Of a stretch of 43,862 nt of DNA, positions 1 to 43,862 are shown in pieces. Both the position numbers and the translations under genes were made by a program. Origin of the DNA: Puniceicoccaceae bacterium K14 (GTDB lineage Bacteria > Verrucomicrobiota > Verrucomicrobiia > Opitutales > Opitutaceae); contig JAKYXN010000044.1 in the NCBI GenBank assembly GCA_022538095.1, positions 1 through 43,862 on the forward strand, given 5' to 3'. A model generated the notes under the pieces. The model made no database searches and was not told the DNA's origin. It was given only the letters and a program-made list of their open reading frames with translations. The number at the start of each line of letters is the position of its first letter. Position 1 is the stretch's first letter.

Positions 1-94
1 GAGTGAAGTTAGGTAAGATTGATGTTATGAATGCCTCGCTGGCACGAAGTGCCAGTCGACCGAAGGGAGAGAGCTTGCTCCGGGGATCTTTACT
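1..94. repeat. Left copy of 94-base inverted terminal repeat
   Basis: Bases 1-94 are the exact reverse complement of 43768-43861. Inside the arm is a strong hairpin at 39-55 (CTGGCAC, loop GAA, GTGCCAG) and a short palindrome at 71-80 (GAGC TT GCTC). The stop codon of the neighbouring minus-strand protease (90-92) lies inside the arm, so the repeat begins at the very 3' end of that gene. A REP-like or terminator-like dispersed element at which the assembly stopped is the simplest reading; a transposon end is less likely because no transposase is present. Confidence 0.9.
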
Positions 95-2036
95 GCGAAA
101 AATAATTGTAAGAATCATATGAGTAACCTGTGCTTGTGCCGTTTGTATACACGTATGCTCTAATTCTGTAAGAATTAAATGTATTTTCGACTGCGCCAAA
201 ATCACTGAAGCTTGTTGAGTTTGCTGGCAACCGACCGAGCTCTTCCCACTGGGTTCCAACACCCCGCCTACCTTCAATTACGTAAGCATCCTCTACGTTT
301 GAAGTGTCGGTCCAACTAACGCTTGCAAACAAAAGGTAAGAACTCTGAGTTATTGGGTTCCACCACCAAATTGGATTTACATCAATATTAGTTGGCTTCG
401 ATAAAGTTGGTACGTGTAAAAGCTGGTTAGTCGTATTTTTGCCTCCCAAACCAGATATCTGATCTTTCGATGATGTATTCGCAAGAAACTCTTTAACCTC
501 GGTCGGTGTTGCATACGGATTCTTTTGGAGATACAGTGCTATCGCTCCTGTCACAAATGGGGCTGCCATAGACGTTCCATTCGACTCCAAAAAGCCATCA
601 TTACTAATTTCAGGCGGAACCGAAGAATAGATACCAGCGCCTGGAGCTAATATATCTATCTTTGAACCATAATTAGAAAAGTCTGCCAACTCATCATTTA
701 TGTTAGTCGCGGCTACCGTAATAGCAGAATCTGCAGCACCAGGATATAAATACAAATCCTCCTCTGAATTATTGCCAGCCGCAGCAACAAATGGGATTCC
801 ATAAGCAACAATTGCATCCACGGATTGACCAATAGGTAAAGCCTGAGACGCTGGTAACCCATTAAAAGAGAGACTAGCATTGATAACAGCAGGCCAACCA
901 AAGCTCTCTACATCCCCCATTACAAATTCCAATGCAGCCTCAAAATCCGAAACCGTGCCCCAACCGCCTCTAGCTCGATTCCCCGCATTAAGGATTCTCA
1001 CAGGGTGCAATGTCACTCCATTTGCTACTCCAACCGATTCGCCGCCGATAATGCCTGCAACGTGCGTACCGTGGCCAGTTTTGTCATCAGTAGAAACGCA
1101 TTCTACCAGTCCCGAATTATTGTCGTCATCGGGGTCAATATACTCATCAACACAACTAAAGAAACCAGAACCAATACGGCCATCGAATTCGGGATGCAAT
1201 GCATCGATACCACTATCCATTACGTAGACGTGTACACCTGACCCATCTAGGCTGTTATCGCTGAGAAAGCTTCCATCCAGATTACCATCTACTTGATCTA
1301 CCCTATCTAACCCCCACAAACCGTCACCTATTGAAGTCGATTCAAAAAAGTAGTCCGGAATAACAGATGAAACCCAAGGATTGCTTTTCAATTTATCGAT
1401 CTCGGACGAAGAAAAGGAAGCTGAAAACCCAGGTAGAACATTTTCATAAGTGTATAACAATTCTCCCTCATACGTCTCAACCAAAGACGAAACAATCTCT
1501 CTAAGCGACTCTCCATCCGTAGTCACAAGCTGAATACCAAAAGAATCTACCCTATCTATTGAAAGAGGAAAATTCGACTCTTTTAACAGAACGTAATACT
1601 GATCCAGTACGAAGTTCATATTATTATCTACTGACACTTGAGCCCGTTCGTAATAATCTTTCTTCACCTCACTTGAGGCCTCAAATCGGGGAAGAATTCT
1701 GGCATTTTGAGCCTTTTTGCTAATTTTAATACTCTTCGAATCTGCTCCCGGGTTATTAATAAGGTACCGTTTAGAAACTACGATTTGGGAATTGTTTTGA
1801 ACGCTCTCTAAGCCTATCTGGTTATGAGACTGAATACTTGCAAATTCGTTCAATTTCTCATTTTTAAAAGAAGGAGCCGATGGCAGCTTGTCGCTCGCTA
1901 CAGAACTAGATTGTGACTCAATATCAAAACCTAAAGTAAGTTCATTTTGAGTACGCAATTGAGGTTGAAACATAAAAATGGCGACTGGAAACAAAGAAAC
2001 CGCCAAGAAAAGTAGAGCATAGACTTTATTTTTCAT
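90..2036 (-). CDS. Secreted subtilisin-like serine protease (S8 family)
   Basis: This 648-residue protein is a secreted S8 peptidase. It starts with a hydrophobic signal segment (residues 5-25), then a low-complexity linker and a probable I9-type propeptide inhibitor at about 140-235. The catalytic domain at about 240-530 shows the full triad: Asp274 in VMDSGID, His322 in GHGTHVAG and Ser489 in NGTSMAAP, with oxyanion Asn422 in AAGNN. This is the proteinase K-like arrangement. The C-terminal 100 residues look like a fibronectin type III-like beta domain. No lipobox or sorting tail is evident. It stands alone, and its stop codon falls inside the terminal repeat. Family assignment is secure; substrate is unknown. 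Confidence 0.93.
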   Translation of the reverse strand: MKNKVYALLFLAVSLFPVAIFMFQPQLRTQNELTLGFDIESQSSSVASDKLPSAPSFKNEKLNEFASIQSHNQIGLESVQNNSQIVVSKRYLINNPGADSKSIKISKKAQNARILPRFEASSEVKKDYYERAQVSVDNNMNFVLDQYYVLLKESNFPLSIDRVDSFGIQLVTTDGESLREIVSSLVETYEGELLYTYENVLPGFSASFSSSEIDKLKSNPWVSSVIPDYFFESTSIGDGLWGLDRVDQVDGNLDGSFLSDNSLDGSGVHVYVMDSGIDALHPEFDGRIGSGFFSCVDEYIDPDDDNNSGLVECVSTDDKTGHGTHVAGIIGGESVGVANGVTLHPVRILNAGNRARGGWGTVSDFEAALEFVMGDVESFGWPAVINASLSFNGLPASQALPIGQSVDAIVAYGIPFVAAAGNNSEEDLYLYPGAADSAITVAATNINDELADFSNYGSKIDILAPGAGIYSSVPPEISNDGFLESNGTSMAAPFVTGAIALYLQKNPYATPTEVKEFLANTSSKDQISGLGGKNTTNQLLHVPTLSKPTNIDVNPIWWWNPITQSSYLLFASVSWTDTSNVEDAYVIEGRRGVGTQWEELGRLPANSTSFSDFGAVENTFNSYRIRAYVYTNGTSTGYSYDSYNYFSQ

Positions 2037-2474
2037 ATATTATTTAGTTGGTTGGATTTTGGATGAAAAGTTGACTGACAATAGCCCACCAGGACATGCA
2101 TTAGCACCCTTAACTAAGGATATAATTGAAAATTACTGCGTTAATGACCAAACACAGCTTATTCGTAACTAATCGAGAACACTAAGGGTAAGAAGTAACT
2201 TCAAGCCGATGTCTTACTTGTCGACAAAAGGCAAGTTTTGATACAAAATTAGAAATTTACACTGTAAACTCAAAATCCAATATTCGAATACATCAGGACT
2301 CAAACAAATGTAGTCACTTGATGGAATTCTCACGCCCTAAAAACACCATTACGGCACAATCAGAATACCAAAATTTAAAAGTCGCGATACTCAAAAGTTG
2401 TCTCAGTTTTAAACAGCAATATGGTTAAAGGTTCTACAAGGACTCTCCATTCACAAAACTGTGAAGTATCTTTT
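2037..2474. other. Intergenic region between protease and kdsA
   Basis: These 438 bases hold no convincing gene on either strand. The left end must contain the promoter of the minus-strand protease, but I see no clear -35/-10 pair or Shine-Dalgarno before its start. The right end carries the small hairpin listed separately just past the kdsA stop. The rest is AT-rich and featureless to my reading. Confidence 0.6.
2450..2465 (-). terminator. Hairpin just downstream of kdsA
   Basis: TTCACA (2450-2455) and TGTGAA (2460-2465) form a perfect six-base stem with a four-base loop, nine bases past the kdsA stop codon on the minus strand. No T-run follows in the direction of kdsA transcription, so it is not a classical intrinsic terminator. 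It could protect the 3' end of the mRNA or be chance. Confidence 0.3.
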
Positions 2475-4301
<1,827 letters not shown>

Positions 4302-4327
4302 GCTTCCACGATCGAAGAGAACTTACG

Positions 4328-4924
4328 ATGTCCAAACGAAAATATTGCTGGATAGATTTGGAAATGACCGGACTCGACGTCACCACAGATGTGATACTTG
4401 AAGCCGGAATAGTGATAACCAATAAACAGCTTGAACCTCTGTACGAATGGGAAACTGCTGTTTTTCAAACGCCCGAGGTATTAGGTCAAATGAACGAATG
4501 GTGCCAACAGCACCACAAATCAAGCGGGTTAACAGATCGAGTCCCCACCGGTATAAGCGTTGAGGACCTCGACAAAAGACTTTGCGAAATCGCCCTTACC
4601 TATTTCAAGAAGACGAACCCAATGGTCATCTGCGGAAACTCGATTGCTCAAGACCGAAAATTCATCGACAAATATCTCCCCAAATTCTCTAACCGCATCC
4701 ACTACCGCATGCTAGATGTATCCAGTTTTAAGATAGTTTTCCGCGAAATACTAGGACGGGAGTTCAAGAAAAAGAACACTCACCGAGCGCTTGACGACAT
4801 CAAAGAATCAATCGCAGAACTGGCCTACTACATGACTGCGATTGATGCAACCAACTTAGACCCAATCGACAACACGCCTAATTCCAAAGCGGATGCCGAT
4901 CCGGTGGCTCAAGCGGATAGATAA
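4328..4924 (+). CDS. orn: Oligoribonuclease (DEDDh 3'-5' exoribonuclease)
   Basis: Orn degrades 2-5-nucleotide RNA fragments, including pGpG from cyclic-di-GMP breakdown, to mononucleotides in the cytoplasm. The product has all DEDDh signatures: Asp and Glu in WIDLEMTGLD, Asp in the CGNSIAQDRKFIDKYLP block, and His/Asp in THRALDDIKESIAELAYY. Length (198 aa) is slightly above the usual 180-185 because of a short polar C-terminal tail. It lies 26 bases behind the MAT2B-like gene and converges on the TPR gene at 5053. Confidence 0.96.
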   Translation: MSKRKYCWIDLEMTGLDVTTDVILEAGIVITNKQLEPLYEWETAVFQTPEVLGQMNEWCQQHHKSSGLTDRVPTGISVEDLDKRLCEIALTYFKKTNPMVICGNSIAQDRKFIDKYLPKFSNRIHYRMLDVSSFKIVFREILGREFKKKNTHRALDDIKESIAELAYYMTAIDATNLDPIDNTPNSKADADPVAQADR

Positions 4925-5052
4925 TCTCTCGAGTCTGGCTTCAGTGTTTTCGTGTCACGACGTCTGTACAGCTAAGTACCGCCTCTCTAATGACGGCTTC
5001 GAGCAAGCTCGAGCCCTACGATTTGTGGATTAAGCTTTCAGTGCCCCAAAGA
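4925..5052. repeat. Palindromic intergenic element between convergent genes
   Basis: The space between orn (+) and the TPR gene (-) holds two small hairpins: TCGTG-T-CACGA at 4950-4960 and CGAGC-AA-GCTCG at 5000-5011, the latter inside an imperfect longer inverted repeat (4995-5016). The ten-base core GAGCAAGCTC at 5001-5010 also occurs in both terminal repeats (71-80 on the complement and 43782-43791). That suggests a family of related REP-like or bidirectional terminator elements placed at gene 3' ends. No T-run is adjacent. Confidence 0.55.
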
Positions 5053-6456
5053 CTATTTCTCTTGAGCGTAGAATGCGTCAATTTTTGAGGCAACGTCTTT
5101 AAATTTGATATCGCTGGCGTAAATCAACTTGTAGTTATTTATCGCATCGCTCGGGCTCCCTAATGATTCGTAGCAACTAGCAATCAAATAGAGAACATCC
5201 TTCTTAAACGAATCCATTACAACAGCGGCTTCTTCAGCGACTTTTAGTTGTTCCAAGGCTAAATCGAACAGCCCTTTACCCATAAAGCATCGACCAAGAA
5301 AAACGTGAGAACGCGACTTCAAACTCGGACTTCTTTGCGAAATTTGGAATTGCTGAATAGCATTCTCAATGTCGCCGGACCGCAGCAATAGTTCGCCATA
5401 TTTAAAGCGTTGACCGTAATCGTTTGGAAAATGGTCCACGAGCTTCTTTGCCTCCTCTAATCGAAGTGAAGCAAGTTTACCATCCAACCGTTGGATACGC
5501 TCTGTTTTTTCACTCTCCTCAATCGACGGGTCGTTTTGCAAAATAAAGAGTTCACGCTCTGTTTTCTTTAAATGCAGATCGGATCGCACTTGGCGTAAGT
5601 AAAGATCCGCCTCCGCTCGAGGGAGCTTGAACGCCTTATTAAGCCAAGATAAGGCATTGTCGTAATCTTCTTTTGCGATTAGAGCTTTTACGAGATTCTT
5701 GTAGTGATCCACATTTTGAGGATCACCATGGACTTGCTCGATTAGGTCTTGAGTGCGAATGGATTCCGAACCCATGTCTTCGAACGACTTGTTCGAGTTC
5801 TCAAGGGCTTCGGTCTCATCTTTGTCTTTGAGCTTAGATCGGAAGTCTTTTTCCTTCTCGGCCCACTTTCCGCGATTAATAGAGTGAGCAACACTAGCGG
5901 ACTTCACTAACTCCTGAACATCCGTGTTTCCCGGCCGTAAACTTATCAATTTCTCCGCAACGACGAGTGCATCGTCTGTTTGGCCAATTTCAATCAGCGC
6001 TTTGCAAAGGCGTTCTAGTTTCGTGACGTTATCTGGGAAACGATCACAAATACTCTGCAAACAAAATGCTTCGGTTTCGTTCAAGGAAACGCTGCGGGCT
6101 CCATGCGCAACCAGTGATAAAGCAACCGTTGAATACGGATAAAATGATAGAGCTTTCTCGCCCAAGATCATCGCTTTATCAGGCTGTTTTTTCACCTTTA
6201 ACCTTCCCCAAGCCGAAATAGCGCTGCTCACCGCCTTTTTGAAGAGATTCGCAATAAAAGCCCCTTCTTTATCGAAAATCCTACATTGAGCGTCTCGAAG
6301 AATTGACCGCACCTCCAAACAGCTTGGGGTCTTTTCCAACAGTCGGATACATATATCTACCGCGTATTCAAAATTTCCACGATCAATCGCAGCTATCGCA
6401 TTGGAAAACTGTTTCTGATCTCGTGGATCGAGTGAACTAGCTGGGACCGTAGACAT
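5053..6456 (-). CDS. Tetratricopeptide-repeat protein of unknown function
   Basis: This 467-residue protein is mostly helical repeats of the TPR type, for example around residues 20-50, 150-185, 250-285 and 355-455 (the stretch reading AIQQFQISQRSPSLKSRSHV is typical). A charged coiled-coil-like segment at about 195-235 interrupts them. There is no signal peptide or membrane segment, so it should be cytoplasmic. It follows glmM after 31 bases on the same strand and is probably the last gene of the trpD-glmM operon. TPR proteins scaffold protein complexes; nothing here identifies the partner. Confidence 0.8.
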   Translation of the reverse strand: MSTVPASSLDPRDQKQFSNAIAAIDRGNFEYAVDICIRLLEKTPSCLEVRSILRDAQCRIFDKEGAFIANLFKKAVSSAISAWGRLKVKKQPDKAMILGEKALSFYPYSTVALSLVAHGARSVSLNETEAFCLQSICDRFPDNVTKLERLCKALIEIGQTDDALVVAEKLISLRPGNTDVQELVKSASVAHSINRGKWAEKEKDFRSKLKDKDETEALENSNKSFEDMGSESIRTQDLIEQVHGDPQNVDHYKNLVKALIAKEDYDNALSWLNKAFKLPRAEADLYLRQVRSDLHLKKTERELFILQNDPSIEESEKTERIQRLDGKLASLRLEEAKKLVDHFPNDYGQRFKYGELLLRSGDIENAIQQFQISQRSPSLKSRSHVFLGRCFMGKGLFDLALEQLKVAEEAAVVMDSFKKDVLYLIASCYESLGSPSDAINNYKLIYASDIKFKDVASKIDAFYAQEK

Positions 6457-6487
6457 CTAATTTAAAACGTTGCAGGAAACTCTAATT

Positions 6488-7840
6488 TTATGCCAGCGTC
6501 AAATCTTTGGCAACAGCTTCCAAAAAGTGATTCATCGTATCATCAACGACAGTTTGATCGCTCGCCTCCACGAGCAGACGCAATTTTGGCTCAGTTCCTG
6601 AATAACGAATGAGAAGTCTGCCTTCCTCTCCCAAACTTGCTTCAGCAGTTGAAATACACTTTTGCAGAGCCTCGCACCGCTCCAGAGGAATTTTCTCCAC
6701 TACCCTGACAGATTGCGACGCTTGGGGAAACGCTTTGTACACTGAGGTGAGCTCGGCGAGAGGCTTTTTAGAGTTCTCTACCATTTGAGCAACAGCAAGC
6801 GCTGAGCACATTCCGTCTCCGGTCATTGAAAATTCTCCGATTATAAAGTGACCCGATTCTTCGCCTCCGAGAGAGTAATTCTTTGCCAACATCTTTCGAG
6901 AGACAAATTTATCGCCAATCCCAACCCGCTCGACAGCAATTTCAGATGACTTCAAAGCAAAATCGAGCCCAAGGTTACTTTGGGCCGTGGTGACCAAAAC
7001 GTCACCGCTCAACCGTTTCGATTCCTTGAATCCAATTGCAAGCGCCGCCATTACCGATTCACCCGATAGCTTCTCGCCTTTATCATCAAATACGACTACG
7101 CGATCACCATCACCGTCGAAAGCGAACCCATAATCGAAGCCGCTCGTATCCAAGAGAGTTTGCAAAGATTCAGGATACTCGCTCCCAACCTTTTTGTTTA
7201 TATTTTCTCCATCGGGACTCACTCCGGTTGCCGTCACCGTAGCACCCAATCCTTCAAACAGTTGGGTAGCGATAAAGCTTGTAGCGCCATTTGCACAATC
7301 CAATGCCACCTTGCGATTATCCAGTAATCCACGACCAAAGCGATCAAGTAAGGCCTCTGTGTATTTGCCCAACAAAGCGGATACATCCTCGGCCAAATAA
7401 TCAATTAGCTTCAATGATTCCGGCAAAGCCTCACCAACGGCATCATCGAGTGACTGCTCCATTGATTCGTCTAATTTCGTGCCGTTAGACTGAAAAAACT
7501 TCAGACCATTGTCAGTGTGTGGGTTGTGCGATGCTGTGATGGCACACGCCACGTCAGCGTCACTGGAGCTGCACGCAAAGGCAATCGCCGGCGTCGGAGC
7601 CACTCCCATTAAATGGATACGACCTCCCCTTGAGGCAAAGCCCGAAGCTAAACACTTCTCCAATCTAACTCCCGACTGTCTCGTATCCCTACCGATCAAA
7701 AGAGTCGGTTCAGCTGTCGAATAAGCGCTCTTTGCGAACTCTGCGGCTGCAACGCCTACTCGAAAGGCGAGCTCATCCGTTAAAAGTGAACCGCCGTATT
7801 CACCGCGAATTCCATCTGTTCCGAAATACTTCAAACTCAT
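6488..7840 (-). CDS. glmM: Phosphoglucosamine mutase (GlmM)
   Basis: GlmM converts glucosamine 6-phosphate to glucosamine 1-phosphate for UDP-GlcNAc, the precursor of peptidoglycan and lipid A. The 450-residue product has the four family signatures in order: KYFGTDGIRGEYG at the N-terminus, the phosphoserine loop TASHNPHTDNG at about residue 101, the metal loop DGDGDR at about 245, the sugar loop GGEESGH at about 325 and the phosphate loop RYSGTEPKLR near 410. The short TASHNP form and FGTDGIRG start favour GlmM over ManB/Pgm. Its start overlaps the trpD stop by four bases (7837-7840), indicating translational coupling. Confidence 0.96.
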   Translation of the reverse strand: MSLKYFGTDGIRGEYGGSLLTDELAFRVGVAAAEFAKSAYSTAEPTLLIGRDTRQSGVRLEKCLASGFASRGGRIHLMGVAPTPAIAFACSSSDADVACAITASHNPHTDNGLKFFQSNGTKLDESMEQSLDDAVGEALPESLKLIDYLAEDVSALLGKYTEALLDRFGRGLLDNRKVALDCANGATSFIATQLFEGLGATVTATGVSPDGENINKKVGSEYPESLQTLLDTSGFDYGFAFDGDGDRVVVFDDKGEKLSGESVMAALAIGFKESKRLSGDVLVTTAQSNLGLDFALKSSEIAVERVGIGDKFVSRKMLAKNYSLGGEESGHFIIGEFSMTGDGMCSALAVAQMVENSKKPLAELTSVYKAFPQASQSVRVVEKIPLERCEALQKCISTAEASLGEEGRLLIRYSGTEPKLRLLVEASDQTVVDDTMNHFLEAVAKDLTLA

Positions 7841-8883
7841 ATGCTAGAATAAAACTCTTTTGTATCAGAAATTTTTGCACGCACCTCACCACCAAGCAAC
7901 AGGTCAGTTGCAGTCGCAAAGCCGTCTTCAACAGACGAACATTTTTCTGCAATATAGAGAGCAATCCCGGCATTCAAAGCAACTGTGTCTTGGAGGGCCT
8001 TGGGAGCGTTGCCTGCAAGAAGGCTATCGAGGATTTGCAAATTCACTGCCACATCCCCCCCTTCGAGTTCGCTCAATTTTCCGGGTTCAATTTTGAATTT
8101 TTCGACATCCCAAGTACCGGGGAAAGATCGTAACTTGCCTATCCCTTTCGCCAAGTTTCCACCTGCAACGCTAAATTCGTCCATTCCGCCACTCTCTCCC
8201 AAGTCGCAATGAGCAATCACACCTGACTTCAGACCGACCTTCTCCAAGGCGCCAGCCATTACCTCGATTATGGAAGGCGAAAATACGCCCAATAATTGAT
8301 AGGCCGGGTGAGCAGGATTGATTAACGGCCCGAGAATATTGAAAATGCTTCTTTGTCCTTTCGCAGCAAGGGCCTGGCGAACCGGCATAATTTCTTTAAA
8401 AGCCGGGTGAAACGCGGGTGCAAACATGAAGCAAAAACCAAGCTCCTCCATTGATTTTCTCAAGGTCGCATCATCGGCATCGATTTTTACCCCGATGGCT
8501 TCCAAAAGATTTGAGCTACCACACTTCGAAGTAATCGATCGATTCCCATGTTTGAAAACCGGAACTCCTGCTGCCGACAAGACAAACGTTGTCGTCGTGC
8601 TGATATTGAAAGTTCCTTGCTTGTCTCCTCCAGTTCCACAGACATCAATAGCAGACGCTTGCCATTTTTCTAACCCAGGATTCCGAGCTAGTTCACGAAA
8701 ACAGGCAGCGAACCCCGCAACCTCATCAGAAACTTCGCCTTTTTGAGCGAGTTGGGTTAAAAATGCCGCTTTTTCATCCTGGGGTACCTCGGATTGAGTC
8801 ATCAAACCCGCAACCTGAAATGCTTGGTCGTAGGTAAGATTGTTGCCAGCGGAAATCGTTAAGGTAAATTCCTGCAAATCCAT
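7837..8883 (-). CDS. trpD: Anthranilate phosphoribosyltransferase (TrpD)
   Basis: TrpD transfers phosphoribose from PRPP to anthranilate in tryptophan synthesis. The 348-residue product shows the PRPP/Mg motifs CGTGGDKQGTFNIST, the KHGNRSITSKCGSSNLLEA block and the later GGMDEFS acidic motif. It has the usual length. No other trp gene is present; trpD is instead coupled to glmM by a four-base overlap. The upstream 193 bases separate it from the divergent rpmF operon and should carry both promoters. Function is secure; the unusual genetic partner is a property of this lineage or rearrangement. Confidence 0.96.
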   Translation of the reverse strand: MDLQEFTLTISAGNNLTYDQAFQVAGLMTQSEVPQDEKAAFLTQLAQKGEVSDEVAGFAACFRELARNPGLEKWQASAIDVCGTGGDKQGTFNISTTTTFVLSAAGVPVFKHGNRSITSKCGSSNLLEAIGVKIDADDATLRKSMEELGFCFMFAPAFHPAFKEIMPVRQALAAKGQRSIFNILGPLINPAHPAYQLLGVFSPSIIEVMAGALEKVGLKSGVIAHCDLGESGGMDEFSVAGGNLAKGIGKLRSFPGTWDVEKFKIEPGKLSELEGGDVAVNLQILDSLLAGNAPKALQDTVALNAGIALYIAEKCSSVEDGFATATDLLLGGEVRAKISDTKEFYSSI

Positions 8884-9076
8884 TGAGCGAAAGCAATAAG
8901 CAGAGCGGTTCGGCTAAAACAACTTTAAAGCGTTGAAATAACCGAATATTAACGATTGCGAAGAGACAGAATACAAAAGTAAATCAAACAATAACTTGAC
9001 GGTTAATACTCGAACAGTTAACTCGGTCCGCTTTTAAAGGGTAACACACAAGTAAGCTTTTAATTTTCTTTATACA
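8884..9076. promoter_or_regulatory. Divergent promoter region trpD / rpmF
   Basis: This 193-base gap separates the start of trpD (-) from rpmF (+) and must contain both promoters. A good -35-like TTGACG lies at 8996-9001, pointing toward rpmF. With a 17-base spacer the -10 position reads TAACTC (9019-9024), a poor match, so the assignment is tentative. No operator or leader peptide with Trp codons was seen on the trpD side. Confidence 0.35.
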
Positions 9077-9256
9077 ATGGCTAATCCAAAACGTAAACAA
9101 TCCAAGCGCCGCTCACGTCTTCGTCGCACTGCAAACCGCTTCGAAGCTCCACAATTGGCTGTTGACCCACTCGATGGATCAACTTTCCGCCCTCACCGCG
9201 TGAACCCAAACAATGGGATGTACCGCGGACGCCAAATACTTGACGCAACTGTTTAA
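9077..9256 (+). CDS. rpmF: 50S ribosomal protein L32, zinc-free form
   Basis: This 59-residue gene begins MANPKRKQSKRRSRLRR, the classic basic N-terminus of L32, and continues with EAPQLAVDPLDG, then RPHRVNPNNGMYRGRQI. In zinc-binding L32 the second half carries two CxxC pairs; here the corresponding positions are Asp/Asp and Asn/Asn, so no zinc can be held. It sits just ahead of plsX and fabH, the same order as in E. coli and many other bacteria, which supports the call. Expression is probably from the 8884-9076 region. Confidence 0.95.
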   Translation: MANPKRKQSKRRSRLRRTANRFEAPQLAVDPLDGSTFRPHRVNPNNGMYRGRQILDATV

Positions 9257-9316
9257 CAACAGCTGCTCTAAGTCACTCCCTATATTTAGACTACAAGCAT
9301 TGCTTGAGAACTATTT

Positions 9317-10363
9317 ATGACCGGTAAGGGCAAGGCCTGTATCGCAGTCGACGCAATGGGTTCCGATCTCGGGCCTGCTGAAATGGTTGCGGCTGCTAGG
9401 CTAGCCCTCGAGAGTGATCCTGAACTAGACCCAATCGTACTGGTTGGTGATCAGGCGATTCTGAACCCGCTCATCAAGGCGGAAGGACTCGAGAATCATG
9501 CCAAACTAAGTGTTCGACATGCTTCTCAAGTCGTCGAAATGAGCGACAAGCCGCTTCAAGCGCTGAGGCAAAAAAAAGATGCCAGCATGATTCGAGCAAT
9601 CGAATTGGTCAAAGATGGCGAAGCCCAGGTCGTTATAAGTTGCGGTAATACAGGAACGCTAATGGCAGGCGGCACAATCAAGCTACGCACAATGAGTGGT
9701 GTTGAACGCCCCGCATTGGCCACCGTTATGCCACACAAAACCGGTCATTACGTACTACTCGACGCTGGAGCCAATCCACAGGCTAGTGCTGAAAACATGG
9801 TCCACAACGCGGTTCTGGGAAGTGTTTACGCAAAAACCGTCCTGGGAATTGAAAATCCACGCGTCGGTCTTTTAACCATTGGTACTGAAGAAGGCAAAGG
9901 AACGGATCTGATAAATGCGTCGCACCATTACCTTCGAGAAATCGATCATGTGATAAACTACACAGGATTGATAGAAGGCTTCCAGCTTTTCGAAAACGTG
10001 GTCGATGTCGTCGTTTGCGATGGCTTCACTGGAAATATCGTTTTGAAAACCTGCGAATCGCTTTTCAACCTGTTAAAAGTTTTCGCAGCCGAGGAGTTAA
10101 ATAAGAATCCGGTCAGACAGTTTGGCTACTTACTCTCCAAAGGAGCGTTTGACGCTATCAAAACACAGCTCAAACCGGAGCGTTACGGCGGGGCTCCCCT
10201 TCTCGGTCTTAAGGGCAATATTTTAAAAGCTCACGGGTCGAGCAATCGCGAAGCTGTCATGAACGCCATACGCATAGGCCATGAGATCATTCGAAAAGAT
10301 CTTAACTCACAGATCACTAGCGACATAGATCTGGCAAACATTGCCATCAGCGAAATCAATTAA
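9317..10363 (+). CDS. plsX: Phosphate acyltransferase PlsX
   Basis: PlsX makes acyl-phosphate from acyl-ACP, feeding phospholipid synthesis at the inner membrane. The 348-residue product has the family N-terminus IAVDAMGSDLGP, the ISCGNTGTLMAGG block at about residue 107, LLDAGANP and VCDGFTGNIVLK, with usual length. It lies 60 bases after rpmF and 61 bases before the true start of fabH. That conserved trio links ribosome supply and membrane lipid synthesis. Confidence 0.97.
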   Translation: MTGKGKACIAVDAMGSDLGPAEMVAAARLALESDPELDPIVLVGDQAILNPLIKAEGLENHAKLSVRHASQVVEMSDKPLQALRQKKDASMIRAIELVKDGEAQVVISCGNTGTLMAGGTIKLRTMSGVERPALATVMPHKTGHYVLLDAGANPQASAENMVHNAVLGSVYAKTVLGIENPRVGLLTIGTEEGKGTDLINASHHYLREIDHVINYTGLIEGFQLFENVVDVVVCDGFTGNIVLKTCESLFNLLKVFAAEELNKNPVRQFGYLLSKGAFDAIKTQLKPERYGGAPLLGLKGNILKAHGSSNREAVMNAIRIGHEIIRKDLNSQITSDIDLANIAISEIN

Positions 10364-10424
10364 TTTTCGTCAGGGCGTATTTGCGAGTTGCACGCCCTCA
10401 ATTCCTTACTTTCAGTCATCCCAT

Positions 10425-11423
10425 ATGAGTTCAGATACACGTTCGGTAATCATAAAAGGCACAGGTTCGTATGCGCCAGAAAAGATTCTTTCGAACGATG
10501 ATCTGGCAAAATTGGTAGACACCTCCGACGAGTGGATCACAGCTCGCACAGGAATCCGATCACGCCGCATCGCCGCAGATGACGAATACGCTTCTGATTT
10601 AGGTAGTAAAGCTGCTGCTCGCGCTCTCGAAGACGCAGGCATAACTGCCGAGGAGGTTGACATCGTAATTGTCGCGACGATTACGCCAGATATGCCTTTC
10701 CCGTCCACTGCATGTATCATTCAGGCAAAGCTTGGAGTCGGTAACGCTCTTTGCATGGACATAGAAGCGGCTTGCTCTGGCTTCTTATACATCGCGGAAG
10801 TTGCCTCTTCTTTGCTAAAAAACGGCAACTACAAGCACGCGTTGATCATTGGTACGGAGAAACTCTCTAGTATTTTGGATTGGGAAGATCGCACTACCTG
10901 CGTTCTTTTTGGTGATGGCGCTGGTGCAGCGATTCTTAGCCTATCCGACGAACCGAACACTGGCCTAATCGATTTCAAACTGGGAGCCGACGGTAAAAAC
11001 TCTGAGCTCCTTCACATGCCCGGCGGCGGCAGTGCAGTACCGGCTTCGACAAATTCACTAGAAACGCGCCAACATTTTTTGAAAATGCGCGGGCGAGAAG
11101 TTTTCAAATCGGCAGTTCGCGTCATGGAACAGTCTGCGATTGAGATACTTGATCAAAATCAGTTGAACGCAAATGACATAAAATGCGTCATACCCCACCA
11201 AGCAAATTTGAGGATCATCGAATCCTTATCAAATCGCCTGGAACTTCCTTTGGACAAATTCTATCTCAATTTAGACAAATACGGTAACACATCCGCGGCC
11301 TCCATTCCGATAGCTCTCGATGAAGCTTATCGCACCGGGCGCTTAAAAAGCGGGGACATTATCCTAATGGTCGCTTTTGGGGCAGGCCTAACTTGGGGAG
11401 CAAGCCTTTTGAAATGGCGATAG
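10425..11423 (+). CDS. fabH: Beta-ketoacyl-ACP synthase III (FabH)
   Basis: FabH starts fatty acid synthesis by condensing acetyl-CoA with malonyl-ACP. The product, read from the ATG at 10425 (332 aa), opens with VIIKGTGSYAPE as FabH proteins do. An in-frame upstream ATG at 10341 would overlap plsX and add 28 unrelated residues, so it was rejected. The catalytic triad is visible: Cys117 in EAACSGF, His in IPHQANLRI and Asn in YGNTSAAS. It follows plsX directly. Confidence 0.97.
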   Translation: MSSDTRSVIIKGTGSYAPEKILSNDDLAKLVDTSDEWITARTGIRSRRIAADDEYASDLGSKAAARALEDAGITAEEVDIVIVATITPDMPFPSTACIIQAKLGVGNALCMDIEAACSGFLYIAEVASSLLKNGNYKHALIIGTEKLSSILDWEDRTTCVLFGDGAGAAILSLSDEPNTGLIDFKLGADGKNSELLHMPGGGSAVPASTNSLETRQHFLKMRGREVFKSAVRVMEQSAIEILDQNQLNANDIKCVIPHQANLRIIESLSNRLELPLDKFYLNLDKYGNTSAASIPIALDEAYRTGRLKSGDIILMVAFGAGLTWGASLLKWR

Positions 11424-11453
11424 TTTTCACCGAATCATTTAAAATCAATTTTC

Positions 11454-12530
11454 ATGCATTACTTAATCAGGCTAACACTTTTATTGTTTCTAGCTCCAAT
11501 CGCTTCATTGTCGGCAGCAAACATTACATGGTCTGAAACCGATGGCTACCAATCAGATGAAATCGAGTTGTCCGGCCTCCTTCCCGAAGAAATTGGCCAA
11601 GTGCTAAACCTTATGAACTCTGGGCGAAAACTGGAGGAGAAAAAACGCTACAAAAAAGCACTCAAGAGGTTCAAAAAAGTAACAAAAAAATACCCCAAAA
11701 GCCAATACGCTCCCGAAGCCTACAACCGCATCGCCCAAATAAGCCTCAAACGCAACAAATTGGACGACGCCTTCGAAGCCTTCCAATCGATAGCATGGGT
11801 ATACCCCAATTATGGTAGCTTCAATGATACGATTGGCGAGATGTACAAAATCGCGATGGCCCGTTTAACGACCTATCGCGTCAAAATTTTCGGAGTCATT
11901 CCTGGCTTTCTAAACAAAGATCGTGCCATTAAGTACTTCGAACAAATCGTTTATATTGCTCCTTACGGCGACTATGCTCCGCTATCATTGATGAATGTTG
12001 CCAACACTTGGGACAAAATGGGCAACGACCAAATGGCAATCTACGCCCTTAATCGACTGGTAGTAAACTATCCTAACAGCCTGCTCACGCCTGATGCATA
12101 CTTAAAACTTGCAGAAAGCTACTCTGACCAAGTGAACGGTCCTCATTACGACCAGCGAGCCAACGAAGAGGCCATGACATACTTCCAGGATTTCTTGTAC
12201 CAATATCCTGAGGACAATCAAGTTGCTCGCGCTGAAGTCGGTCTTGAAGAAGCCGAAAACGTTTTAGCGATGAGCAAAATGAAAATCGCGGATTTCTACT
12301 ACTTTAAACGAAACCGCTACGAAGCGGCCCAAATTCTTTATAACGAAGCCATCACAATCGCTCCTAGATCACAAAGTGCCGACATCGCTCGTTCACGCCT
12401 GAGCGAGCTCGATGAAAAAATAGCTTCAGTGGAAGCCAAGAAAGAAGAAATCAGCGAAGAAGAAGCGAACGAGGCTATGCAGAAAAAGGCGGAAAAACGG
12501 GCGAAGCGGAAAATACTTGGAATATTCTAA
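11454..12530 (+). CDS. BamD-like periplasmic TPR protein
   Basis: The 358-residue product has a type I signal peptide (residues 1-22, ending SLSA) and then TPR-type helical repeats: GRKLEEKKRYKKALKRFKKV, YPKSQYAPEAYNRIAQ, YPNSLLTPDAYLKLAES and YEAAQILYNEAITIAP. This pattern of YPxSxYAxxA repeats is that of BamD/YbgF-type outer-membrane assembly proteins. It is longer than E. coli BamD (about 245 aa), has no lipobox Cys, and ends in a Lys/Glu-rich segment. It precedes the LptE-like lipoprotein gene by 23 bases, so the pair likely serves outer-membrane assembly. BamD orthology is probable but not proven. Confidence 0.7.
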   Translation: MHYLIRLTLLLFLAPIASLSAANITWSETDGYQSDEIELSGLLPEEIGQVLNLMNSGRKLEEKKRYKKALKRFKKVTKKYPKSQYAPEAYNRIAQISLKRNKLDDAFEAFQSIAWVYPNYGSFNDTIGEMYKIAMARLTTYRVKIFGVIPGFLNKDRAIKYFEQIVYIAPYGDYAPLSLMNVANTWDKMGNDQMAIYALNRLVVNYPNSLLTPDAYLKLAESYSDQVNGPHYDQRANEEAMTYFQDFLYQYPEDNQVARAEVGLEEAENVLAMSKMKIADFYYFKRNRYEAAQILYNEAITIAPRSQSADIARSRLSELDEKIASVEAKKEEISEEEANEAMQKKAEKRAKRKILGIF

Positions 12531-12553
12531 TCTAGTTTCATTAATTCGCCCTA

Positions 12554-13090
12554 ATGAAACGACTCGCCCTGCTATCCATACTCGCTCTTTCAGGATTTCT
12601 GATTTCAAGCTGCGTGTCCTACACACGAGGCCTACCTAACGATCCCGAGTACGCGACTGTGTACGTGAAGCCAATCATTAACGATTCGAGTTTCCCACTA
12701 CTTGAAAGCTCACTCACTTCAAAAACTCGGAAAACAATTAACGAAACCGGCTTCCTCCGCACCGATGATAAAGAAAATGCCGACACCACCCTCCAGGTGG
12801 AAATTTTCAACTTCAGCAGAGATATAGAAGCGATTCAAAAAAGCGATTTGGGCAGAGAGAAAAAACTCTCATTACAAATGGTGGTCTCCATAAGCTTGTA
12901 CGAAGGCATCGATACAAGTGCTCCAATTTTTGAAAATCGCACATTCACGGTCCGACAAGATATATTTTCGGATAGCGATATAACCACCGCCGAGGTGACA
13001 AACCAAGTAGACGCAGAGCACCAGGCAACTCCCGAGCTAAGTCGAAAGATAGCTACTCGAATCGCGGAAATATTGACCGAATCTTGGTAA
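12554..13090 (+). CDS. LptE-like LPS-assembly lipoprotein (putative)
   Basis: This 178-residue protein has a lipoprotein signal peptide with lipobox LISSC, so Cys20 should be lipidated. The mature part (VYVKPIINDSSFPLLES, then TRKTINETGFLRTDDKENADTTLQVEI) follows the beta-alpha-beta plan of the LptE/RlpB family, in which a conserved segment resembling 'two-sided' homodimer ends is followed by a variable beta sheet. LptE plugs LptD and helps LPS reach the cell surface. Sequence similarity in this family is weak, so the name is by pattern and context (next to a BamD-like gene). Confidence 0.6.
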   Translation: MKRLALLSILALSGFLISSCVSYTRGLPNDPEYATVYVKPIINDSSFPLLESSLTSKTRKTINETGFLRTDDKENADTTLQVEIFNFSRDIEAIQKSDLGREKKLSLQMVVSISLYEGIDTSAPIFENRTFTVRQDIFSDSDITTAEVTNQVDAEHQATPELSRKIATRIAEILTESW

Positions 13091-13152
13091 AAGTTAATTT
13101 GTCACCAATGCAAGCTTGAGCCTTAGGCCTGGAGCACAATAGGTTTCACGCA

Positions 13153-13809
13153 ATGCAACAACCTATTCTAGCTCCTTCAATGCTCGCCGCCAACCATGTG
13201 AGACTGGCTGAAGATATAAAGGCTGTGGAAACAGCCGGAGCGAAATGGCTCCATATCGATATCATGGATGGTCACTTCGTTCCAAATCTGACTTTTGGGC
13301 CTCAAACTGTTGCGGACCTAAGAAAAGAAGTGGACCTCTTTTTCGACGTTCACCTCATGTTAGATAATCCACAAAACTACATAGACGCCTTCATAGATGC
13401 CGGAGCTCAGCAAATCAGCATACACGTTGAACCTGAATACGATGTCGAAGGAACCCTAAAGAAAATTAAAGAGCGAGGAGTCAAAGCAGGCATTGTCCTC
13501 AATCCCAAAACGGAGGCATCCTCTATAAAACCCTTTTTACCTATCGTCGATTTAGTGCTCGCGATGACTGTACAACCTGGATTTGGAGGGCAATCTTTCC
13601 AAGAAAGCGTTTTAGCAAAAACAAAACAGATAAACGATTGGCGAATATCGGCGGGATTGGATTTCCGAATACAAGTCGACGGAGGCGTAAATGATGAAAA
13701 CGCAAAACGTTGTTGGGAAAACGGCGTGGATACCTTCGTCGCCGGTTCTGCTTATTTTAGGTCCGACGACAGAATTACTTTTAGAGAGTCAATAGAATCA
13801 TTAGGCTAA
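13153..13809 (+). CDS. rpe: Ribulose-phosphate 3-epimerase
   Basis: Rpe interconverts ribulose 5-phosphate and xylulose 5-phosphate in the pentose phosphate pathway. The 218-residue TIM-barrel shows ILAPSMLAAN, the metal/catalytic block HIDIMDGHFVPN, DVHLML, MTVQPGFGGQSF and the second catalytic Asp in QVDGGV. All active-site residues are present. It is followed after nine bases by hpt, suggesting cotranscription. Confidence 0.97.
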   Translation: MQQPILAPSMLAANHVRLAEDIKAVETAGAKWLHIDIMDGHFVPNLTFGPQTVADLRKEVDLFFDVHLMLDNPQNYIDAFIDAGAQQISIHVEPEYDVEGTLKKIKERGVKAGIVLNPKTEASSIKPFLPIVDLVLAMTVQPGFGGQSFQESVLAKTKQINDWRISAGLDFRIQVDGGVNDENAKRCWENGVDTFVAGSAYFRSDDRITFRESIESLG

Positions 13810-13818
13810 TAAATATTC

Positions 13819-14391
13819 ATGGACACTCCAAAACCTACTTACGGAATTTCAGATCTCTCCTCGATCCTAGTTTCCAAAGAAGATATAGCCTCCCGCGTTG
13901 CAGAACTTGGCAAGGATCTCAATGAGTTCTATGGCAATCAGCACGTCACAGTAATCTGTATACTAAGCGGCGCTCTACTATTTACATCCGATATACTGAG
14001 ACACCTCACTTTCCCGACTCAACTAGATTGCCTTAGAGCCGAAAGCTATGGCAACAATACAGAATCCGCATCAAAGCCTCGCATAACCAATCCTCTCAAA
14101 AATACAGTCGAAGGTAAACATGTCCTTGTCATTGATGATATTTTGGACAGCGGAAAAACTCTGAAGTCCATTTCCGAATACTTAAAACAAGCCAATCCAC
14201 TCTCAGTCAAAACCTGCGTAATGCTCGATAAAAAGGAACGACGAGAGACCGAAATCGCCGCAGACTTCGTTGGTTTCGACATTCCAAATGCATTCGCTGT
14301 TGGGTATGGCTTGGATTTCGCAGAACACTACAGAAACCTATCAAGTATCGGCGTCTTGAAAGAAGAATTTCAAGTTGCCCCTAAAGATTAG
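13819..14391 (+). CDS. hpt: Hypoxanthine(-guanine) phosphoribosyltransferase
   Basis: Hpt salvages hypoxanthine and guanine to IMP and GMP using PRPP. The 190-residue product has CILSGALLFTSDIL, the PRPP-binding VLVIDDILDSGKTL at about residue 106-119, LDKKERR and the base-binding tail DFVGFDIPNAFAVGYGLDF. It is of ordinary length and complete. It lies between rpe and a methyltransferase gene with short gaps. Confidence 0.95.
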   Translation: MDTPKPTYGISDLSSILVSKEDIASRVAELGKDLNEFYGNQHVTVICILSGALLFTSDILRHLTFPTQLDCLRAESYGNNTESASKPRITNPLKNTVEGKHVLVIDDILDSGKTLKSISEYLKQANPLSVKTCVMLDKKERRETEIAADFVGFDIPNAFAVGYGLDFAEHYRNLSSIGVLKEEFQVAPKD

Positions 14392-14415
14392 GCTACAAAG
14401 AATATTTGAAATAGA

Positions 14416-15279
14416 ATGATTCTAGCGGACCAATGGCAGGACTATGAAATTCTCGAGTGCGGGGATGGAATGAAGAAAGAGCGATGGGGAGAAATAGTTC
14501 TCGTCCGACCAGACCCACAGGTGATCTGGCCATTGAGAGGCAAGGACTGGGGGCATTATGACGCCTTCTATCACAGAAGCAGCAAAGGAGGTGGCCGTTG
14601 GGAAATGAGATCTAAACTCCCTGATTCCTGGAAAATTAAATACAAAGATCGAGTCTTTAAAATTCGCCCGACAAATTTCAAGCATACGGGTCTTTTCCCA
14701 GAGCAAGCCGTAAACTGGGACTGGTTCGGACAAAAAATAAAGTCGTCCTCATCGAAAGCAAGAGTCTTGAATTTGTTCGGCTACACGGGCGGAGCGACAG
14801 TGGCGGCCGCATCTGCAGGTGCAGAAGTTTGCCACGTCGATGCAGCCAAAGGCATGGTCGCTTGGTGCAAAGAAAACGCAATAAAAAGCGATCTCGCTAA
14901 CGCGCCCATTCGCTACATCACCGATGATTGCGTAAAATTTGTCGAAAGAGAAATACGCCGAGGAAACAAATACGATGGAATCATCATGGATCCTCCATCC
15001 TATGGAAGAGGATCTAACGGCGAAATCTGGCAATTTGAAAAGGACCTATGGAAATTGCTGCAAAAATGCACACAACTTCTCAGCCCTGAACCTCTGTTCG
15101 TACTAGTAAATGCGTACACGACTGGAATTTCTCCGACTGTAGTTGGCAATTTGCTACGAGAATCAATCGGATATCAAAACGGTATTGTTTCTGCTGGAGA
15201 AATCGGGCTTCCTATTGCGAAAAGTAACAATGCCCTTCCCTGTGGCCTGTACGCACGTTGGGAATACCAAAAAACTTAA
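14416..15279 (+). CDS. RlmI-like SAM-dependent methyltransferase
   Basis: The 287-residue class I methyltransferase has an N-terminal beta-rich segment (about 1-95) and a Rossmann domain with the SAM loop VLNLFGYTGGATVAAA at about 115, acidic motif CHVDAAKG, and the catalytic/target motif IIMDPPSYGRG near 195. The DPPSYGRG signature and layout resemble RlmI/RlmK-type 23S rRNA base methyltransferases, but the PUA domain of RlmI is missing. The most likely substrate is rRNA; this is inference. It precedes the PPK2 gene by 46 bases. Confidence 0.82.
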   Translation: MILADQWQDYEILECGDGMKKERWGEIVLVRPDPQVIWPLRGKDWGHYDAFYHRSSKGGGRWEMRSKLPDSWKIKYKDRVFKIRPTNFKHTGLFPEQAVNWDWFGQKIKSSSSKARVLNLFGYTGGATVAAASAGAEVCHVDAAKGMVAWCKENAIKSDLANAPIRYITDDCVKFVEREIRRGNKYDGIIMDPPSYGRGSNGEIWQFEKDLWKLLQKCTQLLSPEPLFVLVNAYTTGISPTVVGNLLRESIGYQNGIVSAGEIGLPIAKSNNALPCGLYARWEYQKT

Positions 15280-15325
15280 TAGAACAAATCCTCCAACTCT
15301 AAAGCTAGTTAACCTAGATCTACTT

Positions 15326-16186
15326 ATGTCTGCGGAAAGCTTATTCCAAAGTAATTATTTTGAGTGTTATAAGAATATTGATTACAACACTTACCTTGAC
15401 GAAAAAAGTAGACTGCAGCTTGAATTACTCAATCTGCAGCATTGGATAATCGACAATAATAAGAGAGTCGCCATCACTTTCGATGGACGTGATGCAGCGG
15501 GTAAAGGCTCTAGCATCAAGCGCATAACTGAATATATGATGCCCAAGCACTTTCGCATAGTAGAGCTTGGCATCCCCACCCCTAGCGAATCTAAATACTG
15601 GTTTAGACGCTATGAAAAGCATCTTCCCAAGCCCGGGGAAATTGTATTCTTCGATCGCTCTTGGTATAATCGTGCAACGATCGAACCAACAATGGGCTAT
15701 TGCTCGCGTTCTCAGTACAAGTACTTCATGAACAAGGTACTAGACTGGGAAGAAAATCTCATTGATAATGGACTAATGCTAAAAAAAATCTACTTGTCTG
15801 TAGATAAAACAACGCAGTTAGTACGTTTCAAAGAACGCTTAGCGAACCCCCTCAAATATTGGAAGTATTCAAAAAACGACGAGGAAGTGAGACAATATTG
15901 GGACGTCTTCACCAATTACAAAGAGCAAATGTTCCAAAAGACTTCGTCGGAGAAAAGCCCTTGGAACGTTATTGGGTCAAACAACAAACTCGAAACCCGC
16001 TTAAAGTGCATGCTCTATCTTATCTCGCAAATACCATACAGCCCAGATTCAAAATACGTTCCGCTCGCTAAGGATAAAAGCAGAAAACGCTTCAGTATTC
16101 AGATAGAAGGTGTTGACTTTAAAAATTTAAACTACCGGCAACATAAACTCCTCACAACATTAGGCAGTCATTATGCAAAAACTTGA
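15326..16186 (+). CDS. ppk2: Polyphosphate kinase 2 (PPK2 family)
   Basis: PPK2 transfers phosphate between inorganic polyphosphate and nucleoside diphosphates. The 286-residue product shows the Walker A DGRDAAGKGSSIKR, the Walker B FFDRSWYNRATIEPTMGYCS, and the lid/late motif RLANPLKYWKYS. The single catalytic domain and length fit a one-domain PPK2. An in-frame extension back to 15143 runs through the upstream methyltransferase gene in another frame and lacks family resemblance; the ATG at 15326 gives the usual N-terminus. The last 14 bases overlap the Nudix gene. Confidence 0.93.
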   Translation: MSAESLFQSNYFECYKNIDYNTYLDEKSRLQLELLNLQHWIIDNNKRVAITFDGRDAAGKGSSIKRITEYMMPKHFRIVELGIPTPSESKYWFRRYEKHLPKPGEIVFFDRSWYNRATIEPTMGYCSRSQYKYFMNKVLDWEENLIDNGLMLKKIYLSVDKTTQLVRFKERLANPLKYWKYSKNDEEVRQYWDVFTNYKEQMFQKTSSEKSPWNVIGSNNKLETRLKCMLYLISQIPYSPDSKYVPLAKDKSRKRFSIQIEGVDFKNLNYRQHKLLTTLGSHYAKT

Positions 16187-16619
16187 TTTGCCAGTCATTC
16201 GCACTGCAGGTGGATTAGTCATCGATCACATAAATCGGATATTATTTATATTTAAAGACGGCAAATGGGACCTGCCTAAAGGGATTATTGAAGATGATGA
16301 AAATCCACTTTCTACAGCAATCAAGGAAACATCAGAAGAAACGGGGTTGTCAGCTACTTCACTTTCGTGCGTATGTGAGTTGATTCCGACTCACCATCTA
16401 TCCAAGTATAAAAAAAACAGTTACCTAAAAGTTACTGAATGGTTTTTACTCACTTGCGACAACAATAAGCAGTTTTTTTCCCCTCAAAAAGAAGAAGGAA
16501 TTGAGCATTGCGAATGGATACCCCTATGGGATCTTAATAAAGTTCTTTCTCAAACATCTTCTCGGACCCGGTATCTGCTAGAATTTTGGCTAAAATATTG
16601 TAAAAATATTACAAAATAG
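16173..16619 (+). CDS. Nudix hydrolase
   Basis: The 148-residue product has the Nudix box at about residue 45: GIIEDDENPLSTAIKETSEE, which obeys GX5EX7xEUXEEXGU except that the usual Arg is Lys, a tolerated change. The flanking strands GGLVIDHINRILFIF and the PKG turn are typical. Nudix enzymes hydrolyse nucleoside diphosphates linked to another group. The 14-base overlap with ppk2 implies translational coupling, which suggests action on a (poly)phosphorylated nucleotide such as diadenosine polyphosphate; this is inference only. Confidence 0.88.
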   Translation: MQKLDLPVIRTAGGLVIDHINRILFIFKDGKWDLPKGIIEDDENPLSTAIKETSEETGLSATSLSCVCELIPTHHLSKYKKNSYLKVTEWFLLTCDNNKQFFSPQKEEGIEHCEWIPLWDLNKVLSQTSSRTRYLLEFWLKYCKNITK

Positions 16620-16722
16620 CATTTTTATTGAAATAAATGATTTAGCAAATTGCTCATTGGTAAGCTCAGTTCCGCAATAAAGTTTAAGCTCGCACCCAAT
16701 ATTACCGTTCTTTTGGCCAAGC

Positions 16723-16738
16723 AATTCTTCGAAGAATT
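16723..16738. promoter_or_regulatory. Perfect palindrome just upstream of the glycan locus
   Basis: AATTCTTCGAAGAATT is a perfect 16-base palindrome ending five bases before the ATG (16744) of the first gene of the glycan locus. The flanks (CCAAGC on the left, TGGCT on the right) extend it imperfectly. It could be an operator or an mRNA hairpin over the ribosome-binding region. It lies in the 124-base gap that should also hold the locus promoter; no clear -10/-35 pair was found. Confidence 0.45.
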
Positions 16739-16743
16739 TGGCT

Positions 16744-17832
16744 ATGGATACTTTAACTGAAATTTCGCCTAGATGTATGATATCTGAACGCGTCGCTCCC
16801 ACTCAATATGATCACGAATGGGTTAAAGGCTGTGCAAGTGAACAAAAGTACGTTGACGACAGCAAACTAAACTTCTTCCACTACCCGGAATGGGTCAAAT
16901 GCTTAGAAGAGAGTTACCACTACAAAGCGTTCACTCTCCTGCAAAAAAAAGGAGTAAATTCTACAGCTCATATTCCTCTGGTTGAAGTGAATAGCTGGAT
17001 TTCAGGAAAAAGAGGCATATCCTTGCCTTACACCGACTTCTGCCCCCCGATGTGTGAGAATCAAAGTTCCTTTGACGCCGCGTTTAAGGAGATCATAAGG
17101 TTCGGGTTAGAGAGAAAATGGAGATACATCGAACTGAGGGACAGCGGCGATTACTTGGCGCAACACCCTTCTTCCACTCAATTTCACTCTCATAAATTAG
17201 AATTGCTAAGGAACGAAGACGACCAGTTCAATAATCTGGCTAGTTCTACTAGACGAGCTATACGCAAAGCTGAAAAATCAGGCCTGGAAATCTCAGTCTC
17301 TCGAAAACTAACCGATTTGAATGCTTTTTATAAATTGCAATGCATGACGCGCAAGCGCCACGGACTTCCTGCACAACCTTATACATTTTTTAAGAATATA
17401 CACCACAATATATTGGAAACGAACAAAGGAGTTGTCTTTTTGGCTAAATTAAATGGCACTGCTGCTGCTGGGGCACTGTTTCTTAACAATGAGAAAAAGA
17501 CTATTTACAAATTCGGAGCGTCCGACATCAATATCCAAGCAACTAGAGCTAATAATTTTGTAATGTGGGAAGCTATAAAATGGCACATTAATAGAGGTTT
17601 CAATGAATTACATTTCGGAAGATCGTCACTGGCTCACAAAGGCTTGAGAGCGTACAAATTAAGATGGGGAGCTAAAGAAGGCTCTATCAATTACTACCGA
17701 TATAATTTAAAAACACGAAAATTTACTGTACACAAAGATGCAGTGTCTGGCTGGTACAATGCATTCTTTAGCCACCTCCCAATTCCTTTTTCTCAATATA
17801 TTAGTAAACTTATCTATCGCCACGCCGCTTAA
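16744..17832 (+). CDS. FemAB-like GNAT-fold acyltransferase
   Basis: The 362-residue product belongs to the FemAB/GNAT group: STRRAIRKAEKSGLEISV in the middle is the typical segment, followed by FLAKLNGTAAAGALFL, YKFGASD and the late FGRSSLAHKGLRAYKLRWG block. Related proteins are often found at the head of exopolysaccharide loci. They are thought to transfer aminoacyl or acyl groups to glycan or lipid-linked precursors, though the substrate is usually unproven. An in-frame TTG at 16738 lies two codons upstream; the ATG at 16744 was chosen. It is the first gene of the plus-strand glycan locus, 54 bases before the Wzc-like gene. Confidence 0.78.
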   Translation: MDTLTEISPRCMISERVAPTQYDHEWVKGCASEQKYVDDSKLNFFHYPEWVKCLEESYHYKAFTLLQKKGVNSTAHIPLVEVNSWISGKRGISLPYTDFCPPMCENQSSFDAAFKEIIRFGLERKWRYIELRDSGDYLAQHPSSTQFHSHKLELLRNEDDQFNNLASSTRRAIRKAEKSGLEISVSRKLTDLNAFYKLQCMTRKRHGLPAQPYTFFKNIHHNILETNKGVVFLAKLNGTAAAGALFLNNEKKTIYKFGASDINIQATRANNFVMWEAIKWHINRGFNELHFGRSSLAHKGLRAYKLRWGAKEGSINYYRYNLKTRKFTVHKDAVSGWYNAFFSHLPIPFSQYISKLIYRHAA

Positions 17833-17886
17833 TTTTAAAGTTACCATTCAATCGATCAGGTAACAAAACGACTTAGACACACAACG

Positions 17887-20271
17887 ATGAGCAATCCAAA
17901 CATGCGCCCAACTCAGAAAAAAGCATCAGGCTTTAACCCTAACGATATCCCATTTATTCTAGCACGGCATAAATGGAAAATAGTACTTTGCACGATCGTT
18001 AGCATCGTAGCAGCTGGAGTATACCATTCTTCAATTCTCCCGGATTACATCTCCGAAACGAAGATCTTCATAAAGTACGTAGAAAATACGGTAGACCCCA
18101 CCTCAGACAGGGCAGACATCCAAAATGTCGCAGGCAGGGGTAATGGGCATGTAATCAACTCCGAAATTGAAATGCTAACGAGCATGGACCTTATTACGGA
18201 AGTTGCACAAAATGTATCCCCCGCAAAAATAAACCAAGTTGGTAAAAGCAAGCTGGATACACTCATCGGCGAGCTTTTTTCAAAAGAAGCCGAAGCTGAT
18301 TCGGCTGGCGACGATGAGAATATCTTCAAAGCAATTCATCTCGTACAAAGTGGACTCTCGGTTGAGCTTATAAACAACAGTAGTATACTACTGATTTCGT
18401 TCCAACACCCAAATCCTCTTTTGTCACAACCTATTCTCGAAGAAATCGTTAATACCTATTTCAAACGTCACCTTACGATCCACAATCAAGAGAAAGACTG
18501 GAATGGGTTTCTAACTAGAGAAGCGGATAAATTCAGGGGGAGTACCCAAAGAACGGACAAGCAAATTCAAAAGCTGTACCGTCAAATCAATTTTAACTCC
18601 ATCGAAGAAGCTAAAAGCTGGGAAGCAAATGAAACGACACGCCTTCGACAGGAAATTTTAAGAGCACAAGCGCTTCTTGCAGAAACAGAAGCCACAATCG
18701 GTGCAATTGCCCCAACTACAGCAGAAACCGAAACAAATCTACCGGCGGAAACTACAGATTTTAACGAAATCGAGACACTCAATGAAGAAATCCTAGCAGA
18801 ACATGCAAATATTGCACAAAGGCTACAGGTACTTAGGAACCGCGAACAAGAGCTACTCCTACAATACACGACAAAAAGTACATTCGTTCGGAACATAAGA
18901 GAGCAGATTTCTTTGGCTGAAAGAGAAATGCTCGATCTCGTCCGTGCAAATCCAGCACTCACAAAAGTTGATGTTGCACAAGTTGGTGGAAATTTAAACA
19001 ACAACGCACTTAATTTGATAGCCGCAAAACGTGATGTATTAGCTCTAACAACTAGAATCAACACTTTGGAAGCTCAGCTTGCCGCAGTTAAAGAAGAAGG
19101 ACGGAAGGTAAACGAGATTCAACTAGACATCGAAGAACTCGAGATGAAAAAAGACCTCTACGTTGCCAACTACAAAAATTACGTAGAAAATATCGAAAAA
19201 TTTAGAGTTCAGGAAATTCTCGATGATAGCGAAATCCGTAATATGGAGACCATCCAGAAGCCAACCCCCCCTTATTCCGATCAATCAAAAACAAATCAAG
19301 TAGTTGCGGGAATCGCGGCCGCTGGACTCATAATCGGAATTGGGTGGGCATTTTTAATCGAGTTATACTTGGATCGTACTTTCAAACGATCCGTAGAGGT
19401 TGAGCGTGGCTTAGGGATTCCTCTTTTCGCATCGATTCCCAACGCTTACTCACGCTCTTATTTAAGGCTGTCAAAGTCAGTAGGAAAAGAAAGCCTCCGG
19501 CTAACCGCAGCGAACAAGGCTGCTGCCCTTCACTCTGGGAACAAAGCTTCAGAATCTTCCAGCAGTCTAATATCAACAGCTTCAGCTGTATCCGAAAAGC
19601 AAGTAGAGGCTGAATCAGACCCAGCCCCATGGAATGAGAATCATGCTCTACATCCTTACTTTGAAGCTCTAAGAGATCGCATGCTCGGTTTCTTCGACAG
19701 TAAGAACCTTACACACTCTCCTAAAATGATCGGCTTAACAGGTCTAGGCGAAGCAACTGGCGTATCAACGATTGCGGGTGGCCTTGCTGGGGCCCTTTCG
19801 AATATGGGTGAAGGCAACGTTCTCTTAGTAGATATGAATCTCGGGCAGGAATCTGCTCATCAATTCTACCAAGGAAAAACTGTGACCCCTCAAGAAGATT
19901 CTCAAGACGAGAACTCAAGTACTCAAATTGAGAAAAATCTTTTTGTGGTGGCAGAAGGAACGAATGGATACAAATTACCAAGAATTGACCCAAAACGATT
20001 TAACGACCTGGTAACAAAACTCAAAAATAGCGAATACGACTATATCGTTTTCGACTTACCTGCAGTTAGCCCAATCAGTGCCACTCCTCGCCTTGCTAGA
20101 GCTATGGACACGGTAATGCTCGTGATAGAGTCAGAAAAGAGCGACAAAAATGTTGTGGAAAAAGCGACTTCGATACTAAGAGAATCCAACGAAAATGTAG
20201 GAGCAATCTTGAACAAAACTAAGATATACGCGCCGGGTCAGCTAAAACAAGACTTCGTAGGTCATTCGTAA
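17887..20271 (+). CDS. Wzc/ExoP-like polysaccharide co-polymerase with degenerate kinase domain
   Basis: The 794-residue protein has a Wzz-type N-terminal membrane segment (about 30-50), a long periplasmic part with coiled coils (about 220-440), a second membrane segment (about 471-493) and a cytoplasmic BY-kinase-like domain (about 590-780). In the kinase domain the Walker A loop reads GEATGVST with Val626 where Lys is required. Walker A' (LLVDMN, Asp649) and Walker B (IVFDLPA, Asp723) remain. The C-terminus has no Tyr cluster. These proteins set chain length and gate export of Wzx/Wzy polysaccharides. This one probably lacks ATP hydrolysis or autophosphorylation and may act structurally. 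It is the second gene of the locus. Confidence 0.88.
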   Translation: MSNPNMRPTQKKASGFNPNDIPFILARHKWKIVLCTIVSIVAAGVYHSSILPDYISETKIFIKYVENTVDPTSDRADIQNVAGRGNGHVINSEIEMLTSMDLITEVAQNVSPAKINQVGKSKLDTLIGELFSKEAEADSAGDDENIFKAIHLVQSGLSVELINNSSILLISFQHPNPLLSQPILEEIVNTYFKRHLTIHNQEKDWNGFLTREADKFRGSTQRTDKQIQKLYRQINFNSIEEAKSWEANETTRLRQEILRAQALLAETEATIGAIAPTTAETETNLPAETTDFNEIETLNEEILAEHANIAQRLQVLRNREQELLLQYTTKSTFVRNIREQISLAEREMLDLVRANPALTKVDVAQVGGNLNNNALNLIAAKRDVLALTTRINTLEAQLAAVKEEGRKVNEIQLDIEELEMKKDLYVANYKNYVENIEKFRVQEILDDSEIRNMETIQKPTPPYSDQSKTNQVVAGIAAAGLIIGIGWAFLIELYLDRTFKRSVEVERGLGIPLFASIPNAYSRSYLRLSKSVGKESLRLTAANKAAALHSGNKASESSSSLISTASAVSEKQVEAESDPAPWNENHALHPYFEALRDRMLGFFDSKNLTHSPKMIGLTGLGEATGVSTIAGGLAGALSNMGEGNVLLVDMNLGQESAHQFYQGKTVTPQEDSQDENSSTQIEKNLFVVAEGTNGYKLPRIDPKRFNDLVTKLKNSEYDYIVFDLPAVSPISATPRLARAMDTVMLVIESEKSDKNVVEKATSILRESNENVGAILNKTKIYAPGQLKQDFVGHS

Positions 20272-20297
20272 AGCTACAAGCTATCTGAACAGAACGA

Positions 20298-20765
20298 ATG
20301 GAAAGTTCTTCCAGCAAAAAGAAAAAGGTAGTCGCAATTTCATCTGGCGGTGGTCACTGGGTCCAGCTCAATAGACTTAGACCAGCTTTCGATGATTGTG
20401 ACCTTACTTTCGCTACGGTAAAAGAATCTTATCGTGATGAAATCGAAGGAGCTAATTTCACAGTTATCCCCGACTCCAACCGATCTAATAAGTTCAAGCT
20501 TCTAAAATCTGCTGTAGGAATTCTATTAACTCTCTTGAAGATCAGGCCAGACGTAGTGATCTCGACTGGAGCCGCCCCTGGGTATTTTGCTGTCCGAATT
20601 GGAAAATTACTAGGAGCCAAGACTATATGGGTTGATAGCATTGCGAACGCAGAAGTCCTATCGCTTTCGGGCCAGAAAGCCGGAAAGCACGTAGATTTAT
20701 GGCTAACGCAATGGCCTCACTTAGCAAAAAAAGGTGGTCCAGAGTACGTAGGGAACGTATTATGA
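20298..20765 (+). CDS. Alg14/PssD-like glycosyltransferase subunit
   Basis: The 155-residue product has SSGGGHWVQL near the N-terminus, VVISTGAAPGYFAVRIGKLL and a hydrophobic stretch at about 75-85, the layout of Alg14/PssD/Cps14F. These membrane-associated subunits hold the catalytic partner at the membrane and bind the lipid-linked acceptor. The next gene is the Alg13-like partner, which overlaps by four bases (ATGA at 20762-20765), so the two are translated together as one split GT-B enzyme. The donor is not determined by sequence; UDP-sugars are used by known members. Confidence 0.85.
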   Translation: MESSSSKKKKVVAISSGGGHWVQLNRLRPAFDDCDLTFATVKESYRDEIEGANFTVIPDSNRSNKFKLLKSAVGILLTLLKIRPDVVISTGAAPGYFAVRIGKLLGAKTIWVDSIANAEVLSLSGQKAGKHVDLWLTQWPHLAKKGGPEYVGNVL

Positions 20766-21259
20766 TATTTATTACAGTCGGAACAGATAGTCCCTTTAAT
20801 CGTATGATAAAAATCATTGATCATTGGGCAAAGGAAAACAATCGAGAAGATATATTTGCTCAGATTGGAGATACTGATTGGTCACCTTCCTATATAAAGT
20901 ATTCAAAATTTCTTGATCCCGCGGAATTTGCAGAAAAGCTTTCTCAAGCCGATTACATAGTTTCTCACGCTGGAATGGGAACGATTCTTACAGCATTAAA
21001 GTGGCAAAAACCAATCCTCGTTTTTCCTAGAAGAGCTAGCCTTGGTGAACAAAGAAACGAACATCAACTAGCCACAGCGAACAAATTATTGAGCATGGAG
21101 AAGATTAACGTCGCATTTGAAGCTGATGAACTAAAAACCAAGCTCAACAACCTAAGTTCGCTTCAGTCAAAAGGAAATATAGGAGAATACGCTTCTCCTT
21201 CTCTTATTTCTTGCATTCAGAATTTTATAAACCCTTCAGATAAAAGCAAAGGCAAATAA
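20762..21259 (+). CDS. Alg13/PssE-like glycosyltransferase catalytic subunit
   Basis: The 165-residue product begins MIFITVGTDSPFNRMI and has SHAGMGTILTALKWQKPILVFPR and GEQRNEHQ, the C-terminal GT-B domain signature shared by Alg13, PssE and Cps14G. The start at 20762 gives the ATGA overlap with the Alg14-like gene and the conventional N-terminus; an upstream in-frame ATG at 20699 was rejected. Together the pair should transfer one sugar to the growing repeat unit on the inner face of the membrane. Confidence 0.87.
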   Translation: MIFITVGTDSPFNRMIKIIDHWAKENNREDIFAQIGDTDWSPSYIKYSKFLDPAEFAEKLSQADYIVSHAGMGTILTALKWQKPILVFPRRASLGEQRNEHQLATANKLLSMEKINVAFEADELKTKLNNLSSLQSKGNIGEYASPSLISCIQNFINPSDKSKGK

Positions 21260-21260
21260 A

Positions 21261-21767
21261 ATGCTGCAATCAGTTTTAGCTCTTATTGACCCTAGAAATT
21301 ATCTACATCTTTTAAAGGTCGTAAACTTCTATAGATACAGTCACGTAGCCCCTAAAAGACTGATAAGAATGGGCAAAGGGACCGCTATGGCTCCCAATAT
21401 TTCGCTTCGAAATGGTGAGCGAATTTCTATCGGAAAAGAATGCCATATTGGCGAACGTAGTTCTCTTTGGGCCGGGGACAGCACTGGAAAAATAACTATC
21501 GGAAACAATGTATCATTAGCTCCTGAAGTTTACATTACCGCTTCAGACTACCAATTCGTAAAAGGGATACCATTTCGAAAGCAGCCCAAACGTGAAAGAG
21601 ATGTAACAATCGGCAATGATGTCTGGTTGGGAGTTAAGGTCGTTGTAACAGCGGGTGTAAGCATCGGGGATGGCTGCATAGTAGGAGCTGGTGCCGTAGT
21701 GACCAAAGACCTACCTCCAAACACGATTGCCGGAGGCGTTCCCGCGAAAATAATAAAGAACAGATAA
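21261..21767 (+). CDS. Hexapeptide-repeat acyltransferase (LbH)
   Basis: The 168-residue protein has the left-handed beta-helix repeats of the WcaF/CysE-like acyltransferase group: ISIGKECHIGERSSLW, ITIGNNVSLAPEVYI, VTIGNDVWLGVKVVVTAGVS and the ending AGGVPAKIIKNR. Such enzymes O-acetylate sugars using acetyl-CoA. It sits one base after the Alg13-like gene, so it probably modifies the repeat unit. The acceptor sugar cannot be told. Confidence 0.88.
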   Translation: MLQSVLALIDPRNYLHLLKVVNFYRYSHVAPKRLIRMGKGTAMAPNISLRNGERISIGKECHIGERSSLWAGDSTGKITIGNNVSLAPEVYITASDYQFVKGIPFRKQPKRERDVTIGNDVWLGVKVVVTAGVSIGDGCIVGAGAVVTKDLPPNTIAGGVPAKIIKNR

Positions 21768-21780
21768 CCATTTTTCATTC

Positions 21781-22767
21781 ATGAATCAAGACTCCGACTC
21801 TAACAATGCTCCAACATCCAGCAACGCTGCCACTCCAACAGATGTTGCGATTCTAATTGTCACATATAACTCTGAAGAGGAAATTGAAGAATGTCTCACT
21901 AGTGTGTTCGAGCAACGCGACAAGATAACACAAGAAGTAATTGTATTAGATAATTTATCACAAGATAATACAGTCACCTTGATCAAAGCCAAGTTCCCTC
22001 AAGTAAAGCTAATTCAGCCAGGCGAAAACCTAGGTTTCGCCAAGGGAGTTAATGAAGCTGCGCGTCACGCCAATTCAAAATATATACTTTTGTTGAACCC
22101 AGACACCCAAATCGTTAAGAATGCAATTGATCGCATTTTTAATTTCGCTGAAAGCAAAAAAGGACATGGGCTTTATGGGGGTAGAACTATTCAGCCAGAC
22201 GGTAGCCTAGAAGCGTCTTCATGCTGGGGGCTCCCGACTTTGTGGAGTCATGCAATGTTTGCTTTTGGTCTAAGTACTATATTCAAGAAAAACCCCGTAT
22301 TCGACCCGGAATCCCTGGGTAACTGGAAACGTGATACAGTTAAAGAAGTTGGGGTAATAACGGGCTGCTTCTTGCTTTGCCTAAAATCATTTTGGGACGA
22401 CACCTTACAAGGCTTTGATGAACGTTATTTCATGTACGGCGAGGATGTAGACTTGGCGATGCGTACACACGCAAATGGTTGCACTCCGATAATTTGCCCA
22501 GAGGCAGAGCTCATACATGAAGTCGGCAAATCATCAAAAACACCTACACATAAAATGATTCTCCTGTTCAAAGGAAAAGCCTGTTTGGCTATAACTCATT
22601 GGAGAGGTGCAAAAAAAAGCTTAGCCTTACTTTTTTTAAAATTCGGAGTATTACTTCGATCATTGCCATCGATTATCAAGGGTAACAAGACTCCTGAAAG
22701 GTGGCACTACCTTTGGACCCAAAGAAGAGAATGGATCAAAGGCTATCCAACATCCTCTGAAAATTAA
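21781..22767 (+). CDS. GT2 glycosyltransferase (rhamnosyltransferase-like)
   Basis: The 328-residue GT-A fold enzyme shows AILIVTYNSEEEIEECL, the nucleotide block VIVLDNLSQDNT, GENLGFAKGVNEAA and the metal-site equivalent LLNPDTQI, followed by MYGEDVDLAMR. The NPDT motif and GFAKGVN segment are typical of WbbL-like rhamnosyltransferases and related GT2 enzymes. A short Asn/Thr/Ser-rich lead precedes the domain. It belongs to the locus by strand and spacing. Donor and acceptor are unproven. Confidence 0.88.
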   Translation: MNQDSDSNNAPTSSNAATPTDVAILIVTYNSEEEIEECLTSVFEQRDKITQEVIVLDNLSQDNTVTLIKAKFPQVKLIQPGENLGFAKGVNEAARHANSKYILLLNPDTQIVKNAIDRIFNFAESKKGHGLYGGRTIQPDGSLEASSCWGLPTLWSHAMFAFGLSTIFKKNPVFDPESLGNWKRDTVKEVGVITGCFLLCLKSFWDDTLQGFDERYFMYGEDVDLAMRTHANGCTPIICPEAELIHEVGKSSKTPTHKMILLFKGKACLAITHWRGAKKSLALLFLKFGVLLRSLPSIIKGNKTPERWHYLWTQRREWIKGYPTSSEN

Positions 22768-22779
22768 TATGACCGAACG

Positions 22780-23673
22780 ATGTTAAGCGTTGTAATTCCC
22801 AGTTACAATCGTTGTGAATCAATGATTCAGTTGCTCAGCGACGTCTATGATCAAAAGGATGCGACGTTTGAAGTTATCGTTGTCGACGACCGTTCCACCG
22901 ATGACTCTGTTAAAGAAATTAAAAAACAATTCCCAGCCGTTAGAGTTTTTGTGAACGCAGTCAACAGTGGCCCATCAGTAACTCGAAACCGTGGCATAAA
23001 AGAAGCAATCGGAGAAATTATTGTCGGCTTTGACAGCGATGTGACAGTGCCAGACAAATTCTGTCTCAAAAAAATTGTAGAGGAATTTAAGAACTTTCCA
23101 CATATTGATGCGTTGGCCTTTCGTCTCCTGCAGCCCGATCAAACAACCGATGATTTTGCCAGGTGGTGGCACCCTCTCGACTGTAGAGCTTTCTCAAAAC
23201 AAAAATTCTTAACAGATTATTTTAGTGGAACGGGATATGCGTTCGTAAAAGCAAAAATCGAAGAAGCCGGCGCTTTTCCCGAATATTTATATATGCACTA
23301 TGAGGAAGTTATCCTTGCACTCTGTGCTATAGACAATGGCCAGATGATCCAATACACACCAAGTATAGAGGTAGTTCACCATGAAGGCCAGGTATCTCGC
23401 AGAACTGAAATTAAGGCATTTTACAAACACCGAAATCAATTGCTCCTAGCCTACCTCCACTACCCTGTATTCAAAGCTCTAAAATACGTATTACCACGAA
23501 CAGCAAAAGCGTTTCTAGACTCAATTACGAACAATAGCGTAAAGTCATACTTTAAAGCACTAAGGTCAGCACCTCAAGTAGTCAAAGACCACAGCCTTAA
23601 ACGAGCGCCAATCAAGAGGAAAACACTCAAGATCCTTAACTCATATCGCAAAGCTACCGTATCAAAGCCATAA
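22780..23673 (+). CDS. GT2 glycosyltransferase
   Basis: The 297-residue GT2 enzyme starts directly with MLSVVIPSYNRCESMIQLL, continues VIVVDDRSTDDSVKEI, SGPSVTRNRGIKEA and the DXD motif IVGFDSDVTV, with the acceptor-side MHYEEVILALCAIDNG block. The C-terminal 70 residues are basic, likely membrane-associating. It lies 12 bases after the previous transferase, so cotranscription is likely. The sugar is unknown. Confidence 0.88.
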   Translation: MLSVVIPSYNRCESMIQLLSDVYDQKDATFEVIVVDDRSTDDSVKEIKKQFPAVRVFVNAVNSGPSVTRNRGIKEAIGEIIVGFDSDVTVPDKFCLKKIVEEFKNFPHIDALAFRLLQPDQTTDDFARWWHPLDCRAFSKQKFLTDYFSGTGYAFVKAKIEEAGAFPEYLYMHYEEVILALCAIDNGQMIQYTPSIEVVHHEGQVSRRTEIKAFYKHRNQLLLAYLHYPVFKALKYVLPRTAKAFLDSITNNSVKSYFKALRSAPQVVKDHSLKRAPIKRKTLKILNSYRKATVSKP

Positions 23674-23695
23674 ATAGCTAAAGAAAAAAACTGAT

Positions 23696-25774
23696 ATGAG
23701 ATTTTTATCTAAAAAACTGAATTTATTAGTCACTGTATGCTCTGTACTGCTTTTCACATCAAACGGAAAATCTGCAACAAGCGTATCCCAAGGTGACGTT
23801 ACCTGGACCTTCGACAAAGACTACGAAGTAGGTCAATTCGTCAACGGCGACTTCTACGTTGTTTCGTCAAGTGGAATAACTGTAACCAACATTACTCCGG
23901 AATGGGACGGGACCAAAAACGGCTCTCAAATTAATCCGATAGGTACTTCTCAAGAAGTTCAAGGATTGGATAAACGCGTAAACAACACAACGCTCGACTC
24001 AAGTCTTAACATCGCCGACAACCTGCCCTATTACGTATCTGCTAACAGCTCTATCGTATCGGCAGTAGGAAGAGCTTCTCAAAGCACCTACAAGAGGACT
24101 TTCATAGAGGCCATAGAAATACTCACCGTCTTACCTTCGACTCCGCCAACCAATTCATTCAGGCCTCCATTTGCCGGAACAGACAAAACTATACGGGGAA
24201 CGTTGGACTCCATTGACACTAGCTGGCTTCACAATTTAGAACACCCTAACAATGTATCTTCCCCGAACTCAGCCATAGGGAACCCACAAATTGATTGGTT
24301 CGACCAATGGCAAAATAGCGATTTCAAGTCTGAGAACACAGAACACACCTACGGACGCTCAATTGCTTACGATGGGGCCACCGCCGTTCTTTGGCTTCAT
24401 CTAAGCAATTCTTTTGAGACTAAAAAAGATACTCTTATTAACGTCATTCAGCGAGGTATAGACACCTTTGGTATCGTCCATTCGGCAAATTTTGGGTACT
24501 GGCCTAACGGAGGACACAACGTCGGAAGGAAGCTTTATCTTTTATTTGCGGCGAAAGCGCTCGAGGACGAAGAAATAATGTCCTACTCTACCTCGCTCCT
24601 CGGATCTAGAAGACGCTGGCAGGAAGACGAACAACATTTCTACGTTACGCAGGAAATCACTGAGAATACTCCATCTCAATCAGATCGCCCACCTTACGGA
24701 TCAGAACATATTGGCATGGCAGATTGGACATCAAATGCGTATAGTGAAATAGAAGGAGCGACACCCCTATGGGATGGATGGAGTCGTAGCGGATACAGGT
24801 TTGTGAACGGTGCCCCAAATGTAGGTCAAGTTTTAGCAGCAGAGCTGTCTGGTTTAAGAGATGACTGGGATTGGGAACCATTTTTTGACTACATTGAAGA
24901 TCGATATTGGTCCAATGAAAAAGGCAACTATGGAAATGGTTTAAACCAGATAAAAACTTTCCATAAAGAGATGTGGGAGTTGTATAAAGATGTCTCTGAG
25001 CTTCCTGATGCATCAACGGGCACTGTGCAAATATCTCCCAAAGACAGCTATCATGAGGGGTCTGCGGAAGTGCAATTGTCGGTAGACACTGGTGAAACAA
25101 TATACTATACGACCGATGGTTCAACTCCAACTTCAGGCAGCAATATCTATTCTGAAACTTTATCATTAATAAGCTCAACGAATATAAAAGCTCTATCCCA
25201 CTCTCTCCTTTCCGATCCGACAAAAACGACCACGAGCCAGGTAGTCGTCCATGATATTCTATCAACAGATTCATGGAAATATATCGAATTGCCGACGAAC
25301 ACCTCAACTGCCGTATACACCCTTACTGCGACCCCGCTGGCTAACTCAATAGATACAGTCATCGGGCTCTCTACTACATCTGGAAATGATACTTATTCCA
25401 GCCTTGCATGCATCGTCCGGTTTAATGCCAGTGGATACATCGATGCTCGCAATGGCTCGCAATACACTAGTGACACGACTCTAGCCTATCAAACTGGACA
25501 GACCTATCAGGTAAAGATAAATGTAAACTTAACTAATAAGAAGTACGATGTATCCATTCAAGAGAATGATTCTGATCCAATTTCGTTGGCGACTCAATAT
25601 GATTTCCGGTCAGATCAATCAGATGCAACTGAGTTAACTTACCTTTCCACCTACTCACTCTCGTCAAACGCTCTGGGTATCGATCAACTCGATATAAACT
25701 TGATAACTAATACACTACCTGAGAACGCTACAGACTTAACAATTCTTAATTCAGAATATTCTACCATCGAGTAA
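23696..25774 (+). CDS. Large secreted protein with chitobiase-type domain, unknown activity
   Basis: The 692-residue product has a signal peptide (about 1-27). Residues about 30-430 match no family I know: they are rich in Trp and Tyr with helical stretches around residues 225-310, such as YGRSIAYDGATAVLWLH, and could be an alpha/alpha-toroid glycan-active fold. At about 441-525 lies a CHB_HEX_C-type domain (IYYTTDGSTPTSGSNIYSE, with the TDGSTPT signature), usually an accessory module of glycan-active enzymes. The C-terminal 160 residues look beta-rich. A periplasmic or surface role on the polysaccharide (lyase, hydrolase or binding) is a guess from the locus. Confidence 0.7.
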   Translation: MRFLSKKLNLLVTVCSVLLFTSNGKSATSVSQGDVTWTFDKDYEVGQFVNGDFYVVSSSGITVTNITPEWDGTKNGSQINPIGTSQEVQGLDKRVNNTTLDSSLNIADNLPYYVSANSSIVSAVGRASQSTYKRTFIEAIEILTVLPSTPPTNSFRPPFAGTDKTIRGTLDSIDTSWLHNLEHPNNVSSPNSAIGNPQIDWFDQWQNSDFKSENTEHTYGRSIAYDGATAVLWLHLSNSFETKKDTLINVIQRGIDTFGIVHSANFGYWPNGGHNVGRKLYLLFAAKALEDEEIMSYSTSLLGSRRRWQEDEQHFYVTQEITENTPSQSDRPPYGSEHIGMADWTSNAYSEIEGATPLWDGWSRSGYRFVNGAPNVGQVLAAELSGLRDDWDWEPFFDYIEDRYWSNEKGNYGNGLNQIKTFHKEMWELYKDVSELPDASTGTVQISPKDSYHEGSAEVQLSVDTGETIYYTTDGSTPTSGSNIYSETLSLISSTNIKALSHSLLSDPTKTTTSQVVVHDILSTDSWKYIELPTNTSTAVYTLTATPLANSIDTVIGLSTTSGNDTYSSLACIVRFNASGYIDARNGSQYTSDTTLAYQTGQTYQVKINVNLTNKKYDVSIQENDSDPISLATQYDFRSDQSDATELTYLSTYSLSSNALGIDQLDINLITNTLPENATDLTILNSEYSTIE

Positions 25775-25782
25775 TACCTAGT

Positions 25783-26949
25783 ATGCGAAAGTTACGACTA
25801 CTCTATAGTTTTCCTCATAGAATTGGAGCGGGCAGAATATGCGATACAGCATATGAGCAAGTAAAAGCTCTTACAAAAAAGAATATAGACGTCACCCTTT
25901 TCACCGCTTCCGTAGCGAGAGAAGTACCGGCTAAAGCAAAAACGGTAAAAACTCTTTCCATCGGTAAATTTCGACTACCTGTAAGACTGTTGGGCCGCAA
26001 CAAAACCTGTGCCCTTCATGACTACATCGTATCGAAATGGATCGAAAAACATCACGATGAGATAGATGTTATCCATTGCTGGCCACTTGGATCAATTCGT
26101 ACGATCCGTACAGCAAATCGATTCAATATCCCAACTCTTATGGAGCGTCCCAATGCACATACCCAATTCGCGTTTCAGAGAGTCGAAGACGAAAGTAAGA
26201 AACTCGGGATAGCACTCCCCAAGGAACACGATCACGCATTTAACAACGAAACCTTAGAGATAGAAAACGCCGAATACAACGAAGCCACTTTCTTACTCTG
26301 CCCATCTGAGTTTGTTAAGAAGACTTTTTTGGATAAAAACTTTAAAGAGAGTAAAATCCTAAGACATCGCTATGGCTGTGACTTGGACATTTTCAGTCCA
26401 TCGAAAAATCAACCCGAATCGCGGGGCCTCAAAGCTATATACGTCGGTGCTTGCGAGCCCCGTAAAGGTCTACACTATGCCCTAGAAGCTTGGAAAAAAT
26501 CGGACGCAAGCAGAGATGGAGAACTCCTTATATGCGGCAAATTTGTTCCCGAATACGAAGAAAAGGTGCGGAGTCTAATTGATCAACCAAACGTAAAATA
26601 CCTTGGCCAGCGTAGCGACATTGGAGAACTAATGAAAAACTCAGATGTGTTTTTACTCCCGTCTGTCGAAGAAGGGAGTGCACTCGTAACCTATGAAGCC
26701 CGAGCTTCTGGTTGCGTATTATTAGTATCCGATTCATGCGGGGCTGTTTGTGAGCATGAGCATGACGGCATAATCCATGATTCCGGCGAATCAGACTCTA
26801 TTACAACTTATTTAAATCTATTGCAAAACGATCAAGCGCTATTACAAAAATTAAGGCATAATTCGCTTGAAGAACGTCATACGTTGAGTTGGGACTATGG
26901 TGTGGATATGCTATTTAATTGCTACCATGAAGCATGCTCAACTAAATGA
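25783..26949 (+). CDS. GT4-type glycosyltransferase
   Basis: The 388-residue GT-B enzyme has the C-terminal nucleotide-sugar half with YVGACEPRKGLHYALEAW, LICGKFVPEYEEKV and the EX7E motif in EEGSALVTYEARASGC. The N-terminal acceptor half includes LYSFPHRIGAG and IHCWPLGSIRT. It follows the secreted-protein gene by eight bases, so it is probably in the same transcript. Retaining transfer to the glycan is expected; the sugar is unknown. Confidence 0.85.
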   Translation: MRKLRLLYSFPHRIGAGRICDTAYEQVKALTKKNIDVTLFTASVAREVPAKAKTVKTLSIGKFRLPVRLLGRNKTCALHDYIVSKWIEKHHDEIDVIHCWPLGSIRTIRTANRFNIPTLMERPNAHTQFAFQRVEDESKKLGIALPKEHDHAFNNETLEIENAEYNEATFLLCPSEFVKKTFLDKNFKESKILRHRYGCDLDIFSPSKNQPESRGLKAIYVGACEPRKGLHYALEAWKKSDASRDGELLICGKFVPEYEEKVRSLIDQPNVKYLGQRSDIGELMKNSDVFLLPSVEEGSALVTYEARASGCVLLVSDSCGAVCEHEHDGIIHDSGESDSITTYLNLLQNDQALLQKLRHNSLEERHTLSWDYGVDMLFNCYHEACSTK

Positions 26950-26968
26950 GCCCCACTAAAGCTGATAA

Positions 26969-28264
26969 ATGACTCCCATAGGTCTTCTACTATTCTTTTT
27001 TTGTAGTGTCTTTATTCTTTTAAGCAGTAAGAATAAAGCCCCACTCGTGATTATTGTTTCATGCTGTTATATAACTGTTGGGCAAGGCATATCAATCGCC
27101 GGTGCGAATTTTCCTGCGTTTAGATTTATTATAGCATTAGGCGTATTGAGAACTCTAATGCGCGGCGAGCGCCTAAGTGACGGACTAAAACTACCAGACA
27201 AAGTAATGGTCCTCTGGGCTATCTGGTCAATGTTCGCAAGTTTCCATCACGAGTTCACCGCTGGGTCAGGTCCAAAATTTACTGCTGGCGTCATAGTCGA
27301 CCTGGTTGGTTCCTACTACCTCTTCAGGGTTTTTCTCTCAAATTTTGACGAGACAATCTCATTCATAAAATCGACTAGTATGCTTCTTGCACCAATAGCT
27401 TTGTTTATGTTCGTAGAACAGGCTATTAACTATAACATTTTTTCTTCATTTGGGTACGTGCCTGAGCACCCCATTATTCGAGACGGTAGAACGCGTGCTC
27501 AAGGCCCTTTCAGTCACCCAATTCTTGCAGGTTCAATCGGCGCTGCTTTTTTCCCACTGGCAATAGCCATTTGGAATAGTAACAGAAAAACGAGCATAAT
27601 TGGCATAATATCGTCTACAACAATTGTAATTGCGTCAGCATCTAGCGGCCCAATACTAAGCCTCGGAGCAGGGATCAGTGCATTGCTATTTTGGCGGTAT
27701 AGACAATTCACCAAGAAAGTATTTTATCTAAGCATAGTCGGGTACATTTTTCTCGATTTTGTGATGAACAAACCTGCTTACTATTTGATATCGCGAATAG
27801 ACCTTACCGGCTCAAGCACAGGATGGCACAGGTCTTTTTTAATTGATCAAACGATAAAGTATTTCAACGAGTGGTGGCTCTTCGGCACCGATCGCACTGT
27901 TCACTGGATGCCAATGCAAGGCAGGATTTCTGAAAATCATACCGACATCACAAATTACTACATACAATTCGGCGTCAACGGCGGATTAATGAGTATGGCG
28001 CTAATACTCACAGCTATATTTCTAGCATTAAAATACGTATCAATATTTTCAATATCCGACAACTCGGGCTACAAACAATTTATTATCTGGGGTATCGGTT
28101 GCAGTATCTTTGCGAATTCAGCCACATCGGTCTCAGTCTCGTTTTTTGGTCAATCTCAAGTGTTTTTCTGGATCCCCATCGCTATAGTCACTACATTGGC
28201 ATCAATGAAGACTGATAACGACTCAATCATCGACGCGGAATATGCTACGGATTATCAAACTTGA
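26969..28264 (+). CDS. O-antigen polymerase/ligase-like membrane protein (Wzy/WaaL family)
   Basis: The 431-residue protein is strongly hydrophobic with about ten membrane segments. The large periplasmic loop region carries RAQGPFSHPILAGSIGAAFF, the Arg/His-bearing signature seen in O-antigen ligase/polymerase proteins, and a later loop with HRSFLIDQTIKYFNEWWLFG. Wzy polymerises lipid-linked repeat units on the periplasmic side; WaaL ligates chains to an acceptor; the two cannot be separated by reading alone. Locus context favours Wzy. The last 23 bases overlap the following acyltransferase gene. Confidence 0.82.
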   Translation: MTPIGLLLFFFCSVFILLSSKNKAPLVIIVSCCYITVGQGISIAGANFPAFRFIIALGVLRTLMRGERLSDGLKLPDKVMVLWAIWSMFASFHHEFTAGSGPKFTAGVIVDLVGSYYLFRVFLSNFDETISFIKSTSMLLAPIALFMFVEQAINYNIFSSFGYVPEHPIIRDGRTRAQGPFSHPILAGSIGAAFFPLAIAIWNSNRKTSIIGIISSTTIVIASASSGPILSLGAGISALLFWRYRQFTKKVFYLSIVGYIFLDFVMNKPAYYLISRIDLTGSSTGWHRSFLIDQTIKYFNEWWLFGTDRTVHWMPMQGRISENHTDITNYYIQFGVNGGLMSMALILTAIFLALKYVSIFSISDNSGYKQFIIWGIGCSIFANSATSVSVSFFGQSQVFFWIPIAIVTTLASMKTDNDSIIDAEYATDYQT

Positions 28265-28826
28265 AAACACCCTTCTTAATTTAATCCACCGAAAGAACTT
28301 AATTAAGTCACGGCTGTATCTTTTATTTGCTCGCGACGCATTTAATTTTATCGGTAAGAAGACTACGATTGAACTCCCGATAAAAATCTGGAGTCCACTA
28401 AGCATTTATATCGGAAACAACGTCTTCATTGGTCAAGGTTCATGGCTAGAGACAATTGCCCCCGAAGTCAGTGTCACCAAGCTAAAAATAATGGACGGAG
28501 TTTCCATATCTGGCTACATAACCATTACTGCTGCGAAATCTGTAACAATCGAAGAAAACGTTTTAATAGCGAAAAACGTACATATCTCCGACCACAGTCA
28601 TGATTTCTCGGATACGCAAGTACCGATAAAGCATCAAGGTATCACCACTCCCAAACCCGTATCCATTGGCGAGGGTTCCTGGATAGGACAAGGTGCTATA
28701 ATCTGCCCGGGGACAAAAATCGGGAAGAACTGCGTAATCGGAGGCAATTCAGTAGTCAAGGGAGATATACCCGATTACACCCTTGCAGCCGGATCGCCCG
28801 CTAAGGTCATACGCTCTTTAAAATGA
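28242..28826 (+). CDS. Hexapeptide-repeat acyltransferase (LbH), second copy
   Basis: The 194-residue protein shows left-handed beta-helix repeats: LSIYIGNNVFIGQG, VTIEENVLIAKNVHISDHSHDF, VSIGEGSWIGQGAIICPGTKIG and the end AAGSPAKVIRSLK. The HSHDF element is the catalytic-loop feature of the maltose/WcaF-type acetyltransferases. It overlaps the Wzy-like gene by 23 bases and the next glycosyltransferase by four (ATGA), so all three are translationally linked. It is not a close copy of the enzyme at 21261 and likely acetylates a different position. Confidence 0.87.
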   Translation: MLRIIKLENTLLNLIHRKNLIKSRLYLLFARDAFNFIGKKTTIELPIKIWSPLSIYIGNNVFIGQGSWLETIAPEVSVTKLKIMDGVSISGYITITAAKSVTIEENVLIAKNVHISDHSHDFSDTQVPIKHQGITTPKPVSIGEGSWIGQGAIICPGTKIGKNCVIGGNSVVKGDIPDYTLAAGSPAKVIRSLK

Positions 28827-30130
28827 AAGCTACAGACATTATTTTTATTACGCACTTTTTCCCTCCGATCGGTGGAGCTGGTGTTCAAAGGTCATCTAAA
28901 TTCGTAAAATATCTCCCAGAGTTCGATTTTCGCCCTCTCGTACTCACAAGCCAACTACACAAAATCTCAAGATGGAGTCCCAAGGATGAATCACTCGTTC
29001 TAGACGTCAAAAACAACAATAGCATTTTCCGTCTACCAGAAGACGCAGACACATTACCAAAAGATAATACAGCAGAAAACCCCTCGAGAACAAAAGCTAT
29101 ATACAAATTAGGGCTTCAGATAGCCAAAGAAAACAACCCCAAGCTAATATATGTATCAATTTCACCATTTGGCGATCTTTGTGGAGCCATAAAGCTCTCC
29201 AAGGAATTGAACCTTCCTTTGATTGCTGATTTAAGAGATCCATGGGCTTTGGACGAATTCCAAACATACCGATCTTTTTACCACAAGCGAAAAGCGATCG
29301 AGGCCATGCACAGCAGCCTAGTTGAGTGCGATTCTATTATTATGAATACACCAACAGCTACCGATTCATTAAAATCAAACTTCCCAGACTTCACTTCCAA
29401 AAAAATATTCACGATCACAAACGGATACGACCAAGAAGACTTTGAACATTCTCAATCTAAGGGAGAGCTTTGCTCCGATAAATTCAATATAGTCCACTCC
29501 GGAACCTTTCATACCGCATACGCAATCAAACAAAGAAAAAGGAAATTGCTAGATATTGCCCTAGGCAGGAGGACTAGAGGAATAGACGTTAAAGGCCGCA
29601 CTCCGTACTACCTTTTTGAAGCATTGAAAAATATCCAAAAAACGGCTCCTGAAAAATTCACTAAAATCGCCACAACCTTCACCGGAGTGACAGCAGCGGA
29701 AGATGAAAAATTAATTGATAGCTACAATTTAAACAGTACTGTAAATTCGACTGGATACATCAATCACCAAAAAAATATTCATCTTTTAAAATCCGCCAAT
29801 TTGCTATTTCTTCCCATGCATGGACTCCCTTCAAACGTGTCCGCATCAATAGTGCCTGGCAAAACCTACGAATACCTCGCTTCAAACATTCCTATTCTCG
29901 CAGCTGTGCCAAGCGGTGATACAAAAACGTTTATAGAAGATTCCAATTCCGGATACACTTGCAACCCAAGCGACGTTTCGAGAATTGAGAAAATCATAAT
30001 CCAAGAATTTGACAAATGGCAAGAGGGACATCCTTCCCACAATGGCAACCTAAACTATATTCAACGATTTGAACGTAAAGAGTTAACAAAAAAGTTGGCG
30101 GATGCATTTTCGGAAACTATCTCTGCGTAA
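28823..30130 (+). CDS. GT-B glycosyltransferase (divergent)
   Basis: The 435-residue product begins IIFITHFFPPIGGAGVQRSSKFVKYL, the glycine-rich GT-B N-terminus, and has ADLRDPWALDEF and a C-terminal half with GKTYEYLASNIPILAAVP. The usual EX7E motif is replaced by VPGKTYEYLA with only the second Glu, as in a subset of GT-B family members. Its start overlaps the acyltransferase stop (ATGA). Donor and acceptor are unknown; transferase activity is likely but less certain than for its neighbours. Confidence 0.78.
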   Translation: MKATDIIFITHFFPPIGGAGVQRSSKFVKYLPEFDFRPLVLTSQLHKISRWSPKDESLVLDVKNNNSIFRLPEDADTLPKDNTAENPSRTKAIYKLGLQIAKENNPKLIYVSISPFGDLCGAIKLSKELNLPLIADLRDPWALDEFQTYRSFYHKRKAIEAMHSSLVECDSIIMNTPTATDSLKSNFPDFTSKKIFTITNGYDQEDFEHSQSKGELCSDKFNIVHSGTFHTAYAIKQRKRKLLDIALGRRTRGIDVKGRTPYYLFEALKNIQKTAPEKFTKIATTFTGVTAAEDEKLIDSYNLNSTVNSTGYINHQKNIHLLKSANLLFLPMHGLPSNVSASIVPGKTYEYLASNIPILAAVPSGDTKTFIEDSNSGYTCNPSDVSRIEKIIIQEFDKWQEGHPSHNGNLNYIQRFERKELTKKLADAFSETISA

Positions 30131-30176
30131 CATCAACCAGGTCATGGCAATACCATTTCTGAAAACCTAAATCATT

Positions 30177-31343
30177 ATGGATCCCGCTGCAAACTCTGTA
30201 AGTATACTTCTTCCCATATCCGGCATAATGAGCGAAATTTGGGTTAAGCGACAAGCAGAGTCATTTAACGTGCTAACGCCGCGTCTGATCTCATGGGAAT
30301 GTCAAAAAAATCCAGCTTGGAAGCTCAACAATCTAGATTCCACCTTAAACGTTTCCTGGAACGAGCCTCGAAAACCTTTAACAAAATTCTTAGACAAGCT
30401 CGGAATAGACGCCTCATCTAGTGGACTTAAGACTAATGATGCTTTAAACCATTTACTCTGCGGCGAAATTCCCTCAGCTGCCATTTGCCACTTCGGATGG
30501 ACAGCCGCTAAATCTTATCGCTTCTTAAGGTCTAAAAATATTCCTTATTATGTAATTTTTCACGGCCTAGACTTATCGATACCGAGACTAAAAGGTTCTT
30601 ACTTGAAAAACTTAAGAAATGCGATGTGCCATGCATCGGGCTGTATCATAGTCGGTTCCCATATGAAAAAAATCCTCTTGGACATTTGCCCAACACTTGA
30701 CCAGGGTAGAATTCATCAAATACCTTGTGGAGCCCCCTTGGACAAGTTTTGTAACCGTCCGCAGCCCCAAAGACAAAAAGACGAACCTCTGAAGCTTATT
30801 ACAGTTGGTCGATTAGTACAGGGAAAGGGAATAGATTTATGCATTGAAGCGCTTAAACTAGTTCGATCTCAAAATGCGAATGTCACGCTCTCAGTCATTG
30901 GCGACGGAGATCAAAAGGAACACCTTGAAGGAATTTCTAAATCTCATGATCTCGATAAGATCGTTAGTTTTCTTGGACGAAAAACCCCAGAAGAAATAGC
31001 TCATTTACTTTCTAATCACCATGTGCTGATTCAGCCATCCAGAAACGCAACAAACGGCTGGGTCGAAGGTTTTGGAGTCTCAATTACAGAAGCAATGGCC
31101 TCTGCCTTACCCGTTATTGCTAGTAAAACAGGTGGCATACCAGACCAAGTTCAAAACGAGAAAAACGGATTTCTTTTCGAAAGTGAAGACTATGACAGTC
31201 TCGCAGACAGAATCATGAGATACCAGAACGACGAATTATTGAGGTTTTCACATGGCACATCAGCACGAAATCAATCGAAAAATTTCGACGCCAAAAACCT
31301 AAGTAGACAATTAGAAAACATAATTTTGAAAAAATTACGCTAA
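30177..31343 (+). CDS. GT4 glycosyltransferase
   Basis: The 388-residue GT-B enzyme has the C-terminal motifs LITVGRLVQGKGIDLCIEAL, LSVIGDGDQKEHLEG, FLGRKTPEEIA and the EX7E signature EGFGVSITEAMASALP, followed by IASKTGGIPDQVQ. It is a canonical GT4 retaining transferase of usual length. It lies 46 bases after the divergent GT-B gene. Sugar specificity is not readable. Confidence 0.92.
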   Translation: MDPAANSVSILLPISGIMSEIWVKRQAESFNVLTPRLISWECQKNPAWKLNNLDSTLNVSWNEPRKPLTKFLDKLGIDASSSGLKTNDALNHLLCGEIPSAAICHFGWTAAKSYRFLRSKNIPYYVIFHGLDLSIPRLKGSYLKNLRNAMCHASGCIIVGSHMKKILLDICPTLDQGRIHQIPCGAPLDKFCNRPQPQRQKDEPLKLITVGRLVQGKGIDLCIEALKLVRSQNANVTLSVIGDGDQKEHLEGISKSHDLDKIVSFLGRKTPEEIAHLLSNHHVLIQPSRNATNGWVEGFGVSITEAMASALPVIASKTGGIPDQVQNEKNGFLFESEDYDSLADRIMRYQNDELLRFSHGTSARNQSKNFDAKNLSRQLENIILKKLR

Positions 31344-31404
31344 CGGCTTCTTTGGCCGCAAAGCACACCGATAATGCTAACTTAGCTAATAACAATCTGC
31401 AATT

Positions 31405-32952
31405 TTGAAAAATAGCGACAGCTCTACAACCAGCGAAAATTCTGAAGAACCAAAGGACCAATTCGAGACCAAGCATCTCAACAAAGACTTGAAATCTCGA
31501 TCTGTAAAAAATGGTGCTATCGTAATTTCTTCTCAAGGTTTTCGTTTCGTAGCTACGACTCTCTCTGGCGCAGTTTTAGCTCGTTTGCTTATGCCTGAGG
31601 ATTTCGGCCTTATCGCAATGACAGCGTCTATACTTGCCTTCGTATACCTGTTGCAAGATGCCGGCTTAGCGATGGCAACCGTACAAAAGGATGAAGTAAA
31701 CCACGAACAAGTATCTACTCTGTTCTGGCTAAACTTAGCGATAACTACAATTTTAGCAATTTTAACGATTGTCTGTTCACCTTTAATCGCAGAACTGTAT
31801 GGCGACCCAAGACTTAAAGACATTACGATCGCTCTTGCGATTCCCTTGCTGATTGGAGGCCTAACGTCACAGCACAGTGCACTATTAACGCGCCAACTAA
31901 AATTCAAGGTTCTTCAAATAGCGTCTCTATCCGGTCTAGTTTTTGGAATTGCTGTAGCCATTATTTCAGCACTTAACGGAGCAAGCTATTGGGCATTAGT
32001 TTACCAGCGCATTGCCTCAGCATCCCTTACCTGTGCACTAATGTGGATTTTCGCAAAATGGATACCAGGAAAGCCAACCTCTGGCACAGGCGCTTTATCA
32101 ATGCTTAAATTTGGAGCCAACCTAAGCTTAGCTCAATTAATTGCTACAATGATAAGAAACCTAGACAATATTCTGCTAGGAAAGTTTGCCGGCTCAGCAT
32201 CATTGGGATTCTATTCGAAATCATACGGCCTATTAATGCTACCGATCACGCAAATGAACGGACCAGTATCCAAAGTTGCGATACCAACATTAAGTAGACT
32301 TCAAAACGACCCAGAAAAATATCGGAACTATTTTTGCAAAGGTATCTCGATGTTGGTTTTCTTTGGAATGCCCCTAATCGGAACCTTCTTCGTATTCGCA
32401 GACACAATTATAAACATAATGCTCGGCTCCAATTGGTCTGATTCGATTATCCTCTTTAGGTTGCTAGCTCCAGCTGCTCTCATTGGCACTTTCAATGTCG
32501 CAGCTAGTTGGCTATTCATTCCGACTGGGCGGACAAATAGCATGCTCAATGCAAGCCTTATAGCGGGAGCCATAACGATTATCGGCTTCTTAATCGGCAT
32601 TCAATGGGGCGCAAAAGGCATCGCAATTTCCGTTAGCTGTACATCTTGTATCAGTATTGTTCCTGTCTTAATGATGGCGACTCACAAAAATCACGTTTCG
32701 CTGTTAGACATATTCACCTCAATCTGGCACCCAGCCTTTGCTACAATTTCGACCTCTGCTGCGATTTTCTATGTAAAGTACTATTCACCAATTCAATCCA
32801 ACAACGTGGTCGGAATCATAATTTTAGGTCTAGGTTATGTTCTAACATACTCATTGATATTCGTCATACTGCCTGGATCGAAGACACACATCAGCAACGC
32901 TAAAAATATCCTAGAAACCCTCTTGAAACGAAAAGCGGGGAAAACAGCGTAA
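31405..32952 (+). CDS. Wzx-like polysaccharide flippase (MOP superfamily)
   Basis: The 515-residue membrane protein has a polar N-terminal stretch (about 1-40) and then about 12-14 hydrophobic helices: LLMPEDFGLIAMTASILAF, LARLL, ALTLTRQ-like turns and the GFYSKSYGLLMLPITQM region are typical of the WzxC/Polysacc_synt families. It should flip lipid-linked repeat units to the periplasm. The reading frame starts with TTG at 31405; the first in-frame ATG lies inside the first helix region, so a non-ATG start is needed. No clear Shine-Dalgarno precedes it. Confidence 0.9.
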   Translation: MKNSDSSTTSENSEEPKDQFETKHLNKDLKSRSVKNGAIVISSQGFRFVATTLSGAVLARLLMPEDFGLIAMTASILAFVYLLQDAGLAMATVQKDEVNHEQVSTLFWLNLAITTILAILTIVCSPLIAELYGDPRLKDITIALAIPLLIGGLTSQHSALLTRQLKFKVLQIASLSGLVFGIAVAIISALNGASYWALVYQRIASASLTCALMWIFAKWIPGKPTSGTGALSMLKFGANLSLAQLIATMIRNLDNILLGKFAGSASLGFYSKSYGLLMLPITQMNGPVSKVAIPTLSRLQNDPEKYRNYFCKGISMLVFFGMPLIGTFFVFADTIINIMLGSNWSDSIILFRLLAPAALIGTFNVAASWLFIPTGRTNSMLNASLIAGAITIIGFLIGIQWGAKGIAISVSCTSCISIVPVLMMATHKNHVSLLDIFTSIWHPAFATISTSAAIFYVKYYSPIQSNNVVGIIILGLGYVLTYSLIFVILPGSKTHISNAKNILETLLKRKAGKTA

Positions 32953-32985
32953 GCAAATTAGCATCAGCCAAGCTAACTTACGGAC

Positions 32986-33969
32986 ATGAAAGCAAGCATC
33001 ACAATTTTAATAGCAACCTACAATCGAGAGTCTGTCTTACACAAAACCCTAGAAAACCTCAAGAACTTGGACACAACCGGCTTGGAGCTAAGCATTGTCG
33101 TAGTCGATAACAATAGCTCAGACGGCACAGCTGAATTAATTAAGTCTTATCAATCCAGTCTACCCTTAACTTATCTGTTTCAGTCAAAGCCCGGAAAAAA
33201 TAGAGCTCTTAATTTAGCCTTAGATACCATTGAGCTAGGTGATATTATTCTGTTTACAGATGACGATGTGATGCCAACTAAGCAATGGCTGCGTTCAATT
33301 GTAGACTCTACGGAAAAGTATCAGGATAAATCAATTTTTGGCGGTCCTGTTCACATGCTATGGCCAGAAAATTCGCCTCAGTGGGCCAAAGACCTTGAGA
33401 GGGACATTTACCCACAGCATGACTATGGTAACTCACCAAAAGTGTACGAGGGTGGAGTCACTCCAATAGGACCCAACTTCTGGCTAAGAAAAAAAATCAT
33501 AACAGAAGGCCAATTTCGCTATGATGAATCAATAGGCCCCACCCCAGATTCAAAAAAAAGAATAATGGGCAGCGAAACTTCCTTTCTTTATATGCTCATA
33601 AATAATGGGTATTCAATACAATACGTGCCAGGAAACAGCGTTGGACACTATGTTACTGAAGACCAAATAACTGAGAAGTACATAATGAAAAGAGCAAGCA
33701 CCCATGGTCGGTTCTTAGCACACATAGGAAAAGCATTCGATAACCTTAAACTATACAAAAAAAATATAGTATTATGGAAATTGCTAAAACTCGCCTCGCT
33801 ATTAAAAAATCGTGCTCTGTTTCAGATGGCCTATCTCTCCAGCAATAAAAGCATTCGACTCAAAAAACAGATCAATGCGAAACGTTGGATTGCATATAAC
33901 GAATCTTATATATCAGATCACAATAACATTTCTCAAAGAAGCACCCAAACGAACCTTTCGATACTATGA
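32986..33969 (+). CDS. GT2 glycosyltransferase
   Basis: The 327-residue GT-A enzyme begins ITILIATYNRESVLHKTLENL and has SIVVVDNNSSDGTAEL, GKNRALNLALD and the metal motif LFTDDDVMP. A Trp-rich acceptor segment (MLWPENSPQWAKDLERDI) follows. The end is basic and hydrophobic. It overlaps the next transferase gene by four bases (ATGA at 33966-33969), so the two are coupled. Confidence 0.9.
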   Translation: MKASITILIATYNRESVLHKTLENLKNLDTTGLELSIVVVDNNSSDGTAELIKSYQSSLPLTYLFQSKPGKNRALNLALDTIELGDIILFTDDDVMPTKQWLRSIVDSTEKYQDKSIFGGPVHMLWPENSPQWAKDLERDIYPQHDYGNSPKVYEGGVTPIGPNFWLRKKIITEGQFRYDESIGPTPDSKKRIMGSETSFLYMLINNGYSIQYVPGNSVGHYVTEDQITEKYIMKRASTHGRFLAHIGKAFDNLKLYKKNIVLWKLLKLASLLKNRALFQMAYLSSNKSIRLKKQINAKRWIAYNESYISDHNNISQRSTQTNLSIL

Positions 33970-35003
33970 ACCATGATGCCAGCAAAGGACCCAGGATATC
34001 GATTATTATCCCCACATATAAAGCTGAGTCCCATATAGAACGATGTATCCGATCAATTTTTAGCCAATCTTTTACTGACTTTGAGATAATCGCCATAAAC
34101 GATGCCTCCCCCGATAATTCGCTTAAAAAATTAGCGAAACTAAGAAATGAAGACAGTAGACTTATCATTATCGATAAGAAAGAGAACGGAGGGGTGCACC
34201 AAGCCCGTGCAGATGGAGTTGATGCAGCCAAAGGTGCGTTTATAACTTTTGCGGACTCTGATGATTGGTATGAAAAAGACTTTCTAAACGTCCTCAACGA
34301 TTCCATCATAGAACACGATGCCGAAATTGCCCTATGCGGCGTTAGGTTGGTAAACGCTGAAGGAAAGAAAACAGATAATAAAGTAAGTTTACCGAATGCA
34401 TGTTTCAAAGGTTCCGAAGGCTATGAAAAATTCTGCAACCTAGAATTAGGAACAGGCTCTCTTTGGAATAAATTGTACAGCAGCCACTTAATCAAAGAAT
34501 TTGGCTCAAAACATTGGGGATGGCGTGCCGACGCAGCCGAAGACACCCTAGTGAACATCGGTTGCTTTCAAAGAGCGAAAACGATCAGCACATGCTCAAG
34601 GACCCTTTATAATTATGTCATACACTCAGAAAATGCTACACAAACCGCCGGAAACGCGCTCAGCTATGCTAGAATACTAAGGGCTTACGCATCTGCTATT
34701 GATATATACCGTGAATTCGACGAACTAGAATTAAAATCGATCGATACAATATACCGAAAACAGCTGAACATGCCTTGCTATCACGTAACCTCTTCAGAAT
34801 GCTTAACGGACCACAAAACCATTTTAGAAGAGTCCATTCAAATTCTCGCAGAACTTAGACCTAGTGCACTTTATGAATTCGCAAATTTCGGAATTTCCTG
34901 TCCTGAATCCTCAATTCTGCACGAGTCCTCCAAGAATCAAATGCTTTGGACACTCCGTCGAGCACTCAGAAAAGTTAAGAAAATTTTCAGACCGATAAAA
35001 TAG
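33966..35003 (+). CDS. GT2 glycosyltransferase
   Basis: The 345-residue GT2 enzyme shows ISIIIPTYKAESHIERCIRSI, EIIAINDASPDNSLKKL, GGVHQARADGVDAAKG and the metal motif ADSDDWYEKDF, followed by GTGSLWNKLY. This is the CpsI/EpsJ-type GT2 layout. It shares four bases with the preceding GT gene. The sugar is unknown. Confidence 0.9.
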   Translation: MNHDASKGPRISIIIPTYKAESHIERCIRSIFSQSFTDFEIIAINDASPDNSLKKLAKLRNEDSRLIIIDKKENGGVHQARADGVDAAKGAFITFADSDDWYEKDFLNVLNDSIIEHDAEIALCGVRLVNAEGKKTDNKVSLPNACFKGSEGYEKFCNLELGTGSLWNKLYSSHLIKEFGSKHWGWRADAAEDTLVNIGCFQRAKTISTCSRTLYNYVIHSENATQTAGNALSYARILRAYASAIDIYREFDELELKSIDTIYRKQLNMPCYHVTSSECLTDHKTILEESIQILAELRPSALYEFANFGISCPESSILHESSKNQMLWTLRRALRKVKKIFRPIK

Positions 35004-35053
35004 TTGATTAACACATTATCCATCGTTATCAATTCAGGCCGTAAATACTTCGG

Positions 35054-36043
35054 ATGGAAGAATTGCCTCTAATCACTATACTAACTCCTGTCTATAACGG
35101 TGAGAGTTGTTTAAGAAACTGCATCGAAAGCGTAATAAACCAATCTTATAAAAATTGGGTTTACGTTATCATTGATAACCAAAGCACAGATAAAACTAAG
35201 GAAATAGCCCAAAGCTACGCAGACAACGACAGTCGCATTGTCATAAAAAAGACTCCGAATTTCATTACTTCGGTTCAAAACCACAACTTCTCTCTGCAGC
35301 AAGTAGCCCCAGATAGTAAATACATAAAAATCGTTCATGCTGACGACTGGATATTCCCAGAATGCATCGAAAAGATGGTAGAAATTGGGGAAAACTTTCC
35401 GAGGGTTGGTTTAATCGGATCATATAGACTTGATGGAAAAAATGTTGGACACAATGGACTTCCTCACCCTTCGGAAACAACATCCGGAAAAGAAATCGGA
35501 CGAGGTGTTTTTTTAGCAAAATACGAACTATTTGGGAACCCGACCTCTACAATGTTTAGGAGAGCTGCGATTAGTCGTGATAGGGATTTTTTTAATGAAA
35601 ACAACATCCACTACGACACAGAAGCGTGTTTCCAAGTTTTATCAGAATGGGACTTCGGATTCGTCCACCAGGTATTGACAAAAACCACCAGGCACGAAGG
35701 TTCAATTACATCGAAAATCGACAACTTAAACACCCGATTCTTAGGAAGCCTAACCTGCCTATATCACTTTGGTGAAAAATTTTTCAGCCAAGAAGAACTA
35801 ACACGGTTAAAAAAAAGATACCGAGCTACATACTATCATCGATACGCCAAAGGTATCTTAAAACACTACAATGCCGATATGGTTAAATACCACAAAAATG
35901 AGAGGAAAAAAATCGGCTTAAAAATTAGCAGACTAAGAGTGCTTTTAAACATTGTCGGTATTATAATTGAAACTCTGATCGACGAAAAAAAATGGAAAAA
36001 GAAACTTTTCAAACATCCTCCCCTGAGCCAAGAATTCGAATAA
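35054..36043 (+). CDS. GT2 glycosyltransferase
   Basis: The 329-residue GT2 enzyme begins LITILTPVYNGESCLRNCIES, has YVIIDNQSTDKTKEIA and a metal-site segment IKIVHADDWIFPECIEK in which the first Asp of DXD is Ala, as is common (HADDW). The C-terminal 90 residues are basic and partly hydrophobic. It follows the previous GT by 50 bases and precedes the oxidoreductase gene by nine. Confidence 0.88.
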   Translation: MEELPLITILTPVYNGESCLRNCIESVINQSYKNWVYVIIDNQSTDKTKEIAQSYADNDSRIVIKKTPNFITSVQNHNFSLQQVAPDSKYIKIVHADDWIFPECIEKMVEIGENFPRVGLIGSYRLDGKNVGHNGLPHPSETTSGKEIGRGVFLAKYELFGNPTSTMFRRAAISRDRDFFNENNIHYDTEACFQVLSEWDFGFVHQVLTKTTRHEGSITSKIDNLNTRFLGSLTCLYHFGEKFFSQEELTRLKKRYRATYYHRYAKGILKHYNADMVKYHKNERKKIGLKISRLRVLLNIVGIIIETLIDEKKWKKKLFKHPPLSQEFE

Positions 36044-36052
36044 CGCATTAAT

Positions 36053-37459
36053 ATGCAGTACGATGTAATTATCATAGGCTCGGGCTTTGCATCGATGTTT
36101 TTTTTACAAGGACTCCTTGATAAAAAGAATAGCCCTAAAAGGATATTAATAATTGAAAAAGGCGCCAACGAACCCCACTTCGAAAGGCTTGCAAAAAGAC
36201 GATTCATACAATGGTCAGAAACAAGCACACAAACGATAACTAACAATACCCCCGAAAAGCCTTGGACATACAGCATCGCTTACGGAGGAGGATCAAATTG
36301 CTGGTTCGGAAGTACTCCAAGAATATTACCAAACGGTTTTAAAACTAAAACTGATTTTGGAATCGGCCAGGATTGGCCAATAGACTATAACACTCTAGAA
36401 CAATACTACACAAAAGCAGAAGGCATCCTCGAAGTATCTGGAGGAGAGACGCCCTACCCAAAATCTGCACCCTACCCTCTTCCCGCACACAGGCTTTCAG
36501 AACCAGATGAAATCCTAAGGGAAGCGTATCCAGAATACTATTTTTCACTTCCTACGGCTCGTGCATCTAGGCCCTCAAAACGCCCACAATGTTGCGGTAA
36601 CGGCGTCTGTTTCCTATGTCCAATCGATTCAAAATTCACGATCGAAAATGGCATGAGGTACGTACGTGATGACTCTAGAATTGAAGTTGTATACAATGCC
36701 TCAGTCAAAAACATATCACACAGTCAGGGAATCGCAAACGGCGTATCCGCAACAATGAAAGACGGAAGTGAAAAGTATTTCAGTGGAGATATTATTGCCT
36801 TAGGTGCAAATGCTATATTCAACCCTTGGATACTATTAAAATCTGGGATCAAAACTCCACAGACCGGCAAGGGGCTTTGTGAACAAGCTGGGGCAGCAAT
36901 TAATGTAAAACTGAAGGGGTTAAAAAATAAACAGGGATCGACAGTTACAACAGGTTGGGGCGTGAAAGACCTTTTTAGCAACGATCGAAGCCAAAGATCC
37001 GGGTTTATGTTCAACACTGTCAACCGCCCTATGAACATCCAACTAGACCCCAACTCCCCCTTCTCACATCTGGAAATAATCGCTTCAATCGAAGATTTTA
37101 GACAGGAGAGAAACAAAGTTACTTTTGACGACAGCGACAAACCCCAAATTGAATTCCATGGCCATTCTGAATTTGCAGAAAAAACATTTAAACGGATCGA
37201 GGAATTGGTCGGAGAATTGATAGAACCATTACCAATTGAATCTATAAAATTCTCTCACAGGCGAACAACTGAGTCCCATATACAATGCACGACCCCTATG
37301 GGAGAAAGCCCAGATTCGAGTGTAGCAGACAAATACTGCAAGCATCACAATTTCAGCAACCTTTACGTTTTAGGAAGCGGGAACTTTCCAACAGCTTCAC
37401 CGGAGAATCCAACATTAACAATTTGTGCTTTATCGCTATACGCAGCCGATAATATCTAA
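36053..37459 (+). CDS. GMC-family flavin oxidoreductase
   Basis: The 468-residue product has the FAD dinucleotide fold YDVIIIGSGFASMFF at the N-terminus, YGGGSNCWFGSTPRILP, a Cys-rich patch QCCGNGVCFLCP near residue 180-190, and the GMC C-terminal signature SHIQCTTPMG then ENPTLTICALSLYAADNI, with the catalytic-site His in SHIQ. GMC enzymes oxidise alcohol groups of sugars and alcohols. No signal peptide is present, but the next gene encodes a twin-arginine-signal protein, so export as a complex is possible. It is the penultimate gene of the glycan locus. Confidence 0.83.
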   Translation: MQYDVIIIGSGFASMFFLQGLLDKKNSPKRILIIEKGANEPHFERLAKRRFIQWSETSTQTITNNTPEKPWTYSIAYGGGSNCWFGSTPRILPNGFKTKTDFGIGQDWPIDYNTLEQYYTKAEGILEVSGGETPYPKSAPYPLPAHRLSEPDEILREAYPEYYFSLPTARASRPSKRPQCCGNGVCFLCPIDSKFTIENGMRYVRDDSRIEVVYNASVKNISHSQGIANGVSATMKDGSEKYFSGDIIALGANAIFNPWILLKSGIKTPQTGKGLCEQAGAAINVKLKGLKNKQGSTVTTGWGVKDLFSNDRSQRSGFMFNTVNRPMNIQLDPNSPFSHLEIIASIEDFRQERNKVTFDDSDKPQIEFHGHSEFAEKTFKRIEELVGELIEPLPIESIKFSHRRTTESHIQCTTPMGESPDSSVADKYCKHHNFSNLYVLGSGNFPTASPENPTLTICALSLYAADNI

Positions 37460-37463
37460 AAAA

Positions 37464-37868
37464 ATGAATAGAAGGAATTTTCTAGCCGCCTTTTCGACTG
37501 CTTTCCTACTGGCAGCCATCGCCCTAACAAGCTCTAGAGCAAGAAAGTTCCTAAGAAAACTAAAGCGTGCCGTACTTCCAGCTCCATCTAAACATAAAAA
37601 AGCCGAAGAATTAATATCCAAGCTTCAAGATTTTAATATAAATGAAGAAGTTGCACTAACCTTCATCGAGAATCACATAAAATTAAACCAAGCAAGCACG
37701 TGGTTTAAAATTGATGATAAAATATTAAAAATATTTCTACTTTCGACAGATTACATTCAAAATGGAGCAGACGCTTCGCGTAAACTTAATTGGGTCACAT
37801 ACTACTCGCCTTGGCTTGCCCCATGCTACAACCCTTTCATCTTGGCTCAGAACGCGCTAGCCAACTAA
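37464..37868 (+). CDS. Small twin-arginine-signal protein (possible oxidoreductase partner)
   Basis: Read from the ATG at 37464 the product is 134 residues and starts MNRRNFLAAFSTAFLLAAIA, a typical Tat signal (RRxFL). An upstream ATG at 37425 would bury the signal and overlap the GMC gene by 35 bases, so the later start is preferred. The mature part is small, mostly helical, with a WVTYYSPWLAPCYNP segment near its end. Gluconate dehydrogenase-type GMC enzymes use such a small Tat-signal subunit to carry the flavoprotein across the membrane; this is the proposed role. No homology to a named family is recognised. Confidence 0.7.
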   Translation: MNRRNFLAAFSTAFLLAAIALTSSRARKFLRKLKRAVLPAPSKHKKAEELISKLQDFNINEEVALTFIENHIKLNQASTWFKIDDKILKIFLLSTDYIQNGADASRKLNWVTYYSPWLAPCYNPFILAQNALAN

Positions 37869-37919
37869 AAAGAGAGAGAAGGAAACAGGCCTCTCAACAA
37901 CTCTTAAAAGATTAAAAAA

Positions 37920-38870
37920 CTACCTACCCCTCAAAATGTTAACTATCTTTTTTGGGAGGACTCTCTTAACCAATCGCTTGGCTCCCCCCACTACAATATC
38001 ATTCTTTTGGTGAAGGGTCCAAGAATCCACACAGAAAACAGGACGTTTCGTCAATCTGTGAATCTCTGAAGCTTGCCAGCTCTCACTCTCATAAAAGAGG
38101 CGAAAATCCGACAACTCATCGTACATTTTGGCCTTATGAGGAATATGGAGTTTTAAGCGTCTTCGTTCCTCGGCCGTATCCACGTCAATCATTCTCAGAT
38201 CTCGGAACTTTATTCCGTGCTTATTCATCCACTCAACAGTTGCATCGCGATATTTCTCCAAACGCGATGTTACGAGACAACCGATCTCGAACTTAGGAAT
38301 AAACTTTGGAGGGGCATTTAAGATAAAATTCATGTATTTTTCACCATCGTCATTATCTTCTGGCGAAGGGTCATCACAAAGAACTCCGTCAATATCGACA
38401 CAAGACCATTCCATTATTGGGTGGTTCATTATATTCCACTCAAAAAGCCTAGGAACATTAATCACCTTCCCGTAATAATCTACTCGATCCAATACACTCT
38501 CCGTTGCGATCGGCACAAAAGTCAAAATTTCGACGTCGCGATCTTCCAATTTAAGCGATTCTTTAGCCATCTCGAGGCTGATCCCCGAGTGAATACTGTC
38601 ATCTACTAGCAAGACTTTCCTCGCCTCGTTTGGATATTCAACTCCTCCACCCAAACTCATACGCTGGCTCTTCCAAACTTTGACATTCGCATTAAACCCT
38701 GCCAAATCACTCAATGGCTTGTTCAGAAAGGTTGAAAGCATATTCGCCGCCAAGAGGCCGCTTCTAGGAATCCCAACCACTAAATCAATGTCATTCGGAA
38801 GTTTTGCAGCTGCCGACAAAACAAGATCGCTAAGATCTTGAAATTTTAAGAATGTAATTCGTGAAGCCAT
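37920..38870 (-). CDS. Phosphoribosyltransferase-HAD fusion protein
   Basis: The 316-residue protein has two joined domains. The N-terminal half is a type I phosphoribosyltransferase with VGIPRSGLLAANML and the PRPP motif VLLVDDSIHSG (Asp90-Asp91). The C-terminal half from about residue 155 is HAD-like: CVDIDGVLCD gives Asp159 and Asp161, VTSR at about 200 fits motif II and a Lys-rich stretch follows. It converges on the glycan locus, ending 51 bases from the Tat-signal gene, and shares a 401-base divergent control region with the isochorismatase-like gene. The reaction is unknown; nucleotide or sugar-phosphate chemistry is a reasonable guess. Confidence 0.78.
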   Translation of the reverse strand: MASRITFLKFQDLSDLVLSAAAKLPNDIDLVVGIPRSGLLAANMLSTFLNKPLSDLAGFNANVKVWKSQRMSLGGGVEYPNEARKVLLVDDSIHSGISLEMAKESLKLEDRDVEILTFVPIATESVLDRVDYYGKVINVPRLFEWNIMNHPIMEWSCVDIDGVLCDDPSPEDNDDGEKYMNFILNAPPKFIPKFEIGCLVTSRLEKYRDATVEWMNKHGIKFRDLRMIDVDTAEERRRLKLHIPHKAKMYDELSDFRLFYESESWQASEIHRLTKRPVFCVDSWTLHQKNDIVVGGAKRLVKRVLPKKIVNILRGR

Positions 38871-39271
38871 ACTTATTTGTAATCGCCCAATATCAACATA
38901 AGAAAATTTGACATGTCAACCTATACCCAAATCAAGTTAACCAATAAATAAAGTCTGCATAAACTACCTAGCAAAAATAACTTATGGCCTGGAGTCTTCC
39001 AACTACCTAAAACTCTAAGTAGATACACTTAACTTCATTATTTTTTGATATATTGTTTTAAGTTAGTGCTAATTATATTTTCTATTATTTTACTTTTGTT
39101 CTCCACTTAAGATCACTTGATATCAAAATCTATACATTACCCTTTGAAAACAAAAATCTTCATAATATAATATTTTTGATAAATCCCCCAAATTTCTATC
39201 ATCGACAAGTGAATGCCCCTTCATATTGGTAAAGCTCAATATTTTACCGCAATAAGATTAAACTATTAAAC
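38871..39271. promoter_or_regulatory. AT-rich divergent control region
   Basis: This 401-base gap between two divergent genes has no ORF. It is conspicuously AT-rich with long A/T runs. It contains two perfect palindromes of the form TTGA...TCAA: TTGACATGTCAA at 38908-38919 (38 bases from the PRTase-HAD start) and TTGATATCAA at 39117-39126. A further inverted pair, GGTAAA (39228-39233) and TTTACC (39243-39248), lies 24 bases before the isochorismatase-like start. These could be operators; no clear -10/-35 pair was assigned. Confidence 0.5.
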
Positions 39272-40342
39272 ATGCCGGACAACCATAAGGCCGCTAACGA
39301 AATTCTCAACTCTGTCGCCTTGCTGGTGATCGATGCCCAAGACGTTTTCATAGACACAATTCACAACCGCGAAGAGTTTCTAATGCGCACAGCATTTGTG
39401 ATCGAAGCTGCACGTACTCTGAGAATAAAGACAATATTTACCGAGCAAGTACCTAACCGCCTCGGACGCACAAACTCACGCCTCTATAGTTTAGCGAGAA
39501 AGCCTAAGGTTTTTTCAAAAAATTCTTTCTCGGCCCTCAAGTCAAACGGCATTGAACAGTACCTTAAGAACCAGGAAGTCTACAACTTAATCGTTTGCGG
39601 TTTGGAGACTCCTATCTGCATCTATCAAACAGTTCTAAATGCCGAAGAAATCGATATTGACTGCACCGTCCTAACAGACGCACTCGGATGCAGAAGAGAA
39701 AAAGATGGAGAGCAAGTTCTAGAAGCGATGAGAAAGCTCAACTGCGAATTGCTTCCATCCGAATCAGTGTTTTACAGCCTCTTATCGGATACAATCCACC
39801 CACTGTTCAAGCAATTCAACAACCTAGTTTCAAACTACGCAAAACGAGAATTTGACGAGAATTACTTCAAAGGTTCTAGCAACCAAAACTCGCAAAATAT
39901 TGAGAAATCCAAGCACCGAAACGAAAAACCTTTCTCTCGCAAGAATCGTTTCGATTCCCAAAACTCAGAGAACAACAAAAAAGTTGATGCAGCACCTGAA
40001 GAGCCGAGCAAAGAAAAGCCAGTTTCTAGCACCCCAACTAAAGCAGTAGATTCCCCAAACACGCCAGACTCAAATCGGAAAGCAGAAGTAAAGCAAAGTG
40101 AACTATCACTACCAACAAAAGAGCACAAATCTGAATCTGCTGCAGAAGCCGATTCACTCACTAAGGAGCCTGCGAAGAAAAAGGCAAAGAAAGCAGCCAA
40201 ACGCATAGCCAAAAAAGCCGCCAAGAAAATCACTAAGAAAACGACAAAAAAGGCAACTAAACGGGTAGCAAAGAAGACTGCTGCGAAATCCTCCGAAAAG
40301 CCCACGCAAGCATCAGAAGAAAACTTACCGCAAACGGACTAA
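39272..40342 (+). CDS. Isochorismatase-fold hydrolase with histone-H1-like tail
   Basis: The 356-residue protein has two unlike parts. Residues about 15-175 form a cysteine hydrolase of the isochorismatase family with the expected triad Asp21 (LVIDAQD), Lys83 (FSKNSF) and Cys116 (TPICIYQT). Residues about 190-300 are a polar Ser/Glu/Lys linker. Residues about 301-342 are almost entirely Lys and Ala with Thr, in repeats like KKAAKK and ITKKTTKKATK, the composition of histone H1 C-termini and bacterial H1-like proteins. The tail should bind nucleic acid or polyphosphate. The 3' end overlaps convergent tsaD by four bases. Confidence 0.85.
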   Translation: MPDNHKAANEILNSVALLVIDAQDVFIDTIHNREEFLMRTAFVIEAARTLRIKTIFTEQVPNRLGRTNSRLYSLARKPKVFSKNSFSALKSNGIEQYLKNQEVYNLIVCGLETPICIYQTVLNAEEIDIDCTVLTDALGCRREKDGEQVLEAMRKLNCELLPSESVFYSLLSDTIHPLFKQFNNLVSNYAKREFDENYFKGSSNQNSQNIEKSKHRNEKPFSRKNRFDSQNSENNKKVDAAPEEPSKEKPVSSTPTKAVDSPNTPDSNRKAEVKQSELSLPTKEHKSESAAEADSLTKEPAKKKAKKAAKRIAKKAAKKITKKTTKKATKRVAKKTAAKSSEKPTQASEENLPQTD

Positions 40343-41373
40343 CTGATTTTCTGTTCGATTGTAAGCCCAGGTAGAATATCGCTTTCGAAGGCATTTTCTG
40401 CACAATTATCGAACACATGACTAAAGGCGATCATGCCCGCATTATCGCCCGTATGTTTTCTCTGAGCCAAGAAGCACTCTACTTTCGATTTCTTAGCTAA
40501 ACCCTCAAACCGACTTCTCAACAATTGATTATTGGATACCCCTCCTGACAAGCCGATACTACGAAAAGCATCAGTTTTTAATGCCTTGGAGGCTTTTCGT
40601 ATCAAGGCATCCACAACAGCTTCTTGGTAAGAAGCGCAAATATCAGCCAAGCCAGAATCGATTTCTGAATCATCAAGTTTATCTAAAGCATACCTCAAAC
40701 TAGTCTTCAGCCCGGAAAAACTAAAATCAAAGTTTGGTTTGTGCAATAAGGCTCTTGGAAAATCATAGGCATTTGAATCACCTTTTTGAGACCATTCTTC
40801 CATCTTAGGTCCCCCTGGATAGCCTAGCCCGAGAAGCTTCGCCCCTTTATCCAAGGCCTCTCCCGCTGCATCGTCTATCGTCTGACCTAGAACTCGAATC
40901 TGGCGATCACCATCAATTGAGGCCAATATCGTATTTCCGCCAGAAACGATTAGCGAAAGATGAGGAAGTAGCTTTTCGACCTCCAAGTCAAAATCACTCG
41001 GACCATCTTCGTATTTAGAAATAAATACAGAATGAGCATGTGCTCTCAAATGATTAACTGGGCGTACAGGAGCTCCCAAAGCTACCGACAAAGAATCAGC
41101 AACAGCAATACCCATTGCTAAACATCCAGCTAAACCCGGTCCAACAGTTACCGCGATCTCAGTTATGACATCCAAGCCAAACTTAGTTTCCATTTCGCTC
41201 AACAGAGGCCCAAAATTGTTTAAGTGCTCCCGACTAGCGAGGTCAGGCACAACACCACCGTATTCTGCATGTAAGGCAATTTGCGTACTCACCCATTCAC
41301 CAACCAACCCCCTCTCACGATCAAAAAGAGCGATAGCAGACTCGTCGCACGAACTCTCAATTCCTAGTATCAT
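40339..41373 (-). CDS. tsaD: tRNA N6-adenosine threonylcarbamoyltransferase (TsaD)
   Basis: TsaD completes the t6A modification at position 37 of ANN-decoding tRNAs, an essential step in translation fidelity. The 344-residue ASKHA-fold product shows MILGIESSCDES, the metal-binding HLRAHAHS (HxxxH), LIVSGGNT, DDAAGEALDKGAKLLG and LSGGVSNNQLLR. It is full length and complete. It follows the S41 protease gene by 11 bases, so the two are probably cotranscribed. Confidence 0.96.
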   Translation of the reverse strand: MILGIESSCDESAIALFDRERGLVGEWVSTQIALHAEYGGVVPDLASREHLNNFGPLLSEMETKFGLDVITEIAVTVGPGLAGCLAMGIAVADSLSVALGAPVRPVNHLRAHAHSVFISKYEDGPSDFDLEVEKLLPHLSLIVSGGNTILASIDGDRQIRVLGQTIDDAAGEALDKGAKLLGLGYPGGPKMEEWSQKGDSNAYDFPRALLHKPNFDFSFSGLKTSLRYALDKLDDSEIDSGLADICASYQEAVVDALIRKASKALKTDAFRSIGLSGGVSNNQLLRSRFEGLAKKSKVECFLAQRKHTGDNAGMIAFSHVFDNCAENAFESDILPGLTIEQKIS

Positions 41374-41384
41374 ATCTATCGTTA

Positions 41385-42743
41385 CTAAAGACCATTAGGG
41401 CTGGATAGCTTTCTTTCCAAAAGCTCTACTCCAGTTTGCAGTTGTTGGTCTTCAATCGGTTCAAAACCGTACTGCTCCGCAAATTCCTCTCTATTAACTA
41501 TCTTCAATCGGCTTTTCTGTATCGATAGTTTTCGATTTTCCTCTAAGGTCGTTTCTACCATTACATCTGGCTCAATCCCCTCGCCGTGAATCACATAACC
41601 ACCTGGAGTATAATATTTTGCTGTGGTGAGCTTTATTGCAGAGCCTCCACCCAAATCAAGAACGCGTTGAACAGAGCCTTTACCAAAACTCTTTTCCCCA
41701 ACGATCAAAGCCAAATTATAATCCCTCAAGGCCCCTGCTACGATTTCAGAAGCGCTGGCCGTTCCCGAGTTTATCAATACAATTAATTCTAGGTCGTATG
41801 GCTTTCTGTTGTTTTGGGATAGCCACCTTTCGTTGGCATCTGGATGACGGCCTTCAGTATAAACGACTAACTGATCCTTCTCCAAAAACGGTTCAACCAC
41901 CTCGACTGCCGCTTCGAGCAATCCACCTGGGTTATTTCTCAAGTCGATTACCAAGCCTTTCATTCCAGCATTTTCCAATTGCGTAATGGCTGCAGTGACC
42001 TCCGTGCCTGTTTTGGCCCCAAATTGGGAAATCCGTAAGTATCCAATTTTGTCCGTCAGCATCTCAACCCCTCGAACACTATCGACTTCGATCACCTCTC
42101 GCACTAAATCGTAGCTAAGCTTCTCGTCGCTTGCTGGGCGATAGACGCCCACTTGAACGCTCGAACCTGGCTTCCCTCGCAAAACTTTTACGATTCCGGA
42201 CAATCCTTCGCCTTCGACACTTTCACCTTCAACCTCAATAATAATATCGCCACTTAAGACCCCCGCACCGTCAGCAGGAGAACCTTCAATCGGGGCGACC
42301 ACAATCAGTTGCTCATCTCTAAATTCCACCTGCACCCCGATACCTCCAAATTCTTGCGACGTATCTGCTTTCAAATCATTTAGCCGTTCGGGGTTCATAT
42401 ATTCCGAATACGGATCCAAATTATCCAATAAACTCTCCAAAGCTGTGTCCGCCAGAGTGTCGCTATCAGCATCCTCCAAATCCACGTAGTACGTATCTAT
42501 TAAATCCAAAACGCGCTCCAAACGAGTCGTCGCATCTCGCGAGTCCAAGAAATTGCTTAAGCTTCCATGCCTCGCAACGCCAACGCCCAAGCGGAACGCC
42601 TGAAACAAAGCCACGCTTAAAACCGCGAGGAAAAATATGGATTTTATAAAGTTCTTTGCTTTCAAAGTATCTGAAAAAATTAGAGTAGTTCCTAGTCGTT
42701 TAAGATTGGCTTTGGACTGAAGCTTCATGCAATTCAATTCCAC
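41385..42743 (-). CDS. S41 carboxy-terminal processing protease
   Basis: The 452-residue protease has an N-terminal membrane anchor at about 33-53 (after a polar lead), a PDZ domain with GGIGVQVEF and GSPADGAGVLSGD at about 130-215, and the S41 core: FGAKTGTEV, DLRNNPGGLLEAAVE, the catalytic Ser in GTASASEIVAG and the Lys in GEKSFGKGSVQ. It should cleave periplasmic proteins from the C-terminus. The start is uncertain: Met6 (base 42728) is equally likely, because only 17 bases separate base 42743 from the divergent gene. tsaD follows. Confidence 0.93.
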   Translation of the reverse strand: MELNCMKLQSKANLKRLGTTLIFSDTLKAKNFIKSIFFLAVLSVALFQAFRLGVGVARHGSLSNFLDSRDATTRLERVLDLIDTYYVDLEDADSDTLADTALESLLDNLDPYSEYMNPERLNDLKADTSQEFGGIGVQVEFRDEQLIVVAPIEGSPADGAGVLSGDIIIEVEGESVEGEGLSGIVKVLRGKPGSSVQVGVYRPASDEKLSYDLVREVIEVDSVRGVEMLTDKIGYLRISQFGAKTGTEVTAAITQLENAGMKGLVIDLRNNPGGLLEAAVEVVEPFLEKDQLVVYTEGRHPDANERWLSQNNRKPYDLELIVLINSGTASASEIVAGALRDYNLALIVGEKSFGKGSVQRVLDLGGGSAIKLTTAKYYTPGGYVIHGEGIEPDVMVETTLEENRKLSIQKSRLKIVNREEFAEQYGFEPIEDQQLQTGVELLERKLSSPNGL

Positions 42744-42760
42744 AAGTTAAGCACCAACAA

Positions 42761-43765
42761 ATGACTGTAACTCCCATCAAGTCCCCATCCATAGCCCAAA
42801 AGCTCAAAGAGATTAGCGATCATGAATGCAAGGTCTCATTTTCGGACTTCATGCAAACCGCCCTCTTCCATCCCGAAGACGGTTACTATACCAAGGTAAA
42901 AAATCGTGTAGGACGCGAAAGTAGGTCTGATTTTTTCACCTCATCTAGCTTCAAAAACTTATTCGCTCAGATTCTAATCGAATCCACATCAAATCTACTC
43001 GAATCAAGTAACCAACGACCCGCTGATTTCACTTGGGTAGAGATCGGAGCGGAGCCAAATAAAGCCTTGTTGGACTCTATCGAGCATCCATTTAGGGGAG
43101 CGGAAACGATCCGTGTCGGCACCGATATCAAACTAAAAGGCAAGCTGATTGTATTTTCCAACGAACTCTTTGATGCCCAGCCTTGCCACAGCTTAGTCTT
43201 CGACGAAGAGGTTTGGAAAGAACGCTTCGTACAAATTAATGACGAAGGAATCTCATTCCAACTAGGTAAAATTAAATCCCCTGGATTAACTCCGTATCTG
43301 GCAAAGCTCCCTAAGCTAGTACCACAAGGCTACACCATCGATATCCCGACTGGAGCAGACGCCCTGGCCGGCTCCATCTTGCAGCAAGACTGGAAGGGAC
43401 TCTTCGTCGCCTTTGACTACGGCAAGACTTGGAAATCTCTTATTCACGATACGCCTCAGGGCTCTGCTCGCGCCTACAAAGAACACAGACAAGTGACCGA
43501 TCTTTTAGCCGATGCAGGCGACCAAGACCTCACCTGTCACATCTGCTGGGACAACATAACCGATACAGTCGAGCGCCATGGGTTTTCAAAGATTACACTC
43601 GAGAGCCAAGAATCCTATATTATCAAGAGAGCGCCACGAGTAATGCAGGAAGCTTTCAATCCAGCAAACGACGCCTTTTCTAAGCAACGCTCACAATTAC
43701 GTCAACTTATCCATCCCACACTCATGGGGCAAAAGTTTCAGGCCATCAGTGCTGTAAAATTCTGA
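42761..43765 (+). CDS. MidA/NDUFAF7-like SAM-dependent methyltransferase
   Basis: The 334-residue product has the MidA-family features: ISDHECKVSFSDFMQTALFHPEDGYY at the start, the DFFTSSSF block, SNELFDAQPCH with the NELFDA signature, and the late RAYKEHRQV. In animals the family (NDUFAF7) dimethylates an arginine of a complex I subunit; bacterial substrates are mostly unknown. The SAM loop reads VEIGAEPNKALL instead of the usual glycine-rich EVGPGRGT, so activity may be altered. Its stop codon lies two bases before the right terminal repeat. Confidence 0.85.
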   Translation: MTVTPIKSPSIAQKLKEISDHECKVSFSDFMQTALFHPEDGYYTKVKNRVGRESRSDFFTSSSFKNLFAQILIESTSNLLESSNQRPADFTWVEIGAEPNKALLDSIEHPFRGAETIRVGTDIKLKGKLIVFSNELFDAQPCHSLVFDEEVWKERFVQINDEGISFQLGKIKSPGLTPYLAKLPKLVPQGYTIDIPTGADALAGSILQQDWKGLFVAFDYGKTWKSLIHDTPQGSARAYKEHRQVTDLLADAGDQDLTCHICWDNITDTVERHGFSKITLESQESYIIKRAPRVMQEAFNPANDAFSKQRSQLRQLIHPTLMGQKFQAISAVKF

Positions 43766-43767
43766 AA

Positions 43768-43861
43768 AGTAAAGATCCCCGGAGCAAGCTCTCTCCCTTC
43801 GGTCGACTGGCACTTCGTGCCAGCGAGGCATTCATAACATCAATCTTACCTAACTTCACTC
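43768..43861. repeat. Right copy of 94-base inverted terminal repeat
   Basis: The right arm is the exact reverse complement of bases 1-94, with the same hairpins. It begins two bases after the stop of the MidA-like gene, just as the left arm meets the stop of the protease gene, so the element sits at gene 3' ends. Position 43862 is the only base beyond it. Confidence 0.9.
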
Positions 43862-43862
43862 A

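Follow-up and report, generated by a model that had tools for sequence, protein, structure and literature searches.

A long basic tail on an ISOC/MAR1-group cysteine hydrolase in one lineage of Opitutales, with a possible tie to RNA turnover

Why should an isochorismatase-fold hydrolase carry a C-terminal extension with the composition of a histone H1 tail? The question is raised by an open reading frame in the genome of Puniceicoccaceae bacterium K14, within a stretch of 43,862 nucleotides (contig JAKYXN010000044.1) that was analysed as a whole and is called the window here. A preliminary description had read this frame as a complete Asp-Lys-Cys hydrolase joined through a polar linker to about 40 residues of Lys/Ala/Thr repeats, and had proposed for it a nucleoid-associated or polyphosphate-linked metabolism.

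The fused protein and its structural relatives

The frame (39272-40342, + strand) is a single ORF of 356 amino acids that runs from an ATG to a stop codon without an internal stop. Its residues 16-164 match the Pfam family Isochorismatase, PF00857 (E 2.2e-25, 90.2 bits against a cut-off of 27), and it is the only match to that family in the genome at E <= 0.001. Residues D21, K83 and C116 were invariant in 19/19 and then in 44/44 aligned sequences; the hydrolase is complete, as first described, and the three residues are expected from the family to be catalytic. AlphaFold2 was run on an alignment of 44 sequences, namely the window sequence and 43 of the 80 named loci described below, with one locus (L041) excluded because its contig ends within the tail. 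The resulting model is confident over the core, with 10-residue block means of pLDDT of 96-98 for residues 11-190; the block means of the residues after the core are 47-65, which predicts disorder. The ORF is an isochorismatase-fold hydrolase followed by 166 disordered residues, and the fusion is real. A frameshifted or non-coding tail was ruled out by its recurrence in 26 genomes with pN/pS below 1, and an antisense ORF at 39862-40305 was taken as spurious, being a mirror of the Lys codons. The features of the locus, in window coordinates, are:

39144..39171, + strand: sigma-70-like promoter match TTGAAA-16-TATAAT (11/12), about 100 bases 5' of the start codon
39272..39841, + strand: isochorismatase-fold hydrolase domain, residues 1-190, from PF00857, AlphaFold2 pLDDT and matches to ISOC/MAR1 structures
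39332..39334, + strand: codon of the putative catalytic Asp, D21, invariant in 44/44, role expected from the family
39518..39520, + strand: codon of the putative catalytic Lys, K83, likewise
39617..39619, + strand: codon of the putative catalytic Cys, C116, likewise
39842..40168, + strand: polar mixed-charge linker, residues 191-299, predicted disordered (pLDDT block means 47-65)
40169..40288, + strand: histone-H1-like Lys/Ala/Thr block (40 residues), aligned along its 40 residues in a search with the tail of a relative
40289..40342, + strand: short polar/acidic end and stop codon, the last 20 residues having a net charge of -2 (translation, charge scan)
40339..41373, - strand: tsaD, convergent neighbour that overlaps the end of the hydrolase gene by 4 bases (TIGR03723, 342.9 bits against a cut-off of 296.1)

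Four sigma-70-like sites occur in the region, a number not above that of shuffled sequences (mean 2.6, sd 2.0). The likeness to histone H1 is one of composition: at E <= 1, Pfam returned only PF00857 and a sub-threshold match to PF09419, in a search whose HMMER filters can hide low-complexity matches.

The first six profile matches in the PDB were 2b34 (1.6e-32), 8rl0, 8rkz, 1yzv, 1x9g and 1xn4, and the same six head the VIA structure list. On structure comparison, 142 of 1000 chains reached Z >= 8 with the isochorismatase-like superfamily on top, and the nearest solved folds were those of the ISOC/MAR1 group (Z 24-27; 178-185 residues aligned at 25-32% identity). The tailed hydrolase belongs to this group, its closest by both sequence profile and fold. 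Furthermore, the core fell short of the NCBIfam equivalog cut-offs for the nicotinamidase PRK11609 (27.4 against 174 bits), the biuret hydrolase BiuH (26.3 against 370 bits) and YcaC (18.9 against 310 bits). The solved members of the group come from a nematode, protozoa, an oomycete and a fungus, and to our knowledge the group has no agreed substrate. Three of the structures (2b34, 1xn4 and 1x9g) were deposited as MAR1 or putative MAR1 ribonuclease, a name that reportedly stems from a purification from Leishmania tarentolae by Alfonzo in 1998. In the literature, the matches listed contained no account of an isochorismatase hydrolase fused to a lysine-rich or histone-H1-like tail, and those listed for ISOC1 and RNA binding named no enzyme activity in their titles or the opening lines of their abstracts. 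Similarly, searches for isochorismatase together with YhaM and exoribonuclease, and for the structures 8RKZ and 8RL0 by name, returned no text, and isochorismatase was mentioned in none of the matches listed for RNA degradation and YhaM.

Origin and composition of the tail

To place the tail among relatives we used the best 80 of 492 confirmed stretches from a contig scan (the 80 named loci), all with titles that name Opitutae-type or Verrucomicrobia bacteria, Pelagicoccus mobilis (L033) among them, and a family-wide search in which 169 of 252 genomes had the hydrolase at E <= 1e-25. In 141 loci, duplicates included, the tail was all-or-nothing: either at least 103 residues (69 where the contig ends) or 0-8. 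A further 41 loci, partly from genomes seen before, included two with a tail (G225 and G228, chosen for their membership of genus g65) and 39 with 0-3 residues. The basic tail is thereby present in 26/26 gene-bearing genomes of eight genera (g1, g12, g13, g19, g32, g33, g36 and g65), that of G185 being cut by a contig end, and the other relatives that were read reach a stop within 8 residues past the core. The tail therefore has counterparts of the same type in other genera, and the prospect raised at the outset, that the tail might be missing from all relatives, is answered by these 26 genomes. In a sample of the phylum, 105 of 288 genomes had the hydrolase at E <= 1e-20, and among the loci read, a subset of those 105 genomes, none outside the eight genera had a tail. 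Some untailed relatives lie in long frames (up to 815 amino acids), and hidden C-terminal fusions were ruled out there: in the 14 untailed stretches read among 16 fetched, only 0-3 residues follow the core, and the extra length therefore lies upstream.

After identical cores were dropped, the 141 loci gave 107 distinct cores, 25 of them tailed. On the maximum-likelihood tree of these cores the tail needs one change (shuffled mean 22.8), and one change also suffices in 93% of 200 bootstrap trees; the support, 93/89, is below the star threshold of the tool. The tree thus needs a single gain, which would have taken place in one Opitutales lineage, and no loss was seen.

The tail of the window protein reaches a maximum net charge of +11 per 20 residues. 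Among the 25 distinct tails this maximum is at least +10 in 21 and at least +9 in 24, the remaining one (+7) being truncated by a contig end. For comparison, 6 of 696 other ORFs of at least 150 amino acids from the window and the 80 named loci reach +10 and none exceeds it, where the scan covered the whole tail of tailed proteins and the last 120 residues of the 696. Several of these six resemble spurious frames. An Arg-rich block (at least 8 Arg in 16 residues) is present in 14/25 distinct tails; the window tail has no strong Arg block, its best density being 3 in 16. In tails of the Pelagicoccus type (g19) the KKAA block is accompanied by a second block that contains 9-11 Arg in 16 residues, and the tail of L010 has an Arg block, no KKAA block and a net charge of -13. 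Complete tails are 97-256 residues long, and their residues drift while a strongly basic window is kept in 24/25. In 12 close pairs pN/pS was 0.33-0.56 for the tail and 0.09-0.21 for the core; we use these values only as a sign of constraint at the protein level, because several pairs are close to saturation at synonymous sites and the alignment of low-complexity sequence is uncertain. Tandem Repeats Finder gave a single array of two 11-base units, outside the Lys block, and a DNA slippage repeat was dismissed. By its predicted disorder, strongly basic charge and conservation in relatives, the tail would be of a polyanion-binding type, and binding is what we predict for it.

A segment of the form DFSLExYL directly follows the core in many tails of the derived clade (g1, g12, g19 and g65) and is absent from some. 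Its possible counterpart in the window protein is the degenerate REFDENYF at the start of the linker, and the model has a helix at residues 196-200. The segment might serve as a motif for docking or form an additional helix.

When the window tail was used as a query against its own genome at E <= 10, it found the hydrolase itself, a frame of 691 amino acids (8.2e-4) and a frame of 877 amino acids (0.049), and nothing else. The first of these frames is Rho (318.8 bits against a cut-off of 315). The second is a topoisomerase III that carries the block C-terminally (609 bits against a cut-off of 1058, a shortfall due to the locus containing only part of the protein). In the Rho frame (L143:1438-3138) KKAAKK repeats lie close to the N terminus and precede an Arg/Gly/Asn-rich stretch, which is possibly a condensate-forming region. 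A Pelagicoccus-type tail used as a query against 12 genomes at E <= 0.01 matched in 4 of them, at ten places in all: hydrolases and Rho frames account for four each and topoisomerase III frames for two. Of the six non-hydrolase places, four were identified from profile matches and a fifth is the own-genome place whose profile match is given above; the sixth (L176) was assigned solely from its start and the length of its frame. This query had no match in 8 of the 12 genomes, four of which are tailed (G011, G218, G035 and G012). Since it missed the hydrolases of those four, it is insensitive and may have missed other basic tails, and the count of two further proteins, Rho and topoisomerase III, is a minimum.

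Neighbouring genes and the proposed replacement of YhaM by Orn in the window's clade

In relatives, the gene upstream of the hydrolase often encodes a calcineurin-like phosphoesterase, which scores best with the profiles of bacterial Pnkp, ApaH and PrpE and also matches a diadenosine tetraphosphatase structure. The gene downstream often encodes an OB-fold and HD protein with YhaM, a 3'-5' exoribonuclease, as its best profile (162.5 bits against a cut-off of 460) and a match to solved YhaM at E 3.6e-40. None of the equivalog cut-offs for the YhaM and phosphoesterase families is reached by these neighbours, and YhaM below stands for a YhaM-like protein. Among the 80 named loci, 38 have YhaM no more than 400 bases downstream, 40 have a same-strand phosphoesterase no more than 300 bases upstream, and 28 have both; median gaps by tblastn are 23 and 12.5 bases, respectively. 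In three more loci the phosphoesterase match overlaps the start of the hydrolase, which was picked too early. Neither neighbour is within these limits in 30/80, made up of 22 untailed loci, in some of which YhaM is farther off or the flanks are short, and 8 tailed loci of the derived clade.

We then asked how far this pairing extends. In a set of 57 genomes, 39 have the hydrolase (E <= 1e-20) and 30 of these also have YhaM. Within the family the two genes are no more than 1 kb apart in 25/25 genomes with both, and 9/37 family genomes have YhaM with no strong hydrolase match. In the rest of the order they lie within 1.5 kb in 2/5 genomes with both (gaps of 53 and 1449 bases), the other three having them on separate contigs, and across the class and phylum 6 of 79 hydrolase genomes have a YhaM match (E <= 1e-15), none adjoining the hydrolase. 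The pairing therefore characterises the family and is not universal.

In 13 of the 21 sequences compared, the upstream side also bears, on the opposite strand, a member of a conserved family of about 180 amino acids (L034:4167-4715, - strand, and its relatives). The family has no match in Pfam or NCBIfam, and no member was found next to the window's hydrolase gene. On that side the window has a run of polysaccharide-type genes (about 20300-37460), three assigned by Pfam (Alg14-like, hexapeptide transferase and glycosyltransferase) and the others by inspection only; the run may have been inserted in this genome. The gene divergent to the tailed hydrolase encodes a protein of 316 amino acids (37923-38870, - strand), whose only above-cut-off match is to phosphoribosyltransferase PF00156 (1.5e-7, residues 24-133) and which has no NCBIfam match.

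Among the tailed genera, YhaM still adjoins the hydrolase in four (g13, g32, g33 and g36); in g33 two ORFs separate the phosphoesterase from the hydrolase, and in G185 of g32 the contig ends there. No YhaM orthologue was found in 20/20 genomes of g1, g12, g19 and g65, all of which keep the tailed hydrolase. In 17 of these 20 derived genomes there are weak YhaM matches (E 3.5e-7 to 4.8e-4) that cover query residues 104-229 only and lie in frames of 478-573 amino acids; we did not count them as YhaM, and they may be RNase Y. The phosphoesterase has no match in 18/20, with one partial match at 1.2e-18 and one match at 5.0e-6 in the others. Since the hydrolase is kept in all 20 genomes without YhaM, 18 of them also without a phosphoesterase match, it does not need these partners.

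The window itself has a gene for the oligoribonuclease Orn (4328-4921, + strand; 177.9 bits against a cut-off of 106). Orn is present in 19/20 derived genomes as against 0/5 tailed genomes of the YhaM-bearing genera, and over the 57 genomes 45 have YhaM only, 6 Orn only, 6 neither and none both (Fisher p 2.5e-5, uncorrected for relatedness). These data suggest that Orn took over from YhaM while the hydrolase was retained, and the mutual exclusion offers a second testable point on the decay of short RNA in these bacteria. In 18/19 derived-clade genomes compared, tsaD is convergent to the hydrolase, the flank of G223 having no tsaD match; tsaD is at the same place in four untailed loci (L064, L099, L108 and L111).

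What the tail may hold the enzyme to

Based on these results we propose that the tail is a polyanion tether, probably to RNA, on an ISOC/MAR1-group hydrolase tied to RNA turnover, a reading to which we give about an even chance and in which binding is a prediction. One Opitutales lineage would have added a long disordered basic tail, once, to a cysteine hydrolase of this group. The folded core would perform its chemistry through the conserved Asp-Lys-Cys triad, and the tail, with its Lys/Ala block and in 14/25 cases its Arg-rich block, would anchor the enzyme electrostatically on nucleic acid. The likeliest anchor would be RNA or the machinery of transcription and RNA decay, and a similar role is presumed for the basic blocks of this kind that Rho and topoisomerase III have in the same genome. 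In close relatives the gene adjoins others of RNA-degrading type, which makes it probable that the tail keeps the enzyme on RNA or DNA. We favour RNA turnover over the nucleoid or polyphosphate because these neighbours are YhaM-like and ApaH/PrpE/Pnkp-like and because of the Arg-rich blocks; none of the findings points specifically to polyphosphate. From the preliminary description we thus keep the polyanion-binding type of tail, by its likeness to AlgP-type tails and to those on Rho and topoisomerase III, and shift the proposed setting of the enzyme towards RNA. Several findings count against this reading: the derived clade keeps the hydrolase without YhaM, nine family genomes have YhaM with no strong hydrolase match, the pairing is lost beyond the order, 30 of the 80 named loci have neither neighbour at the distances used, the neighbours stay below the equivalog cut-offs, the tail of L010 is net negative and that of the window has no strong Arg block. 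The YhaM partner does not decide between RNA and DNA either, because the Bacillus enzyme reportedly acts faster on DNA oligomers than on RNA (PMC6256023). Turnover of pGpG was dropped as the reason for YhaM, since in the same paper B. subtilis YhaM is reported to be unimportant for pGpG.

A more detailed version of this proposal, which we regard as doubtful, makes the hydrolase an unrecognised part of RNA turnover. It would form a cassette with the ApaH/Pnkp-like phosphoesterase and the YhaM-like exoribonuclease that clears RNA ends or short RNAs, and the tail would keep the hydrolase on RNA after YhaM was exchanged for Orn. If this were true, the target could be, for example, a non-phosphate end modification or a noncanonical cap product.

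Four other readings were weighed. The first, which we consider unlikely, is that the H1-like tail keeps a small-metabolite enzyme on the chromosome, as is thought for PhaF and AlgP tails with granules. The Lys/Ala repeats do resemble those of AlgP, PhaF and H1, and AlgP is reported to have a KPAA tail whose peptides bind DNA and to associate with polyphosphate granules (PMC9239181); a like block also ends the topoisomerase III of this genome. However, the family neighbours are RNA-type enzymes, an Arg-rich block lies beside the Lys block in 14/25 distinct tails, and the basic stretch on Rho combines KKAAKK with Arg, Gly and Asn. It is improbable that the tail is neutral, or a solubility or charge extension with no specific ligand: its fast drift and variable length would fit, but it was gained once and kept in 26/26 genomes with its basic windows and with pN/pS below 1, and the other two proteins found by the tail query in the own genome are both nucleic-acid enzymes. 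More improbable still is an anchor to polyphosphate, or a lysine target of polyphosphate modification, for which the granule association of AlgP and the mixture of acidic, Ser and Lys residues in the tail could be cited; no polyphosphate gene is among the annotated neighbours, and lysine modification would leave the Arg-rich blocks unexplained. Least probable of all is a MAR1-type RNase with the tail as its RNA-binding arm, which the names of the deposited structures and the YhaM neighbours would favour, but the name goes back to the Leishmania purification and a cysteine hydrolase triad is an unusual site for a nuclease.

With one gain and 26 genomes, the lineage offers a clean example of how a disordered tail may have recruited an enzyme to nucleic acid. 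In addition, a bacterial ISOC/MAR1 member that sits beside an exoribonuclease gene and was later tailed is a testable lead to the function of the group.

Compared with the solved ISOC/MAR1 proteins (2b34, 8rkz, 8rl0, 1xn4, 1x9g and 1yzv), the window protein is alike in fold, core length and triad, and in 2b34 the D, K and C and a TEQ-P-LG stretch align with it. In contrast, the solved chains have 192-220 residues, which leaves no room for a long tail, and the window protein has 356. CrcA (PA1677) of Pseudomonas aeruginosa likewise has an isochorismatase-like fold and a link to RNA regulation, as it is reported to bind the RNA regulator Crc (PMC10213629). Its authors sought RNase activity unsuccessfully, which counts against the MAR1-type RNase reading and also against the main proposal. 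CrcA differs in that Ser replaces the catalytic Cys, which is invariant in the tailed hydrolase and its aligned relatives, and because its monomer is 22.4 kDa it has no long tail (PMC10213629). Lys-rich C-terminal tails on bacterial proteins are also described for AlgP and PhaF (Lys-Pro-Ala), for HupB and, as lysine repeats, for actinobacterial TopA (PMC9239181; PMC5676037, PMC7398561). Those tails sit on granule, nucleoid or topoisomerase proteins, whereas the present one is on a cysteine hydrolase, and the KPAA repeats of AlgP differ from the KKAA and Arg blocks found here. Bacteroides Rho, as reported, similarly has a disordered extension on an RNA-related protein (PMC10284900, PMC13269538); Rho is a helicase, with its extension on the N-terminal side in the genome studied here, whereas the hydrolase tail is C-terminal.
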